From Polyangiaceae bacterium (GTDB taxonomy: Bacteria > Myxococcota_A > Polyangia > Polyangiales > Polyangiaceae): a stretch of 64,000 nucleotides of DNA. How positions within the stretch are numbered: the stretch's first letter is position 1; each line of letters starts with the position of its first letter. The translations under genes were made by a program, and so were the position numbers. Of this stretch, positions 1 to 64,000 are shown one piece after another. Where the stretch lies: positions 372,001 to 436,000 of the forward strand of contig JAHBVX010000004.1 of assembly GCA_019637295.1 (NCBI GenBank), given 5' to 3'. A model generated the notes under the pieces. The model worked only from the letters and a program-made list of their open reading frames with translations. It made no database searches and had not been told where the DNA came from.

Positions 1-1321
1 TCATCGCGCTGCGCGCCGTGGAGAACTTCGTCACTGGCCATGGCCTGCTCTCCAACCCTCCCGAGCGCGTGCAGGCGTTCACTAGCCCGCTGTGGGCGCT
101 GTGCATGGCGCTGCCGCGCGCGCTAACCGGCGAGCTGTACTTCACCGCCGTCGCCGTCTCGCTCGCCCTGACCCTTGCCGCGTTGCAGTTGCTGGGCCAG
201 GGCGCTCGCGACCGGCCCGTGGCGGCGGCCCTCGGCGTGCTGTGGCTCGTCTCGTCCCGCGCCCTGGTCGACTACTCCACCAGCGGCCTCGAGAACGCGC
301 TCGCGCACCTTCTCTTGGTGGCCTTCTGCTGCTCGATGGCAACCGGCGGACGGCCCTGCGCGCCCTCGGCCTGGCGTCGCTGCCGGTGCTCGCGTGGCTC
401 GGCTTCTCCTTGCTGTACTACGGAGCGCCGCTGCCCAACACGGCCTACGCCAAGCTCGCCGCGGGAGTGCCGCGGGCGTTACTCTGGTCGCAAGGGCTCG
501 CTTACCTCGTCGACTCGCTGTCGCGGGACGTGCTCTTGCCGATCACCCTCGCGGCCGCCGTCGTGCTCGGCTGGCGCGCGGGCGGGCGCATGCACCGGCT
601 GCTCGTGCTCGGCGTCGGCGCGCAGGTCGTGTACGTCGTGGCCGTGGGTGGCGACTTCATGTCGGGGCGCTTCCTGACCGCGCCCTACGTGGTGAGCGTG
701 ATGGTGCTCGTCACCGCCGTCTTCCGCCACTCCCGGGGCGCCACGCTCCTCGGCAGCGGCGCGCTGCTCGCCGCGGTGGTGCTCACCGGACCGTACAAGG
801 CGCTGAGCCCGCCGGTGGAGCCCTGCCGCGTCCCCGATCACGGCGTCACCGACGAGCGGAGCTGCTACGCCGACTTCACGGCGCTGGCGCGCAACCTGCA
901 CAAGGGTGAGCACTGGATCTACCAGACCCACAACTACCCCAAGGAAGGCCGCGCCTGGCGCGAGCGCGGCGAGCGCGTGGTGGTCGGACCGCTGGTGGGC
1001 CTGGCCGGCGTGGCGGCGGGACCGTCGGTGCACATCATCGACGAGGCGGCGCTGACGGATCCGTTGCTCGCACGCCTGCCCTACGACTACGAGCCCACGC
1101 GCCACTGGCGCATCGGCCACTTCTACCGCCGCCTGCCCCCGGGCTACTTCGAGTCCGTCCGCGACGGGGTCAACCGCATCGTCGATCCGTGCGTCGCGAA
1201 GTACTACGCCGTCATCCGCGAGGTCACCCGTGGCCCGCTGCTCTCGCGCTCGCGCCTGCGCCGCGTCTGGGAGCTGAACACCGGCCGCTACGAGCGCTAC
1301 CTGGAGGGCCGCTGCGACTGA
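1..1321 (+). pseudogene. Polytopic membrane glycosyltransferase-like gene, 5' truncated by the window and frame-disrupted
   Basis: The gene enters the window already open in frame 3, where NFVTGHGLLSNPPERV and YSTSGLENAL are readable up to about base 335. From about base 320-340 the sensible reading moves to frame 2 (FSLLYYGAPLPNTAYAKL, then GGDFMSGRF) and runs to the stop at 1319-1321. Both halves are hydrophobic and look like the same family: arabinofuranosyltransferase/AftB-like polytopic membrane proteins, which share GHG-NP-ERV-TSPLW, GLE and YYG-PNT-YAK blocks. In that family the GLE and YYG blocks are usually separated by an arm with further membrane segments, which appears to be missing here. 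The simplest reading is an internal deletion plus frameshift, so the product is probably not functional. A sequencing or assembly error is the main alternative. Substrate unknown. Confidence 0.6.
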
Positions 1322-1450
1322 AGCGACAGGCGCGTGCGCGGCTCACCGCGAGTCCTCGTGAGGTACGCCGAGGGGCTCCGCGGGGGCTCGGGCCAGGTGA
1401 CGGGGCCAGCCGTCGAGGGGCTGGCTTGGCGTGCACGGTAGTCTTGGAGC

Positions 1451-1585
1451 GTGTCGTCGACCGCGCCCTCCGCTTTCACCGAGGCCGAGTACCTAGCCCT
1501 CGACCGCGCCAGCGAACGAAAGCACGAGTTCGTGGCCGGCGCGATCCTCGCGCTGGCGGGAGCACGACCAGCGCACGACTTGGGG
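1451..1585 (+). pseudogene. Uma2-family endonuclease remnant (N-terminal fragment)
   Basis: A GTG-started reading frame gives about 43 residues containing FTEAEYLALDRASERKHEF and then ALAGARPAHDL. This is the characteristic N-terminus of Uma2 (DUF820) PD-(D/E)XK-fold proteins, which are usually about 190 residues and common in multiple copies in cyanobacteria and myxobacteria. After HDL the similarity stops, and the frame runs on into antisense of the next gene without any recognisable Uma2 catalytic core. I read it as a decayed 5' fragment. The rest of the interval 1322-1615 shows nothing else recognisable. Confidence 0.55.
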
Positions 1586-1615
1586 AGGCGTGAGACCGGG
1601 CAGGCCCGGAACTCT

Positions 1616-2503
1616 TCAGTGGCCGTAGGACCACATCGGTCGGCGCTGATCGTTCGCGCGCACCCAGCCCCCCGGCACCAGGTCTTCCACGCGCTTGCCG
1701 GCGGCCCGCACGGTCGCGAGCGCAGTCTCGTAGGCCGCTGCAGCGGGAGCACGAAACCCCGTCGCGCCTGCCAGTCCAGCGAGGGCGCTCGGGTCTCGCT
1801 CGCCCAGGAGCGCAGCCCGCAGCGCCTCGCGCACGTCGGCGGGCACCGAGGACCGGACGAACAGCGGCTCGTTGGCGATGTCTCCCGTGGACGCGAGCAC
1901 CCGAAGTCCCTGCTCGGACGCGGCGTGCCCCGAGTAGGTGGCCCCGGCCAGCACCCGGCCCTCGCGCAGGGCGGGGAACACAGCGTCGTGGCTCCCCAGC
2001 CAAACCGCCTCCACGCCGACTCCCGCTTCTCTGAGCTGAGCGGCGGGGAGAATGAAGCCCGTCACCGAGAAGCGATCGACGTATCCGACGCGCTTCCCCG
2101 AGAGCTCGCTGAGCTTCTGCAGCGGCGAGTCCGCGAGCACGACCAGCTCGCCCGCGTGCGTCGTGCGATCGCCGGCGCGCTGTAGCTGCGCCAGGGGCTC
2201 GACCCCGAGGACGTCGGCACAGTAGAGGTAGTCGAACAGCGAGAGCAGGCCCGCGTCCGCGCGGCCCGCTTGTATCCTGTCGATGGCAGCGTTGCTCGAC
2301 ACGGCGGCGACCAACTCGAGCTTCAGCTGAGAGGCCTGCTCCAGCCGAGAACGCAGCGCGTCAGGGTTGCGCGGCGCGTGCTCCTGCCCGAAGACGATGA
2401 CGAGCGGCCGGTCGCGACCGGGCTGCCCGGACCTGCGACACGATACGCTGGCAGCGGCCAGCGCCGCGATGAACGTGCGCCTTCCGAGCGCTTGCGCCTG
2501 CAC
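1616..2503 (-). CDS. PhnD-like phosphate/phosphonate substrate-binding lipoprotein
   Basis: 295 residues from a GTG start. The N-terminus has a twin-arginine-like GRRTF followed by a hydrophobic stretch and a lipobox-like ASVSC at about residues 17-21, so a lipid-anchored periplasmic protein is expected. The body has the periplasmic-binding fold features of the PhnD/SsuA-like family (PF12974): IVFGQEH near the start, an AGLLSLFDYLY segment, KRVGYVDRFSVTGFILP, and GATYSGHAA. Such proteins bind phosphonates, phosphate or other small anions, or act as sensor domains. No permease or ATPase partner lies nearby, so the ligand and the partner are unknown. It diverges from the halogenase gene at 2646 and could share a promoter region with it. 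Family call is fairly sure; function is not. Confidence 0.75.
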   Translation of the reverse strand: MQAQALGRRTFIAALAAASVSCRRSGQPGRDRPLVIVFGQEHAPRNPDALRSRLEQASQLKLELVAAVSSNAAIDRIQAGRADAGLLSLFDYLYCADVLGVEPLAQLQRAGDRTTHAGELVVLADSPLQKLSELSGKRVGYVDRFSVTGFILPAAQLREAGVGVEAVWLGSHDAVFPALREGRVLAGATYSGHAASEQGLRVLASTGDIANEPLFVRSSVPADVREALRAALLGERDPSALAGLAGATGFRAPAAAAYETALATVRAAGKRVEDLVPGGWVRANDQRRPMWSYGH

Positions 2504-2645
2504 GCGGCGATTGTCGCGGACCGCCCCGAAGCGGTCAACAAGGGGCTCCGCGCGGGCCCGGCACGGACGGCGGGACGACTCCGCCGCGCCGCCCTCCTCG
2601 GCGACGTCGACGGAACGGGCGGCGTGGCCTAGAGTCCGAGTCGCT
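2504..2645. promoter_or_regulatory. Divergent intergenic region between the PhnD-like gene and the halogenase gene
   Basis: This 142-base gap separates two divergently transcribed genes, so it should hold promoters for both. I see no convincing -35/-10 pair or strong dyad in it. The call rests on gene arrangement only. Confidence 0.3.
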
Positions 2646-5141
2646 TTGGAGTCTCGACCCGAACACGCCTCGCCGCCCCTGGTGCTCGCGTCCGATTGTG
2701 GCGTCGCGCTGTCCGCCTCTGGTCAGGTGCAGTGCCGCACGCCGGCAGGGGTGCACGCGCTCGAGGGGGCGCCGCCGCACGTCGTCCGCGGGATCCTCGA
2801 GCTGGTGGACGGGGCGCGCAGCGCCGAGGAGATCGCGCGAGCACTCGGCGCGGACGCGGCGTCCGCTCGCGAGGTGCTCGGCGCACTGCTGCAGGTCGGG
2901 GTGCTGCGAACGCGATCGCCCGAGCCGCCGCCGCGCCACGAGCGGCTCGCGCTGGTCGGCAACGGTCCGCTGCTCCGAGCGCTCGACGAGGCCCTGGCAG
3001 TGGCAGGCTGGCGCAACCGTGAGCGCGTGCTCGTGGAGCGGTTTGCCAGTCTCGAGGCCCACGCTGAGCGGATCCTCAGTCCCAGGCTGGAGCCCGACTC
3101 GGGGCCGTTCGATCGCCGTATCGCCCGCGCGACGCCCAGCGACCTGCGCTCGCTCGCTGCGGAGTTCGATGGGATCGTCTGCTGCATCGAGGGCGAGCCC
3201 TTCGGCGCGCTGCTCGACGTCAATCGCGCGGCGCTCGAGGCAGGCAAGCCGTGCCTGGTCGTGACCCCGGAGGTCATCGGACCGCTGACCCTGGGACGGG
3301 CGGGGCCTTGCTTCGAGTGCTGGCTCCGCGCCAGCTACGGCGCGATCGACAGCATGCCGTTCTCGAGCGCGCCACGCTGCGCGGACGCGCAGCACGCGGA
3401 GCGCGTCGCCCGGCTGGCGCTGCGCCTGTTGCTGGACTCGGGGCCGACCGTGCACGTGCTCCACGTGCTGGGCGAGCAGCCCGAGGTGCTGCTCGCGAGC
3501 GCACAGTGCACCAGCTGTCGTGCGGATGACGCGGAGCCCATCTCGGCCGCGCTGGCGACGGCTTCCGAGATCGGGCGATTTTGGCCGCTGCCTCCGGAGA
3601 TCGAGGTGCCCAGGGCGCCCGACGCTTACCGCACCGTCGGGATCGTGGGCGGCGGCACGGCGGGCTATCTGACGGCGCTAGCGCTCAAGCGACATCGTCC
3701 CGAGCTCGACGTGACGCTGATCGAGTCGAGTCAGATCCCGGTGATCGGTGTGGGTGAGGCCACCACGCCAGAGCTGGTGCGCATGCTGCACTCGCCGCGC
3801 TTCCTCGGCAAGGACATCGTGGACTTCTACGCGCGAGTGAAGCCAACGTGGAAGCTGGGCATCAAGTTCCAGTTCGGACCGCGAGACTTCACCTTCCCGT
3901 TTCAGCGCGGACGGCTGCTGGAGTCGCAGGTTCACGACGGGCATCTGCAGCACCAGTCCCTGGGCGCGATGCTGATGGCCATGGATCGCTCGCCGGTGAT
4001 CCGCGACGAGGGAGGCCACACCCAGTCCCTCGCCCACCTCGTGCGTGGCGCGTATCACCTCGAGAACCGTCGTTTCGTGCGCTATCTGAGCGAAGAGGCG
4101 CTCGCGGACGGCGTGCGCCACGTGGACGCCCAGATCACTGAGATCGTCCCCGCGGCGGACGGGCAGAGCGTCGACGCGCTCGTCACCGACGACGGCCGCC
4201 GCTTCTCGTTCGACCTCTACGTCGACTGCTCGGGCTTCCGCTCGCTGTTGCTCGAAGGGGCGCTCGGCTCCCCGTTTCGCGACTGGTCCAGCACCCTATT
4301 GACGGATCGCGCCATCGCCGCGTCGGTCCCGCATGACGGGACGGTCAAACCGTACACCTTGGCCGAGACCATGGACGCTGGGTGGTGCTGGAACATCCCG
4401 TTCGAGGACGAGGACCACCGGGGCTACGTGTTCTGCTCGGGCGCGCTCGACGCGGACCGAGCGGAGGCGGAGATGCGTCGGAAGAACCCGGGCATGGGGG
4501 ACGCCGCGCTGATTCGGTTTCGCTCGGGGCGCCACGAGCACCTCTGGAAGGGGAACACGGTTGCGATCGGCAACTCCTACGGGTTCGTCGAGCCCCTCGA
4601 GTCGACGGCCATCCACATGATCGTGCTCACCCTCGAGCTGCTCACCACCCACTTCCCGTCCTCCCGCCACGACCACGCCGTGAAGCAGACCTTGAACCGC
4701 AAGGTGGCCGAGCGCTGGGACGCGCTGCGCTGGTTCCTCGGCATTCACTACCGCTTCAACCACCGGCTGGACACGCCCTTCTGGCGCACGGCGCGATCCG
4801 AGGTGGACATCTCCGGCGCAGAAGAGCGGGTAGCCCTGTTCCGTGAGCGCGCGCCGCTGTCGTACCGCACGTCTCTGTTCTACACCGTGCTGCCGCCGGA
4901 GTTCTTCTCGGACGACCACTCCTTCGACACGCTGCTGATGGGCCTCGACGTCCCTGCGCGCTACGTCGAGCCCGCGGAGGACCGCGCCACCTGGGAGCGC
5001 CGTCGCTCCTCCCTGCGGCAGGTCGCTCGCGGCGCGCTGCCCCAGGCTGCGGCCCTCGACTGGCTGCGCAGCCACCCGGACCAGCAGCGGCGGGTCGTCA
5101 GCGAGCCAGAGAGCTGGCTGCACCTCGCGGTGCCGGCCTGA
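2646..5141 (+). CDS. E1-like leader-binding domain fused to flavin-dependent tryptophan halogenase (copy A)
   Basis: I choose a TTG start at 2646 because it gives 831 residues and an N-terminus that lines up with the 828-residue paralogue at 6163-8649; GTG at 2682 is an alternative. Residues 1-320 form an E1/ocin-ThiF-like region of the TOMM leader-peptide-binding type, with two CxxC pairs (CFEC, CTSC) expected to hold zinc. Residues about 328-831 are a flavin halogenase (PF04820): GGGTAG dinucleotide site at about 334-339, GVGEATTP, the candidate catalytic Lys403 in PTWKLG, and the halogenase signature GWCWNIP at about 579-585. Known family chemistry is halogenation of tryptophan through HOX and an active-site lysine. 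The fused leader-binding half implies a peptide substrate. It lies tail to tail with the cupin gene, outside the main operon. Confidence 0.88.
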   Translation: MESRPEHASPPLVLASDCGVALSASGQVQCRTPAGVHALEGAPPHVVRGILELVDGARSAEEIARALGADAASAREVLGALLQVGVLRTRSPEPPPRHERLALVGNGPLLRALDEALAVAGWRNRERVLVERFASLEAHAERILSPRLEPDSGPFDRRIARATPSDLRSLAAEFDGIVCCIEGEPFGALLDVNRAALEAGKPCLVVTPEVIGPLTLGRAGPCFECWLRASYGAIDSMPFSSAPRCADAQHAERVARLALRLLLDSGPTVHVLHVLGEQPEVLLASAQCTSCRADDAEPISAALATASEIGRFWPLPPEIEVPRAPDAYRTVGIVGGGTAGYLTALALKRHRPELDVTLIESSQIPVIGVGEATTPELVRMLHSPRFLGKDIVDFYARVKPTWKLGIKFQFGPRDFTFPFQRGRLLESQVHDGHLQHQSLGAMLMAMDRSPVIRDEGGHTQSLAHLVRGAYHLENRRFVRYLSEEALADGVRHVDAQITEIVPAADGQSVDALVTDDGRRFSFDLYVDCSGFRSLLLEGALGSPFRDWSSTLLTDRAIAASVPHDGTVKPYTLAETMDAGWCWNIPFEDEDHRGYVFCSGALDADRAEAEMRRKNPGMGDAALIRFRSGRHEHLWKGNTVAIGNSYGFVEPLESTAIHMIVLTLELLTTHFPSSRHDHAVKQTLNRKVAERWDALRWFLGIHYRFNHRLDTPFWRTARSEVDISGAEERVALFRERAPLSYRTSLFYTVLPPEFFSDDHSFDTLLMGLDVPARYVEPAEDRATWERRRSSLRQVARGALPQAAALDWLRSHPDQQRRVVSEPESWLHLAVPA

Positions 5142-5147
5142 CGCCGG
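5133..5147. terminator. Possible hairpin between convergent halogenase and cupin genes
   Basis: CCGGC-CTGAC-GCCGG forms a 5-bp perfect stem with a 5-base loop that straddles the halogenase stop codon. The convergent genes are only 9 bases apart, so this is the only place for a shared terminator. There is no T-tract, so it may be chance in GC-rich DNA. Confidence 0.25.
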
Positions 5148-5150
5148 AGC

Positions 5151-6143
5151 TCAGCGAGGCTGTCGCAGGACCTGACCGCGGAGCGCCGCGAAGGCGAGGG
5201 CGTGCGGCCGGTCCCAGCTCCCAGCGCAGAGCGCGTCGAAGGCGTCGAGTACTCCCCGGTGCAGCAAGTCGTCGTCCGGTGTTGGGCCCAGCGCCAACAG
5301 CGAACCCAGGACTGAACGAGCCTGGGGCGAGAGCGCCGTCTCATCTGAGTAGTGACGGGCGAGGGCCTGCATGAAGACGCTCGGCTGGGGCATGAGCGCC
5401 GAGAGCGCCCTCACCTCCGCGGAGCGACCCATGCGGAAGTTCACGCTCAGCGCGGTGTCCACATACTCCACGTAGTGCCAGTAGCCGAAGGGCATGAGCA
5501 GGGTCTCACCGGGCTCGAGCACGACGTCCCAAGCGCCGGCGTAGCGCAAGAACTCGAGCTGCTCGCTCTGCGACATGTGCTGGAGGCACACGTCGCTGGT
5601 GCGCACGACCCCCGGCGCAACCAGCGGATGAAGCTTGTGCGATGCGCTCGGCGGCATCATCACGTACCGCTTGCGGCCGAAGACCTGGAACATGAGCACG
5701 TCCCGGAGATCTTCGTCGTAGTGCAGGTGCGAGTAGTTGCCGGCGTTACCCAGGAACACCAGGGACGTAGTGTCTCCGGAGCCGCGATGGTCGCAGAGCT
5801 GCGGCGCCTCGTACAAACCGGCGAGCGCGGGCGGCGGGGTCTCGAGGTAGCAATAGTCGCGCGTCGCGGGCTGCTGGCGGACGAGCTCGAGGTAGTCCCG
5901 GAGACTCATCTCGCGTCGCTCGGGCCAACGTCCCGCGAGCGACTCGTTCGCGAAGTTTCCGGACACGCCGAGCACCATGTGCGCGAGTTGCTCAGCAGCG
6001 CGCTCCTGCGTATCGAGCACGCGCAGGGGCTGACCATCGAGCAGATCCGTGAGCACCACCGGGCGCCCGGGCCGGATGTACCGTTCGAACAGCAGCTCCA
6101 CCGGCGGGGTTGGTTGACGCGGGACGTTGTCCAGGGACGGCAT
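5151..6143 (-). CDS. JmjC/cupin_8-like Fe(II)/2-oxoglutarate oxygenase
   Basis: 330 residues. The iron triad is visible as HYD at residues 141-143 (in SHLHYDED) and His223 (in GYWHYVEY). FGRKRYVMMPP and PGETLLMPFGYWH are the usual core strands of the cupin_8 (PF13621)/JmjC-like hydroxylase family. Members hydroxylate side chains of proteins or peptides using 2-oxoglutarate and O2. Cupin_8 genes often sit next to flavin halogenase genes in other bacteria. Here it is the last gene of the minus-strand RiPP operon, 19 bases after the halogenase stop. A role as a peptide beta-hydroxylase in precursor tailoring is inferred. A cofactor-binding or halogenase-accessory role is also possible. Confidence 0.8.
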   Translation of the reverse strand: MPSLDNVPRQPTPPVELLFERYIRPGRPVVLTDLLDGQPLRVLDTQERAAEQLAHMVLGVSGNFANESLAGRWPERREMSLRDYLELVRQQPATRDYCYLETPPPALAGLYEAPQLCDHRGSGDTTSLVFLGNAGNYSHLHYDEDLRDVLMFQVFGRKRYVMMPPSASHKLHPLVAPGVVRTSDVCLQHMSQSEQLEFLRYAGAWDVVLEPGETLLMPFGYWHYVEYVDTALSVNFRMGRSAEVRALSALMPQPSVFMQALARHYSDETALSPQARSVLGSLLALGPTPDDDLLHRGVLDAFDALCAGSWDRPHALAFAALRGQVLRQPR

Positions 6144-6162
6144 GGCAGGACTGGTGCTCGAG

Positions 6163-8649
6163 TCAGCGGGAGGTTGGGCCGAGCCCTAGCAGCTCGGGGC
6201 GTTCGCGCAGCAGGGCGAGCGCTCGCGCCTGAGGCAGCGCGCGCTCGGCGGCGCGACGCATCAGGCGTTGCCGCTCGGTGAACGCCTCCCGCGAGACCAC
6301 CGGCGCGGCCCAACGCGCCGGGACCTGCTGGCCAGCGAGCAGTACGTCATAGACGTACTCTTGGGTGAAGAAGTCGGCAGCGGAGCGGCTCCCGAAGAAC
6401 GGGTCTGCCCCGCCGAGGAGGTAGCTCGAGCGCCGGAGCGGCGCACGCTCGCGAAACAAGGCCACGCGCTGCTCGGCGGTGCCGAGCTCGGCGTCGCTCT
6501 GACACGCCCTCCAGTACGGCGTGTCGAACTTGTGATTGAAGCGGAAGTGGACGGCGAGAAACCCTCGCAGGTTGTCCCACAGCTCGTTCATCTTGGCAGA
6601 CATCGCGCGCTGGGTCGCGCTGTCGCGCTTGCGAGCCGGGAGGTGGTCGAGCAGGAGTTGAAGCTCGTAGATCAGCATGTGAATGGCGGTAGACTCCAGC
6701 GGCTCCACGAAGGCGTAGGCGTTGCCGAGCGCCACCACGTTGCCCTTGAAGAAGTCCGCGTGACGCCCGGAGCGGAACTTCAGGCTCCAGGGCTCGGTCG
6801 CACCCGGGTTCTTGCGCATGAGTTCGTCCGTCGCCTGGTCCAGGGACGCGAACTGGGAAGAGAACACGTAGCCTCGGTGGTCCGCGTCCTCGAAGGGGAT
6901 GTTCCAACACCAGCCGTGATCCATGCTTTCGGCCAGCGTGTAGGGCTTCACCCGACCCCGGTTCGGCACGTTGGCCATCACCGCGGAGTCGTTGAACAGG
7001 CTGGACGCGTAGCTGAGCCAAGGGGAGCCGAGCTTCTTCTCGAGCAGGAACGAGCGAAAGCCGGAGCAGTCGAGGTAGAGGTCGAACACGAAGGACTCGC
7101 CCTCGGTGGACACGAGCCGCGCGATCTCCGAGCCGTCCTCGCTGAGCCGGGCGTCGGCGATCTCCCGATCGAGCAGCGTCACGCCGGCCGCCAGCGCTTC
7201 CTCCTTCAAGTATTGGACGAAGCGGCGGTTGTCCAGGTGGTACGCATACGGGACTTGGCCCAGGAGGGATTGATACTGACCGTTGCCCAGGTCGAAGATG
7301 GGCGTCGTGTCCGAAGCCTGCAGCACGGCGCCGAGACAGTACGCGTCGATGTTGCCCTGGTAGTGCACGGGCTCGACGACGCTGCCGAACTCGAACGGAA
7401 ACTCGAAGCGGTAAGCGCCGGGGAGCCCCCAGTAGAAGGCGATCCCGAGCTTCCACGTGGGCTGTACCCGTCGGTAGAAGTCGATCACGTCTCGACCGAG
7501 GCGGTCGGGCTGATGGAGGAACTCCACCAGGAGCGGCGTCGTGGCCTCGCCGACGCCCAAGATCGGGATCCGGCTCGACTCGATCAGAGTCACGTCCAGG
7601 TCGGGTCGGCGCGCGCGCAAGGCGAGCGCCGCCAGGTAGCCCGCGGTGCCGCCGCCGAGGATGCCAACGCTGCGATAGCCATCGCCGTCGATGAACTCGC
7701 CACCTTGGAGAGACGCCGCCTGACGATCGAGGCCCATCGTGACGGCGACGGCCGCGCGGCGGTCGAGTGGACGATCTCCCGCAACGCGGGTCGAGCACGC
7801 TGCACAGCCGGGCTCGCGAACCGCGAACTCCCGAGCGCGCTGACCGGCGCTGTCCACGCGGACGCGCGTGGAGAACAGCGAGGTATCTCCCGTCGGCGAG
7901 AGCAGCCCCGAGACCGTCGCCACCACGAGGTCCGCGGCACACTCGACCAGCAGCACGTCTCGAGCGCGCAGCGCGCCTAGGTGAAACCGCCCCAGCGTCG
8001 CGAGCGCACCGGGCTCGCTGGCGGGCGCCTGCACGAGCCGCCCCACACGCTCGCACGCGTAACAGGCGGTCACACCCGCGATCTGGACGGGACCGACGTG
8101 TATACCGCCGTCTTCGACGGTGACGAACAGCACCGGTACCGAGGCCTCCATGGCCGTCGCGCCGAGCTGCAGGTTGACGTCGTGCTGCTCCGCCTCCAGC
8201 GCCACGACGACCAGGTGGTGTGTGCCGAGCGCCGACGCCGACGCCGACGCGGCATGCGCCGCGGGCAGTGTCTGGAGCCGCGTGTACCCCTCCGAGGTCA
8301 TCCGCCGCGTGATGGCGGCGGCGACTGAACCCGAGCCAATCACCAGCAACGAGGCCTCGTGCGCGGACGCTCCAGGCGACTCGACGGAGCGCCAGAGCAA
8401 CCCCGAGAGCGTCGTCAGCACCTCCCGCGCAGCGGAGACCGAGGCCTCGGCTGGCAAGCCGGCGAGCACGGCTGACACGACTGCTCGCTCGCCCACCAGG
8501 CCGACGAGCGCGCGCAACAGCTCGGGCTCGACCCCCTCCACGGACACGGTCTGGGCCGATGACCGCACGAGCAAGCGGCCGTCCGCGGCGACGACGAGCT
8601 GAGCATCCGGGACGAGCTCGAGTCGGGCCGCATCGTCTAGCTGGGTCAT
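6163..8649 (-). CDS. E1-like leader-binding domain fused to flavin-dependent tryptophan halogenase (copy B)
   Basis: 828 residues from the ATG at 8649; this start follows the cyclase stop by 22 bases and matches the paralogue. The N-terminal ~325 residues are an E1/ocin-ThiF-like region with CYAC and CAAC pairs (likely zinc site) and a degenerate nucleotide-binding segment (VIGSGSVAAA). The C-terminal part has GGGTAGYL, GVGEATTP, candidate catalytic Lys400 in PTWKLG, and GWCWNIPFED, so all hallmarks of a flavin-dependent tryptophan halogenase are present. It shares architecture and length with the plus-strand copy but differs clearly in the N-terminal half, which suggests different precursor specificity. 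Its place inside the operon makes it the main candidate to act on the co-encoded precursors ending in Trp. The required flavin reductase is not in the window. Confidence 0.88.
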   Translation of the reverse strand: MTQLDDAARLELVPDAQLVVAADGRLLVRSSAQTVSVEGVEPELLRALVGLVGERAVVSAVLAGLPAEASVSAAREVLTTLSGLLWRSVESPGASAHEASLLVIGSGSVAAAITRRMTSEGYTRLQTLPAAHAASASASALGTHHLVVVALEAEQHDVNLQLGATAMEASVPVLFVTVEDGGIHVGPVQIAGVTACYACERVGRLVQAPASEPGALATLGRFHLGALRARDVLLVECAADLVVATVSGLLSPTGDTSLFSTRVRVDSAGQRAREFAVREPGCAACSTRVAGDRPLDRRAAVAVTMGLDRQAASLQGGEFIDGDGYRSVGILGGGTAGYLAALALRARRPDLDVTLIESSRIPILGVGEATTPLLVEFLHQPDRLGRDVIDFYRRVQPTWKLGIAFYWGLPGAYRFEFPFEFGSVVEPVHYQGNIDAYCLGAVLQASDTTPIFDLGNGQYQSLLGQVPYAYHLDNRRFVQYLKEEALAAGVTLLDREIADARLSEDGSEIARLVSTEGESFVFDLYLDCSGFRSFLLEKKLGSPWLSYASSLFNDSAVMANVPNRGRVKPYTLAESMDHGWCWNIPFEDADHRGYVFSSQFASLDQATDELMRKNPGATEPWSLKFRSGRHADFFKGNVVALGNAYAFVEPLESTAIHMLIYELQLLLDHLPARKRDSATQRAMSAKMNELWDNLRGFLAVHFRFNHKFDTPYWRACQSDAELGTAEQRVALFRERAPLRRSSYLLGGADPFFGSRSAADFFTQEYVYDVLLAGQQVPARWAAPVVSREAFTERQRLMRRAAERALPQARALALLRERPELLGLGPTSR

Positions 8650-8671
8650 CGCTCGACTCCGTTGCGGCACG

Positions 8672-9916
8672 TTAGACCATTTGGCCCGCCGACGGCACCA
8701 GCGTGAAGACCCGGAGCGCATCTCGCTTCCCGCGCGCGCTCATGGCGGGCAGCTCCCTCAGGTCGCCTGCGTCGGCCAACCGGTCGACCGTCGCTGCCGT
8801 GACCAGCAGGGACACGCCCGCCTCCTTGGTCAGTCCCTCCAGCCGAGCCGCGGTGTTGACGGCGTCGCCGATGACCGTGAACTCGAGGCGGTCGCCCGCG
8901 CCGATGCTGCCCGCCACCACCGGGCCCGAGTGCACCCCAATCCCCGCGCGAAGGGGATCGAGCCCTTCGCGGCCGCGGGTCAGGTTCAACTCCGAGAGCG
9001 CATCGAGCATCTCCCGAGCGCAGGACACTGCCGCCTCGGCGCCGGCGTCCGTAGCCGCGTCGCGCAAGCCAAACACCACCAACATGCCGTCCCCGATGAA
9101 CTTGTCCAGCATGCCTCCGTGCCGCCGCACGACCTCGAGCATGACGCCATGGTAGGCGTTCAGCTGCCGGACGACCTCGGGCGGCGCGAGCCGCTCGCTC
9201 ATCGCCGTGAAGCCCCGCAGGTCGCTGGCCAGCACGGTCACCGTGTGCTCCTCCCCACCCAGCTGGGGCACCACGTCGGGCGCCGCGTCGAGCACACGAC
9301 TGAGCAGGTGCTCGGGCACGAACCGGCGTAGCAGGCGTGTGCGAGCGAAGGACTCGAGGGTGGTGCGAGTACGGTGCGCCATGGCCACTCCGACCGCGCC
9401 CATCAGCGCGATGATGATGGCGATCGGGAGCTGCGCCGGCTCGAACCCGCGCATCGGGAGGATGACCGCGAAGAAGGCGCCCAAGGCCACGAGCGGACCG
9501 ACCAGAGCGGTCATGACGTTCGCGCGGGAGAAGTTGATCGCCAAGATCCCGACCAAGGAGGCGCCCAGCACGTAGACTGGGAACATCTTCGTGTCGTCCG
9601 TCACCGGCGCGGCCACCGCCGCGATGGGGAACACGAACGCCATCGTCAGCACGTCTGCGACCACCGCGGCCACGCTCAGCCACAGGGGCGCGCCCAGGCG
9701 CCGAACGAGGCGATAGATCAACAGAGCGAACACGAAGCAGCTGGCGAAGTAGAGCGTCACGGTCCCGCTGCCATCGCGAAGCAGCGTGGATACGCCCAGT
9801 GTCAGCGGCGTAACGCTGCCGAACACCCAGCAGCGATAGCGCGCGACGTCGAGCTCGATGTCCCTCCTCGCTCTGTCCAAGGTCGCGTCGATGTCTCGGT
9901 CCGCCCCGTGGCTCAT
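8672..9916 (-). CDS. Membrane-bound class III adenylate/guanylate cyclase
   Basis: 414 residues. The first ~190 residues hold several hydrophobic segments (about six membrane helices), followed by a linker and a class III cyclase domain at about residues 215-410. Metal-binding aspartates are in ASDLRGFTAMSER and DKFIGDGMLVVFG; the VIGDAVNTAARLEGL block that closes the family signature is intact. The product should be cAMP or cGMP; I cannot tell which. It sits inside the RiPP operon with 22-base gaps on both sides, and a cNMP-binding protein is encoded four genes upstream. The pair suggests that cyclic nucleotide signalling controls or gates export or production, which is inference. There is no N-terminal sensory domain beyond the membrane helices. 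Confidence 0.88.
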   Translation of the reverse strand: MSHGADRDIDATLDRARRDIELDVARYRCWVFGSVTPLTLGVSTLLRDGSGTVTLYFASCFVFALLIYRLVRRLGAPLWLSVAAVVADVLTMAFVFPIAAVAAPVTDDTKMFPVYVLGASLVGILAINFSRANVMTALVGPLVALGAFFAVILPMRGFEPAQLPIAIIIALMGAVGVAMAHRTRTTLESFARTRLLRRFVPEHLLSRVLDAAPDVVPQLGGEEHTVTVLASDLRGFTAMSERLAPPEVVRQLNAYHGVMLEVVRRHGGMLDKFIGDGMLVVFGLRDAATDAGAEAAVSCAREMLDALSELNLTRGREGLDPLRAGIGVHSGPVVAGSIGAGDRLEFTVIGDAVNTAARLEGLTKEAGVSLLVTAATVDRLADAGDLRELPAMSARGKRDALRVFTLVPSAGQMV

Positions 9917-9938
9917 GGCTCGACTCTACCCCCGCCTG

Positions 9939-12851
9939 TCAGACCATCTGACGCCGCGCGAGCTCTCGAAAGGCTCCCTCGACCTGGATTAGGTCGTCGA
10001 AGCGCCCCGTCTGCACGACGCGGCCGCGCTCCATCACGACGATCTTGTCCGCATGCTGAATGGTGCTGAGGCGATGGGCGATGACCACTCTGGTGACGCG
10101 CATGGTCTCGAGGCTCTGACTGACCGCGGCCTGGGTCACGTTGTCGAGGGCGCTCGTGGCCTCGTCGAAGAACAAGATCTTGGGTTCGAAGGCCAGCGCA
10201 CGCGCGATCAGCAGCCGCTGTCGCTGACCACCCGAGAGCGTGCCGCCGCCCTGAGTGATCACCGTCTGCATGCCCATGGGCATCGCCTCGATGTCCTTGT
10301 CGAGAGCCGCCTTGCGAGCGGCCCGCCAGGCGTCCTCTTGGGTCAAGCCCGTGGCCCCCACGATGTTGGAGAAGACGTCGCCGGCCATGACCCGACTGTT
10401 CTGCATGACGACGCCGGTCTGCTTGCGCAGCACGCGCACGTCGATTCCGCCGAGGGCTTGCCCATCGTAGAAGACGCCACCTTCGCTGGGCGTCTCGAAG
10501 CCGAGCATCAGCCTCAGCAGCGTGGACTTGCCCGAGCCCGACGGGCCCACCAGGGCCACGAACTGGCCAGCCTCGATCTGAATGCTGACGTCGTCGAGGA
10601 TGAGCGGTCCCTTCGGGTCGTAGCGAAAGGAGACGTGGTTGACCTCGATGGCGCCGACGAGCTCCACGCGTTGGCCCCCGCCCTGGCTCTCCATGCGCGC
10701 TGACAGGATGGGCTTCGCGCGCTCGAACATGGGCACGACCGAGAGCGAACCGAGCGCAGCCCCAACCACGCCCAGGGTCGAGCCCAGGAACATACCAAAG
10801 GCGCTGCTGAACGCGAGGAACATGCCGGTGCTGAGCTTCTGCTCGCCGGTGCCGGCGAGCATCCAGTACAGCACGATGCTGCAGACCACGGGGTAGACGC
10901 TGTGAAAGACGCCGAGGCGGACGTTCACCCACTCGGCGCCGAGGTCCGCGTCCCGGCGCTTCGCGAACAGTCCCGCCCACACGGCGAACGCACGATTCTC
11001 CGCCGCAGCGACCCGGAGCTTCGCGATGCCGTTCAGGAGCTGCAGCAGCAGGCCCTCGATCTTGCCGTCGACCTCGGCGACCACTCGCTCTCGCTTGAGC
11101 GCGAAGTAGGTACCGATCAACGCGGGGACGATGGCGCCGGCGACGAGCACGGTCGCGGCCAGGGCCAACGCGGAGTCCACGATGAACAGGAAGCCGAAGT
11201 TCCAGACCGCGAAGATCCCGCCCAGGAGCGCGGACAGGGTGGTGCCGGCGAGCACCTCGCGGATGCCTCCGATGCCCGCGGCGCGCGAGGCGAGATCCCC
11301 CGCCGAATACTCGCGAAAGAACGGCAGCGGCAGGCCGAGCAGTCGGTCCCAGATGCCCGCCTCCAGGGTCGCGTCCATGCGAGTCTGAGCGCGGATCAGC
11401 GCGTAGCCTCGCGCGACGTCGAACAGCGCTTGTCCGAGATAAACGAACGCGATCACGAGGGTGAGCTGCAGGAGCAGCCCCCGCTCCGCACCCGGGATCA
11501 GCGTGTCGAACACCTGACCCGTGAGCAGCGGGATCAGCGTCGCGAACGAGCCGAGCGCCATGCCGACGCCGAGCACGAAGACGATGTCTCGATGGGCGCG
11601 CTTGGCCGAGAAGCGGAGCACGTCGAACGGGCGAATGGGGCGATCCGGGAAGGCCGCGTAGAACTGGTGAGCTTGCGGGTGCAGGGTCTCTGCGAGCGTG
11701 GACGTGACCGGCTCGGGGGCGGCGCTGCCGCTGCGAAACACCTCGTAGCCGGACTTGCCCGGCAGGAGCGCGACCGGGCTGAGGGCGTCTTCCGCTCCGA
11801 TCTCGAAGCCGAGCAACGGGCCCGCGTCGTGCTCGTACCAGGCGCCCTCGAGCAGCACCTTGCGGATGCGCGCGCCCGTCAGGCGCGAGAGCGCCGTCTG
11901 GAAGTGGGACAGACCCGTCCCCGCGGGTCTCGGCACCGCGAGCGGGGGCAGCTCGAGAAAATGTGCGATCCGAGCGCAGACCGCCTCGAGGGCGTCGTCA
12001 CGCTCGAGATCCGGCGCGAGCCGCTCTCCGCGGCCCACGAGCGCGAGCTTGCCGAGCGAGTCGGAGACGAAGCGACCCTCGAACTTGCGGGACAGCGCAT
12101 CCTGCTCCAGCCGCTTGCTCTCGATCGACGCCCGCGCTTCGCTCAGGAGCGTGAGCACGAAGGTATAGAACCGATCGGGCAGCTCCCGGCCGCGGACCTG
12201 GATCAGCTCGGCGCTGCCGAGCACCTCCGCGTCCGCACCGTCCGCGACCAGCCACTCGGTAGGCGTGATCGGCCAACAGGTGGGAACGTCACCCGAGGTC
12301 GGCAGCTTGACTCCACCGTGGCGCGTGGGCGGCTGGCTCAGCAGCGCCCAGACGACGCCGTCCCGCGCCCGCACCGGCGCCGCGATCGCCTCGAGGGTCG
12401 CCCCTGCGACCAAGGCGTCGCAGCGCGTGGGTACCGGCGACGAGGGCAGCGTCGAAATCAACAGCTCGATCCAGCCATCGAACGCGCCCGCGATCAGCGG
12501 ACTCAGGGACGGCTCGCGCAGCGCCGCGAAGAACTCGGCGGACGGGATCCGGAGCACCTTGCTCCCGGCGATGCCAGACAAGAGCAGCACCGTCGTGTCG
12601 CCCGGCTCCGGCGAGCGCCCGAGCAGCAGCTGCCCGGGGGTGCACAAGGCCACATGCTCGCGTCGCCCGACCGGCGCACCGTCGCGATACCCAACGCAGA
12701 ACAGTTGATGGTGCGCGACCTGAGTCAGGTAGGACCAGGCCGGATCGTCGAGCAAGAGCGGCTCATCTCCCTCGACCTGCACCTCCTCGCAGCGCTCACC
12801 GAAGTGGCCTCGCACGCGCTCCAGCTGTTCGAGAGACAGTTGCATGGTCAT
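9939..12851 (-). CDS. NHLM-type peptide ABC exporter, peptidase-less subunit (permease-ATPase)
   Basis: 970 residues from the ATG at 12851, which overlaps the TGA of the upstream exporter gene (ATGA), so translation is likely coupled. The first ~400 residues are a soluble region without a C39 peptidase. A six-helix ABC membrane domain follows at about 430-710, then an ATPase with Walker A GPSGSGKST, signature LSGGQRQR and Walker B ILFFDEATSALD. This layout matches the second ABC protein of the NHLM bacteriocin export system (TIGR03797-like), which pairs with a C39-containing partner and an HlyD adaptor. It acts in the inner membrane to move the matured peptide outward. The open frame extends upstream into the neighbouring gene, but that extension is shadow sequence. 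Confidence 0.88.
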   Translation of the reverse strand: MTMQLSLEQLERVRGHFGERCEEVQVEGDEPLLLDDPAWSYLTQVAHHQLFCVGYRDGAPVGRREHVALCTPGQLLLGRSPEPGDTTVLLLSGIAGSKVLRIPSAEFFAALREPSLSPLIAGAFDGWIELLISTLPSSPVPTRCDALVAGATLEAIAAPVRARDGVVWALLSQPPTRHGGVKLPTSGDVPTCWPITPTEWLVADGADAEVLGSAELIQVRGRELPDRFYTFVLTLLSEARASIESKRLEQDALSRKFEGRFVSDSLGKLALVGRGERLAPDLERDDALEAVCARIAHFLELPPLAVPRPAGTGLSHFQTALSRLTGARIRKVLLEGAWYEHDAGPLLGFEIGAEDALSPVALLPGKSGYEVFRSGSAAPEPVTSTLAETLHPQAHQFYAAFPDRPIRPFDVLRFSAKRAHRDIVFVLGVGMALGSFATLIPLLTGQVFDTLIPGAERGLLLQLTLVIAFVYLGQALFDVARGYALIRAQTRMDATLEAGIWDRLLGLPLPFFREYSAGDLASRAAGIGGIREVLAGTTLSALLGGIFAVWNFGFLFIVDSALALAATVLVAGAIVPALIGTYFALKRERVVAEVDGKIEGLLLQLLNGIAKLRVAAAENRAFAVWAGLFAKRRDADLGAEWVNVRLGVFHSVYPVVCSIVLYWMLAGTGEQKLSTGMFLAFSSAFGMFLGSTLGVVGAALGSLSVVPMFERAKPILSARMESQGGGQRVELVGAIEVNHVSFRYDPKGPLILDDVSIQIEAGQFVALVGPSGSGKSTLLRLMLGFETPSEGGVFYDGQALGGIDVRVLRKQTGVVMQNSRVMAGDVFSNIVGATGLTQEDAWRAARKAALDKDIEAMPMGMQTVITQGGGTLSGGQRQRLLIARALAFEPKILFFDEATSALDNVTQAAVSQSLETMRVTRVVIAHRLSTIQHADKIVVMERGRVVQTGRFDDLIQVEGAFRELARRQMV

Positions 12852-15034
12852 CCGGCGGTGATGAGCTCGCGGTAGAGCCCACCCTGGGCGAGGAGTTCTT
12901 CGTGCGACCCGCGCTGAACGGCGACGCCGCGCTCGAGCACGATGATCTCGTCCGAGTCGCGGATGGTGCTCAGCCGATGTGCGATGATCAGGCAGCTGCA
13001 GCCGCGCCGACGGAGGTTCGCGTCCACGCGCTGCTCGGTCTCGGGATCGAGCGCGCTCGTGGCCTCGTCCAGCACGACCAAGGACGGCTGCCGGACCAAC
13101 GCTCGGGCGATCTCCAGCCGCTGCCGCTGCCCTCCGCTGAAGTTGCGCCCACCCTCCAGCACCTTGGCATCGTACCCTCCCGGTAGCTTGGCAATGTCGT
13201 CGTGGATGCACGCGTCCTTGGCAGCCTGCACCACGTCCGCCTCGGACACGGTCTGGTCCCAGAGGGTCAGGTTCTCACGGACCGTCCCTTCGAACAGCGT
13301 GATCTCCTGGTCCACGATGGCCACGGAGGACGACACAGCCGTGCGCGGCCACTCCGAGCGAGGCTTTCCGTCGAAGTGGATCTCCCCAGCCCAAGGGTCG
13401 TACAGCGCGCACACGAGCTTGGCGACGGTGGACTTGCCGCTACCACTGCCGCCCACGAGCGCGATGCGCTGGCCGGGAGCGATGTGCAGGTCGAGCTCGT
13501 TGACCAGCGCCGGCGAGAACGGCAGGTAGCCAAAGGTCACCTTGCGCAGCTCGAGCTCGCCTGTGAGGCGCTTGGCAGGCTCGTCATCGCTTGCCACCAG
13601 CGGCACGCCTGGGTCCCGTTCGTGCTCGAGCACGTCGTCGAGCCGCTCGAGGTTGCCGCGAAGCTGCTGGAGCCCGGCGCCCACCTGAGAGAGGCTCTCG
13701 ACCGGCGCGATGAAGCTCGCCATGAGCGTCTGGAACGCAACCAGCATACCGAGGCTCATGTGCCCGTCCATGACGCGCATGGCGCCGACGCCGAGCACGA
13801 GCAGCGAGTTACCGCGCGCGAGCAGCTCGGTCATCATCAGGAGCACCTGGTCTTTGCGAGCCAGCTCCTGCTGCGCGACCACGAGCTTGGCCTGGTAGCC
13901 CGCCCACTGTGCAAAGAACTCGGTCTCGGAACCGGTGCCCTTGATGGTCTCGATCATCTGCAGGCCCCCCGTGGCCACCCCCGCCAGCTTGCCCGAGTGC
14001 TGGCTGACCTGACGGCTGAGATCCGTGCGCATGCGTTCGGCGCCCCGGAGCAGCGCGATGTGCCCCGCGACCGTGGCGAACGCGATCAACGTCAGCCACG
14101 GGTCGATGTACAGCATGAAGGCGGCATAGAAGGCCACGACGGCCAGATCGAGCACCACCTCCGAGATCCGACCGGACAACAGGCTCGCCACCTGATCGTT
14201 CGACCGAACGCGCTCCGTCAGGTCGCCCGGAGAACGCGCCAGATAGAAGTTCACGGGCAGCCTGAGCGCGTGCCACAGAAACTCGGACGACATCTTGACG
14301 CTCAGCCGTGACATGAGCTTCACCAGGTAGCTGCGCTGGATCAGCGTGAGCACGCCACGCAGCGCCGCCGTGAGCACCATCGCGAGCACGAGGGCGGGGA
14401 GCCAGTCCATCTGCCCCGCGACCAACACCTCATCGACGAAGACCATGCCGAAGACGGGGATGACCAGGCCGGGGATGAGCAAGCACAGCCCCGCGAGGGC
14501 GACGAACAGCACCGAGTCGCGCGAGCCCGCCAGACGTTTCTTCAGCATTCCCAGCATGGGCGGCCGACGACCTGTGGGTCGATACGCGTCGGTCTTCTTG
14601 AAGGTGAGCACCACGCCGGTGAACGCGTGATCGAACTCCTCCCGCGTCACGCTGGTCGGACCGTTCGCGGGGTCGTTGAGGTAGACCCGCTTCGCGTCGA
14701 AGCCCTCCACGACCAAGAAGTGATTGAAGTTCCAGTGCACGACCACGGGTAACTCCATGGCAAACACTTCGTTCGGCTCCTTGCGAAAGCCGCGGGCGTC
14801 GAGGCCATAGGTGCGCGCGGCCTTGAGCACGTTGGACGCCTTACTCCCGTCGCGCGAGACGCCACACTCCTCGCGCAGCTTCGAGAGGGGCACGAAGGTG
14901 CCGAAGTGCTCGAGCACGATGGCGAGGCTGGCCGCGCCGCACTCGGTCGCCTCCATCTGCAGCCGAGTCGGCGTCCGGACTCGTGCGGCACGTGGAGCCG
15001 GGGGCGCTGCCTGCTCTTCGCTCTCGGAGGTCAT
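12848..15034 (-). CDS. NHLM-type peptidase-containing ABC exporter (C39 peptidase-permease-ATPase)
   Basis: 728 residues. Residues 20-150 are a C39 cysteine peptidase with Cys32 (ATECGAAS), His105 (NHFLVV) and Asp121 (LNDPANG). Membrane helices follow at about 170-450, and an ABC ATPase ends the protein with GGSGSGKST, FSGGQRQRL and VLDEATSALD. C39 peptidases cut leaders after a double glycine and hand the product to the transporter; the Nif11-type precursor at 22795 has such a GG site at residues 78-79. It belongs to the NHLM system family (TIGR03796-like). It starts 22 bases after the HlyD gene and overlaps the second ABC gene by 4 bases. All three peptidase residues are present, so it should be active. 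Confidence 0.92.
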   Translation of the reverse strand: MTSESEEQAAPPAPRAARVRTPTRLQMEATECGAASLAIVLEHFGTFVPLSKLREECGVSRDGSKASNVLKAARTYGLDARGFRKEPNEVFAMELPVVVHWNFNHFLVVEGFDAKRVYLNDPANGPTSVTREEFDHAFTGVVLTFKKTDAYRPTGRRPPMLGMLKKRLAGSRDSVLFVALAGLCLLIPGLVIPVFGMVFVDEVLVAGQMDWLPALVLAMVLTAALRGVLTLIQRSYLVKLMSRLSVKMSSEFLWHALRLPVNFYLARSPGDLTERVRSNDQVASLLSGRISEVVLDLAVVAFYAAFMLYIDPWLTLIAFATVAGHIALLRGAERMRTDLSRQVSQHSGKLAGVATGGLQMIETIKGTGSETEFFAQWAGYQAKLVVAQQELARKDQVLLMMTELLARGNSLLVLGVGAMRVMDGHMSLGMLVAFQTLMASFIAPVESLSQVGAGLQQLRGNLERLDDVLEHERDPGVPLVASDDEPAKRLTGELELRKVTFGYLPFSPALVNELDLHIAPGQRIALVGGSGSGKSTVAKLVCALYDPWAGEIHFDGKPRSEWPRTAVSSSVAIVDQEITLFEGTVRENLTLWDQTVSEADVVQAAKDACIHDDIAKLPGGYDAKVLEGGRNFSGGQRQRLEIARALVRQPSLVVLDEATSALDPETEQRVDANLRRRGCSCLIIAHRLSTIRDSDEIIVLERGVAVQRGSHEELLAQGGLYRELITAG

Positions 15035-15056
15035 GTCGCCGCCTCGAACCCTGGAC

Positions 15057-16049
15057 TCAGCCGCCGAAGTCGAGCGCTGGAAACACCAGCGCGATGGGGC
15101 GCTGCGTGCGCGTGATGACGGCGCCGTCGCAGCGCGTACCGCTGGTGAGCCTCAGCGTGGGCCCCGCTCCGCTGGACCACTTGTAGCCCGTCGGCGTGTT
15201 GGCGTCCCGGAGGATCTCTGCGCGAACGGCGATGGGTACGCCGCCGGCTTGCTGCAAGAACGTCTCCACGAGCTGCTCGTTACGCAGCGCTCCCATCATG
15301 CCGGCGCGGGTCGAAGGGAACTCCTCCACGCTCTTGACCTGCCCGATCATGACGCCATGCCGCTCCTTCCGGCCAACCGACGGAGACAGCTCGATGCGCA
15401 TCCCGGGCTCGAGGGTCTTGCCGGTGTAGGAATCGAAGTAGAGCAGCGCCTCGAGCGAGCGCTGCTTGGCCGTCGCACGCTCCAGCGCGACGATAGGGCG
15501 ACCGGCGACCACAGGGTCCCCAGCGGCGGCGCGTACCTCGACCACGTAGCCGTCGATGGGGCTCTCGAGCGTCGCTGCCTCGCGTAGCTGCCGCTCGAGG
15601 CGCTCGAGATCGCCGACCAACCGCGTGCGGTACGCCGCCTGACCCGCGGTGACCGTCCCGGCGTCGGCGTTCTGGTCCAGCTCGGCAATGCGGCGCTTCA
15701 GCCCGTCGATCTGCTCGACCACCGCCGGCTGGGCGATGCGCGCGACGACGTCACCTTTCTTGATCTCGTCACCCGCTTCCACCTCGACCGCGCTGATGGT
15801 CCCCTCCCCGGCCGCCACCACCTCCGTCAGCCCCTCTTCGCCGAGCAAGATGCCCACTCCAGCCACCTTCGTCTGGATGCTGCCGAAGATGCCCCACACG
15901 ATCGCGGTCGCGATGATCAGCGCGCAGCCGGCGAGCGCGAGCCAGCCCTTCGCGTCGGTCACCCGCATCAGCGTGTGCAGCTGCTCGGGTGACATGAGTC
16001 GGTCCAGCGCCGCTTGGCGGAAGACCTTTCTAGCGTCGTTCTCAGCCAT
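15057..16049 (-). CDS. HlyD-type adaptor of the NHLM peptide export system
   Basis: 330 residues. A short cytoplasmic N-terminus with RQAALDRLMSPEQL is followed by one membrane helix (about 36-56). The periplasmic part has a split biotinyl-lipoyl-like hairpin: EGTISAVEVEAGDEIKKGD before and SPIDGYVVEVRAAAGDPV after a short coiled coil (about 110-165). This is the periplasmic adaptor (membrane fusion) protein expected with the two ABC genes downstream (TIGR03794-like). It overlaps the end of the cNMP-binding gene by 8 bases. No outer-membrane TolC partner is present in the window. Confidence 0.9.
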   Translation of the reverse strand: MAENDARKVFRQAALDRLMSPEQLHTLMRVTDAKGWLALAGCALIIATAIVWGIFGSIQTKVAGVGILLGEEGLTEVVAAGEGTISAVEVEAGDEIKKGDVVARIAQPAVVEQIDGLKRRIAELDQNADAGTVTAGQAAYRTRLVGDLERLERQLREAATLESPIDGYVVEVRAAAGDPVVAGRPIVALERATAKQRSLEALLYFDSYTGKTLEPGMRIELSPSVGRKERHGVMIGQVKSVEEFPSTRAGMMGALRNEQLVETFLQQAGGVPIAVRAEILRDANTPTGYKWSSGAGPTLRLTSGTRCDGAVITRTQRPIALVFPALDFGG

Positions 16050-16542
16050 CGAGCAGGTGTCGGCTCAGCGTGTTGAAGCGGGCCCCGGCGCGGTCGAGAT
16101 TATCGAGCACGTTGTCGTCGAGCTCGTCATCGAACTCTGGGTCCGTCGCCTTGCGGACGCGGTCCGAGAGGAACATGGCGACGGCCCGGTAGAAGCGCGC
16201 GGCGAAACCCACGTTCTTCTCCAGCGCTTCGCTCAGAGTCTTGGCTGGGATCGCGCACACGACGATATCGGAGACGGCCTCCACGGTCGCGCTCGGCGGC
16301 TTGAGGTCGACGAACGACATCTCGCCGGCGATCTCGCCGCTGCCCAGCCGCGCGACCTCGCGCTTCTTGGCGCCCTGCAGCACGCGGACCTCGCCCTCGA
16401 GCACGATGTAGAAGGTCTCGGCCGCGACGCCCTGCCGAATCAGCACGCTGGACTTGGGCAGGCGCTTGCGGCGCCCGTTCTGCGCCAGCCACTCGACGTC
16501 CGCGTCGGTGAGTTGACCAAAGATGAACAAGACCTTGCGCAC
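16042..16542 (-). CDS. Cyclic-nucleotide-binding domain protein without DNA-binding domain
   Basis: 166 residues from a GTG at 16542, chosen because a strong GAGGAGG ribosome-binding site lies 4 bases upstream; a longer ATG start would add a basic, low-complexity N-terminus. The cNMP fold covers about residues 15-125, with KSSVLIRQG and the binding cassette-like GSGEIAGEMSFVD. The C-terminus is an acidic helix (PEFDDELDDN), not a Crp-type helix-turn-helix, so it is not a direct transcription factor. In the canonical cassette an Arg contacts the cyclic phosphate after the GE; here the region reads FVDLKPPSATV, so phosphate contact is uncertain. Such single-domain proteins recur in NHLM export loci. 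The co-encoded cyclase at 8672 makes a signalling link likely. Confidence 0.82.
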   Translation of the reverse strand: MRKVLFIFGQLTDADVEWLAQNGRRKRLPKSSVLIRQGVAAETFYIVLEGEVRVLQGAKKREVARLGSGEIAGEMSFVDLKPPSATVEAVSDIVVCAIPAKTLSEALEKNVGFAARFYRAVAMFLSDRVRKATDPEFDDELDDNVLDNLDRAGARFNTLSRHLLDG

Positions 16543-16633
16543 GAAACCTCCTCGGCGCCGCCCCCAACCTCCGGCCCGGCCCATCCTACACGGGGAGGCT
16601 CGCCAGCTTCCATGTTGTTTTGGGCCGACGCGG

Positions 16634-18694
16634 CTACGGCGCGAGCGCCGAGAACGCGTGCGGAGAGCGAGCGAAGGGGATGGCCACGTCCGCCACGTGG
16701 CGCCCGCGAGGGGTCTGCACCCAGGCCGAGTCGTCCGCGTCTTGCACCACGAGCTCGGCCCTGCTCCTCGCGCCCTCGAAGGCCGCCTCCAAGGCGAGGG
16801 GGCTCGACGGATCGATCAGCAGCGGCGTGCCACCGTCCAGGGAGAGGGTCACTCGACCTGGCCACCGTAGCCGCTGGGCCAGCGCCTGCCACAGGGCGAA
16901 GCGTGCCGGACCGCGGGCCGCGAGCAGCGGCGCCAGGTGCGCTCCAGCGACTCGGGTCCGGCGCGCGCGGACGACGGCGCCCGTTGACAGCGTCAGGCCC
17001 TCTCGGTGCTTCGGCGGGCCATGCTCGCTCTCGGTCATCACGGCGGACGCCCGAAAGCCGGGGGCGACACGCTCGTCGAAGCCAGTGTAGAGCAGCTGCT
17101 CGACCACCGTGTCGCCGGCGAGGACGTCCGCCGAGGTGAGGTTCAGGACGCATAGCCGCCCGACCTTCGGCACCCAGAGGACGAGGGCACGCTGCTGCGC
17201 CCGCAGCTCAGCACCCTGAAGGTCAGGACCGTCCGCGCCCCAGGGATCGATGCCGAGCGCCCCGACCTCCGGACGACAGAGCACGTTCGGGCGAGCGAAC
17301 GGCACGAGCAAGTCCGCGGTGCTTACCCCGTGATCGAGGTGCAGCGCAGTGATGCGGGCCGCGAGCCACTCGACCAGCTCGCTCTCGGCGCCCAGCAGCG
17401 CGCCGTGGCGCGCGAAGGCCCGAGCGGGGTTGTCGTCCACGCCGAAGACCGTCGACAGCGCGCGGCCGCCCAGCCGCCCAAGGAACGTGCCCCAGGGCGC
17501 CCAACCGGCGTCCGCAGGCGACGCTCCCTCGATCGGCAGCGCGTCCGGCAGACCAGCGCCGAGCGGGATCGGGCGAGCCGACGCCATGTCCAAGATCGCC
17601 GCGCGACGCGCCGCCCGAGGGCCGGACAGGGGGCTCGCGCCGCATAGCCACTCGCGATGGTAGGCATCGAGAGTAGCGAGCAGGCGCTCGCGCCGCGCCG
17701 CGCCGAGCACCAGCTCGAAGGGTAGGCCAAGATCGCAGTGCAGGGTCACCGTCGGAACCGCGACGCCCGGCGCGTCGAAGCCCCGCACGAGCTGCGAGAT
17801 CGCCTCGCGCGCGCACGCGAGCGCGCGCGTCACGTCGGCGACGGTGGCTCGAGGGAGCTCGCTCGAGAGCGCGACGCTGATCTCGTGCAGCCGCGCCAAC
17901 GCGGCCTGCCAGCTCGCGCGCTCCCTCGTCATCAGCAGCTCGGCGCCCTGCTCGAGCGCTGCCCAGGGCGACGCGCAGCGCAGCGGCAGACGCAGGCCGC
18001 CCACCAGCACGCCTGCGCCGGCCAGCGCGTCCATGGTCGCGCGATCCGAGCCCGCTCGCGCCGCCAGCTCGCCGAGGGCTCCGCTGCCGGCGCCGCCCAG
18101 CCGCCCGAGCAGCGCGGGCATGCCAGCCGTCGCGTCGAGGCTCCGATGCTCGAGCCCGCCGTCCTGCCGGCGCACCTGGAAGACGAAGCCGCTCTCGTCC
18201 AGCGCTCGCAGCGTCGGGTTGAGGCGAAAGCGCGCGTGATCGCGGTACGGCGTCCGCTCCCCGACCGCCCGCAGCAGCGCCGCGAACGGAGCCAGATCGG
18301 GCGCGACGGCGTAGCGAGCGGAGCGGGCGAGCACCCGGTCTTCCGCGCCGAACCGACCCACACCAACCCCGGCCCACAGCCCCGCCGGTGTCGTCCGGGA
18401 CGCCGCGCGGGCCAAGTAACGATAGAGTGAGGTCTCCGCGTGCCGGACGCGCTTGCCGCGTTGGCGACGCCGGGGCGCGAGCGCGTCGACCCGCGCCGCG
18501 AAAGCGGGGCTCGCGAAGGTCAGGGCCCTCATGAACTGCGGCTCCCCCACCGTCCGCTCCCAGAGGGCCTCGCGCTCCCGATCGACTGCGGCCGCGTACC
18601 CGACGTCCGCTACGTCGGCGCCGAACGCGTCGAGCACGTCGATGGGCCACGCGCTCGCTCGCACGACCGCGGCCGGAGCGAGAGCGAGCTTCAT
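16634..18694 (-). CDS. LanB-type lantibiotic dehydratase, glutamylation (N-terminal) domain protein
   Basis: 686 residues. The LanB N-terminal region (PF04738) is marked by YRYLARAASRTTPAGLWAGV at residues 91-110, the counterpart of the conserved RTPFGLFAG block of NisB-like dehydratases. Full LanB proteins (about 1000 residues) glutamylate Ser/Thr with Glu-tRNA and then eliminate glutamate in a C-terminal SpaB_C domain. That domain is absent here and is found instead at the end of the MBL fusion at 20443-22701, so this is a split system. Its start overlaps the stop of the MBL gene by 4 bases. Expected substrates are Ser/Thr residues in the two nearby precursors. A PEARL-type (amino acid adding) role is an alternative, since such enzymes share the fold. 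Confidence 0.82.
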   Translation of the reverse strand: MKLALAPAAVVRASAWPIDVLDAFGADVADVGYAAAVDREREALWERTVGEPQFMRALTFASPAFAARVDALAPRRRQRGKRVRHAETSLYRYLARAASRTTPAGLWAGVGVGRFGAEDRVLARSARYAVAPDLAPFAALLRAVGERTPYRDHARFRLNPTLRALDESGFVFQVRRQDGGLEHRSLDATAGMPALLGRLGGAGSGALGELAARAGSDRATMDALAGAGVLVGGLRLPLRCASPWAALEQGAELLMTRERASWQAALARLHEISVALSSELPRATVADVTRALACAREAISQLVRGFDAPGVAVPTVTLHCDLGLPFELVLGAARRERLLATLDAYHREWLCGASPLSGPRAARRAAILDMASARPIPLGAGLPDALPIEGASPADAGWAPWGTFLGRLGGRALSTVFGVDDNPARAFARHGALLGAESELVEWLAARITALHLDHGVSTADLLVPFARPNVLCRPEVGALGIDPWGADGPDLQGAELRAQQRALVLWVPKVGRLCVLNLTSADVLAGDTVVEQLLYTGFDERVAPGFRASAVMTESEHGPPKHREGLTLSTGAVVRARRTRVAGAHLAPLLAARGPARFALWQALAQRLRWPGRVTLSLDGGTPLLIDPSSPLALEAAFEGARSRAELVVQDADDSAWVQTPRGRHVADVAIPFARSPHAFSALAP

Positions 18695-20433
18695 CGAGGA
18701 CCAGAGGCCGCGGACGCGACCCGCGCGTGGTCCTCGATGATGGCGTCGATGTCGCTGGCGCGAGCGGCCTGAATGAGCTGCACGGCCGCGAAGCGACGCA
18801 TGACCGCGGCATAGCTCTCCCCGGTCAACCCCGCGCGCTCCATCCAGCGACGCGTGTCCTCGTCCGAGTGAAACCCGAATCGGGCTCGGAAGCCGTCGGA
18901 GGTGGCCTGCACGGCCTCCGCCGAGACCGCGAGGCCTCGGCGCGTCGCGTCTTCCTCCGCGAGCAGCGCGAGCAGCGCCTTCTTCTCGATGACCGCGCGA
19001 CTCTCACCCGCACGGGCGATCACGTCGAGGCCCGTCGAGTCATCCCGCTCGGGCTCCGACGGGGCGAGCGTGCGAACCGCTTCGCTGCCAACCCGCTCGC
19101 CCCGAGGTCCGTAGTAGCGCAGGTAGTGGGTCAGCGGATCCCCGAGCTCGTCCTCCGGAACGGGCACGGCTGGCGCGAGTAGGCGCCCCCCTTGCACGAC
19201 GATGTTCTTCTCGTAGCTGCGCGCGTCTCCCGCGAGCCAGAACACGATCCCAGGTATCGTCCCGTCGAGCGCGTCGAGCAGGCCCCGACCCGACAGGTGC
19301 GTGAAGGAGCGAGCGCGCGGGTGCCGGCCACGCTCGACGCGGTACGGTACGGCGCCGAAGTCGATGTGGCGCTCGATGCGCTCGCCTCCACCCGCCTCCA
19401 CGCTCAGCTGCCAGACGCCCCCGTGCGCGTGAAGAGCGCTGGGTATGCTGCTGGGGTGGGCGAGCTCGGCCGTGAACCACGAGGCCATGCTCCCCGTGAG
19501 GCACTGGTCGAGCCGATCCTCGAGACGCGCGCGCTCCGCGGGGTCGTCGAGCCCCGCGAGGGTGGCGACCTCGACGGGCTCCCACACCACGGGCCGAGTA
19601 GGCACGGTCTCGCAGAAGCCCAGCGCGCCAGCGACGCGAACCGGACGCTCTCCGCGAGCCCTGACCTCCACGGCGTCGCCGGGCAGCAGGGTCGCCGCTC
19701 GCTCGGGCCCGAGGCGTTCCCACAGGAGCGCCGTCACTTCATCGGCCGACAGCGGGAAGGCATAGCGATTGAACCACGCGTGCCGCCCCGAGAACGCGAG
19801 CCCCGACGCATACGGGAACACGAACGCCGGGTCCACGGCGCAGGCCGTCTCGAGCCAGTCCACGACCTCTTGCGCATCGAACCGTGCGCCTCGGGAGCGC
19901 AGGTAGCCCATGCTCGCGCGCACCACGGGTTGGTACTTCGCGGAGACGACGTCGACCGCGCCGTGCTCCCGAAGCACGCGGGCGCCGTCCGCGGGGGAAA
20001 CCTCCGCGTCGGCCATGTGCCAGAAGGTGCCGCGGGGGTCGGAGACGACCACGCCCATCTCGGGCTCGTCGTGCCCCGATGGCGTCGCCAGGATCCGGGT
20101 CTGACCGAGCTGAACGCTGGCCCACGGCGCGCAGATGCGCAGATCCCCGAAGCCCATCCGCCCGAGTCCCTCGAGCAGCACCGGATCGTCCGGGACGACC
20201 ACCGGCAGCTCCCTGGGCAGCGTCTCGAGTGACGCGGCGTGAAAGTGATCGAAGTGCGCGTGGGTGAGGATCAGCGCGCTGGGCGCGGGCATCCGCTCCA
20301 AGTGCAGTCGCCGCTGCGGGTGATACTCGAGGATCCCGTCGAGCAGCGTCTCCGCGAAGACCGGATCCACGAGCACTCGCTGGTCCTCCGTCTCGAGGTA
20401 GAGCCCTGCGTGCCCCAGCGTCCCGATTCGCAT
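18691..20433 (-). CDS. Metallo-beta-lactamase-fold protein with C-terminal helical extension
   Basis: 580 residues. The first ~260 residues are an MBL-fold domain with the metal motif THAHFDHFH at residues 57-65 and later conserved Asp/His positions (for example HMADAE, and SGHDEPE). MBL-fold enzymes are mostly hydrolases or oxidoreductases with one or two metal ions. The middle is not recognised. The last ~110 residues contain KKALLALLAEEDATRRGL and DEDTRRWMERAGL, a helical pattern that looks like SurA/PpiC-type chaperone segments seen in some peptide-maturation proteins; that resemblance is weak. It lies 9 bases after the MBL-SpaB_C gene and overlaps the LanB gene, so it is part of the maturation set. 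Reaction unknown. Confidence 0.7.
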   Translation of the reverse strand: MRIGTLGHAGLYLETEDQRVLVDPVFAETLLDGILEYHPQRRLHLERMPAPSALILTHAHFDHFHAASLETLPRELPVVVPDDPVLLEGLGRMGFGDLRICAPWASVQLGQTRILATPSGHDEPEMGVVVSDPRGTFWHMADAEVSPADGARVLREHGAVDVVSAKYQPVVRASMGYLRSRGARFDAQEVVDWLETACAVDPAFVFPYASGLAFSGRHAWFNRYAFPLSADEVTALLWERLGPERAATLLPGDAVEVRARGERPVRVAGALGFCETVPTRPVVWEPVEVATLAGLDDPAERARLEDRLDQCLTGSMASWFTAELAHPSSIPSALHAHGGVWQLSVEAGGGERIERHIDFGAVPYRVERGRHPRARSFTHLSGRGLLDALDGTIPGIVFWLAGDARSYEKNIVVQGGRLLAPAVPVPEDELGDPLTHYLRYYGPRGERVGSEAVRTLAPSEPERDDSTGLDVIARAGESRAVIEKKALLALLAEEDATRRGLAVSAEAVQATSDGFRARFGFHSDEDTRRWMERAGLTGESYAAVMRRFAAVQLIQAARASDIDAIIEDHARVASAASGPR

Positions 20434-20442
20434 CGCGCGCTA

Positions 20443-22701
20443 CTACCCTGGGTTGCTCGATGCGCCAAGTCGGCGCTGCATGCCGCGCGCGACCCGGGCA
20501 TGTCCCTCGGCATCGAGGCCGTGACGGTGCAGATGAAACAGCACGACCGCGCCGACCACCGAGCGAAGCCCGGTGCAGAGCGTTCCTGCATGCCACGAGC
20601 TCGCGAGCGCGTCCGCCAGCGCGCGGTTGGTCTCGAGGTAGGACTGCAGCACCGGAGTGAGCTCCACCCCAGCGCGCGACGCCAGCGTCTCGAGCTCATC
20701 CACCGGGGGCCCAACCTCGCCGCTGTCCGCCAGGCCGAGTTCGGCGCCGTAGCGCTGCCACATGGCCCGGGCCTCTGCTGGGTCGGGCAGGATGCGGGCG
20801 ACCAGATCCGCGGCCACCGCGCTCACGAGCACCTCGGCGGCGATGAGCGCGCGACCGTCGGCGGCGAGCGCGTCCAGGGTCATCCACGCGGCCGTATCCG
20901 CGTCGAACCAAGCATGGACCGCCTCCATCGCCTCGGCGCCGCCGAAGCGCTCGGTCTCGGGCTCGTAGACGCTGGCGAAGGCGCGCTCGAGCTGCCCACT
21001 GCTCGTGAGCTGGTGCAAGATCGCCTCGACCTCGTGGCTCAGCTCGGCGTCGCCGAGGAAACGCAGGCGCAGGTCCGGCGGCTTGCGCATGAAGAAGAAG
21101 CACGCGAGCCGGCCGGAGCTCCGCCACGCGAGCAGCGCGGGCGCCAGCGCGCGAAAGACCGCGCGCGCGCTGGCGATCGCCGAACCCCCGGCGCGGACGA
21201 GGGCGACGTTGTGTTGGTGCCACTGGCGCGCGCCGAAGGGCCAGCGGTGGAGGGCGGCTCGCTCTACCCGAAATGAGCCGTCCCCGCGCCGCGCCAACCC
21301 CTCTGTGGGGCGTAAGAGGCTCACCAGCGCCGGCGACGCGATGCTCTCCGTCTCGGAGCTCGAGCGCGCCGCGGCGCGCCGGAGCACCTCCTCCGGTGGC
21401 GGATCGATGGCGAGGCGCGGCGCCCCGCCGCCCTCGAGACGAGGCCCGAGACCGCGCTCCCAGTACCAGGGCGCGCCCCCGTCCGCGTAGGGTACGGTAC
21501 ACTTCGCGCCGCAGCGCTCCGCGGTGTCGAGCAGCGCGTCGCCGTCGTTCATGCACACCTGCCGTGCCGCCCAGTCGGGCTGGGGCACGAACAGCAGGTA
21601 GCGACTCACCGAGGAGAACAGGTACTGGATGGGGTACAACGCGAAGCCCCGATAGCCGCCGAACAGCACGTCCACCTCGCCCTGCTCGCGCCGCAGCGCG
21701 CCGGCGAGGTCGGCCACGTCGCCGGCCCGATCCCTCCCCGAGTCGGCGATCACGAACACGCGCCCGGCGGCCGACTCGAGCGAGTAGGTGCAGCCCACGT
21801 TGCGAACTTCGGGGTGCAGGCACTCTCCGGTCGTCGGTTGTTCGCCAAAGAATGGATGGGCGCGCAAGACCGACTCGCCGAGCGAAATCGCCTGGCCGGG
21901 GCGCAGGCGGTGGACGCGCGAGAACCCGAGCTGCTCGAGGCGACGAGCCATGTCGATCGCCAGCAGCGACTCGCGCTCGACCTCGGGCACGTAGATGGGC
22001 GCGTCGGCGCCCAGTCGCAGCAACGTCGACAGATCGAAGTGATCCGGGTGCGAGTGGGTGATGACCACCGCCGCGAGCGGAGGCAACTCTCCGTATCGCC
22101 AGGGCTGATAGGTCGGCGGGTAGCGCCCCGAGGTCGGAAGGAAGAACGGATCGACGAGCACGCGCTCGGCGCGACCGAGCAGCGCAGTGGCATGCCCGAT
22201 GAACACGACGTCCGCGTCGAGGGCCTCGGGGTCGGGCTCCGCCTGCTCCGCGAGGGCGCCGCAGGCGTCGAAGGCGTCGAACAGGGCCCGGCCCACGCCG
22301 CCGTTCGGACGCCGCGCGCCGCGCTGAAGCTCGGAGATCCAGGGCGCCAGCTCGCCGAGCGAGCTCTCGGGAAGCGCGACGGAGCCGAGCACTCGCTGCT
22401 CCCGCGACACGACCAGCGCGCTCGGTCGAACCCGCTCCGCCGGCGGGTACAGGCACTCCTCGCGCAGGACGCCGGGACGACGGTAGCGCGACGCGAGGTC
22501 GCGGGAGAACGTCAGCGCGAGCAGCTCCTCTGAGCGGCGAACCACCTCGGCCCGGGAGGTGACCTGCCGGATCGCTACGCAGTCTCGCCGCAGCGCTAGG
22601 TCGACACCGCCTCCTAGGGCGCTGCCGAAGGGCGTGTCGTCTTCGTACTCGAGCTCGAACCGGACGTCGTCCGCTAACCGTCGCAGGCGGGGGAGCGACA
22701 T
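20443..22701 (-). CDS. Metallo-beta-lactamase domain fused to SpaB_C/thiopeptide-type domain
   Basis: 752 residues from the ATG at 22701 (a TTG two codons earlier is possible). Residues 1-160 are not recognised. Residues about 163-430 are an MBL fold: FIGHATALL, LVDPFFLPTSGR, the metal site THSHPDHFD at 215-223, and VFVIADSGRD. Residues about 500-745 resemble the SpaB_C/thiopeptide-type bacteriocin biosynthesis domain (PF14028), with ACFFFMRKPPDLRLRFLGD and the hallmark VYEPETERFGG. In LanB enzymes this domain eliminates glutamate from glutamylated Ser/Thr; stand-alone forms do other chemistry such as cycloaddition. Fusion to an MBL fold is unusual. It is the first enzyme gene after the precursors and probably works with the LanB protein at 16634. 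Confidence 0.75.
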   Translation of the reverse strand: MSLPRLRRLADDVRFELEYEDDTPFGSALGGGVDLALRRDCVAIRQVTSRAEVVRRSEELLALTFSRDLASRYRRPGVLREECLYPPAERVRPSALVVSREQRVLGSVALPESSLGELAPWISELQRGARRPNGGVGRALFDAFDACGALAEQAEPDPEALDADVVFIGHATALLGRAERVLVDPFFLPTSGRYPPTYQPWRYGELPPLAAVVITHSHPDHFDLSTLLRLGADAPIYVPEVERESLLAIDMARRLEQLGFSRVHRLRPGQAISLGESVLRAHPFFGEQPTTGECLHPEVRNVGCTYSLESAAGRVFVIADSGRDRAGDVADLAGALRREQGEVDVLFGGYRGFALYPIQYLFSSVSRYLLFVPQPDWAARQVCMNDGDALLDTAERCGAKCTVPYADGGAPWYWERGLGPRLEGGGAPRLAIDPPPEEVLRRAAARSSSETESIASPALVSLLRPTEGLARRGDGSFRVERAALHRWPFGARQWHQHNVALVRAGGSAIASARAVFRALAPALLAWRSSGRLACFFFMRKPPDLRLRFLGDAELSHEVEAILHQLTSSGQLERAFASVYEPETERFGGAEAMEAVHAWFDADTAAWMTLDALAADGRALIAAEVLVSAVAADLVARILPDPAEARAMWQRYGAELGLADSGEVGPPVDELETLASRAGVELTPVLQSYLETNRALADALASSWHAGTLCTGLRSVVGAVVLFHLHRHGLDAEGHARVARGMQRRLGASSNPG

Positions 22702-22794
22702 GGCCAAGAGCGTCGACTCGCGGGCTCGGCTGCGCCGGCGTCCGCTCGGTGGGCCCGAAGGCCCGGACGAACGCCAGCGCTACCTCACTCTAGC

Positions 22795-23163
22795 TCACCA
22801 GCAGCACATGATGGTGCTGCCCGCCATGTCCTTCGGGTTGGGCACGTTGGGGGCGGTGGTGGGGGCCTTGAGCACGGGCAAGGTCTGCACCTTCACCACC
22901 GTCTGCTTCGGCTGAATCGCTCCGGTCCCGCCGACGACGCCCTCGAGCTGGTTGTCGGAGAGCTGCGGGTTGATGTGCGCCTCGGTGGCGTCCATCACCT
23001 CGACCATCTCGGACTGCGTGAACGACAGCCCGAGCTTGGTTGCCTCCGCCATCGCCAGCTTGATGTACGCCTCTCGTCCCAAGGCTTCGTCGAGCTGCGC
23101 CTGAAGCGCGGAGTTCTTGTTCACATGCTCTTCATAGAACTTGACCACATCATCCTTAGCCAT
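22795..23163 (-). CDS. Nif11-type RiPP precursor peptide with C-terminal CCW
   Basis: 122 residues. The ATG at 23163 is preceded by a strong purine-rich ribosome-binding site (GGAAGAGGAGAG, 4 bases away). Residues 1-77 form an acidic helical Nif11-like leader (VVKFYEEHVNKNSALQAQL, then LGLSFTQSEM and LSDNQLEGV), ending in Gly78-Gly79, the expected C39 cleavage site. The 43-residue core (80-122) holds six Thr, one Ser, two adjacent Cys and a single Trp, and ends GSTIMCCW. Ser116 and Thr117 beside Cys120-Cys121 could be dehydrated and form thioether rings, and Trp122 is the obvious halogenase target; both are inferences. It lies 93 bases upstream of the MBL-SpaB_C gene and 131 bases downstream of the HGS-repeat precursor. 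Confidence 0.9.
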   Translation of the reverse strand: MAKDDVVKFYEEHVNKNSALQAQLDEALGREAYIKLAMAEATKLGLSFTQSEMVEVMDATEAHINPQLSDNQLEGVVGGTGAIQPKQTVVKVQTLPVLKAPTTAPNVPNPKDMAGSTIMCCW

Positions 23164-23186
23164 CGTGCTCTCCTCTTCCGATAAGA

Positions 23187-23200
23187 TAGGGACACCCCTA
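23187..23200. promoter_or_regulatory. Dyad in the leader region of the Nif11 precursor gene
   Basis: TAGGG-ACAC-CCCTA is a perfect 5-bp inverted repeat with a 4-base spacer, 24-37 bases upstream of the precursor start codon. It could be an operator or a small RNA hairpin adjusting expression of the precursor relative to neighbouring genes. A poor -10-like TATCTT overlaps its minus-strand downstream side. Chance occurrence is possible. Confidence 0.3.
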
Positions 23201-23294
23201 CCGTCCTCAGGGGAGAGACGATGGCACGGCGAGCCACGGATGGCTACGAGCGAACGAACCTACGTCGCGAGCCGCCGCTCCGACGCGCCCGGCG

Positions 23295-23606
23295 CTACCA
23301 GGAGCCGTGCGAGCCGTGGCTGCCGTGTGAGCCGTGGCTGCCGTGCGAGCCGTGGCTGCCGTGCGAGCCGTGGCTGCCATGGGAACCGTGGCTGCCGTGC
23401 GAACCGTGACTGCCGTGCGAACCGTGGCTGCCGTGCGAGCAGTGCTGCGCGGGGAAGGTTCCGTCGTCCGCGCCCGGGACTTGCTCGCAGTTGTCGCGGG
23501 CCTTCTCGACGACCGCCTCTTCGCTCTTGCTCAGCATTCCGCGAGCGCTGCGGGTGAACGTGGGCAAGCCGGGCCCGTCTTTCTTCGGCGGCACGCTCCG
23601 GAGCAT
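23295..23606 (-). CDS. Putative RiPP precursor with HCS-(HGS)15-W C-terminus
   Basis: 103 residues from the ATG at 23606; a second ATG at 23537 is an alternative start. Residues 1-54 are a mixed leader-like part (MLSKSEEAVVEKARDNCEQV, then PGADDGTFPAQ) with almost all G/C third positions. Residues 55-57 are HCS, 58-102 are fifteen uninterrupted HGS triplets, and 103 is the only Trp. Codon variants inside the repeats (CAT, GGT, AGT, TCA, TCC) are all synonymous in this frame, while the two opposite-strand frames I checked suffer a stop or amino-acid changes. No double-glycine site is seen. It is 131 bases upstream of the Nif11 precursor on the same strand. The HxS pattern recalls HxsA of radical-SAM His-Xaa-Ser systems, but no radical SAM gene is present. 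I infer a second substrate of this RiPP system. Confidence 0.75.
   Translation of the reverse strand: MLRSVPPKKDGPGLPTFTRSARGMLSKSEEAVVEKARDNCEQVPGADDGTFPAQHCSHGSHGSHGSHGSHGSHGSHGSHGSHGSHGSHGSHGSHGSHGSHGSW
23301..23435 (-). repeat. 18-base tandem repeat encoding (HGS)15
   Basis: 135 bases made of seven and a half 18-base units, each encoding HGSHGS. Serine codons alternate strictly between the TCN and AGY families across the array, except at the last unit before Trp, which shows that the array grew by duplication of 18-base units. All seven internal deviations from the unit are third-position changes in the HGS frame. Confidence 0.92.
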
Positions 23607-23634
23607 AACGCAATCTGGCCGGGCAGGCCAACCG

Positions 23635-25215
23635 TCAGAGCAGCGGCCGAGATGCGCGGCGAACGACCGGTAAAGCCAGCAGGAGCAACCAGCCCCAATG
23701 CGCGGAGCCGGGTCCGGGGGCCCAACCGGCCGCTCGGCAGGCGCAGCCCTCGTCCAGGGGCTCGAGCGTGGTGGAGCTGCTCTTGGGGCCGTCGATGCCC
23801 GCGTCCGCACCCCCGCCTCCGAGCGCGCTGCCGCCCGAGCCGCGCACGGTCACGGTGGCCTGTGGACTGGGGCACGCCAGCGGGGTTCCGTCCAACGTGC
23901 GCAACCGGAAGGTGTGGCTCATCTCACCGAGTCCAGCGGTTGCCTGCACGGAGAACTCGAAGCGGGCCACCGCCCCCACGGGCGTCTCGGAGTCCGGACT
24001 CGCGACCACGCCGGCCCAGGTGTCGGGAACGACCAGCTCGAGCGTCTTGCCTTCGTGAGCGTCCAGGGAGGTGAGCTGCGGCTCGCCGACCTTCCACGGG
24101 CTCTGGCCCACGTTTCGAAAGTCGATCGTGACCTTGCCGAGCGCACCGCTGGACAGCGTGTCGGGATGGATCAGGTCCACGAGCTCCGCGGCCCACTCGG
24201 GGGGCGGCGCGCCGAGAGTCTGGGGCATGCCCTCGTCGATCTCGCCGTCGCAGTCGTCGTCCACGCCGCTGCAGGTCTCCGGGATCGGCTCCTTCAACGC
24301 GCGGCAGGCGAGCGTGCCGGCCTCGCAGCGCATGCGTCCCTCGGCGCACACGCCGAGCAAACCCGTGGCGCAGGACTGCTTGCCCCCCTCGGGGTCGGGG
24401 CCATCGCAGGCGGCGAAGGCGCCCCATTTGCAGCTGCTCGAACACGTTCGCGTTCGTGTGCCACAGTCACCGCAGGCCTCGGACTGCTTCGCCCCCGCCG
24501 CACACTCCCCTTGTCCCGAGCAGTTGCTCCAGGAGCCCCACTGGCAGTTCGAGCCGCAGGTGCGACTACGCTTGCCGCAGTTGCCGCAGTTCTCCGTCTG
24601 AGTCTGCCCTGCCGTACACGCGCAGGTCGTCTCGCACTCGACTCCGGGCCGGGTGCCGTACGAGCCCTGACTGACCCAGTGGCTCGACGAGTGCCCGCAG
24701 GAGCCGGAGTAGGGGTCCCGCGAGACGTTGCTCACTCGCGACTCGAAATGCAGGTGATAACCGGAGCTGCGTCCCGAGCTCGCGCTCTGCCCGATCACCT
24801 GACCGCAGGAGACGGACTGCCCGACGGACACCTTGGCCGAGCCGTTCTTGAGGTGGGCGTAGTACGAGCGCTTGCCGTCCGCGTGGGCGATGCGAACGTA
24901 GTTGCCGAAGCCGCCGCCGCAGGTGTTCGTGAGCGAGCCCACATCGGCGCAACCTTGGCTGACGACCTCGACGGTACCCTTGGCCGCCGCCACCACGTTC
25001 GTACCGTAGGGCAGCGGGTAGTCGTTGCCCTTGTGACCGTTGTAGCACTTCGAGCCGCAACCGTGGTCCAGACAACCCGCGGCGGTGCCGTTGTGGTCGT
25101 AGCCGTAGCCGAGGTTGATCGCGGCGTCGAACGGCCGACGATACTGGGTGGCGGACGCCAGCGTCGCGACGAACACGAGGCTCACGGCGAGCAGCAAGCT
25201 GGGCAGTCGACTCAC
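23635..25215 (-). CDS. LytM/M23 metallopeptidase with cysteine-rich repeats and MYXO-CTERM tail
   Basis: 526 residues from a GTG at 25215 that overlaps the upstream TGA (GTGA) and has AAGGAG upstream. A signal peptide (SLLLAVSLVFVATLASA) leads into an M23 domain with zinc ligands His61 and Asp65 (HKGND), His121 (YAHL) and HLH at 154-156. After the catalytic domain there are thrombospondin-like Cys repeats (CGNCGKRSRTC, then CGDCGTRTRTC), an acidic MopE-like metal motif (GVDDDCDGEIDEG), and a beta-rich segment. The protein ends with CACRAAG, a hydrophobic helix and RRAS, a MYXO-CTERM signal for myxosortase-type processing. It should be a surface-exported peptidoglycan or protein endopeptidase. 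The downstream RiPP gene begins only 28 bases later, with a weak TGGCC/GGCCA hairpin between. Confidence 0.88.
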   Translation of the reverse strand: MSRLPSLLLAVSLVFVATLASATQYRRPFDAAINLGYGYDHNGTAAGCLDHGCGSKCYNGHKGNDYPLPYGTNVVAAAKGTVEVVSQGCADVGSLTNTCGGGFGNYVRIAHADGKRSYYAHLKNGSAKVSVGQSVSCGQVIGQSASSGRSSGYHLHFESRVSNVSRDPYSGSCGHSSSHWVSQGSYGTRPGVECETTCACTAGQTQTENCGNCGKRSRTCGSNCQWGSWSNCSGQGECAAGAKQSEACGDCGTRTRTCSSSCKWGAFAACDGPDPEGGKQSCATGLLGVCAEGRMRCEAGTLACRALKEPIPETCSGVDDDCDGEIDEGMPQTLGAPPPEWAAELVDLIHPDTLSSGALGKVTIDFRNVGQSPWKVGEPQLTSLDAHEGKTLELVVPDTWAGVVASPDSETPVGAVARFEFSVQATAGLGEMSHTFRLRTLDGTPLACPSPQATVTVRGSGGSALGGGGADAGIDGPKSSSTTLEPLDEGCACRAAGWAPGPGSAHWGWLLLLALPVVRRASRPLL

Positions 25216-26132
25216 GGCGCTGCTCCTTCGACGCGCGCGACGGAGCCATCGGAGAGCTCCACTACGAGCTGACCAGCGAGGCCCCAGACCGCGCGACCGC
25301 CGTCGACCTGCCACAGGGACGCGCCGGTGTCCGAGGCCACGGCGCGGACCCGCGCTCCATCGAAGTAGCTGATGGTCGAGGCCCGCCAAACCGGCGCGTG
25401 GGTGCCCTCGGCGGCGGGCAGCGCGCGCAGGGCGTCCTCGGCGCGGTCGCCGAGCAGGCCCGCGTTCGTGAGCTGCCGCTTGCCGGAGCCGTCCGCGTTC
25501 ATGATCCAGAGCGACGGCAGACCGGTCACGTTCGACACGTACCCGATGCTCGCGCCGTCGGGAGAGAAGTGCGGCAGCGTCGCGGCGGCCCCATCCGCCG
25601 TGAGCGCCACCGGGGCGCCGGCCCCCTGCAGGGAGACTCGAAACAACTCCGACTCGGGTTCGGGGCCGCTGGCGAAGGCGAGCCAGCGCCCGTCGGGACT
25701 GACCGCGAGCCCCGGCAGCACGTCGCTGGCCACAGCGCGGTCGGCGATCAGGAGTCGTCCGCTGCTGACGCGCGCGACGCCCCCGTTCGGGAGCGCGATG
25801 GCGTCGGTCACCAGAGCGTCGGGCAGGCTCAAACGCGCGCCGTTGGAGGCGAGGTGGCCGAGGCGATATTCCGGCGCGGCGTGACCAGGAGCCGGGACGA
25901 GGCGGCCATAGAGCACGGACGAGTCAGCTCCGACCGAGAACAGCTTCCAGTCCCCCGCGCCGCCCTCGACCTGCTCGATCCCTCGCCGCGCCCGGGCGAC
26001 TGGAGTCTCCGAGTCGAGCGCGGAGAGGCGCGCGGCGGGCGGCTCCTTCAGAGGCGCCGGGCCGGGTCCGGGTGGGGAGCCTTCACAACTGGCGACGACG
26101 AGGACCAGGGAGCAGAGCAGGGGGGCGCGCAT
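25212..26132 (-). CDS. TolB/WD40-like beta-propeller lipoprotein
   Basis: 306 residues from the ATG at 26132; a lipoprotein signal with VASC at about residues 13-16 follows. The body shows propeller-blade signatures of the TolB/PD40 kind: LAVSPDGRWLAFAS, then LPHFSPDGASIGYVS and LWIMNADGSGKRQLTN. PD40-type lipoproteins act as periplasmic binding or scaffold proteins. It is not tolB itself, being shorter and lacking the TolB N-terminal domain and Tol-Pal neighbours. Its stop overlaps the start of the M23 gene, so the two are probably translated together and may work as a pair in the envelope. The 170 bases upstream (26133-26302) separate it from ppdK and show no clear signal. Confidence 0.75.
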   Translation of the reverse strand: MRAPLLCSLVLVVASCEGSPPGPGPAPLKEPPAARLSALDSETPVARARRGIEQVEGGAGDWKLFSVGADSSVLYGRLVPAPGHAAPEYRLGHLASNGARLSLPDALVTDAIALPNGGVARVSSGRLLIADRAVASDVLPGLAVSPDGRWLAFASGPEPESELFRVSLQGAGAPVALTADGAAATLPHFSPDGASIGYVSNVTGLPSLWIMNADGSGKRQLTNAGLLGDRAEDALRALPAAEGTHAPVWRASTISYFDGARVRAVASDTGASLWQVDGGRAVWGLAGQLVVELSDGSVARVEGAAP

Positions 26133-26302
26133 GACGATCGGGTTGCTGAGAGCAAGCGCTGGGCCAGGGCGAGCGCGCACCGCTGCGAGCCCGCAGCGGC
26201 GCCGAAACAGCGACCTTCGCGCCGCCGACGCCGCACGCTGCGGGCCCCGAGCGGAGGCGTGCAACCCGGCGTTGCCAACCGCGGCTTGGCCCCCGCCGCC
26301 GC

Positions 26303-29035
26303 TCAAACGGTGGAAGAGCCCCGCTCCCCACGCGCGTGGAGCGTGGCCTGAGCCGCCGCCAGCCGCGCGATCGGCACCCGAAACGGCGAGCAGGACACAT
26401 AGGCGAGGCCAACCTGCTCGAAGAACCCGATGCTCTTCGGATCTCCGCCATGCTCGCCGCAGATGCCGAGCGACAGCTCGGGCCGCTGGGCTCGACCGCG
26501 CTCGCAGGCGATGCGCACCAGCTCTCCGGCGCCGCGCTGGTCGAGCGAGACGAAGGGATCCGTCGGGAAGATGCCGCGGGTCACGTACTCCGGCAGGAAG
26601 CGCCCAGCGTCGTCGCGCGACAAACCGAGCGCCGTCTGGGTCAGATCGTTGGTCCCGAAGGAGAAGAACTCCGCGGTCTCGGCGATCTCTCCGGCGAGCA
26701 GCGCGGCGCGGGGCAGCTCGATCATCGTGCCGAACTTGAACTTCACGGTGACCCCTTGCTCGGCGAACACCTCTTGGCTCACCCGATCCACCACCTCGCG
26801 CATCAGCTCGAGCTCGCGCTTGCTGAGCGCGAGCGGGATCATGATCTCCGGCAACACTCCCCCGCCCTCTTTCTGGACGACGCACGCCGCCGTCAAGATG
26901 GCGCGCACCTGCATGTCCGAGATCTCGGGGTAGGTCACCGCCAGACGCACGCCGCGATGACCGAGCATGGGGTTGAACTCGTGCAGGTCGGCCACCTTGC
27001 GCGTGACCTCGGGCACCGTCACGCCCATCAGCTGGGCCATTTGCTCGAGCTGCTCCGGGTCCTGCGGCAGGAACTCGTGCAGCGGAGGATCGAGCAGTCG
27101 AATGGTCACCGGCAGACCACGCATCTCGCGAAAGAGCGCGGTGAAGTCGCCGGTCTGGAACGGGAGCAGCTTCTGCAGCGCGAGACGGCGAGCCGGCGCG
27201 TCCTTGGCCAGGATCATCTCGCGCATGACCGGGATGCGCTCCTCGTCGAAGAACATGTGCTCGGTCCGGCACAGTCCGATCCCCTCCGCGCCGAGCTGGT
27301 GAGCCTTCTTGGCCTGCTCGGGAGTGTCTGCGTTGGTGCGCACGCGCATCCGCCGGGTAGCGTCGGCCCAGCGCATGAGCTCCTCGAGCTCCCCGCCGAG
27401 TCGTGGCTCCACCTTGGGGACGGACCCCAGGTACACCGCGCCGGACGAACCATCGATCGTCATCAGCTCGCCGAGGCGAATCATCACGTTCTCGCCGCTC
27501 GGTTGGCGCGCCGTCATGATCTGCAGCTCGTAGTCGATGGTGATGGAGGAGCAGCCGACGACGCACGCCCGTCCCATTCCTCGAGCGACGACCGCGGCGT
27601 GACTGGTCGCGCCACCGCGCGCGGTGAGCACGCCCCGTGCGGCCTTCATGCCGTGCAGGTCCTCGGGGGACGTCTCGACGCGCACCAAGATCACGTCCTC
27701 GCCCCGCTCCGCGCGGGCCTCGGCCTCGTCGGCGCTGAACACCGCATGACCGGTGACGGCGCCCGGCGACGCCGGCAGCCCGTGAGCCACGGCGGGCGGG
27801 GCCGCCTTGGCGTCCACCGAGGGGAACATGAGCTGCTCGAGGCGGTCGGCGTCCACCCGCAGCAGGGCTTCGTCCCGAGAGATGCGCCCTTCCCCCACCA
27901 AGTCCACGGCGATCTTCACTTCCGCGCGCGCGCTGCGCTTGCCGTTGCGCGTCTGGAGCAGGAAGAGCTTGCCCTCCTCGACGGTGAACTCGAGGTCCTG
28001 CATGTCGCGGAAGTGCGCCTCGAGCTTGGCTTGCTGCTCGAACAGCTCGGCGTAGACCGTGGGCATGCTCTCTTCCAGAGATTGGCCCGCAGACGTCGCG
28101 GTCTTGGCCAGCGGCCGCGGCGTGCGTATTCCCGCCACCACGTCCTCGCCCTGAGCATTGGGCAGCCACTCGCCGAAGAAGCGCCGCTCTCCGGTGCTGG
28201 GGTCCCGCGTGAACGCGACGCCCGTCGCGCTGGTCTCTCCGAGGTTGCCAAACACCATGGCCTGGACGTTGACGGCGGTGCCCCACTCGCTGGGGATCTG
28301 GTGCATCCGGCGATAGAGCACCGCCCGGTCGTTGTTCCAGCTGCGAAAGACCGCTTCGACCGCGCCGAGCAGCTGCGCCATCGGGTCGCTCGGGAAGCCG
28401 CCGGCTTGCTCGCCGAGGATGCGCTGGTAGTCATCGACCACCCCGCGTAGCAGGGCGGCGGAGAGCGCCGTGTCCGGCACCAGCCGCGCGAGCTCCTCGA
28501 CGTCCTCGGTGACGGCGAGGCCACGCTCTTTGGCGTGAGCGCGACGTGCGCGAGTCATCGCTGCGTCGAACTCGTGCGACTTGATCTGCAGCACCACGCT
28601 GCCGAACATGGCGAGCAGTCGGCGGTACGCGTCGAACACGAAGCGCTCGTTGTTGGTCTTGCGGGTGAGGCCCGCGGCGACTTCGTCGTTGAGCCCGAGG
28701 TTGAGGATCGTGTCCATCATGCCCGGCATGCTGGCGCGCGCGCCGCTGCGCACGCTGATCAAGAGCGGGTTGGCCGGATCGCCGAAGCGCTTTCCGGTCT
28801 GCTGTTCGAGCCACCGCAGCGACGCGCGGATGTCACCCTCGAGCTCGTCCGGGAGCCGGCCGCCGGCCGCGTTGTACTGACCGCACACCTCGGTCGTGAT
28901 GGTGAAGCCCGGCGGCACGTGGACGCCGAGGTTCGCCATCTCGGCCAGGTTGGCACCCTTACCGCCGAGCAAAGCCTTCTGGTCTGCGCCGCCTTCGGCG
29001 TTACCCGGTGCGAAACGATGAATACGCTGTGCCAT
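26303..29035 (-). CDS. ppdK: Pyruvate, phosphate dikinase
   Basis: 910 residues from the ATG at 29035 (AQRIHRFAPGNAEGG). The usual three-domain layout is present: an N-terminal ATP-grasp domain with LLGGKGANLAEMA, the central phosphohistidine domain with GGATSHAAVVARGMGR (catalytic His near 478), and a C-terminal PEP/pyruvate barrel with LGICGEHGGDP carrying the catalytic Cys. It interconverts pyruvate, ATP and phosphate with PEP, AMP and diphosphate in the cytoplasm. It follows glyS on the same strand (175-base gap), an association known from other proteobacteria. Length and motifs are standard; the open frame upstream of 29035 is shadow. Confidence 0.97.
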   Translation of the reverse strand: MAQRIHRFAPGNAEGGADQKALLGGKGANLAEMANLGVHVPPGFTITTEVCGQYNAAGGRLPDELEGDIRASLRWLEQQTGKRFGDPANPLLISVRSGARASMPGMMDTILNLGLNDEVAAGLTRKTNNERFVFDAYRRLLAMFGSVVLQIKSHEFDAAMTRARRAHAKERGLAVTEDVEELARLVPDTALSAALLRGVVDDYQRILGEQAGGFPSDPMAQLLGAVEAVFRSWNNDRAVLYRRMHQIPSEWGTAVNVQAMVFGNLGETSATGVAFTRDPSTGERRFFGEWLPNAQGEDVVAGIRTPRPLAKTATSAGQSLEESMPTVYAELFEQQAKLEAHFRDMQDLEFTVEEGKLFLLQTRNGKRSARAEVKIAVDLVGEGRISRDEALLRVDADRLEQLMFPSVDAKAAPPAVAHGLPASPGAVTGHAVFSADEAEARAERGEDVILVRVETSPEDLHGMKAARGVLTARGGATSHAAVVARGMGRACVVGCSSITIDYELQIMTARQPSGENVMIRLGELMTIDGSSGAVYLGSVPKVEPRLGGELEELMRWADATRRMRVRTNADTPEQAKKAHQLGAEGIGLCRTEHMFFDEERIPVMREMILAKDAPARRLALQKLLPFQTGDFTALFREMRGLPVTIRLLDPPLHEFLPQDPEQLEQMAQLMGVTVPEVTRKVADLHEFNPMLGHRGVRLAVTYPEISDMQVRAILTAACVVQKEGGGVLPEIMIPLALSKRELELMREVVDRVSQEVFAEQGVTVKFKFGTMIELPRAALLAGEIAETAEFFSFGTNDLTQTALGLSRDDAGRFLPEYVTRGIFPTDPFVSLDQRGAGELVRIACERGRAQRPELSLGICGEHGGDPKSIGFFEQVGLAYVSCSPFRVPIARLAAAQATLHARGERGSSTV

Positions 29036-29209
29036 CGCTCGTTGTCTCGCAGAGCGCTCGGGCGGACGCAAGCTGGTCCGTGGCCTCGACCCGGACTGGG
29101 CGGCTCGCGAAACGAATGCGCGAGGGCGCGATGCCGCGCTGCGCACCGCACAGGCGTGCCCGCAGCGCGCAGCAGCCTAGCGCAAACTCTGCGACCAGGC
29201 GCCCTGGGG

Positions 29210-31288
29210 CTACTTGGCGAGCAAGTTGAAGTTCGCGATCGCGACGCAGATGCGCTCGATCTTGGCCATCAGGCGCAGGCGATTGTCTCGCACGCGCGGC
29301 TCCTCGGCCATGACCAGCACGTCGTCGAAGTAGCGACCGAGGGTGGGCGCGAAGGCGGCGATGGCGGAGACGGCTACGCCGTAGTCTTTCGCGGCGTGGG
29401 CAGCGAGGACGTCGCGCTCGAGCCGCTCGAGGGCGGCGAACAGCTGCGCCTCGGTCGGGTGCACGTCGCCGGTGACGCTCCCGGGGGGCGACGGATCGCC
29501 GGCGGGCGCGGTCTTGGCGATGTTGGTCGCCCGCTTGAACACCTCGCCCGCCGACGCGCGAGACTCGGCATCGAGCGCGCCGAGCGCCGAGGCACGCAGC
29601 GCGACGTCCTGGGGGCGATCCGGGTCGCTGGCCAGGCAAGCATCCACGGCGTCCTGCGGCAGGCGCTCGATGAGCAGCCCACGCAGGCGTTGCTCGAAGA
29701 AAGGCGCGAGCTTCTCGGCGGTCTGGTCGGGCCCCAGCTCGAGGCGACCTGCGTCGTGGGCGGCGTAGCCGAGCGCGATCGCGCGGCCGAGCGAGAGGTC
29801 CCAGCCGTGTTCGAGCACGGTGCGCAGGATACCGAGTGCGGCGCGGCGTAGCGCGAGCGGGTCGGCCGTGCCGGTGGGCATGATGCCGACCGCGAAGCAG
29901 CCGACGAGGGTGTCGAGTCGATCGGCGAGCGCCACCAGCCCGCCAGCCGGGCTCGGCGCCGGTGGATCCTCGGCGCCCCGAGGCTGGTAGTGCTCCGCGA
30001 TCACCGCCGCCACAGCCGGCTCTACGCCAGCGGCGAGCGCGTAGGCGTGGCCCATCTCGCCTTGCAGCTCGGGGAACTCGCCGACCATGAGCGTGGTCAG
30101 ATCGCACTTGGCCAGCGCGGCGCCGGCGACCGCAGCGGCGATCGTGGCCCGATCGAGGCCGACCTCCGCGCCCAGCTCGGCGACCAGCTGCTCCATGCGC
30201 CGCACCTTGTCGCCGATGCTCCCCAGGCGCTTGTGGAACACGACGGCGTCGAGCGCCGGCCGCCGCTCCGCCAGGGGCCTCTGCAGATCCGTGTCGTAGA
30301 AGAACTTCGCGTCCGCGAGCCGCGCCCGCATCACCCGATCATTGCCGCGACGGATGTTCTGCGGGTGAAGAGCGGTGTTCACCACGGCGAGGTAGCTCGG
30401 CAGGAGCTTGCCGTCCTTGCCGCGCACACCGAAGTAGCGCTGGTGCCCCCGCGCCACGTCCAAGATCACCCGCTCCGGCAGCGCCAAGAAGGCGGGATCG
30501 AAGCCGCCTACCACGACATGAGGCTCTTCCACCAACGACGCGTTCTCGTGCACCAAGAACTCGTCATCGATCAGCGTGCCGCCGGCCTCCTTGGCTGCCT
30601 GCTCGACCCGCTCGACCAGCGTGCGCCGTCGCTCGTCGACATCCACCAAGACGTGACGGTCACGAAGCGCGGCGACGTACTCCGAGGCCTGTCCGAGCTC
30701 GAAGGGCTCGGGCGCCAAGAAGCGATGTCCGCGGCTCGCGCGACCCGAGGTCACGTTCGCGAACGTCATCTGCAACACCTGTGCACCGAGCAGCGCCAGC
30801 AGCCAGCGAACCGGACGACCGAAGGCCGTGTCCCCATCGCTCCAGCGCATGGACTTGCGAAATGGGATGTGCGCGCACACGCCCTGCAGCAGTTCAGGCA
30901 GCAGTTCGAGCGCCGGCGCTCCGGGCTCTCGATGCCGCCCGGCGAGGTACTCGCCCTTGTCCGTCTGCACGCGATGAAGGTCGCTGACGGCGACCCCGAG
31001 CTTACCCGCGAAGCTCTCCGCGGCTCGAGTCGGCTTGCCCGCGGCGTCGAAGGCCACCCGTGCGGGGGGGCCTGTCACCTCCTCGTCCAGGTCCGGCTGT
31101 CGGCTCGCCACATCGGTGACCCAGACGGCGAGCCGGCGCGGCGTGCCCGCAGCAGAGATGTGGCCGTGAGCGAGGCGTCGCTCGCTCAAGCTGCGCCCGA
31201 GCAGCCCCGGCAGCGCTTCCACGGCGCCCGCCACGAAGGAAGCGGGCAGCTCTTCGGTTCCAATCTCGAGCAGCAGGACCTCGGCCAT
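29210..31288 (-). CDS. glyS: Glycyl-tRNA synthetase beta subunit
   Basis: 692 residues starting EVLLLEIGTEELPASF, the hallmark N-terminus of bacterial GlyS. KPTRAAESFAGK, HQRYFGVR and KRLGSIGDKVRRM follow in the expected order, and the C-terminal anticodon-binding region is complete. With the alpha subunit (GlyQ) it forms the alpha2beta2 enzyme that charges tRNA-Gly; GlyS provides tRNA binding. glyQ is usually directly upstream but is not in this window: the gene upstream is divergent. ppdK lies downstream. Confidence 0.97.
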   Translation of the reverse strand: MAEVLLLEIGTEELPASFVAGAVEALPGLLGRSLSERRLAHGHISAAGTPRRLAVWVTDVASRQPDLDEEVTGPPARVAFDAAGKPTRAAESFAGKLGVAVSDLHRVQTDKGEYLAGRHREPGAPALELLPELLQGVCAHIPFRKSMRWSDGDTAFGRPVRWLLALLGAQVLQMTFANVTSGRASRGHRFLAPEPFELGQASEYVAALRDRHVLVDVDERRRTLVERVEQAAKEAGGTLIDDEFLVHENASLVEEPHVVVGGFDPAFLALPERVILDVARGHQRYFGVRGKDGKLLPSYLAVVNTALHPQNIRRGNDRVMRARLADAKFFYDTDLQRPLAERRPALDAVVFHKRLGSIGDKVRRMEQLVAELGAEVGLDRATIAAAVAGAALAKCDLTTLMVGEFPELQGEMGHAYALAAGVEPAVAAVIAEHYQPRGAEDPPAPSPAGGLVALADRLDTLVGCFAVGIMPTGTADPLALRRAALGILRTVLEHGWDLSLGRAIALGYAAHDAGRLELGPDQTAEKLAPFFEQRLRGLLIERLPQDAVDACLASDPDRPQDVALRASALGALDAESRASAGEVFKRATNIAKTAPAGDPSPPGSVTGDVHPTEAQLFAALERLERDVLAAHAAKDYGVAVSAIAAFAPTLGRYFDDVLVMAEEPRVRDNRLRLMAKIERICVAIANFNLLAK

Positions 31289-31326
31289 CGCCCGGCGGAC
31301 GCTAGTCGCGACGGCCGGGCCGCGCT

Positions 31327-31340
31327 ACCCTCTGCAGGGT
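31327..31340. promoter_or_regulatory. Dyad covering the ribosome-binding site of the somatomedin-B lipoprotein gene
   Basis: ACCCT-CTGC-AGGGT is a perfect 5-bp inverted repeat ending one base before the ATG at 31342. Its right arm AGGGT is the only Shine-Dalgarno-like sequence, so a hairpin could mask it. It lies in the 53-base gap divergent to glyS. Confidence 0.25.
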
Positions 31341-31341
31341 C

Positions 31342-32364
31342 ATGACGCGCCAACGAGCCCTCGGGCTCGCCGCACTGCTCGGGACGGCGATGGGATTGAG
31401 CAACGGCTGCTCGTTCCCGGAGCACGACTTCATCCCCGCCGACGAGTTCGATCGGCTGAAGAACGGCTCCGGTGGCGTGGGCGGCAACGGCGGCACCCCG
31501 ATCGGCGGGTTCGGCGGCGTCGCCCCGGGGGGCAGCGGCGGCGCGCAGGGAGGCAGCGCAGGCAGCGCAGGTGGCTCAGCTGGCGCCGACAGCGGCGTGG
31601 GCGGCACCGGCGTGGGTGGCACCGGCGTGGGTGGCAGCGGCGGCAGCGGCGGCGCACCGGGTAGCTGCGTCGGACGCTGTGGACAGCCCGGCTCGGTACC
31701 CGGCAGTTCGCCGCCGTGCTGGTGCGACTCGGCCTGCTCCGCGTTCAAGAACTGCTGCGCGGATCACGACGTGGCGTGCGCCGGCACGGGCGGCACCGGC
31801 GGCGCGACGGGCGGCACCGGCGGCGCGACGGGCGGCACCGGCGGCGCGACGGGCGGCACCGGCGGCGGAGGCGGCACCTGCAACGACGTCGTCATCAACG
31901 AGGTGTCGAGCACGGGTTTGACGGCGTCCGACGAGTACGTCGAGCTGCTCAATCGCGGGTCATGCACCGTGAACCTGAGCGGCTGGTCGCTGCGCTACGT
32001 CCCCTCGGCGGGCGGCAACTTCTCTACCCGTTGGACCGGAGCGGCGGGTGACAGCTTGCCGCCTGGCGGATACTGGATCCTCGGCGGCAGCGGCTACGCC
32101 GGCGTGAAGAACGCCACGCTGTCCTCGGGGATCGCGGATCAAGCGGGTGTTGCGTTGCTCGACCCAGCCGCGATCAAGCTGGACTCCGTCGCCTGGGGCG
32201 CATCCGTGGCGGCAGCCCACCCCTACATCGAGACCTCCGCGTTCCCCAGCACCCTCACCGCCACCACCACCGCGTCACGCCTCCCCAACGGCGTGGACAC
32301 CAACGACAATTCCCTGGACTTCAAGCTCGGCGTCCGCACACCCGGCGCCGTCAACTCGCAGTGA
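31342..32364 (+). CDS. Glycine-rich lipoprotein with somatomedin-B and lamin-tail domains
   Basis: 340 residues. A lipoprotein signal ends at SNGC (Cys at about residue 23). After a GGS/GVGGTG-rich linker comes a somatomedin-B-like module with eight cysteines (CVGRC, CWCDSAC, NCCADHDVAC). A second linker of GGTGGAT repeats leads to a lamin-tail domain (LTD) with NDVVINEVSS and DEYVELLNRG. LTD domains occur in secreted bacterial proteins, often as adhesion or nuclease-associated modules; somatomedin-B is rare in bacteria but recurs in myxobacterial lipoproteins. It is probably a cell-surface lipoprotein of unknown partner. Its stop overlaps the yacG start by 4 bases. Confidence 0.8.
   Translation: MTRQRALGLAALLGTAMGLSNGCSFPEHDFIPADEFDRLKNGSGGVGGNGGTPIGGFGGVAPGGSGGAQGGSAGSAGGSAGADSGVGGTGVGGTGVGGSGGSGGAPGSCVGRCGQPGSVPGSSPPCWCDSACSAFKNCCADHDVACAGTGGTGGATGGTGGATGGTGGATGGTGGGGGTCNDVVINEVSSTGLTASDEYVELLNRGSCTVNLSGWSLRYVPSAGGNFSTRWTGAAGDSLPPGGYWILGGSGYAGVKNATLSSGIADQAGVALLDPAAIKLDSVAWGASVAAAHPYIETSAFPSTLTATTTASRLPNGVDTNDNSLDFKLGVRTPGAVNSQ
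31790..31866 (+). repeat. 18-base tandem repeat encoding GTGGAT
   Basis: Four near-identical units of GGCACCGGCGGCGCGACG type (the last incomplete) encode the second glycine-rich linker of the somatomedin-B/LTD lipoprotein. Such linkers are common in myxobacterial surface lipoproteins and vary in length between strains. Confidence 0.85.
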
Positions 32365-32549
32365 GCTCCGAGTCGCGTTGCCCCATCTGTCAGACGCCGC
32401 TCGCGGGCGAGCGCGAGACCCGCGAGTACGCACCGTTCTGCTCGTCGCGCTGCAAGCTGGTCGATCTGTCCCACTGGCTGAACGAGGGCTATCGCATCTC
32501 GACACCCCTCGACGACCTCTCCCCGGAGGACGACCCAACTCTCAACTGA
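32361..32549 (+). CDS. yacG: DNA gyrase inhibitor YacG (zinc ribbon)
   Basis: 62 residues from a GTG that overlaps the preceding TGA. The four zinc cysteines are CPIC near the start and CSSRC around residues 27-31, followed by KLVDLSHWLNEGYRI, the signature of YacG. The family binds GyrB and inhibits gyrase in E. coli; in most bacteria the role is only inferred. Length is normal. The gene context (upstream of hslO) is not the usual coaE-yacG neighbourhood. Confidence 0.93.
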   Translation: MSSESRCPICQTPLAGERETREYAPFCSSRCKLVDLSHWLNEGYRISTPLDDLSPEDDPTLN

Positions 32550-32655
32550 ATCGAAGGCCGGGTTCGAGCCGTTGTCGGTCCGGCGCGGGCACGAGAGGTC
32601 GGGCGTCCAAGGACCGGTCGCCGAACGACCCCCGGTGAGGTACATTCTGAGCCGC

Positions 32656-33501
32656 GTGACCCACGACAGCGTGCTCCGGGCCATCACGAACGATGGCGCA
32701 TTCCGCGTCATCGTCGCCCAGACGACCCACACGGTGCGGGGAGTGCTCAGCGCCCAGCGTGCCAGCGGCGCCGCCGCCGCGCACTTCGGCGACCTGCTCA
32801 CGGCCGCCATCCTGGTGCGCGAGACCATGGCCCCCAACCTGCGCGTGCAGAGCATCGTCAAGGGCGCGCGGGGCAGCGGCAGCTTGGTGGCGGACTCCCA
32901 CCCCTCGGGCAACACGCGGGGTCTAGTCCAGGGCGTCGGACCGGAGGGGGTCGATCTCGGGCCGGGCGCGCTGCTGCAGCTCATGCGGACGATGCCGAGC
33001 GGACGCATCAACCAGGGGGTGGTGGAGGTGCCTCCAGGTGGAGGGATCAGCGAGGCGATGATGACCTACATGCAAGCCTCCGAGCAGGTGGTGAGCATGA
33101 TCGCCGTCGGCACGGTCGCGCGGGATGGAGACGTCGCCGCCGGCGGCTACCTGGTGCAGCTCCTGCCCGAGGTCGGACGCGGACCGCTGATGGTCATGAC
33201 CGAGCGACTGGAGGACTTCCGCAACATCGACGCGCTGCTCGCGAGAGAGAGCTTCTCGCCGACGTGGCTGCTCGGAGAGCTGCTGCACGGCATGGAGTAC
33301 ACGCGACTCGACGAGAGCCCCCTCGGCTTCCAGTGTTGGTGCGATGAGCTGCGCCTCGTCGGTGCGCTCGCCACGCTGGGCCGGAGCGAGCTCGAGGACC
33401 TCGTCCGCAGCGGCGAGATCCTCGAGATCAACTGCGACTACTGCCAGAAGGAGTACCGCATCAACCCCGAGCGGCTCCGCGGTCTGCTGGAGGCGAGCTG
33501 A
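32656..33501 (+). CDS. hslO: Redox-regulated chaperone Hsp33
   Basis: 281 residues from a GTG at 32656, chosen because THDSVLRAITNDGAFRV matches the usual Hsp33 N-terminus; GTG at 32635 and TTG at 32572 would extend it. The N-terminal domain reads normally (LLTAAILVRETMAP, GNTRGLVQG). The C-terminal redox switch has the zinc cysteines CWC and CDYC about 35 residues apart. Hsp33 is a cytoplasmic holdase activated by oxidation of these cysteines. It follows yacG by about 105 bases and precedes the nucleotidase gene by 14 bases. Confidence 0.92.
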   Translation: MTHDSVLRAITNDGAFRVIVAQTTHTVRGVLSAQRASGAAAAHFGDLLTAAILVRETMAPNLRVQSIVKGARGSGSLVADSHPSGNTRGLVQGVGPEGVDLGPGALLQLMRTMPSGRINQGVVEVPPGGGISEAMMTYMQASEQVVSMIAVGTVARDGDVAAGGYLVQLLPEVGRGPLMVMTERLEDFRNIDALLARESFSPTWLLGELLHGMEYTRLDESPLGFQCWCDELRLVGALATLGRSELEDLVRSGEILEINCDYCQKEYRINPERLRGLLEAS

Positions 33502-33515
33502 AGCTTCCGAGCTCG

Positions 33516-35243
33516 GTGCTCGGCGCGTTCTTGCTGGCGGCGTGCGCGCCGGCGGCCACGTCCGCTCCAGCGCGGCCGGCCGAGCCGGACACACCCCGAG
33601 TGGACGGTGTGAGGCTGTCGCTGATCTCCACCACGGATCTGCACGGTCGCATCGAGGCCCTGCCGCTCCTCGCAGGCTACGTCGGTCGCCTGCGCGAGCT
33701 GCGCGAGCGCGACGGCGGAGTGATGCTGCTCGACGCCGGCGACATGTTCCAGGGTACGCTGGAGTCCAACCTCGACGAGGGACAGGTCGTCTTCGACGCC
33801 TACCGCGCCCTGGGCTACGACGCCGTTGCGCTCGGCAATCACGAGTTCGACTATGGCCCAGTCGGCGATTCGACGAGCGGCAACCCGTTCGGCGCGCTCG
33901 AGGCGCGGCTGTCCGAGGCGAGCTTCCCCGTGCTAGCCGCCAACCTGGTCTGGCAAGCGACTCGCGCTCAGCCGGACTGGCCAAAGCTCGCTCCGTCCGC
34001 GTTGCTGGAGGTGGCGTCCGTGCGCGTGGGGGTGATCGGCGCGCTGACCGAGGAGACGCCCCACATCGTGATGCCGGCGTACTTCCGAGGGCTCGGGGTC
34101 GTGAGCATGAGCGAGCGCGTCAAACTGGAGGCAGCGCGCCTGCGCAAACGGGGCGCACGTCTGGTCGTCCTCTTGGCTCACGCGGGCGGACACTGCAGCC
34201 AGTTCGATGACCCGATGAACTTGACGAGCTGCAAGCACGACGCGGAGCTCCTGGAGCTGCTCCGGGAGCTACCCGCGGGCACTGTGGACCTCGCCTTCGG
34301 CGGACACACCCACCAGGCCATGGCCCATGTCGTCAGCGGCGTGCCCGTAGCCCAAGCGTGGGCTTACGGCCGAGGCTTCGCGCGGATCGACGCCCAGGTG
34401 CCCGCGAGCCCGAGCGCGCGACCCAAGCTGCTGGTGTATCCGCCACAGGCGCTGTGCAAGAACGACGGCGAGGCTCCGCCCTGCGAGCCGCACGAGTACG
34501 AAGGCGCGACGATCACAGCCAGCCCGGCGATCGCCAGGCTGCTCCGGGGCGCCCAGCAGCGCGCGCTCGAGGTCCGCTCGCGCCCGGTGGGAGTCACGGT
34601 ACGCGCCGAGGTGACGCGCTCCTTCGAGCGCGAGTCGGATCTGGGCAATCTGCTGGCCGACCTGCTGGTCGAGGCCGTGCCGGGTTCACAGATCGCGCTG
34701 CTGAACGGGGGCGGGATTCGAGCCGACCTGCCCGCGGGCGAGCTCCGCTACGGCCAGCTCTACGAGGTCATGCCCTTCGACAATCGCGTGACCATTCTGA
34801 TGCTCAGCGGCCGCGAGCTCCGCGCCGTGATCGCCCGCCACCTCGGCCGCGCCGAACACGGGATCCTGAGCGTCGGTGGCATGACCGTGCGCGCGAGGTG
34901 CGTCAATGCGGAGCTGCAGGTCGAGCTGCGGAAGGACGGCAAGCTCATCGACGACGCCGCACGGCTCTCGGTGGTCGTCAGCGACTACCTCGCTACCGGG
35001 GGCGACGGACTGTTCGACGGCCTCGCCCTGTCCGAACGCATGGACCTGCGCGCCGAGCTGACGCTGCGAGACGCCTTCGCGCAATCGCTCAGCCGCCGCC
35101 GAGAGATCGCTCCGGCGGCTGACGCGAGCTTCTCCGCCTCACGGCAGCGCATGCGCCTGCCCAGCCCGAGACCGGTCCGGTGCGCGGCGGACGTCAGCGG
35201 CAGCCTAGGGTCTGACCCCAGAGCTCGTGGCGAGACGACGTGA
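33516..35243 (+). CDS. UshA-like 5'-nucleotidase/metallophosphatase lipoprotein
   Basis: 575 residues from a GTG; a lipobox LAAC falls at residues 7-10, giving a very short signal, so a slightly earlier non-canonical start is possible. The metallophosphoesterase domain has all expected motifs: STTDLHGRIE, DAGDMFQGT, LGNHEFDYG and GGHTHQA. The C-terminal 5'-nucleotidase domain has LNGGGIRADLPAG and YEVMPFDN, and later SDYLATGGDG. Family members hydrolyse nucleotides, UDP-sugars or cyclic 2',3'-nucleotides in the periplasm. The 3' end overlaps the convergent gene at 35194 by 50 bases; the last 40 residues are low complexity. Confidence 0.88.
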   Translation: MLGAFLLAACAPAATSAPARPAEPDTPRVDGVRLSLISTTDLHGRIEALPLLAGYVGRLRELRERDGGVMLLDAGDMFQGTLESNLDEGQVVFDAYRALGYDAVALGNHEFDYGPVGDSTSGNPFGALEARLSEASFPVLAANLVWQATRAQPDWPKLAPSALLEVASVRVGVIGALTEETPHIVMPAYFRGLGVVSMSERVKLEAARLRKRGARLVVLLAHAGGHCSQFDDPMNLTSCKHDAELLELLRELPAGTVDLAFGGHTHQAMAHVVSGVPVAQAWAYGRGFARIDAQVPASPSARPKLLVYPPQALCKNDGEAPPCEPHEYEGATITASPAIARLLRGAQQRALEVRSRPVGVTVRAEVTRSFERESDLGNLLADLLVEAVPGSQIALLNGGGIRADLPAGELRYGQLYEVMPFDNRVTILMLSGRELRAVIARHLGRAEHGILSVGGMTVRARCVNAELQVELRKDGKLIDDAARLSVVVSDYLATGGDGLFDGLALSERMDLRAELTLRDAFAQSLSRRREIAPAADASFSASRQRMRLPSPRPVRCAADVSGSLGSDPRARGETT

Positions 35244-36591
35244 CCGCGCGCACGCTCAGCACCGCAGCGCGCGCGCCGCTGGCGACGAGCGCGGTCGTGA
35301 CGACTGGCTCGCTCAGGGCTGCCCAGCGCGTCACCTCTCCGACCAGCGTCAGCTTGTCGTCGAGCACGGCGCCCGACAGCGCGCGCTCGGCGCCTTGCCC
35401 CGACACCCACGCGAGCAGGAAGCGGCCGCCCTCCAAGCTCGAGAGCGCGACGGCGCGGGGCGACTGCCCCGCATCGAACCCCAGCGCGACGGCCTCCGTC
35501 GGCGGCTCGCCCACGCCCACCGCGGCAGCGTAGAGCTGGCGTTCGCCGCCTGGTCCGCTCGCGGCGAACGCCAGCACGGCACGCGCCGCGCTGACCGCGA
35601 CCGCCGGAGAGCTGACGCCGGATAGGGACTCGCCCACCGACCGCAGCTCCGAGCGGCGCAGGCCCTGCTCATCCAGCCAACCCGCGCGCAGCGTACCCAC
35701 GGGCTCACCCCGCCTGAACGCCACGAGGTGACCGACACCCGGCGCCGCAGCCGACACCGGCCGAGTGATCACTTCGTTCGCCTGCCCGGGCCAGACGACC
35801 TCCACGCCGCCGTCCGCGGCCAGGCGGGCGAAACCACGCGGAGTCATGCCGACGGAGAAGGTGGGCATCAGCCCGACGGCGTAGCGATCGACGCTGAAGC
35901 TGCCGTCGGCTCGGGGCATCACGCCGCCGACGCGCGCCAGGTCCGTGAGCTCGTCCCGTCGCGTGACGGCGAGCGTGGTGGGGTCGAGCTGCAGTCCAAG
36001 GCCCGACCGCTGCGAGGTGGGGAAGCCGACGGCGAAGCCGCGCGACCCGCTGATGACCTCGACGGCCGCGCCGGGTGGCAGCTGGCTGGCGAGGCGCACC
36101 GCCTCCGCGGCCTCACAGCTCTGTATCCCGGGAGCTGCGGGCGCGACGACCGCCGGCACGCGCACCGCGGCCAGGCCGACGTGAGCCCGGGCGGGCGCGG
36201 GAGTACGCGACAGCGCGCCGGCCACGATCACACCAGCCGCCGCCGCCCCGGACATCGCCACCATCACGCCAAACACGACTGGCCCGAGGCTAGTCGAGGT
36301 CGCAGGACGCATCGTGATCGCGACCGGCGGCGTCGAAGCATGTCGTCGGGCGGCTGGGGGCTGGGGCAGCGTCAGCTCGTCGAGCGTGCGCGGCGCGTCG
36401 AACGCTGGCGGCGCCAGGTCACGGATGGTGTCCGGCGCGGAACTGGATGGCACGCGCTCGAGCGTCTGATCGGCGTCCATGTCGAAGACTCGCTGCACCC
36501 GGAGCAGCTGGAAGGCGGTCTCGTCGTCCAAGGCGCGGCAGGTGATGACGCAGCGCGGCGCCGGCGTCCACTCCAATCCGCGCACCGCCAT
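35194..36591 (-). CDS. Single-pass membrane protein with propeller-like periplasmic domain (paralogue 1)
   Basis: 465 residues. An acidic, proline-rich N-terminal cytoplasmic part (about 1-95) is followed by one membrane helix (FGVMVAMSGAAAAGVIVAG, about 108-126). A periplasmic domain of about 320 residues with repeated AVAVS/AVALS, LLAWVSG and VTTALVASGARAAVLS strands suggests a beta-propeller. It ends HELWGQTLGCR. The plus-strand protein at 48225 has the same layout and ends TELWGAVLTCH, so the two are paralogues. No enzyme motif is seen. It overlaps the nucleotidase gene tail to tail by 50 bases. Function unknown. Confidence 0.7.
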   Translation of the reverse strand: MAVRGLEWTPAPRCVITCRALDDETAFQLLRVQRVFDMDADQTLERVPSSSAPDTIRDLAPPAFDAPRTLDELTLPQPPAARRHASTPPVAITMRPATSTSLGPVVFGVMVAMSGAAAAGVIVAGALSRTPAPARAHVGLAAVRVPAVVAPAAPGIQSCEAAEAVRLASQLPPGAAVEVISGSRGFAVGFPTSQRSGLGLQLDPTTLAVTRRDELTDLARVGGVMPRADGSFSVDRYAVGLMPTFSVGMTPRGFARLAADGGVEVVWPGQANEVITRPVSAAAPGVGHLVAFRRGEPVGTLRAGWLDEQGLRRSELRSVGESLSGVSSPAVAVSAARAVLAFAASGPGGERQLYAAAVGVGEPPTEAVALGFDAGQSPRAVALSSLEGGRFLLAWVSGQGAERALSGAVLDDKLTLVGEVTRWAALSEPVVTTALVASGARAAVLSVRAVTSSRHELWGQTLGCR

Positions 36592-36600
36592 GACTTTCGC

Positions 36601-38088
36601 TCAGTGCCACACGCCGAGGCTCACTCCCCAGGCCAGGTAGGCCCGCGCGAGATCGACCGCGCCCCCGACGCGCCAGCGAGTGCGCGGCTCGAACAGGCCG
36701 AACACGGTCCAATCGAAGACCGCGGCGTCGAGGCCCAGGGTCGAGTGCAACCGGGGCCGGCCGCTTCGAAATCGACTCGGCTCGAGGTACGTGCCCCCGC
36801 GCGCCTTGAGCCGGTGTGGGATCGGTTCGGACTCGAGACCGAGGCGCGGCGACAGCGTCACGCGCTCACCGCTGCGATCGACCGTCTGCTGCAGGAACGA
36901 CTCGATCCCGACGGCGTTGCCCACGCGGCCGTCGGCGTGCAGCGCCGCAGAGAACAGCACGTAGCGCCGAGAGTAGCCCTCGTAGCGACGCCTCATGAAC
37001 TCGAAGAAACGCCGCCGCTCGGCGTCGGCTCGGGCCTCGTCCCGACGCGCTTCGGCCGCGAGCTCGTCTCGAGTCGCCGCGGCCACCTCGCCGCCGGCGC
37101 GCTCGGCCTCCCGGGCTCGCTGGCGGCGCCAGCTCTGGCGCGCGCGCTGCCAGCGCTCGAGCGCGCGAGCTCGCTCGACGGGGTCGACCCACGGCGGGTT
37201 CAGCGGCCGCGCGCCGACCTGCACGGCCACGCCGACGTCCGCGCTCCAGGGCCTGCGTACGCTGCGCGGAAAGTAGACCGCGTCGGGCGAGTCGGGGTCA
37301 CCGAGCACTACGTCGCCACCCACGCTCACCGCCCGCGCATCCACCTCCGTCAGCACGGGCGCGCGCAAGGCGAAGCCCAGTCGATAGGGCCAGTGCGTGG
37401 GACGGAACAGGACCCCGCCCTCCAGGTTCACGCCGCGCGTGGAGAACACGTTCCCGGAGCGCGTCAGGATCTCGTCGCGCGTCGTGACGTCCATGGCGGT
37501 GACGTGAAAGCCGAGGCCGGCGACGAGCTGTCCGTCATCGATGGAGCGCGCCAGATACGTGCGGATGGTGCTGATCTGAGCCCGCACCAACTCCTCCTCG
37601 CCCGGCTCGTCCACGCTCACTCGCCGCTGCAGCCCGTAGCGCTGCAGATCCAGTCCAACGCCAAAGCCCCACGCGCCGATCTGGACGTTCGCCACGGGCG
37701 CGAACTGGAAGAACTCGCTCTGATCGCTGCGCCTGAGATCCGTGGGACCCCGCCCGGTGTTGAAGTAGTCCGTCGTCGCGAGGGTGCTCGGGAACAGCAG
37801 GGTGACGCCCAGATCGTAGTCGACGTGCTCCAGGCTGTGGGCCGTGCGCACCGCGGGGGCGGCGGGGTTCTGCAGGTTGCCATCCGTGCCCTCGGCGATG
37901 GCGACGTAGGCCGCGCCCAGCCCCATGGGCCGGGTAGAGAGCACGGGAGGCCCGGCCGCGAGATCGATGGCGTAGGCGCTGGTGCGAATGCGCGAACCGC
38001 TGGGACCGAGGGGGCCAGCGCCGCGCGCCCAGGACGCCACGCTCAGCGCGCCCACCAACACCCACGCTGCTCGCCCGCCAGCTCTCAT
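36601..38088 (-). CDS. Outer-membrane beta-barrel protein (OmpP1/FadL-like) with basic coiled-coil insert
   Basis: 495 residues from the ATG at 38088. A signal peptide (AAWVLVGALSVASWARG) leads into RPMGLGAAYVAIAEGTDGNLQNPAA, the start typical of OmpP1/FadL/UPF0164-like barrels (gene products with an N-terminal hatch). Alternating beta strands follow. Residues about 310-360 hold a highly charged helix (ERARALERWQRARQSWRRQR) inserted between strands, which is odd for a barrel and may be a periplasmic or extracellular coiled coil. It begins 5 bases after the neighbouring barrel gene and ends 9 bases before the gene at 35194, so they may be one unit. Substrate unknown. Confidence 0.7.
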   Translation of the reverse strand: MRAGGRAAWVLVGALSVASWARGAGPLGPSGSRIRTSAYAIDLAAGPPVLSTRPMGLGAAYVAIAEGTDGNLQNPAAPAVRTAHSLEHVDYDLGVTLLFPSTLATTDYFNTGRGPTDLRRSDQSEFFQFAPVANVQIGAWGFGVGLDLQRYGLQRRVSVDEPGEEELVRAQISTIRTYLARSIDDGQLVAGLGFHVTAMDVTTRDEILTRSGNVFSTRGVNLEGGVLFRPTHWPYRLGFALRAPVLTEVDARAVSVGGDVVLGDPDSPDAVYFPRSVRRPWSADVGVAVQVGARPLNPPWVDPVERARALERWQRARQSWRRQRAREAERAGGEVAAATRDELAAEARRDEARADAERRRFFEFMRRRYEGYSRRYVLFSAALHADGRVGNAVGIESFLQQTVDRSGERVTLSPRLGLESEPIPHRLKARGGTYLEPSRFRSGRPRLHSTLGLDAAVFDWTVFGLFEPRTRWRVGGAVDLARAYLAWGVSLGVWH

Positions 38089-38093
38089 GTTCG

Positions 38094-38768
38094 TCACCAG
38101 GGCAGCGCGTAGCCGAGCGCCACGGTCGTGTAGGGCAGCGTCGTGACCCACAAGCTCGGCTCGGCGCTGGGCGAGCAACGAGCACACTCGAAGTCCACGA
38201 CGTTCAGGATGGCGCCGGCGCCGAAGCTCCAGCGGTAGACGAAGCCCGAGCGGGTGCGCCCCTCGAGCAGCAGCCCGACGTAGCCGAAGGCGGCGTGCTC
38301 CCAGCGGAAGCTCGGGTGGCAGGGCGGCTCGCCACAGGTCACGCCGTCGTCGTGCTTGCCATAGGCGAGCCCGCCCTCGGAGCCGGTGGCGAAGTGCGAC
38401 GTGATGGGCAGTCGCAGCCGGATCAGCGTAGCGAGGCGAGCGCTCGCGGTACGCGCCTCGTACCCGGCACCGATCATCCACGCGAAGTCGCGCCGTGGCG
38501 TGAGATCGAACGCGACTCCGACCGCGCCGAGAGGACCGCCGAGGGAACCGTGGAGCTCGGCGGCCACCGGCCGCTCGGCCCACGGGGACTCGCGCGCGAA
38601 CCTGGACGGCGACTCATCCACCGTCAAGTCCGGGGGAACGTCCGAGGGCGGCGGCGGCGGAGCCTCGACATCCTGCGACTCCGCTTCACTCGGCGGGGGT
38701 GGCTCGGCGGTGGCCGCCGCGGTGAGCAGGGCCAGCGAAGACCCGACCGCGACCGCTGCAGGCGTCAA
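38094..38768 (-). CDS. Small outer-membrane beta-barrel candidate
   Basis: 224 residues from a TTG at 38768 whose codon overlaps the LysR stop (TTGA); GTG at 38780 is an alternative. The start gives a clean signal peptide (TPAAVAVGSSLALLTAAATA) followed by a proline-rich segment (PPPPSEAESQDVEAPPPPPS). The rest alternates polar and hydrophobic residues (FAWMIGAGYEARTA, FGYVGLLLEGRT, TLPYTTVALGYALPW) and ends in an aromatic residue, as outer-membrane barrels do. It has two cysteine pairs (CGEPPC, CARC). Not assigned to a named family. Neighbours suggest an envelope unit with the gene at 36601. Confidence 0.6.
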   Translation of the reverse strand: MTPAAVAVGSSLALLTAAATAEPPPPSEAESQDVEAPPPPPSDVPPDLTVDESPSRFARESPWAERPVAAELHGSLGGPLGAVGVAFDLTPRRDFAWMIGAGYEARTASARLATLIRLRLPITSHFATGSEGGLAYGKHDDGVTCGEPPCHPSFRWEHAAFGYVGLLLEGRTRSGFVYRWSFGAGAILNVVDFECARCSPSAEPSLWVTTLPYTTVALGYALPW

Positions 38769-39676
38769 CTCGCGTCCCACGTCTCGAGGCCGACCTTCTC
38801 CAGCAGGAAATCGCGAAACACGACCACTCGGCGAGGCAGGTAGCGAGCCGAAGAGAAGACGAGGTAGAGCGCCCCTGCGCGCTGCTGCTTCCACGCGGGG
38901 AGCACGCGAACCACGTTCCCCGTCGCCACCTGTTCGTTCACCAAGAACGTCGGGAGCGAGCCGATGCCAGCGCCGGCGAGGACCGCGGCGTGGACGAACG
39001 AGTACTCGTCGCCAGCGACCGGGCCAGTGACGTCCACTCGTTCGCTCTTCTGCCCACAGACGAGCTCCCAGCGCTCTCGGTCCTTCTTGGGACGAAACAA
39101 CACGCACTCGTGCTCGAGCAGGTCTGCGGGTCGGCGTGGGGTGCCGCGGCGCGCCAGGTATTCGTCGGACGCGAACAGGCCCGCGGACAGCTCCGCGAGC
39201 TTGCGCGCCACCATGGACGAGTCTGCCAAGCGACCGGCCCGGATCGCGAGATCGAAGCCTTCTCCGATCAGATCGACGTGGCGCGCGGTCAGCGCCGCGT
39301 CCACCCTCACTCCGGGGTGACGCCGCGTGAACTCGCTCACCCAGGTGGCGAGGCGTGCGGCGCCGAAGTCCACCGGCGCGGTGATGCGGAGGGTCCCCTG
39401 CGGCTCGTCGTTCAGCTCGCCCACCTCCCGGGACGCGGACTCGACGGCGCCGAGCGCCGGCGCGACGCGGGCGTGGTAGCGAACGCCAGCCTCGGTCAGC
39501 TGTAGGCTGCGGGTGGTGCGCTTCAGCAGCTGCACGCCCAGCGCGGTCTCGAGTCGGCTCACCGCGCGGCTGACGCTGGACTTGGGCTGCCGCAGGTAGC
39601 GGGCCGCTGCGGAGAACCCCTGTCGCTCGACCACCGCGACGAATAGGCGAGCGTCGTCGAGCTGAACCTTGTCCAT
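38765..39676 (-). CDS. LysR-family transcriptional regulator
   Basis: 303 residues. The N-terminal winged helix-turn-helix is standard (LFVAVVERQGFSAAARYLRQPKSSVSRAVSRLE), followed by the substrate-binding domain starting GTLRITAPVDFG. The profile is that of the LTTR subgroup close to AaeR/DmlR/YafC-like regulators. It is normally a dimer or tetramer that senses a small effector. No divergent target gene is present: the gene before it is on the same strand (53-base gap), and its stop overlaps the barrel gene downstream. The target is therefore unknown and may include the downstream envelope genes. Confidence 0.93.
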   Translation of the reverse strand: MDKVQLDDARLFVAVVERQGFSAAARYLRQPKSSVSRAVSRLETALGVQLLKRTTRSLQLTEAGVRYHARVAPALGAVESASREVGELNDEPQGTLRITAPVDFGAARLATWVSEFTRRHPGVRVDAALTARHVDLIGEGFDLAIRAGRLADSSMVARKLAELSAGLFASDEYLARRGTPRRPADLLEHECVLFRPKKDRERWELVCGQKSERVDVTGPVAGDEYSFVHAAVLAGAGIGSLPTFLVNEQVATGNVVRVLPAWKQQRAGALYLVFSSARYLPRRVVVFRDFLLEKVGLETWDAS

Positions 39677-39729
39677 GACCTGGAGTTAAGCTCAATCCGC
39701 CTCGGGGCGGTACAGCCGCGCTCTCCTGC

Positions 39730-40746
39730 TCAGTTGCAGCCCAGGGTCTGGCCCCCGGGCGCCGGGAAGTAGGTGCCGCTCAGGATGCACATCTCGTTGG
39801 TCGAGGCCGACTCCCCGAAGGTGAGCGGCGTGTCGAGGACGTTCTTGTACTGGCAGGTGTACGTGATGGAGTCCCCCGCGCCGATGGCGAGCGGCGGGTC
39901 GAACACGGCGGGCTTGGGTTCGTCCCAGTCCGTGGTCTGGTAGACCGCCTCGCCGGCGCCGGTCTGCGCGCTGAAGCTCGTACCGAAGCGGTGCATGTGA
40001 CTGACCACGTCGATGAGCTGGATGTCCAGGGGAACCGCGCAGGTGTCGGTCGCGGAGCCCGTCTGATACGGCTCCACGTAAATGCCCGGGTTCAGGAAGA
40101 AGAGCGAACCGGCGAGGGTGTCCACCGTGCCCGTGGGAGCCACCGCGAACTTCACCACCAGCACCGCCTCGACCGGCTTGGTGCTGCTGTTGAAGTAGTG
40201 CGCCGCCACGCGCAGTCCGGTGCTGCCGTCGACCCGTCGTCCGACGCCCTCCGGATACGACGTGAGGTGCTGCGGAGTTTGCGCCGTGTGCAGGGTGCGC
40301 TTGTACTCGAGGCCGCTGCAATCCTCGACCGGACCATCCGTCGCACCGGGCTCGTAGAACACGAACATGTGGTGTGAGCCGGGCGTCATGAACGACTCGC
40401 TGCGCAGAACGTCCACCGAGCCCGGAAACGGATTGGAGAAGTTCTGGCAGAAGAACGCCTCCCCGCCGGCCTCGATGGTGCGCGGCGCGGTGGCGATGGT
40501 GACGGTCTGCAGCGACGCACCCGCGCCGCCGGCGCCGCTCCAGGAGGAGCACGAGTCGGCACAGGCCTCGATGGTCTTGCCCTGACACACACACGACTCG
40601 AAGCAGGTGACGCAAGAGTCACAGGCCGGCGCGGCGCTGCAGCCCGAGGTCGACTGGTGAGCGGGCTTGGCTGCCGGGTCGTCACCTCCGCACGCCAGGA
40701 CCGCCAGGGAAGCGACCGTCACCAGGAGCGAAGCGAGCCTTCTCAT
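39730..40746 (-). CDS. PHM-like copper type II monooxygenase lipoprotein
   Basis: 338 residues with a lipobox LAVLAC (Cys19). A cysteine-rich stretch (CDSCVTCFESCVC, about 42-54) precedes a two-domain fold like peptidylglycine alpha-hydroxylating / dopamine beta-monooxygenase. Candidate copper ligands are all visible: His125, His126 (SHHMFVF) and His183 (AAHYFN) for the first copper, and His250, His252 (SHMHRFG) and Met319 (NEMCI) for the second. The family hydroxylates C-H bonds using ascorbate and O2. A complete ligand set argues for activity; the substrate is unknown. The protein should be lipid-anchored in the envelope. The gene stands alone between lysR and the MOSC gene. Confidence 0.78.
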   Translation of the reverse strand: MRRLASLLVTVASLAVLACGGDDPAAKPAHQSTSGCSAAPACDSCVTCFESCVCQGKTIEACADSCSSWSGAGGAGASLQTVTIATAPRTIEAGGEAFFCQNFSNPFPGSVDVLRSESFMTPGSHHMFVFYEPGATDGPVEDCSGLEYKRTLHTAQTPQHLTSYPEGVGRRVDGSTGLRVAAHYFNSSTKPVEAVLVVKFAVAPTGTVDTLAGSLFFLNPGIYVEPYQTGSATDTCAVPLDIQLIDVVSHMHRFGTSFSAQTGAGEAVYQTTDWDEPKPAVFDPPLAIGAGDSITYTCQYKNVLDTPLTFGESASTNEMCILSGTYFPAPGGQTLGCN

Positions 40747-40794
40747 TGCAACCTCGGCGCGAAGCCTACCACGCCTTGCCGGCCGGGCGAGGGG

Positions 40795-41625
40795 TCAAGC
40801 TTCGGACAGTATGGACACGGGGTCGCCCACGCGGATCTCTCCAACCGTCTCGGGCACCAGATTGACGCCGAAGCTCGGCTTGCCCGCGATGGAGTGCACC
40901 TCCACCAGCGTCCGCAGCGGCTCGCGCCCACGCTCGCCCGACTCGGGGTCGACGTTGATGACCACGCAGCGCTCACAGGGGTTGGCGTTGCGCAACACCA
41001 CGCTGCCCACCCGAAGCCGTGCCCAACGCTCCTCGACGAACGCCGCAGCGCCGGTCACCACCAGGTTGGGCCGGAAGCGTGTCATCGTGAGGTCGCCGCC
41101 GGAACGGCCGGCGAGCGCCGCCAACGACGCCTCGTTCGTCAGCAGCAGCGGGTAGCCATCAGCGAAGCTCACGACGCCGTGCTCGGGCTGCTCCTCGTCG
41201 ATGAGGCGCTCGACGTCGTCGCCCATGTAGACGAGCGTGAGACCTCGGCCCAACCACTCGGACAGCCAAGCTCCGACCTCTTCCACGACCAATGCCGACA
41301 CCCTCGAACGCCAGACCTCGACCGTCAGCCGCCTCCCGCCCGTCGGGCGCCGAGGCAGGTCGCACTCGCCATGACCAGGCACGGACATCCGCAGTCGGTC
41401 GCCGCGGGCGTCCACACCCACGAGCACGAGCCGCGGCTCCTCGCGTTGCGTGACGAAGCGACCACTCTCGTCCACGAGCATGAAGCGGCGGTCCTCGGCC
41501 AGCCCGCGACGCTCGACGACGGCTCGCTCGACGCGGAGGCCTCGGCAGGCCTTGATGGGATGGATGTACAGCGCGGAAACGAGCGCTTGCTTCGACCACC
41601 CCCCGGCGACGACTGGGTCGGACAT
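40795..41625 (-). CDS. MOSC-domain (YcbX/mARC-like) protein
   Basis: 276 residues. The N-terminal MOSC_N beta-barrel begins VSALYIHPIKACRGL and contains EDRRFMLVDESGRFVTQRE; the C-terminal MOSC domain has FRPNLVV, and the conserved cysteine in NPCERCVVINVDP that can coordinate molybdenum. YcbX/mARC proteins reduce N-hydroxylated compounds with molybdenum cofactor. No ferredoxin domain is fused, so an external electron donor would be needed. It starts 8 bases after the sigma54-activator gene on the same strand. The xanthine dehydrogenase genes further right also need molybdenum cofactor. Confidence 0.9.
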   Translation of the reverse strand: MSDPVVAGGWSKQALVSALYIHPIKACRGLRVERAVVERRGLAEDRRFMLVDESGRFVTQREEPRLVLVGVDARGDRLRMSVPGHGECDLPRRPTGGRRLTVEVWRSRVSALVVEEVGAWLSEWLGRGLTLVYMGDDVERLIDEEQPEHGVVSFADGYPLLLTNEASLAALAGRSGGDLTMTRFRPNLVVTGAAAFVEERWARLRVGSVVLRNANPCERCVVINVDPESGERGREPLRTLVEVHSIAGKPSFGVNLVPETVGEIRVGDPVSILSEA

Positions 41626-41633
41626 CGTGCGAG

Positions 41634-44600
41634 TCAGCTCATGTTCAGACGCCGCAGCATCTTCTGCAAGCCAAACCGAGACAGCCCCAGCAACTGCGCC
41701 GCGCGGGTCTGGTTGCCCTCGGTGCGCGCCAACGCGTCGCGGACGAGCTGACGGGACAACGCGTCGAGCCGCTGCTTCAGGTCGAAGGGGTCGGCGGGCC
41801 CCTGCCTGCCGTCCCCGGACACCTCGACGGAGAGGTGACGAGCGTCGATGCGGTCGTCCGCGAACACCAGTGCGCGACGGATTTCGTTCTCGAGTTGACG
41901 CACGTTACCTGGAAATGGATGACGAGCGAGCAGCTCCAGCGCCTCCGCGGACAGAGCTACGTCTCGCCCCGGCGCGTGCTCTCGTATGAAGTGCCTGGCC
42001 AAGAGCGCGATGTCCGCTCCCCGCTCCCGCAGCGGAGGCACCCGCAACGACACCACGTTGAGTCGATACCACAGGTCCTCGCGAAATCTCCCCGTGGCGA
42101 CTCGCTCCTCGAGGTTCGCGTGCGTCGCGCCGATCACGCGCACGTCCACCCGGTGGGAGCGCTCGCCACCCACCGGCCGAACCTCGCCGTCTTGCAGCAC
42201 ACGCAGCAGCTTCGTCTGCATGCCCACGCTCATCTCCGCGATCTCGTCCAAGAACAGCGTTCCACCGTCGGCAACGTCGAACAGCCCGGCGCGCGCGCGC
42301 GACGCGCCGGTGAACGCCCCCTTGACGTGTCCGAACAACGTGCTCTCGAGGAGCGTCTCGGGGATCGCCCCGCAGTTCTCGCTGACGAACGACCTCGGGG
42401 CGCGAGCCGAGGCTCGATGCAGCGCGCGGGCGACCAGCTCCTTGCCGCTGCCGGACTCGCCGAGCACGAGCACGGGCACGTCGGCGGGGGCCACGCGGTC
42501 GAGCAGTCGCAAGAGCTCCACCACGGCGGGGCTCTCGCCGATGATCTCGTCGAAGGCGTGGCGTGTGCCGCGACCTCGACGCTCGGCGGACAGCTCTCGA
42601 GCGGTGAACTCCAGCTCCGCCTGGCTGCGCGCGAGCTGCTGCTCGACACGGGCCTCGGCGCGGCGAGCGCGCCGAACGGCGCGTCTGAGCAGGAGCTGGT
42701 CCCGGGCGTCCGCGATGGCCACCGCGGCGAACGCTGCAATCAACCGCACCCAGCCGATCTCTCGAGGGCCAAACGCACCCCGACGAACCCGATCGTCCAG
42801 GTACACCACGCCAATCGGATCACCCCGTGCGATGAGGGGCACCGCCAGCACACTGCGCAGAGAGAGCGCGTGCACGCTCTGGTGGAGTTCGGACAACTCA
42901 CCCACGGCGTCGGTAGCCATCACGGGCTCACGCCGCTCCAGCGCTCGCTCAGCCAGCGTGCGACTCAGCGTTAGTTGCTCACCGGAGAGATCCGAGCGCG
43001 CGAGGTTGCGTGCGGCGCGTGGAACCAAGCGTCCACCGGGCGCGCGAATGAGCAAGAGCCCTCGCTCCACGCCCGTCCACAACAGCAGCGCGTCGAGCAC
43101 CTGATTGAGCAGCGGCCGGAGCTCTGCGCGACCACCGAGCGCACGCACGAGCCCCTCGACGTCGGCGATTTGCTCGGCGCCGAGCGCCGCTTCCTGAGGT
43201 ACGGAGAGCACCTGCGCCCAGGGCACGTCTCGCAGCAGCGGCAGCAGCTCCGGTGGGCTGTGCCGTGCGAGGGTGGTCACGGCGTCTCGAACGACTTGGG
43301 TGAAGCGTCGCACGCGATCGACGTCGGCCATGCGGAGCGCGAGCCGCGCGCCGTCGGAGGCGGCGTGCGCGCGCGCACCGAGCGGAGCCCGCGCGGCAAC
43401 CAAGCCCACCAGTTCGTCCAGGACGCGGTCGGGGCGCGGCGCACCCCGCTCCCGCGCGGCGACCCGGGCCCGGGCTCCCCACCAGTCGAGCCGCGCGTCG
43501 ATCGCGACCACGGCATCCAGCGCCAGCTCGTCCAGGCTCCCGATCTCGTCGGCGCTCGTGCGGCCGGAGCGGAGAGCGCGCGCCGCCACGCGCAGGCGAT
43601 CGTCGCGGGACGCTTCACCCAGCAGGATGCTCGCTCGCTCCGCGTGCTCGCCAGCCTCGCCGCTCGGGTCGAGGACGTCCGCCAACGTGAGGTGACCGAA
43701 AGCACGACAACGGGCGTCGCCGGCTTCACGGGCTCGCTCGATGGCGTCGCCCGCGGCGTCTCGGCACTGCAGCTCCGCGCCGAGCAGCGCCAGCACGCTG
43801 GCCCGGGACAACGCGGCGCGGGCTGCCTGCGCCGGCCGCCCGAGATACGTGAATAGCAGCTCGCCCCGGCGCGCCGCGCCGAGCGCCCGGCCAACGTCTC
43901 CCTGGTCGGCCGCCGCGGCCGCGACCCCGGTCAGGTACGTGGCTTCCTCCACCAGCGCGCCCGCTCGCGCGGCGTGCTCAGCGGCAAACACGAAGTGTTC
44001 GAGTGCCAGAGCACCGTCCCCCGCCGCGTGCTCGATGGTGCCGAGCACACCCTGCAGGCGCGCGCGGCTCTCCTCGTCCGCGGCCAAGACGCCGCCCGTC
44101 TCCGCGTATTCGCGCCCGCCCGGGACGTCCCCGAGCGCGAGCTGCGCCAGGGCCGCGACCTCGAGCACCTCCGCGCTGCGCGGCGCGCTGACCAGCGCGT
44201 CGGCCGCACCCCGCGCGTCCCCTCCATCGAGCGCAATGCGTGCAGCGAGCGCGAGCGCTCGGCCCGCGAGCGCGTCCGGGAGCGCTTCGGTGGGCAGCTG
44301 CAACAGGAGCTGCCGAGCTCCCTCACCATCACCGGCGCGTCTCAGGGTCTCGGCGCGCTCCAGCGTCGCCGCAGCACCCGGGAGCGCGTCGAGGAGCGAC
44401 AGTGCCCGGCCGAACTCTCCGCGCAGGCGCAGCGCTCGCGCCGTCGCCAGCACGAGGGGCGGCGACGCCTCGTCGCTGCTAGCGAGCGCTTCGCACGCCT
44501 CGAGCAGCTCGTCGTCCAGCGCGCCGCTGCCGAGGCGGAGCGCGAGTTCGACGGCATCCCGCGTGGCGGTCCCTCGCCCAACGGAGCGACGACCCAAGAG

Positions 44601-45749
44601 TTCCCCGAGCGAGAGCCGCTCGAGATCCGTGTGCGCGGCGAGCTCGACCAATCGCCTTCCGAGTGCGTCATCCGAAGACCACGCCGACTGCGGCCAAGCG
44701 CCGGCCTGCGGACCACACAGCGCCATCAGCCAGCGGGCTCGGCCCGCTGCATCCAGCTCACGCAGCGTGGGTCCCGGCTCGACGCGCGGCGCTCCGCGCA
44801 GCTCGGCGATGCGCTGGCCGGTCGACAGGGCCTCGGCCAACCACTCTCCGGGCACCCCCCCCACCTCGAGCGCGAGTCCCCGATGGCGAGCGCTGCGCAC
44901 GAGCTCTCGGCGCCGGACCGCGAGGTACGCTTGCTCGACTCGCTCGGGGCCTTGATGGCTAGCCGGCTCGTCCAGCGCTTGGATCGCGCGACGCACGACC
45001 CAGGCGGCACCAGGTCGTGCACGCGGCGAAGGCGCCAGCAGCGCGCGCACGATGGCAGACACGGCGGAGGATCCTCGAAGCGCGGCGAAGGCCTGCGCGG
45101 GCGCGCTCTCTTTCGTCAGCTGCGGAAACGCGAGCTCCGCCAGGGTCAGCCCGAGCGCCCACAGATCGCGAGCGCGCCCGTCGCTGCCAGCCTGCGTGGT
45201 GACCTCGGGAGCCAAATAGCGCGGCGTCCCCCCGGTCGGGTGCCGCGCCCCCAGCTCGTCTCCAAGTCCCAGGTCGACCAAGTACGCGCGCTCGGCGCCC
45301 ACGATGACGTTGGCGGGCTTGACGTCACCGTGTTGTACGGCCGTCGCGTGCAGCGCCGCGAGCGCCTGCCCAACGTCGCGAGCGACGCGGAGCGCGACTC
45401 GCTCACGCTCCCGCGCGGCCACCTGCAGCGTCGCGGCTGTCGGCCCCTCGCACCAGGAGAGCACGAGCATCGCCCGGCCGGCGTGGGAGCCGAGCTCACC
45501 GGGGCTGCCCGGCGGCACGCGGCCCACCTCCAGTAGGCGGGCGACTCCAGGAGAGCGGACCAGCCACAGCCGCTCGGCTTCGTCGGCCAGCACCCGGTCC
45601 CAGGCCGGGGCTCGAGCAACCTTGAGCGCGACGCTGTCCCCCCCCAGCCGCGCCTCGAACACGGCGCTGCTGCCGCCCTCGCCCACGAGCCGGAGCGTCT
45701 CCGGGGTTCCGGCTGCCAACTTTGCTGCTACCCCGCCCGCTGAAAACAC
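41634..45749 (-). CDS. Protein kinase-TPR-GAF-sigma54 activator fusion regulator
   Basis: 1371 residues from a GTG. Residues about 15-270 are a Ser/Thr kinase-like domain ([27 protein letters not shown] replaces HRD and DLG replaces DFG). About 390-740 is alpha-helical TPR-like. About 880-1020 is a GAF domain, then a short coiled coil. About 1080-1300 is the AAA+ sigma54 activator domain with [14 protein letters not shown] and a Fis-type helix-turn-helix at the end ([17 protein letters not shown]). The GAFTGA loop is intact, so it should activate RpoN-dependent promoters. Such fusions are typical of large myxobacterial genomes and are thought to link kinase or ligand signals to sigma54 transcription. 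Targets unknown. Confidence 0.92.
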
Positions 45750-45779
45750 CCTCGTACTATGGCATGATGAAGGCTCTAG

Positions 45780-47264
45780 TCAACGCTGTTGGCGCCGTGT
45801 CCGGCGGTGCAGAGCGAACGCTGCTCCCAGCACGGCCAGCCATGCCGCTCCACCTCCGGGGGTCGGCACCGCGCCGAGCCGGCAGCTGCAGCTCGAATCG
45901 TGCGCGGCATCGGCCGGACCAGCCCCGTTCCCCGGCCCCCCACCTGCGGCGCAGTCCGGGATGCCCGGACCGTTGCCCCCCTCCCAAGTCGCGGGCGTCG
46001 CGACGGCATACAGGTTGTGGAGCAGCATGAAGTCCTGGCCGTTGTAGCGCATGCCCTCGCTGTTCGGCTCCCCGGCGTAGGCGGAGTCCTTCCCGCGGAT
46101 GAAGCGGTTCGAGCTGCTGAAGCCATGAACCGCAGGCCCTGCGGGCTTGGGAGAGGCGAAGTCCGCTTGCTGCGGCACCTCGTCGAGCATCGCTCGAGCG
46201 CGCGCGTTCAAGGCGGCGCCCGTGCGACAGAACCCTTCCGCCTCGTCCGCGAACAGAGCGCGGTGTAGCAGGGGGTACAGGGGCCAGTCCTCTTTCTGCG
46301 CGAGCACCCCCAGCGCGTCCGCTGTCTCGCTACCCCAGCCGTTTCCCGTCGCCGCGATGGCCATGGCCATGTGCAGGTTGTCCTCGTCGATGTACGGGAG
46401 AAAATTCGGATCCTTGGCCAGCTCCCACGCATTCAGGAGCGGCTCGACGGTGTCGGGCACGAACGCGCCGTCGGTGATGAACCCAAGCGTCAATCGCGTT
46501 CCACCGGAGTAACCCGACGCGAGCGGACCGCGATTGACCGCACGGTCCTCGCACGCGGGATTGCGGATCACCCACTCGGTCCTGGAGATGTGCTCGCCGA
46601 TGCGCGTCGCCTGGACGACGGCCCACTGCCGTAGGCCCTTGCTCTGGTGCGTGAGCGTGTCGGGGATGAATCGCTTGACGAGGGCGAGGCCCAAGAGCAC
46701 GTGGTACACTTGGTCCTGACTCATCTCCTTGTTGGTCAGAACGGGATCGATGAAGTCGGACTGGGTGGACGTCATCGGAGGGAAGTACTGATGGAACCCG
46801 TCGGGCACGTCGTCGCGTAGGAAGAAGCCGTTGAGCGCCGGTGCGGAGCTGCAGGGCGGCGGAAACGATGCGTCCGCGACCAGATCCAGACGCTCGAGCG
46901 CGGTGAGGGCCTCGTACAGCTCCTCGACGGTCTGCGTGGCTCGCCCCACGTTGCCGGCGTGGGCTCCCGGGAACGTCGCCGGCTCCGTGAGCAGGTGGTA
47001 CTCCGTCGCCAGGATGCCGAGGTACCAACCCAGCCGAATGGTGCTGTCCGCCCACTTGATGAAGCCGTGAATTCCGTTGCGCTCGACGGCGGGCTGCCCT
47101 TGGCCGGGGCCCGTGCCGCGCACCGTGAACTCGGTCAGCATGCGCTCCCGCGCGTGCCAGTACTTGGTCAGGTTCTCTTGGGTGGTGTCTGCGCTGGCGA
47201 TGCCAGTCCCCGCCAGGCAGGCTAGCACGGTGGCGGTGAGAGAAATTCGGCGACAAATGGGCAT
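45780..47264 (-). CDS. Secreted MYXO-CTERM protein of unknown function
   Basis: 494 residues from the ATG at 47264; ATG 47282 would add six residues. A signal peptide (ISLTATVLACLAGTGIASA) precedes a mostly helical body of about 430 residues with YWHARERMLTEF, GIHGFIKWADS and IDEDNLHMAMAIAATGNGWG, which I cannot assign to a family. The tail has a proline/glycine-rich stretch, then SCSCRLGA, a hydrophobic helix and RRTRRQQR: a MYXO-CTERM anchor and processing signal. The protein should be exposed on the cell surface. The divergent gap to xdhC (47265-47364) must hold both promoters. The sigma54 activator gene begins 30 bases downstream. Confidence 0.75.
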   Translation of the reverse strand: MPICRRISLTATVLACLAGTGIASADTTQENLTKYWHARERMLTEFTVRGTGPGQGQPAVERNGIHGFIKWADSTIRLGWYLGILATEYHLLTEPATFPGAHAGNVGRATQTVEELYEALTALERLDLVADASFPPPCSSAPALNGFFLRDDVPDGFHQYFPPMTSTQSDFIDPVLTNKEMSQDQVYHVLLGLALVKRFIPDTLTHQSKGLRQWAVVQATRIGEHISRTEWVIRNPACEDRAVNRGPLASGYSGGTRLTLGFITDGAFVPDTVEPLLNAWELAKDPNFLPYIDEDNLHMAMAIAATGNGWGSETADALGVLAQKEDWPLYPLLHRALFADEAEGFCRTGAALNARARAMLDEVPQQADFASPKPAGPAVHGFSSSNRFIRGKDSAYAGEPNSEGMRYNGQDFMLLHNLYAVATPATWEGGNGPGIPDCAAGGGPGNGAGPADAAHDSSCSCRLGAVPTPGGGAAWLAVLGAAFALHRRTRRQQR

Positions 47265-47364
47265 GGCAGGCGCGGTCGACATCAGGCGGAGCGCCCGAGG
47301 GCGGACCCAGGGCGCGAGTGTGAGGCAACCGCGACCGGCCGTCACGCGCTAAGCTGAGTGTCCG

Positions 47365-48228
47365 ATGCGCGACGTCACCGAGGCGCTGCTCAAGGTCCTC
47401 ACGGGCGGAGGTCGCGGCGCGCTCGCCACGGTCGTGCGCACGACTGGTTCGACACCGCAGCGCCCTGGGGCTCGAATGCTGCAGCTGCCGGATGGCAGCA
47501 GTGTCGGCACGATCGGAGGCGGAGCGGTCGAGGCGAAGGTGCTGTCTGCGCTGGCGAGCTGCCGCGAGAGCGGGCGGCCTGAGCTGATGGATCTCGACTT
47601 GGGTCGCGACCTGGGCATGTGCTGCGGAGGAAACATGGTCGTCTTCGTCGAACCCGTGCAGAGCGAGCAGCGACTACTGATCTTCGGTGCGGGCCATGTG
47701 GCCCGCGCCACGGCCACGATCGCCGAGACCGTGGGGTTCTCCGTCACCGTGATCGATGATCGCGAGGAGCTCAACAGCGCCGAACGATTCCCCACGGCCG
47801 AACGCCTCCTCGCCGAACCGGCCGAAGCTGCAGCGCGACTCGCACCCCGGTCGGAAGACTGGTTGCTCATCGTCACCCACGACCATCGGTTGGACGAAGA
47901 GGCGCTGCGCACCTACGCGAGCTTGCCGCATCGCTACCTGGGCATGATCGGCAGCCGTCGCAAGACATTCCGCATCTTGCAGCGGCTCGCCGCGCGCGGA
48001 CCGGTCCCCGCGCTCGACCGGGTGTACGCGCCGGTCGGGCTGGATCTCGGCGCGGTGAGCCCGGAGGAGATCGCCGTCAGCATCGTGGCGGAGCTCGTGG
48101 CTCTGCGTCACGGCAAGAGGCCCGCTCACCTGCGCGTGGTCGACGCGCCGGAGGTGGCACGGCTCCTCGAACGCGCCGGCGCGCGCGACGTGACAGCGCC
48201 ACCCGCAGGAGATACGTTCGAGCCGTGA
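47365..48228 (+). CDS. xdhC: XdhC family molybdenum cofactor insertion/sulfuration factor
   Basis: 287 residues. The N-terminal domain has ALATVVRTTGSTPQRPGARM and GTIGGGAVEAKV, plus the conserved cysteine pair in GMCCGG; the C-terminal Rossmann-like XdhC_C domain has IFGAGHVARA and THDHRLDEEAL, then GMIGSRRK. XdhC binds molybdenum cofactor, promotes its sulfuration and hands it to xanthine dehydrogenase. It precedes, on the same strand, the xdhA and xdhB genes, although those are interrupted by other genes. Its stop overlaps the next gene's GTG by 4 bases. Confidence 0.92.
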   Translation: MRDVTEALLKVLTGGGRGALATVVRTTGSTPQRPGARMLQLPDGSSVGTIGGGAVEAKVLSALASCRESGRPELMDLDLGRDLGMCCGGNMVVFVEPVQSEQRLLIFGAGHVARATATIAETVGFSVTVIDDREELNSAERFPTAERLLAEPAEAAARLAPRSEDWLLIVTHDHRLDEEALRTYASLPHRYLGMIGSRRKTFRILQRLAARGPVPALDRVYAPVGLDLGAVSPEEIAVSIVAELVALRHGKRPAHLRVVDAPEVARLLERAGARDVTAPPAGDTFEP

Positions 48229-50195
48229 GACGGCCCTTCGGCAACCGCGGCGGACCCCCCGAGCCGATCGGCGGTGATCCAGACGACGGGCCTACGGTGC
48301 AAGTGCTCGTGCCCCAGGGCGGTCAGGCGCGGGTGCTCTCCGGCTTGGGCCTGCCGAGCTTCGCCTCCGACAACGGCCCCGAGACGCTGACCCGGCCCCT
48401 GCCGCGCTTCGGTGAGTCGAGCTCGGATCTCTTTCCGCGAGCCGGAGCGGACTTCGACGCCGCGCAGACGCTCCGGCGTCCACCGACGTCACCGGCCGTG
48501 CCAGCGGCGGGGGCCCTCGAGCCCGGAGACTGGGGTGACACGTGGACGCTGCCGCGTTCGACGACCCCACGGGCGGCACCGCCGCCGCCGCCCCGCATCC
48601 CCAGCCGTGGCGCGAGCGGCTCCCTGCCTCCACTGCCGATGCCGCCGGCAGCCGGCCTCGCGCAGCTCCCAGGCCCAGCCCGCTTGCCGTCGCCGCTCGC
48701 TCCCCCCAGGCCCGTCCCAGCTCCGTTCGAGACCGCCGAGTTCCCGCCGGCGAAGAGCGAGCCGTTTCCGTTGCTGGACGCGCGCCGCCAGCTCGGAAGT
48801 CTCGCGGCGCCCAGGCCCCGCGAGCATGACCCCGAGATCGAGGTGCGAGGCGACCTGTTGGTCGACCCGGATCCAAGTCCAATGGCGGCCGTGCGACCAA
48901 CCCCGCCCGCGCCGGCCGAGAGGGCACCCTTGGCGCGAACGCCGCTCGCGCCGACGGAGCCCGCAGCCCACCGCGCGGCTCCGGCCTTCGTCCCCAAGGG
49001 CAGCATCGCGCCGCCGGGCCCGGCCATGGCGCTCGGCGAGTCACCCGTGGTCGAGTACCTGCGAGCACGTCCGCCGCTGCGTGCCGCGCTGATCGGGATG
49101 GCCGCGGCGGTCACCATCGGCGCCGCGGCTGCTTTGGTCCTACTGCTGGCGCTAGGCCGTGGGGAGTCAGACGCCGCCAACGTGCCTGCAGCCAGCACCG
49201 CCGCCGCACCAGCGCCGAGCGCCCCAATCACCTCCGCGCCCACGTGCGTGGCGAACCACGCGCCGGTGCGTTTGGCGGGCGAGCTCGAGCCCAACGTGCA
49301 GCTGCAGGCGTCCCGCGCGCCAGGGCTCACGCAGGTCGCGGTGGGCGCCGCTCGCGCTCGCCATGTCGCGCTGGGTCTGGTCGTCGACACGCAGACGCTT
49401 CGAGCAGAGACTCGGCTGGAGCAGAGCACGCAGCGACCCGTGGTGCGGGTCACTCCGCTGACGGATCGCTCCCCGGTGACCTTCGCCGTGGATCACGACG
49501 AGTCGCGGGCAACACTGCTGCGCAGCGTGCCCTCGAGCCGGAGCTTCCGCATCGGCATGAGCAGCACCGGCGTGGTGCGCGTGGAGGAGAGGCGGGAGCC
49601 CAGCGTCGTCTGGCCCATGGCGGGGCGGACCACCACCGAGCCTCGCTTCGCCGTGCTGGAAGACGGGGGCTACGCGGTGGCGTTTCGGGCCGGCGGCGAC
49701 GCGATGCTCGGCATGTTGGCGCCGAACGGCTCTCGCGAGACGGACCTCGTTCGACTCGACGTCGCCGCTCGCGACGTGGGTGAGCCCGCGCTGGCCGCCA
49801 GCGACGGTCGCCTGGCGGTCGTCGTCGCCGCCCGGGGCGCGAACGAGCTATGGCGATTGTACGCCGCGCGCGCTCGCAGCGGTACCGTGCCGGGCGCGCT
49901 CGCACCGCTCGACGTCAATCCCCGGGGCGGCGAGCAGCGGCACCCGAGCATCGTGAGCCTCGGCTCGGGCTGGGTGGTGTCGTGGCTGGAGGGAACCTCC
50001 ACCACGCTCAGCTTGCGAGCGCGCGTGCTCGACGGCGAGCTCGCTCCACGCGGACCCATCCTGGAACTGTCGTCGAGCGCCATCGTGGATGCTCCGGGCG
50101 CTCTCGCCGTGCGTGGTGATCGGGTGCTGTCAGTGTTCGCGCGCCGCAACGGGCCCGTGACCGAGCTCTGGGGCGCCGTGCTCACCTGTCACTGA
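48225..50195 (+). CDS. Single-pass membrane protein with propeller-like periplasmic domain (paralogue 2)
   Basis: 656 residues from a GTG overlapping the xdhC stop. A long cytoplasmic part (about 1-275) is rich in Pro, Ala and Arg with no recognised domain. A membrane helix lies at about 286-309 (IGMAAAVTIGAAAALVLLLAL). The C-terminal part (about 340-656) carries repeated beta-strand blocks (AVLEDGGYAVAFRAGG, AVVVAARGANELW, SIVSLGSGWVVSWLEG) ending TELWGAVLTCH. The layout and ending match the protein at 35194, so the two are paralogues; the longer disordered N-terminus is the main difference. Its position in the xdh set is not explained. Function unknown. Confidence 0.7.
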   Translation: MRRPFGNRGGPPEPIGGDPDDGPTVQVLVPQGGQARVLSGLGLPSFASDNGPETLTRPLPRFGESSSDLFPRAGADFDAAQTLRRPPTSPAVPAAGALEPGDWGDTWTLPRSTTPRAAPPPPPRIPSRGASGSLPPLPMPPAAGLAQLPGPARLPSPLAPPRPVPAPFETAEFPPAKSEPFPLLDARRQLGSLAAPRPREHDPEIEVRGDLLVDPDPSPMAAVRPTPPAPAERAPLARTPLAPTEPAAHRAAPAFVPKGSIAPPGPAMALGESPVVEYLRARPPLRAALIGMAAAVTIGAAAALVLLLALGRGESDAANVPAASTAAAPAPSAPITSAPTCVANHAPVRLAGELEPNVQLQASRAPGLTQVAVGAARARHVALGLVVDTQTLRAETRLEQSTQRPVVRVTPLTDRSPVTFAVDHDESRATLLRSVPSSRSFRIGMSSTGVVRVEERREPSVVWPMAGRTTTEPRFAVLEDGGYAVAFRAGGDAMLGMLAPNGSRETDLVRLDVAARDVGEPALAASDGRLAVVVAARGANELWRLYAARARSGTVPGALAPLDVNPRGGEQRHPSIVSLGSGWVVSWLEGTSTTLSLRARVLDGELAPRGPILELSSSAIVDAPGALAVRGDRVLSVFARRNGPVTELWGAVLTCH

Positions 50196-50274
50196 GCGCG
50201 CGCTGCCCCCGCGCTACTCTCGTTTCTGCGCTGGGCAAGCGCGCGCCCAGTCGCTACCATGCTCGCCACGTCTC

Positions 50275-51663
50275 ATGACCTCTTTCCTGCTCAATGGTCA
50301 ACGCGTGCAGGTCGGCGCACAGGACGCTCACCTCTCTCTACTGCAGTTTCTTCGAGAGCGAGGCCTGACGGGGACCAAGGAAGGATGCGCCGAAGGCGAG
50401 TGCGGCGCCTGCGCCGTGGTCCTGCTGCGCAGAGACGCCCGGGGCCTTCTGCGCTACGAGCCCGTCAACAGCTGCCTGCTCCTGACGGGCTCCGTGGTCG
50501 ATCACGAAGTGTTGACCGTCGAGGGCGTCGCCGACGCGGGGCGTCTGCACCCCGTTCAATCCGCCATGGTCGAGCTGGGCGGCTCGCAGTGCGGCTACTG
50601 CACGCCAGGCTTCGTCATGAGCCTGTTCGCGGAGTACTACCGTCCCGATCGGGTTGGCTATGATCCCGAGGCCATCAGCGGCAATCTATGCCGATGTACG
50701 GGGTACCGCCCGATCCGCGCCGTGGCGGAGGCCCTCGGCACACCTGACGGCGCAGACCCGCGGCAGCGGCGCTTGCAGCTCGCACCCCCAGCGCTCGGGA
50801 GCGTGTCGCTCGAAGGAGCGCGCAGCTTCCATCGCCCGTGCTCGCTCGACGAGGTGTTCGCGATGCTCGAGCGGCGGCCGGACATCGCCATCACGAGCGG
50901 CGGCTCGGACTTGGTGGTCGAGATGAACCAGCGTCACCGTAGGTTCGATGCGGTGCTCTCGCTGGAGAACGTGACCGAGCTCCGTGGCATGGCGTGGACG
51001 GCTGATTCGCTGCGCATCGGCGCGAGCAACACGCTGACCGAGCTCGAACCCGTGATCGCCGGGAAGGTGCCGATCCTCGAGCAAATGCTGCCGTTGTTCT
51101 CGTCGCGGCTCGTGCGCAATCGCGCCACCCTCGGCGGCAACCTGGGCACGGCTTCTCCCATCGGAGACAGCCCTCCAGCGTTGCTGGCGCTCGACGCGTC
51201 GCTCGAGTTGGTCAGCGCCGCTGCCACCCGTCGCGTACCCCTCGCGGACTTCTTTCTCGGGTACCGCAAGACCGCTCTCGCGCCGGGCGAGTTGATCGCC
51301 GCGGTGCTGATCCCGCTACCCTTGCCGGAGGTCCAGCGCTTCTACAAAGTGAGCAAGCGCGTGCTGGATGACATATCCACCGTCGCAGCTGGGTTCTCGT
51401 TGCGACGCGGGACCGACGGTCGAGTCGAGAGCGCTCGCCTCGCCTACGGTGGCGTAGCGGCGACGCCAGTGCGCGCCCACGCCGCCGAAGACGCCTTGGT
51501 CGGCCGCCCCTTCGACGACGAGGCAGAAGCTCGAGTTCGCCCCCTGCTCGAAGGGGCCTTCGCGCCGCTCGACGACCACCGCGGCAGCGCCGACTACCGG
51601 CGCGCCATGGTCGTGGAGCTGTTCTCGAAATTCCGCTTCGATACGAGCGCTCAGCTCACCTGA
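50275..51663 (+). CDS. xdhA: Xanthine dehydrogenase small subunit (2Fe-2S and FAD)
   Basis: 462 residues. The first plant-type 2Fe-2S cluster has Cys38, Cys43, Cys46 and Cys67; the second has CGYC and CRC (GNLCRCTGYRPI). The FAD domain from about residue 175 has ITSGGSDLVVEMNQ and LGGNLGTASPIGD. The subunit passes electrons from the molybdenum site to NAD+. It is the expected partner of XdhB at 54032, but the two genes lie 2.4 kb apart, which is unusual. Its last 13 bases overlap the convergent hydrolase gene. Confidence 0.95.
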   Translation: MTSFLLNGQRVQVGAQDAHLSLLQFLRERGLTGTKEGCAEGECGACAVVLLRRDARGLLRYEPVNSCLLLTGSVVDHEVLTVEGVADAGRLHPVQSAMVELGGSQCGYCTPGFVMSLFAEYYRPDRVGYDPEAISGNLCRCTGYRPIRAVAEALGTPDGADPRQRRLQLAPPALGSVSLEGARSFHRPCSLDEVFAMLERRPDIAITSGGSDLVVEMNQRHRRFDAVLSLENVTELRGMAWTADSLRIGASNTLTELEPVIAGKVPILEQMLPLFSSRLVRNRATLGGNLGTASPIGDSPPALLALDASLELVSAAATRRVPLADFFLGYRKTALAPGELIAAVLIPLPLPEVQRFYKVSKRVLDDISTVAAGFSLRRGTDGRVESARLAYGGVAATPVRAHAAEDALVGRPFDDEAEARVRPLLEGAFAPLDDHRGSADYRRAMVVELFSKFRFDTSAQLT

Positions 51664-52457
51664 GCGCAGACGATGTCGAGCAAGCCCGGCAAGTTGTCCG
51701 CGTGGACCCAGTGACCAGCGCGGGCGAGGGTATGCAGGCTGACGTCGCCGCGCCGGGCCAACCGCTCGAGGGTCGCCAGCTCAGCGTCGCTGTAGCGTTC
51801 GCCGCGCTCGGCGCGTACGACATGAACGTGGGGCCCACCCTGCCGGCGCTCGAGCTCCGAGAGCAGGTCGATGGCGAAGTAGTCGTCCGTTAGCGCCTCG
51901 ATCTGCGCGAGGTCGAACACCCACTCGTAGCCCTGCTCGGCGCGCGCGAGGTTGGTGGTCATCCACTCCGCGAGCCGCTCGGTCAGGCCTAAGCCGACGA
52001 GCGACCGCAGCACGTCACCACGCTCCGCTGCGGGCATGGGCACGCGCGCGAGCGCGCGCATCACCTCGCCGACATCGGCTCGGCGACGCCACTCGGGATC
52101 CGTCCCGAGCGACGAATCGAGCAGCCACACGGCCTCCACGGACGGTCGCTGTTTGCCGACCTCGAAGGCGACCTTGCCGCCGAAGGAGTGGCCGATGACC
52201 ACATCTACCGGGAGGCCAGCCAACGCTGCTACCACCGCGCTGGCCGCCCCCGCGACCGTAGTCACCTCCCGCGCGAGCTGGCTGTGGCTGGTCTCGCCAT
52301 GGCCGGGCAGATCCAGGAGCACGGCGCTGCGGGTCGGACACCGCGCCAGGATGCCGCGCGCGAAGCTGCGAAGGTTGCGGCCCGAAGCGAGCAGGCCGTG
52401 CAAGAGCACGACGCTCCGCTGAGCGTGCTCGGGACCCAAGATGGTCGTCTTCAACAT
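51651..52457 (-). CDS. Alpha/beta hydrolase (YbfF-like esterase)
   Basis: 268 residues. HGLLASGRN holds the oxyanion motif, the nucleophile elbow is GHSFGGKVAF (Ser at about 92), an acid is probably in the region of SELERRQGGP, and the catalytic His is in RAGHWVHADN near the end. This is the profile of YbfF/abhydrolase-11-like esterases that act on thioesters or small esters. It runs opposite to xdhA and xdhB, between them. Substrate unknown. Confidence 0.85.
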   Translation of the reverse strand: MLKTTILGPEHAQRSVVLLHGLLASGRNLRSFARGILARCPTRSAVLLDLPGHGETSHSQLAREVTTVAGAASAVVAALAGLPVDVVIGHSFGGKVAFEVGKQRPSVEAVWLLDSSLGTDPEWRRRADVGEVMRALARVPMPAAERGDVLRSLVGLGLTERLAEWMTTNLARAEQGYEWVFDLAQIEALTDDYFAIDLLSELERRQGGPHVHVVRAERGERYSDAELATLERLARRGDVSLHTLARAGHWVHADNLPGLLDIVCAQVS

Positions 52458-52459
52458 GG

Positions 52460-53293
52460 CTAGGGAAATATCAACGGATAGGTCCCGAGAGCCAGCGGTT
52501 CATCTTGGCAAGCGTCCGGGTCCACCTTGCTCTCGAGCTGCAGGCTTCCGTCAGCGTAGCTCCAGGAGACGCCGTGTACCGTGCCCTCCGCGTCCGCGCA
52601 CGAGACAGCGATGGGCTCGGTGCAGCTGGGCACGCCGGACGCGCCCAAGCCGCACACCACGAGCCAGCGCACCTCACGTCGCTCGTCCCCGGCGCGCTGC
52701 CCGTCGGGCGTGACGCTGGTGCGAGCGATGACCGTAGTGTATCGGTACTCGATCAACTCGGCGGCGGACGTCTTCACCGCCAGAAGGCGTTCGTCCTGGC
52801 GGGCCGTGCGAGCGCCGGGGCCGATGACGCCAGCGCAGGTGTCGGTCGGTTCCGCGACGAACCAACCCGCGGCGGTACGCAGCGCGAGGCTGCAGCGTTC
52901 GATCGGGGCACACGCCACGTCGGCCGCCAGCCGCACGACCTCCGCCGCGGTGATGGTCCCGCGCGCGCCGAGCCGCACGCTGGCGCTGCGAGTTCGGGCG
53001 GGCGCCGGACCGCAGGATGGATCGCGGTCGGGGGGGTGAGCCTTGCGGAAGGCCTCCACGCTCGCGAACCGGGCGCCCAGCGCCACCGGCGTGAGCGCAC
53101 CTCGAGTAGCGTCCCCAGCGTCCTCCCCCACGCTGAGCGCTGACTCGACGATGGGCTGGTCCACCGGGAGGTGCGGCACCTGCGCTGCGTCCGGCGGCGT
53201 CGTCGCCTGAGCACCCTCGGACCGCGGCGGAGCAGCCGCGCACGCGCCCGTGACGGCCAGGACGAGAACCAGCGCCAGGATGTGCTGCTGCAT
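52460..53293 (-). CDS. Hypothetical lipoprotein
   Basis: 277 residues from the ATG at 53293. The signal peptide ends in AVTGAC, so Cys18 should be lipidated. The mature part starts with a Pro/Ala-rich linker and then has a globular region with several Cys (CGPAP, CAPIERC, CAGV, CGLG, CTEP, CADAE, CQDE), spaced as if in disulfides. There is no recognised domain. It ends 2 bases before the alpha/beta hydrolase gene on the same strand, so the two may be co-expressed. Confidence 0.65.
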   Translation of the reverse strand: MQQHILALVLVLAVTGACAAAPPRSEGAQATTPPDAAQVPHLPVDQPIVESALSVGEDAGDATRGALTPVALGARFASVEAFRKAHPPDRDPSCGPAPARTRSASVRLGARGTITAAEVVRLAADVACAPIERCSLALRTAAGWFVAEPTDTCAGVIGPGARTARQDERLLAVKTSAAELIEYRYTTVIARTSVTPDGQRAGDERREVRWLVVCGLGASGVPSCTEPIAVSCADAEGTVHGVSWSYADGSLQLESKVDPDACQDEPLALGTYPLIFP

Positions 53294-53451
53294 GGTCGCG
53301 CCGGAGTCTGCCGCCAGGACCGCGCGGAGATCAACGCCCCCCACGCTGGGGCTTTAACGGACCCTGGACGAGCGGCATTCGTCTCGTCGGCTGAACGGGC
53401 CCGGGCCATCGCTGCGCCCACCGGGCCCGCCTTCACGGAAAGGAATCGAGC

Positions 53452-53994
53452 ATGTCACTTCGCTTCTCTCTGACTCTGGCCATCACCTCGTTGCTCGCCG
53501 CTAGCGGCTGTGCGCGCTCCGCCAAGGTGACGAACGTGCACCTGGAGAAGCCCGGCACCCACATCGTCTCGGGCGACGGCGCCGTATCCGTCGCTCGCAA
53601 CAGCGGCGAGACGAGCCGGGTGTGCACGCGACTCGTGCCTCAGTCGGGCAAGCCACGCCACGGCAAGCCCGCCCCGATGCCGGGGCGCTCGGCGGAGCCG
53701 GCCGCTCACCTCGACGTGCTGCTGTTCCGACTGTGTGAAGCGCGAGGCAACGGCGACATCAGCGCCGCGCAGTACGCCGCCGCGGTGCAGGCGATCACCA
53801 AAGCCATGGAGGAGATGGCGAGCCGCCCGCGAGGACCAGTCATGGCGAGGCCCGGCGCAGGTCCTCAGCGACCCGGCTGGGGCGCAGGACCGGGCCGGGA
53901 GGATGGTGAGCGCCCCGCACGCCGGCGGATGCGCTGGTGGGGCGGTGACTCTCCGCCGGCGCCGGCCGAGAAGCCCGAGCCACCGAAGAAGTGA
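53452..53994 (+). CDS. Small hypothetical lipoprotein, helical with basic Pro/Gly-rich tail
   Basis: 180 residues with AAGGA about 7 bases before the ATG. The signal ends ASGC (Cys at about 20). Residues about 88-125 form a helix (LDVLLFRLCEARGNGDISAAQY, shown in part), then a Pro/Gly/Arg-rich tail ends EPPKK. No family recognised. It is the gene directly before xdhB, with 37 bases between them, and may be co-transcribed with it by position only. Confidence 0.65.
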   Translation: MSLRFSLTLAITSLLAASGCARSAKVTNVHLEKPGTHIVSGDGAVSVARNSGETSRVCTRLVPQSGKPRHGKPAPMPGRSAEPAAHLDVLLFRLCEARGNGDISAAQYAAAVQAITKAMEEMASRPRGPVMARPGAGPQRPGWGAGPGREDGERPARRRMRWWGGDSPPAPAEKPEPPKK

Positions 53995-54031
53995 ACGCTG
54001 TCCGCGGCGGACTGAGTTACGCTGCCGTTCG

Positions 54032-56347
54032 ATGACGGTACTCGGCAAGGCCATCGCGCACGAGAGCGCCCGCGGGCACGTCACCGGCAGCGCGCTGTAC
54101 ACCAACGACCTGTTGCCACGGCGCGGCGGCGCGGCCTACGCCTGGCCGGTGACCGTGCCCCATGCACGGGCGCGCATCACGGCCGTCGACACCGCGGCGG
54201 CACTCGCTGCGCCGGGAGTGCTCTTGGTGCTCGGCGCCGGCGACGTCCCTGGGGAGAACGAGCTCGGCCCGAGCCGCAGGGACGAGCCCTTGTTCCCGAG
54301 CGAGGTGCAGTTCTTCGGGCAGGCAGTGGCCTGGGTCATCGCGGAAACGGAAGAGGCGGCAAAGCTCGCGGCAGGCCGCGTCGTCGTCGACGTCGAGCCA
54401 CTGCCAGCCGTGCTCAGCATCGAGCAAGGCATCGCCGAAGAGAGCTACCTGACCGAGCCGCTGTTCATGCGCCGGGGGGACGCAGAGGCGGCGCTTGCCG
54501 CAGCTCCGAGGCGCGTGAGCGGCGAGCTGTTCGTGGGCGGACAAGAGCACGTGTACCTGGAGACCAACGCGGCGCTCGCGGAGATCGACGACAGCGGGCA
54601 CATGCTCGTGCACTCATCCACGCAGCATCCGTCCGAGACGCAGGAGATCGTCGCCCGAGTGCTGGGCGTCAGCCGGAACCGAGTGGTCGTTCAGGCCCTG
54701 CGCATGGGCGGCGCTTTCGGCGGCAAAGAGGTACAAGCGAACGCGTGGGCAGCCGTCGCCGCCATCGCGGCGCTGAAGCTCGGGCGCCCCGTCGGGGTGC
54801 GCCTCGACCGCCACCACGACATGACGTTGACCGGGAAACGTCACCCCTTTCTGGCGCGCTTCGAGGTCGGCTTCGACGACGACGGCCGCATCCTCGGCGC
54901 GAAGGTGGAGCTCTTCGCCGACGGCGGATGGTGTCTGGATCTGACCGAGCCCATCGTCTATCGCGCGATGTTCCACATCGACAATTGCTACCGCATCCCG
55001 GCCATCACCGTGATGGGTCGAGGCGTGCGGACCAACAAGACCAGCCAGACGGCCTTCCGCGGCTTCGGCGGCCCGCAAGGCATGGTCGTGATCGAAGACA
55101 TTCTCGACCGAATCGCGCGGACCCTCGAGCTGCCGCCGAGATTGGTGCGGGAGCGCAACTTCTACCGCGAGGGGGACGAGACACACTACGGGCAGCCCGT
55201 GCGCGACGCTGCGCGCATCGAGCGCATCTGGAGCGCGCTGCTTCGCAGCTCGAGCTACGACACCCGGCGTGCAGAGATCGAGCGCTTCAACGCGACCTCG
55301 CCGCACGCCAAGCGCGGCATCGCCATCACCCCCGTGAAGTTCGGCATCTCGTTCACCGCCACCTTCTACAACCAGGCCGGCGCGCTCGTGATCGTATACG
55401 CGGACGGCAGCGTACAGGTGAATCACGGCGGCACGGAGATGGGTCAGGGGCTCCACACCAAGATGATGCAGGTCGCCGCGCACACCCTCGGGGTGCGGCT
55501 AGACCAGGTACGCGCGATGCCCACGCGCACGGACAAGGTGCCGAACACCAGCGCCACGGCGGCGTCGAGCGGCTCGGATCTGAACGGCGCCGCGGTCAAA
55601 AGAGCGTGCGAGAGCATCCGGTCGAACCTGGCGGAGGTGGCGGCGGCCGAGCTCGCTGTTCCCGCCTGCACCGTGGTCTTCGAGGATGGCCAGGTGTTCC
55701 CGCGGGACGAGCCGTCGCGCGCGCTCGACTTCTCCGCGCTCGCGCGCAAGGCGTACCTGGCGCGAGTGCCGCTGTTCTCGTCCGGCTACTATCGAACGCC
55801 CGAGATCCACTTCGACAAGGCCACGGGCACCGGCAAGCCCTTTCATTACTTCGCCTACGGCGCCGCCGTGACCGAGGTCGAGGTCGATCGCTTCACGGGG
55901 GCCTATTCGTTCCGCCGGGTGGACATCCTGCACGACGTGGGGGACTCCCTGTCACCGTTGGTCGATCTCGGTCAGGTCGAGGGCGGTTTCATCCAAGGGC
56001 TCGGCTGGCTCACCCTCGAGGAGTGCGTGTGGGACGCCCGCGGTCGCTTCGCGACCTCGGGTCTGTCCACCTACAAGCTGCCAGGGCTCGGCGAGTGTCC
56101 GCTCGAGCTCAACGTCGCGCTACTCGAGAAGGCCACCGAGCCCGGCGTGGTGTACGGCAGCAAGGCGGTGGGCGAGCCGCCGCTGATGCTGGCCATCAGC
56201 GCGCGGGAGGCGCTACGCGACGCCGTCGCGCAGTTCGGCAGTGGAGGCATCATCGAGCTGGGCTGCCCGAGCACGCCCGAGACCGTCTATTTCGCCATCC
56301 GCGAGCGGACCGAGGCGGCCGGCGGTGCGCGTCGCGCCGCCGAGTGA
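54032..56347 (+). CDS. xdhB: Xanthine dehydrogenase molybdenum-binding subunit
   Basis: 771 residues from the ATG at 54032. Active-site residues characteristic of true xanthine dehydrogenases are visible: the Glu in GGAFGGKE (about 233), the Arg in TAFRGFGGPQGM (about 341), and the catalytic Glu in AVGEPPLML (about 714). GGTEMGQGLHTKM is the usual molybdopterin contact block. The enzyme oxidises hypoxanthine and xanthine to urate with XdhA. The presence of all three residues favours xanthine over aldehyde-oxidase-like substrates. Confidence 0.95.
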   Translation: MTVLGKAIAHESARGHVTGSALYTNDLLPRRGGAAYAWPVTVPHARARITAVDTAAALAAPGVLLVLGAGDVPGENELGPSRRDEPLFPSEVQFFGQAVAWVIAETEEAAKLAAGRVVVDVEPLPAVLSIEQGIAEESYLTEPLFMRRGDAEAALAAAPRRVSGELFVGGQEHVYLETNAALAEIDDSGHMLVHSSTQHPSETQEIVARVLGVSRNRVVVQALRMGGAFGGKEVQANAWAAVAAIAALKLGRPVGVRLDRHHDMTLTGKRHPFLARFEVGFDDDGRILGAKVELFADGGWCLDLTEPIVYRAMFHIDNCYRIPAITVMGRGVRTNKTSQTAFRGFGGPQGMVVIEDILDRIARTLELPPRLVRERNFYREGDETHYGQPVRDAARIERIWSALLRSSSYDTRRAEIERFNATSPHAKRGIAITPVKFGISFTATFYNQAGALVIVYADGSVQVNHGGTEMGQGLHTKMMQVAAHTLGVRLDQVRAMPTRTDKVPNTSATAASSGSDLNGAAVKRACESIRSNLAEVAAAELAVPACTVVFEDGQVFPRDEPSRALDFSALARKAYLARVPLFSSGYYRTPEIHFDKATGTGKPFHYFAYGAAVTEVEVDRFTGAYSFRRVDILHDVGDSLSPLVDLGQVEGGFIQGLGWLTLEECVWDARGRFATSGLSTYKLPGLGECPLELNVALLEKATEPGVVYGSKAVGEPPLMLAISAREALRDAVAQFGSGGIIELGCPSTPETVYFAIRERTEAAGGARRAAE

Positions 56348-56358
56348 CCGAACCCGCT

Positions 56359-56730
56359 TCAGTCCTCGAGCTCGGGTGGCTTCCGCGGCCCGTCCTTGGG
56401 CAACGCAACGCGACGGCTGCGCCAGAACCAGGCCGCGGCGGCGACGAGCCCGACCGCGGCGGCGTACAAGAAGAAGCGATTGCGACGCTGCGTTCGCGCG
56501 TCTTGCAGCACTCGTTCCACACGCGCCTGCTCCTGCTGCAGCTCCACCGTCACGTCCCCGAGCTTCTTGCGCAGCTCGTCCACCTCCCGAAGCTGCTGGC
56601 TGATGTCTTCACCCGTCGCCGAGGGCGCCGGCTTCAGCGCCTCCGGCGGCTCCAGCTCGGGGCTCTGACCGAACGCCGAGGCGGGCAGCAGCACGATGAA
56701 GAGGACGAGCGACAGCCGACGGACCAGCAC
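56359..56730 (-). CDS. Small membrane protein with coiled coil
   Basis: 123 residues from a GTG at 56730. A signal peptide or first helix (LSLVLFIVLLPASAFG) is followed by a charged coiled coil (about 45-80, REVDELRKKLGDVTVEL) and a second hydrophobic helix (FFLYAAAVGLVAAAAWFW, about 88-105), then a basic tail. No family recognised. It comes 40 bases after the CX4CH lipoprotein on the same strand and ends beside the convergent xdhB. Confidence 0.6.
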   Translation of the reverse strand: MLVRRLSLVLFIVLLPASAFGQSPELEPPEALKPAPSATGEDISQQLREVDELRKKLGDVTVELQQEQARVERVLQDARTQRRNRFFLYAAAVGLVAAAAWFWRSRRVALPKDGPRKPPELED

Positions 56731-56770
56731 GGTCGCGAGTGTACCCAAGATCGCCCGCGTGCCCAGGCCC

Positions 56771-57784
56771 TCAGAGCGGTGCCCCCGCGCGGATCCAGGC
56801 TTGGATCCCGCGCGTCGTCTCCGGCGACAGCGCCGGGTCTTGAACCTCGACCCCACCGCCGGACAAAGGCAGGTACTTGAGCGCGGGCATCCCCTCCCCC
56901 CGCACGAACCACTCCCGCAGCCGCTCGCCCTCGCGCACCCGGGTGGCCGTGCAATTCGCTTCGACGCCCAAGCTTGGATAAAGCGTGCTGCAGCTGCCGT
57001 CGTCGAGGTTCTCGGGGCGCCGGAGCAGCTTGTACACCAGGAAGCTGTTGTCGGGCCGTGAAGGATCGATGACGGGCATGCCCACGCCGAGGCGCGGAGC
57101 GTTCTCGAGCGGCAGCCCGGTCTTGGAGCCCGTCTCGGCATTGCGCGCCACCTTGCTGATGGCCGTGCCGAACACCCCTTCCCGCGAGCTCAGATCGAGA
57201 CCCATGCGAGGCCCATTCTCGCCTTCGCTGTGGCACGAGCCGCCGAGGCAACTGGTGAACGACGCCAGCGGGCTCGCGGGCACGGGATCCCGAGGCGGCT
57301 CGTCGTCGGCGCTGGGTGGTGGCGCCTGACGCACGCGAAAGTCGAAACGCAAGGGCACATCGCCCTCGGCGAGGGGTGCGCCATCGAACGCACGCAGGCC
57401 GAAGTCACCGGCGGCCGTCGGGACGACCACCTCGATGGTGTAGAGCGCACCCGCCTGCAATAGTCCGCTCTGGCGGAAGATCAGCACCCGCTCGAGCAGA
57501 TCGTACTCGGGCTTCAGGAGCGAGGTACCCACGTCTTCGCTGCCCGAGAACACGCGAATCGACTGGCGTATCGCGGTCGACGGCAACAAGTAACGATCGA
57601 AGCGCAGCAGGATGGCAGCGTTCTGCGCGACGCCGCACTCCGGCTCGCTCGTGGGGCAGCCCACGCCCTCTTCGGGAGCTGGCGATACGGCGATGAGCCG
57701 CAACGGAGGGCCGACGGACGGCTCGAGGTCTGGCTCTCCCTGATCACATCCGACCAGCAGGGTGAGCGCCAGGAGGCGGCTCAG
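56771..57784 (-). CDS. Lipoprotein with CX4CH motif (possible heme protein), probable CTG start
   Basis: 337 residues if started at a CTG at 57784, which overlaps the upstream TGA as CTGA; no ATG, GTG or TTG lies near the signal peptide (SRLLALTLLVGC). The lipobox is LVGC. An Ig-like or beta-rich segment (about 30-160) precedes FTSCLGGSCHSEGENGPRMG. CLGGSCH fits a CX4CH pattern, a known but rare cytochrome c attachment motif, and the surrounding GLDLSS recalls lipoproteins with cytochrome-like domains. The end, TRGIQAWIRAGAPL, is typical of such proteins. It lies among a 13-heme cytochrome gene set, which supports a redox role. Heme binding is inferred only. Confidence 0.6.
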   Translation of the reverse strand: MSRLLALTLLVGCDQGEPDLEPSVGPPLRLIAVSPAPEEGVGCPTSEPECGVAQNAAILLRFDRYLLPSTAIRQSIRVFSGSEDVGTSLLKPEYDLLERVLIFRQSGLLQAGALYTIEVVVPTAAGDFGLRAFDGAPLAEGDVPLRFDFRVRQAPPPSADDEPPRDPVPASPLASFTSCLGGSCHSEGENGPRMGLDLSSREGVFGTAISKVARNAETGSKTGLPLENAPRLGVGMPVIDPSRPDNSFLVYKLLRRPENLDDGSCSTLYPSLGVEANCTATRVREGERLREWFVRGEGMPALKYLPLSGGGVEVQDPALSPETTRGIQAWIRAGAPL

Positions 57785-58035
57785 GCGTCGGAGTACATGC
57801 GCAGCTGCTCGCGCACGGTGTTCTCGTTGATGCCGTTGCGGAGGTGCTCCTTCAGACAGTCCGCTAGGGTGATCAGCAGCTCCTCGACGCCCTTCTCTTC
57901 GATGATCTTGTTCAGCAGGGCCCGAGCCTCGCGGCTGTCGTCCTCCCGCAGAAACTCGCGTACCTTCTCGACCGAGATATCTCCCTGAAAATCCAAGTAA
58001 ATATTGGAGACCAGGTACTGTGCGAGCTCCTTCAA
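57781..58035 (-). CDS. Small hypothetical cytoplasmic protein
   Basis: 84 residues from a TTG at 58035 with a strong AAGGAGGAG site 6 bases upstream. It is all helical and acidic (SVEKVREFLREDDSREA, then KIIEEKGVEELLITLADCL), with no signal peptide or Gly-Gly site. I do not recognise the family. It sits between the multiheme cytochrome and the CX4CH lipoprotein, overlapping the latter by 4 bases. It is not a Nif11-type precursor. Confidence 0.7.
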   Translation of the reverse strand: MKELAQYLVSNIYLDFQGDISVEKVREFLREDDSREARALLNKIIEEKGVEELLITLADCLKEHLRNGINENTVREQLRMYSDA

Positions 58036-58185
58036 CGCGCTCCTCCTTGAGGTCCGGCCCGTACGCCGGCGGGAGAAGGCTATACCCGCGGGGCCAGCAG
58101 TCGCGCAAGGGCTTCGTTCCTCCCGCCGGCGATTGTCCGGGGGCTGCTGGCGAGCCCGCAGGCATTTTCGATGGTTTGCCGGGCA

Positions 58186-59598
58186 TCAGCGGCACTCCTG
58201 CAGCTTGGGATCCGCCGGATCGTGACACACGAGGCAAGGGCGAGCGTTACGCCTGAGCGCGCCCGAGCAGCGGTCCCGAAACCCGACCGGGTGCGGGTTG
58301 GTGCCCTGACCCCAGCTGCCGTCACCGACCGCCGAGCCCCGTCCGCCGACGCGCACGCTGGCATGGCAGGTCGTGCAGTCCCGCTCGACGTGACAGCTCA
58401 CGCACGCGTTGATGTTGCGCTGCGCCTCCCAGGCGTGATGACGAGTCGACCGGGGCGGATCGGTCCACTCGGTCTTGGGCGGATGAAATCGACCGCGGCC
58501 CGCGAAGTTCTCGTACGGCCCGGACATGGTCACCCCGGCCCGCTGGTGGCAGCCGACGCAGAACGACTGCTGGCGGTGGCAGCTCGTACAACTTGGGTTG
58601 TTCTGTCGGGCTGCGATCGGGTGCTGGCTGATCCAGTCCCCCGGGTGGACCTTGCGCGGCCGCACACGCCCATCGTGACAGTCCACGCAGAACTTCTCGC
58701 TATGGCAGCTCTTGCACATCTGGCTGTCGTTGCCGGCCACCTGCTTGTGACGCTCGATGAAGTCCGGCCCGTGCCCGGCGTCGTGCAGCCAGCGGGGAGG
58801 CACGAGCTTGCCGCTCGGGAACGACGTCTTCATCAGGCCACCGGGGTCCGTCAGGTGACAGTTCACGCAGTCGCCGCGGGCCTCGCCGCGAGCCGGCGAC
58901 GGCATCTGATGACAGCCGAAGCAGCCCTTCATGCGCGGCAGCTGATCTCGCGTCGCCAGCTCGATGTTCTCCACGTTGCCGTGGCACTGGGCGCAGCCGA
59001 TGTTCCGCGCGGCGTGCGCCGCGTGATCCATCTTGATGTTGGGGGTCGGGAGCACGAAGCGCGCGACCTTGTTGCCATCCGTCGACTTGTAGCCAATGTG
59101 ACAGAAGCCGCACTGCCCAAGTAGCTCGCCGGGCTCGGCGCGAACACGGCTGAGGTCGCGATGATCCGTGGCGTGGCAGGCGTCACAACGCGCTGGCGAC
59201 GGGAGCAGCCGGTCGGCTGACTTCCTGCTAGTCTTCGCCTTGTCGTGACACGTGGTGCAGGACAGTCCGAGTTCCTGGACGTGCTTGCGATGATTGAATC
59301 GAATCGTGATCTGCTGTGGCGGAAAGATGGCAGGACTCGGGCCGCCGTCATCCTTCATGGCGCCCGGAGGACGGTCATGGAGTGGCACCTCCGCGCCGCC
59401 CGGCAGCGGTGCGAGACCGCGGACCCAAGCTGGACCCTGCGCAGCCGCGGGGCCAGGAGCCCGCGCGGCGGGCGCCGCGGGTGGAGCCGCCTGAGCCTGA
59501 GCTCGCGACGGATCCGCGAGCGCGCCGCACAAGAGCGCGACCGCGCAGCAGGCCGCGAGCAGCGCCGCGGGGACTCGGACACTCACGCTCGACCTCAT
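58186..59598 (-). CDS. Secreted multiheme cytochrome c with 13 CxxCH motifs
   Basis: 470 residues from the ATG at 59598, which overlaps the barrel gene stop (ATGA). A signal peptide (AALLAACCAVALLCGALA) is followed by thirteen CxxCH heme-binding sites: CTTCH, CDACH, CGFCH, CAQCH, CFGCH, CVNCH, CKSCH, CVDCH, CTSCH, CVGCH, CVSCH, CTTCH and CLVCH. Several extra histidines (FNHRKH, MDHAAHAA) can be distal ligands. It should be a periplasmic electron carrier. Translational overlap with an outer-membrane barrel gene recalls MtrAB/porin-cytochrome conduits that move electrons across the outer membrane; this is inferred from arrangement, not from homology. Confidence 0.9.
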   Translation of the reverse strand: MRSSVSVRVPAALLAACCAVALLCGALADPSRAQAQAAPPAAPAARAPGPAAAQGPAWVRGLAPLPGGAEVPLHDRPPGAMKDDGGPSPAIFPPQQITIRFNHRKHVQELGLSCTTCHDKAKTSRKSADRLLPSPARCDACHATDHRDLSRVRAEPGELLGQCGFCHIGYKSTDGNKVARFVLPTPNIKMDHAAHAARNIGCAQCHGNVENIELATRDQLPRMKGCFGCHQMPSPARGEARGDCVNCHLTDPGGLMKTSFPSGKLVPPRWLHDAGHGPDFIERHKQVAGNDSQMCKSCHSEKFCVDCHDGRVRPRKVHPGDWISQHPIAARQNNPSCTSCHRQQSFCVGCHQRAGVTMSGPYENFAGRGRFHPPKTEWTDPPRSTRHHAWEAQRNINACVSCHVERDCTTCHASVRVGGRGSAVGDGSWGQGTNPHPVGFRDRCSGALRRNARPCLVCHDPADPKLQECR

Positions 59599-61157
59599 GG
59601 CCCCACCGTCAAGTCCAGGGTGGCCAGCACGCGGTAGCGCTGCCCTACCAGGCGATTCATCGAGTGCTCCCACTCCACGCCGAAGCGCGCCTTGTCTGCG
59701 GGCAGGAAACCACCACCCAGCACGTAGCCAAAGCTCGTCGCGTCCCGCAGCGGCCGGATGTCGTCCGCCCAGTCGTACAGGGACAACACGACCATGCCCT
59801 CGTAGCGCCCATCGAAGGTCTGGCGCGTGGTCACGTCGCCGCCCACCCGATGACCTCGACGGCCCGTCTCTCCGCTGGTGCGCAGCTCTACGTTGCCGTC
59901 GCCCCAACGGTAGCGACCGCTGGCCCGACCCACGGCGTCGCCGAGCGTGCCCTTCTTCGAACGGTCCGGCTCGCGGCTCGGGTCCTGCGCCTCGGCCAGG
60001 TACGTGCCCGAGTCACCTTCGGTGCTGAAGAATTTCGCACCGCCCGCGACGGCGACGTCCCAAGAGCGGGCGGGGCGGAGCTCCACCCGACCGAGCGCGG
60101 TCGTCATGCCGCTGTGCGAGAACCAATTGAAGATGGAGTCTGCGTCGAACGTTGGGTAGTAGTAGTCGTATTCGCCACCCAAGGTGAGCTCATCCGTGGT
60201 GTACCAATCGAGCGCGGCGGCGTGTTCGCTGAACACTTGATTGTAGAAGTCGTACACGACGCTCCCGCGCACCGAGCCCAAGCTCTCCTCGCTCGCGCGC
60301 ACGGAGTAGCCGATGCGCTCCGACGACACTCGATCGCCACCCACGGTCAAGAACGAGCCATCGGCTCTGCGAAACGGAGACACGATCACCGTGTCGCGGT
60401 TGATCACCTTCCGGTAGGAGAGCCGCCCGTGAACGAAGTGGACTCCGCTGCTCTCGATGGCGAAACCGTACGCCGGCGCCAGGCGACTCTCCTCGAGATA
60501 GTGAGGATACAGACCGAGCTCCATGTCGCGGCGGTCCCCGCGATACACGCCATCCGGGGTGAAGCGTGACGTGCCGAGCGCCGCGGGGAGCCCGCCCCGC
60601 TGTTCGAACCCACCGTACGCCTCCACGGCGACGAAGGCCGGCGTGTCGACGCGCAGCAAGCCCCCGTCGAAGGACCACCAACCCAGGGCGTCGGTGGTGT
60701 ACTGCCGACCCGCGCGGAACCCCACCAACCCGCCGAGCAGGTGTCTACCCTCGAGGTAGGCGTACATCACGTCGAGCGGGGCCTGCTCCAGGCCAGGGAT
60801 GTAGCGCCTGGCGCTCCGCGGATCGCGTTCGACGCTCTCCTGACCGAAGTCCGCGTCCATACGCATGCGTAGCTTGAAGCTGAGCGCGGGAGCGAAAGCG
60901 ACGCCCCCATCCGACACGATGTCGTGGACGGTGAGCGCGAGCGTCTGCGTGTAACGACGCCGACGCAGCTCTGGATCCCCGTAGGGACTCCGCAGGGTGT
61001 AGAACTGCGCGTCCGTCGTGGCGTGAACCTGCGCCTCGACCCCGAGAGCTTCGGTGGTCACGGACCCGACCAGGAGCACGCCGGCCAGTGCGGCTCCTCG
61101 GCCTCGGCACACGCAGGTGGCTCCGCATGGATCCCGAGTCCAACGCGGCTCTTGCAC
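59595..61157 (-). CDS. Outer-membrane beta-barrel linked to multiheme cytochrome
   Basis: 520 residues. The first ~45 residues contain a hydrophobic segment (GAALAGVLLVGSVTTEALG) that can serve as a signal peptide; a later start is possible. The rest is a long series of amphipathic strands with many Tyr/Trp/Arg (FRAGRQYTTDALGWWSF, GGEYDYYYPTFDADS, YEGMVVLSLYDWADD), as in large porins. Length is between ordinary porins and MtrB (about 650-700). It overlaps the cytochrome gene by 4 bases, so the two are made together. A role as the porin sleeve of a trans-outer-membrane electron conduit is the best inference; a structural or transport barrel is the alternative. Confidence 0.7.
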   Translation of the reverse strand: MQEPRWTRDPCGATCVCRGRGAALAGVLLVGSVTTEALGVEAQVHATTDAQFYTLRSPYGDPELRRRRYTQTLALTVHDIVSDGGVAFAPALSFKLRMRMDADFGQESVERDPRSARRYIPGLEQAPLDVMYAYLEGRHLLGGLVGFRAGRQYTTDALGWWSFDGGLLRVDTPAFVAVEAYGGFEQRGGLPAALGTSRFTPDGVYRGDRRDMELGLYPHYLEESRLAPAYGFAIESSGVHFVHGRLSYRKVINRDTVIVSPFRRADGSFLTVGGDRVSSERIGYSVRASEESLGSVRGSVVYDFYNQVFSEHAAALDWYTTDELTLGGEYDYYYPTFDADSIFNWFSHSGMTTALGRVELRPARSWDVAVAGGAKFFSTEGDSGTYLAEAQDPSREPDRSKKGTLGDAVGRASGRYRWGDGNVELRTSGETGRRGHRVGGDVTTRQTFDGRYEGMVVLSLYDWADDIRPLRDATSFGYVLGGGFLPADKARFGVEWEHSMNRLVGQRYRVLATLDLTVGP

Positions 61158-61202
61158 GACTCGGGAGCATCATCGACCCGGGCGACGGATGTCAACGACA
61201 GT

Positions 61203-62165
61203 TCACTCGACTGGGTGCGACGCGCCGTGGAGCGCGAGGTAATCCCGGGCCTGGTCCAGCTCGTGTGGCGGCAAGAAGTCGGCGAGCTCGTCAGGGGAGC
61301 CGGCGCGCGAGAGCCCGGCGCCGAGCCGCAGGGCGGCGACGCGGGCGGTGAGCGCGACCATGGGGTGGGGACTGTTGCACAAAGACAGCAGCGCCTCCCG
61401 TGCGCCCGGCGCGCCGAGCTCGGCGACGACCAACGCGGCCAGCGGCCGCGGATCGAACGGGTAAGCGGAGCAACCCTGGAGCAGCTCGCACAGCTCGACC
61501 CCGCACGGCTCCGAGGGGGTGCAAGCGCGCGGCGAGCGATAGCTGCGCGGCGACACCGACAGTCGCTCGGTGAGCTTGCCTGTGAGCACTGCCGTGCGCG
61601 CCTCGGCCAGCAGTTGTTCGAAGACCGGCTCGAAGGGGTCCTCGATCCCCGCGCTGCCGTCGAGGTCCAGCGCGACCGGGCGCGCCGCTTCGTCCGCGTA
61701 GCGCGACACGTGCGCCTCGAGTTGCTCCAAGCTCACGGCGCCCGGCGCGCGCCCGGCCAGGATCTCCGCGCGCGTGACCACCCGCACCAGGCTCCAACGC
61801 GTCGACGGCGTCGCGTGATCCATGTCGTGAACGAAGTCGACGGACACGGACCGAACGGCGGCCCAGCGCAGTACGCGATCCGCCGGTTCATCGTGAACGA
61901 CGATGCCCCAAGGCACGATCGACATGCGCGTCGTGACGGCGCCGCTCTTCGCCAGGCTGGGGCCGACGCCTCGCAGCGCGAGCAGCGCCGCGAGGCCACC
62001 GGCGAGACCGGCAAGCATCACCGTGAACGGCTCGGCGCCGCCGAGCAGCACGCCGAGCCCGAACGCACCACTTCCCGCGCCGAGGGCCGCGCGCTCCGCA
62101 CGACGAGGCCCCGGACCGGGCTCGAGCCCCACCTGCCGGAAATCGAGGGGCGACGTGCTCCGCAT
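61203..62165 (-). CDS. Hypothetical membrane protein
   Basis: 320 residues from the ATG at 62165. Two hydrophobic stretches near the N-terminus (AFGLGVLLGG, then FTVMLAGLAGGLAALLAL, about 35-65) form a membrane hairpin, followed by a soluble beta-rich region with SIVPWGIVVHD, like bacterial PH-type domains, and a helical C-terminus with HEAT-like character (ALLSLCNSPHPMVALTAR). No family recognised. It is upstream of, and on the same strand as, the barrel-cytochrome set (45-base gap). Confidence 0.55.
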   Translation of the reverse strand: MRSTSPLDFRQVGLEPGPGPRRAERAALGAGSGAFGLGVLLGGAEPFTVMLAGLAGGLAALLALRGVGPSLAKSGAVTTRMSIVPWGIVVHDEPADRVLRWAAVRSVSVDFVHDMDHATPSTRWSLVRVVTRAEILAGRAPGAVSLEQLEAHVSRYADEAARPVALDLDGSAGIEDPFEPVFEQLLAEARTAVLTGKLTERLSVSPRSYRSPRACTPSEPCGVELCELLQGCSAYPFDPRPLAALVVAELGAPGAREALLSLCNSPHPMVALTARVAALRLGAGLSRAGSPDELADFLPPHELDQARDYLALHGASHPVE

Positions 62166-62288
62166 TGCCTCCAGGTTAGCAGGACACGACGCGGCGCGCC
62201 CGCTCGCGGCGCCGTCGCTCGACCGCCCTCCGGCGCGCGGCGCGCCCGAGGGCGACAACACGGGCGCGCGCGTGTAGAGTGCGAGCCC

Positions 62289-62747
62289 ATGAACGCACGC
62301 AGTCGTGTCGGCGTCGCTCTGGTGCTCGGGCTCGCGCTGCTCGCGTGCAAGAAGCTACAGTCCGAGCAGGAGCCGAAGGCCGAGGGCGCACCTGCGACTT
62401 CCTCGCTCAGCGCGCCACCCGCGCCGCCCAAGGCTGAAGGCGACGAGGAGGATGACGACGGACCCACTGGCCTGAAAGGTCTGAGAGAAGGCGACAAGTG
62501 CAGCGCGGGCAACTGCGTACAGGCTTGCGCCGCGGGCGCGCGCTGCAAGTTCCTGTGCAGTGGAGGCGGCTGCAAACAGACCTGCCAAAAGGGCTCGGAC
62601 TGCCGCGCCGCTTGCAGTGGCGGACGCTGCGTTCAGACCTGCGAGGACGGCGCGAAGTGTGATCTCAAGTGTAGCGGAGGTAGCTGCACTCAGAGCTGCG
62701 CGGGAGCGAAATGCGACAAGTCCTGCTCCGGCAAGGGCTGTAGCTGA
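62289..62747 (+). CDS. Cysteine-rich repeat lipoprotein
   Basis: 152 residues with lipobox LALLAC (Cys at about 20). An acidic linker (EGDEEDDDGPTG) leads to about 80 residues with evenly spaced cysteines in repeats of the form CxxGxCxQxC and CSGGxC (for example CSGGGCKQTC, CSGGSCTQSC). The region looks like a beta-helix or solenoid stitched by disulfides, and is reminiscent of myxobacterial Cys-rich surface lipoproteins. No enzyme function is expected. It converges with gdhA. Confidence 0.75.
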   Translation: MNARSRVGVALVLGLALLACKKLQSEQEPKAEGAPATSSLSAPPAPPKAEGDEEDDDGPTGLKGLREGDKCSAGNCVQACAAGARCKFLCSGGGCKQTCQKGSDCRAACSGGRCVQTCEDGAKCDLKCSGGSCTQSCAGAKCDKSCSGKGCS

Positions 62748-62761
62748 GGGGTCGGCCTCAG
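62744..62761. terminator. Candidate bidirectional hairpin between convergent genes
   Basis: CTGAGG-GGTCGG-CCTCAG is a perfect 6-bp stem with a 6-base loop. It contains the stop codons of both the lipoprotein gene and gdhA, which are only 10 bases apart. There is no T-tract. Confidence 0.35.
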
Positions 62762-64000
62762 GGGAAGATCTCGCGCTCTTCGTAGACTTGCTGCAGGCGC
62801 TGGAGCGCGACCACGTAGCACGCCGTGCGGAAGTCACAGCCCGCGTTGAGTGCGACGTGGGCAACTCGACTGTACGCGTTCTCCATCGCCTCCCGCAGCC
62901 GAGTCTCCACTTCCTCGATGTCCCATTGCTCGCTGCGACGGTTCTGCACCCACTCGTAGTAGCTCACGGTGACGCCGCCGGCGTTCGCGATCACGTCGGG
63001 CAGCACCTCGATGCCGCGACGCAGCAGCACGCGCTCGCCGTCGGGGGTCGTGGGGCCGTTGGCACCCTCAGCCACCAGCTTGACCTGTAGAGCCTCCGCC
63101 TCCGTGACGCCCACCTGGTTCTCGAGCGCTGCCGGGACGAAGATGTCCGCCTGGAGCGAGAAGAAGTCCTCCCGCGTGATGGCGTTGCCGTTTGGGTACC
63201 CGGCGATCGACCCATGGCTCTGCACATAGCTCTGCAGCCGATGTGCGTTGAAGCCCTCGGGGTTGTAGAGGTACCCGGTGTGGTCGCCCACGGCCACCAG
63301 GGACACGCCGAGGTGGCTCAGCAGGACCGCGGTGTGCGAGCCCACGTTGCCGAAGCCCTGCACCATCAGCTTCTTGCCCTCGAGGTCGAAGTGGTTGCGA
63401 CGCGCCCAGTCCTGAATGCAGAACACCAGCCCCTGCCCCGTCGCCTTCTCGCGACCGAACGTGCCGCCGCTGGTGATCGGCTTCCCGGTCACGACCCCCA
63501 TCACTGCCTGCTTGCTGACCATCCCGACGGTGTTCACGTAGGTGTCCATCGCCCAAGCCATGGTCTGCGCGTTGGTCCCCATGTCCGGCGCCGGGATGTC
63601 GTAGTCCGGGCCGATGTTGCCGCCGAGCGCGTGAAAGAAGCGACGCGTGATGCGCTGCAGCTCCGCGCGGCTGACTTCGCGAGGGTTGAACTTGATGCCT
63701 CCCTTGGCCCCACCGAAGGGCAGGTTCATCAGCGAACACTTCCACGTCATGAGCGACGCAAGCGCCTTGAAGTCGTCGAGGGATGCGCTCTCGTGGTAGC
63801 GCATGCCCCCTTTGTAAGGGCCGAGGATGTTCGAGTGCTGGATCCGGTAGCCCTTGAAGAGTCGGTACTCGCCATTGTCCATCCGCACCGGGAAGTGGAC
63901 GATCAGCTCGTTCTTCGGCTGGCTCAGGATGGACTGAACGTAGGCCGGGGTCCCGATGATCGACGCCGCTCGGTCCAGGTAGCCTTGGACCACGGTGAAG
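62758..64000 (-). CDS. gdhA: Glutamate dehydrogenase (N-terminus cut by the window edge)
   Basis: At least 411 residues. The conserved Glu/Leu/Phe/Val dehydrogenase core is intact: PYKGGMRYH, the catalytic Lys in LPFGGAKGGI, PAPDMGTNAQTMAW, and the nucleotide-binding GFGNVGSHTA. The enzyme converts glutamate to 2-oxoglutarate and ammonium. A GTG at 63993 could be a start, but the family usually has a few more residues before YLDRAA, so the true start probably lies beyond base 64000. The Rossmann GxGxxG form (GFGNVG) does not by itself settle NAD or NADP use. Confidence 0.93.
   Translation of the reverse strand, partial: FTVVQGYLDRAASIIGTPAYVQSILSQPKNELIVHFPVRMDNGEYRLFKGYRIQHSNILGPYKGGMRYHESASLDDFKALASLMTWKCSLMNLPFGGAKGGIKFNPREVSRAELQRITRRFFHALGGNIGPDYDIPAPDMGTNAQTMAWAMDTYVNTVGMVSKQAVMGVVTGKPITSGGTFGREKATGQGLVFCIQDWARRNHFDLEGKKLMVQGFGNVGSHTAVLLSHLGVSLVAVGDHTGYLYNPEGFNAHRLQSYVQSHGSIAGYPNGNAITREDFFSLQADIFVPAALENQVGVTEAEALQVKLVAEGANGPTTPDGERVLLRRGIEVLPDVIANAGGVTVSYYEWVQNRRSEQWDIEEVETRLREAMENAYSRVAHVALNAGCDFRTACYVVALQRLQQVYEEREIFP

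Follow-up and report, generated by a model that had tools for sequence, protein, structure and literature searches.

A conserved HxsA4-type His-Xaa-Ser precursor gene linked to glyS in a Polyangiaceae bacterium, and its probable maturation in trans

Main finding

Judged by its sequence, a short gene on the minus strand of the window (i.e. the whole stretch of 64,000 nucleotides from a Polyangiaceae bacterium that was analysed) is a real, conserved HxsA4-type precursor of a His-Xaa-Ser radical-SAM system. The family has been named before, and what is new is the stand-alone organisation of the gene, away from the enzymes, and not the kind of precursor. The reading that we prefer, with a probability of roughly 0.7, is that the HxsA4 precursor is transcribed independently and undergoes maturation in trans by Hxs enzymes whose genes are dispersed. 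According to this proposal hxsA4 would have a promoter of its own that yields a leaderless mRNA, the first 50 residues of the protein would serve as a recognition leader, and a lone HxsB (encoded on contig C8) would modify the HGS units in trans, together with HxsD and radical-SAM enzymes of the HxsC4 type that are encoded at other loci. The basis that can be read from the sequence consists of the HxsA4 membership, the conserved peptide, the linkage to glyS and the presence of HxsB, HxsD and HxsC4 genes elsewhere; from there we infer leader recognition, maturation in trans and the repeated modification of His or Ser.

The HGS peptide and its family

The initial annotation described a precursor-like protein ending in HCS(HGS)15W with an HGS peptide under selection, and the reading frame is as described: positions 23606 to 23298 of the minus strand encode 103 amino acids, with the stop directly after the Trp. 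The (His-Gly-Ser)15 array occupies 23301 to 23435 (minus strand), with HCS ahead of it (23436-23444) and the Trp behind it (23298-23300), and was reported by TRF as an 18-bp repeat of 8.1 copies whose score of 227 is the top of nine rows in the window. Compared to an alternating CACGGCAGC/CACGGCTCG consensus nine bases deviate. The variation had been said to be synonymous only, and this holds: all seven single changes are synonymous in the HGS frame and the other two jointly turn AGC into TCC, by which Ser is kept, whereas in the other five frames 0, 0, 1, 1 and 5 of the same nine changes are synonymous. The stop that had been noted on the opposite strand was recovered as well, the plus-strand ORF ending at 23409, and two opposite-strand frames each acquire a stop. 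A random single change in the array is synonymous with a chance of 0.22 (0.33 when only transitions are counted), and seven out of seven then corresponds to about 2.5e-5 using 0.22, with the proviso of some dependence among tandem copies. Selection on HGS finds stronger support than this within-array count in the switch of Ser codons between species, in which the codon box is swapped under a constant HGS peptide: only AGY is used in the congener G014 (where the contig end cuts the array, so that the sequence downstream of it is missing), only TCN in G029, and both alternate in the window. Synonymous variation and codon switch together support the selection that had been claimed.

The leader region comprises 50 codons (23445-23594, minus strand) and contains the blocks LPxFxxSARGML and PAQ ahead of the array, as based on seven aligned proteins out of the 11 that are encoded near glyS (see below) and on an alignment of 44 leaders. 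The latter was confined to arrays ending in Trp, plus the cut array of L059, and thereby leaves out L065, where the frame continues beyond the array Trp. The protein matches the HxsA4 profile (NCBIfam NF038313) with 90.7 bits when read from 23606 and 89.3 bits when read from 23594 (cut-off 55), the match covers profile positions 2 to 93 of 93 and thus reaches the last one, and the Trp directly follows the HxS array, as in HxsA4. All seven glyS-linked proteins tested (of 11) match the profile too. A comparison with HxsA, as had been suggested, was therefore fitting, with HxsA4 as the match found. Classic HxsA (TIGR03979) was rejected, as nothing in the genome matches it at E 0.01.

The regular spacing of Gly allows for the reading that the product is an unmodified collagen-like Gly-X-Y protein: the Pfam collagen repeat scores 34.1 bits (cut-off 27.2), Gly occurs at every third position and, in HxsA4 proper, varies no more than His and Ser do once the initial one or two triplets are set aside. 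At six distant HxsB-linked loci, however, the middle residue varies while His and Ser/Thr hold the period, with Gly 127, Ser 43, Ala 13, Cys 7 and Val 5 times, besides others, in 208 triplets. These loci include Elusimicrobia, Omnitrophota and Woesearchaeota records and come from 13 that were examined, six near-pure HGS loci being left out and L137 falling under the threshold; moreover, the triplets were chosen by H-x-S/T, so that the middle position alone is a fair test. Within these selection caveats the variable middle residue makes His and Ser the positions of interest and speaks against collagen. The presence of the protein also tracks that of HxsB, which is a further point against collagen. 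We consider a collagen-like protein unlikely, with a slim chance of being correct.

Start codon and transcription

The start had been placed at the ATG at 23606, but the gene probably begins four codons further on, at the GTG at 23594, because that codon is conserved in the glyS-linked orthologs. The likely gene, as supported by the NF038313 match and the conserved GTG, then runs from 23594 to 23295 on the minus strand, stop included (99 codons plus the stop). At the GTG ten of the 11 glyS-linked proteins read V-P-P-K and the eleventh, also with GTG, V-S-Q-K; the residues ahead of it show no visible conservation. A minus-10-like element, TATGCT (23602-23607, minus strand), begins 13 bases before the GTG, and the corresponding TAnnnT begins 12 to 13 bases before it in ten of the 11 orthologs and 16 before it in the eleventh, a placement in ten of 11 that was reached by none of 5000 base shuffles (which ignore relatedness). 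The combination TATGCT-N7-GTG occurs a single time in the window, versus 0.11 expected. Since both the GTG and its spacing from TAnnnT are conserved, we read 23594 to 23295 as the likely gene of a putative leaderless mRNA, which suggests that hxsA4 has a promoter of its own. Against this, a sigma-70 consensus scan of 22700-23900 reported no promoter at hxsA4. In the same region a consensus scan for terminators found three sites on both strands (shuffle mean 0.5), among them a weak terminator-like hairpin (23190-23206, minus strand) between hxsA4 and the Nif11-like gene that follows.

Linkage to glyS and distribution among relatives

In relatives the gene that is conserved upstream of hxsA4 is glyS (29210-31288, minus strand; TIGR00211, 716.2 bits), and in the window ppdK (26303-29146, minus strand; TIGR01828, 1283.8 bits) lies between the two. 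The HMM check of these two names covers the window copies alone. In 11 genomes of six genera hxsA4 is located downstream of glyS or glyS-ppdK on the same strand, and near none of these 11 genes was an hxsB found. The intervening ppdK is present in the window and in four of the ten glyS-linked relatives; the window has, in addition, an M23 peptidase and other sequence between ppdK and hxsA4. The set of 11 includes G024, with a short array that scores 44.3 bits and hence remains below the HxsA4 cut-off, and the glyS-linked relatives L110, L115 and L122 are filed under Polyangiaceae or Myxococcota.

Among the 108 genomes of the family 35 contain HxsA4 and 39 HxsB over the cut-off, distributed as both in 33, HxsA4 only in two, HxsB only in six and neither in 67 (Fisher p 2.7e-19, relatedness not corrected). 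The two HxsA4-only exceptions are G052, which has two partial HxsB matches below the cut-off (317 and 306 bits, on two contigs), and G062, where the repeat comes without a leader. The 42 HxsA4 matches over the cut-off divide into 18 within 10 kb of HxsB, ten that are glyS-linked without HxsB and 14 that are neither; two of these 14 look like chance repeats (G062 and G019:C567) and several are on short contigs. As 12 leader-bearing matches thus adjoin neither HxsB nor glyS, separation from HxsB is not peculiar to the glyS-linked lineage. The genomes are mostly drafts, so that a location on another contig may conceal closeness of hxsA4 and hxsB; in G021 the two genes are found on one contig, 209 kb apart.

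Two further Hxs loci are recorded here as separate observations. A contig filed under a Klebsiella pneumoniae MAG (L114), which is probably misbinned, carries an HxsA4 block that resembles those of deltaproteobacterial MAGs, and on a Woesearchaeota archaeal contig (L142) two ORFs rich in HxS lie close to HxsB, HxsD and HxsC4-like genes.

Hxs enzymes elsewhere in the genome

With 16 His in its last 49 residues, and a gene at a housekeeping locus apart from HxsB, the protein might be an unmodified His-rich metal-binding or storage protein, for which the Hxs link would be merely historical. Two observations speak against this: HxsB is present in all 11 glyS-linked genomes, versus 40 of the 108 overall (E 1e-30), and both the leader and the terminal Trp are conserved in the seven aligned glyS-linked proteins. 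We regard this alternative as improbable, with a modest share of the probability left to it, and return to maturation by Hxs enzymes in trans.

The genome of the window encodes two HxsB proteins over the cut-off, on contigs C8 and C21, neither of which is the contig of the window. In an HxsB tree of 38 rows, drawn from a search of 62 loci and lacking two distant HxsB (L045 and L051) as well as those at unfetched loci, G052 among them, the lone copy, G000:C8:35554-36957, groups with one copy each of G014, G038, G023, G024, G029 and G030 (support 98/96), so that this clade of seven consists entirely of glyS-linked genomes, that of the window included. The C21 copy, which lies beside an hxsA4 of its own, belongs to a separate deep clade (100/100), G020 to G022 form a clade of their own (100/99), and additional HxsB copies occur in G014 and G023. 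We infer the candidate pairing of the window precursor with the lone HxsB from co-occurrence and from this tree; either HxsB of the genome, C8 or C21, could act on the protein.

The 20 kb surroundings of the C8 HxsB contain no HxS/T repeat ORF, and in the 20 stretches around HxsB (L082-L101) no further such ORFs of at least four triplets were found, some of these stretches reaching only a short way on one side. Among the matches listed around the lone HxsB (query loci L082, L083 and L087) a phosphatidylglycerophosphatase-like gene is common to five loci and an RND-efflux region to four, and neither looks like an Hxs partner.

The other enzymes are found at further loci of the glyS-linked genomes, with HxsD over the cut-off in all 11 and HxsC4 in nine. 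In the window genome the HxsD over the cut-off is the copy of the C21 block, and a copy on C1 scores 49.6 against a cut-off of 50; HxsC4 was found there, and HxsC over its own cut-off was not. The C1 copy is part of an island (G000:C1:867490-876421, L148) of two radical-SAM genes, a methyltransferase-like gene, HxsD and a ClpB-like gene, which is largely conserved in other genomes with a glyS-linked hxsA4 (the ClpB-like gene in five other genomes) and is tied to the window precursor by co-occurrence only. The structure of HxsD as predicted from 13 relatives (mean pLDDT 83.8) has an alpha/beta fold with one long helix. With respect to a PqqD-like recognition domain, Foldseek gave no match for it at E 0.001 or below, and VIA-align returned an archaeal aIF2 alpha domain as the best match (Z 8.0) with mixed folds close behind, PqqD being absent from the matches listed.

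A more specific proposal is that a single Polyangiaceae-like lineage carries a stand-alone hxsA4 with a leaderless promoter beside glyS in six genera, co-inherited with a lone HxsB that acts in trans and with scattered partners. In this full form we hold the proposal tentatively and at less than even odds. If it were true, the product would be a constitutive cellular His/Ser polymer with repeated modifications and not a clustered secondary metabolite. A single precursor and a lone HxsB with matching distributions among genomes offer a reduced test pair, without the numerous radical-SAM genes of the embedded loci.

The adjacent LanB cluster

The initial annotation placed the HGS peptide directly upstream of a Nif11 precursor and proposed a polydehydroalanine or metal-binding product with a halogenated Trp, which would tie it to the adjacent Nif11/LanB/halogenase cluster. 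There is indeed a gene 131 bases on, on the same strand (22795-23163, minus strand), but we call it Nif11-like, as it remains below both Nif11 cut-offs (PF07862, 21.7 bits against 23.8; TIGR03798, 19.4 against 32.3). It is followed by genes for a fusion of a metallo-beta-lactamase (MBL) and Lant_dehydr_C, a second MBL protein, Lant_dehydr_N, HlyD and a C39 ABC exporter, and more distantly by those for a second ABC, a cyclase, a Trp halogenase and a cupin-8. As a system in its own right this is a split LanB cluster with metallo-beta-lactamase domains (5151-23163, minus strand), the Nif11-like precursor of which ends in MCCW. Beyond it, a second Trp-halogenase-like protein is encoded on the plus strand (2367-5138), with about 420 residues ahead of the halogenase domain in the longest ORF.

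Such an order, from hxsA4 via the Nif11-like gene to LanB genes, transporters and a Trp halogenase, would agree with an HGS peptide that is the substrate of the adjacent split LanB, its Ser dehydrated and its Trp chlorinated by the nearby halogenase. For a Mucilaginibacter cluster PMC9062424 describes a His-Xaa-Ser precursor together with a LanB and two radical-SAM enzymes unrelated to HxsB/HxsC, and because of this published pairing we leave a very small chance to the idea. Against it, no relatives of the cluster were found, at E 1e-5, at the 40 HxsA4 loci of other genomes that were compared. These comprise 35 loci with 36 of the 40 over-cut-off matches outside the window genome and five loci below the cut-off, the loci of G084, G086, G087 and G088 being left out; nine of the ten glyS-linked loci among them include more than 5 kb downstream. 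The MBL-LanB gene is present in five of the 108 genomes at E 1e-20, with the window genome included and the congener G014 not, and in the remaining four no HxsA4 or HxsB exceeds the cut-off. Considering the 40 loci without the cluster and these four genomes, we take the adjacency of hxsA4 and LanB as chance in this species. In addition, the Nif11 leader HMMs of Pfam and NCBIfam gave no row for the HGS protein, and the terminal Trp after the array is common to the leader-bearing relatives with an intact end, including those in genomes without the LanB cluster. The tie to the cluster and the polydehydroalanine product that had been put forward hence find no support at the 40 loci, nor does the halogenated Trp cap in view of the relatives without the cluster, and we judge the Nif11-like neighbour to belong to a separate system. 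A reading based on the neighbourhood can thus misassign such a precursor to the wrong cluster, in this case the adjacent LanB cluster.

Comparison with known systems

Haft and Basu are said to have described, in 2011, Hxs precursors as encoded beside hxsB, hxsD and hxsC. The window gene has no such neighbours. Like HxsA4 (NF038313), the window protein has a leader, an HCS start, an HGS array and a terminal Trp, and, like HxsA4 systems, the glyS-linked genomes also carry HxsB, HxsD and mostly HxsC4. Unlike in those systems, the gene is not beside hxsB, is linked to glyS, has an apparent leaderless promoter of its own and has its enzymes dispersed. The same genome offers an embedded HxsA4 (G000:C21, L004:9786-10088) of 100 amino acids and 94.9 bits, which has HASHAS followed by ten HGS and ends in HGQW, and which, unlike that of the window, is part of a single block that also contains HxsD, HxsB, two more radical-SAM genes and an HxsC4-like gene; the latter remains below the HxsC4 cut-off, and the HxsB is the one in the other deep clade. 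Near this embedded locus (L004:2582-5794, minus strand) we also observed a protein of 1071 amino acids with a B12-type radical-SAM first half and a PapB-like radical-SAM/SPASM second half.

In the open-licence literature searched we found no biochemical evidence for any Hxs modification. Hxs terms occur in PMC8446631 and PMC6537148, and the maturation of His-Xaa-Ser peptides by HxsB/HxsC is termed putative in PMC9062424. The latter source also describes TvgA/TvgB, which resembles our reading in that the core consists of a short repeated motif on which a radical-SAM enzyme acts, and differs from the window in its motif, TVGG, and in its chemistry, the conversion of valine to cyclopropylglycine.
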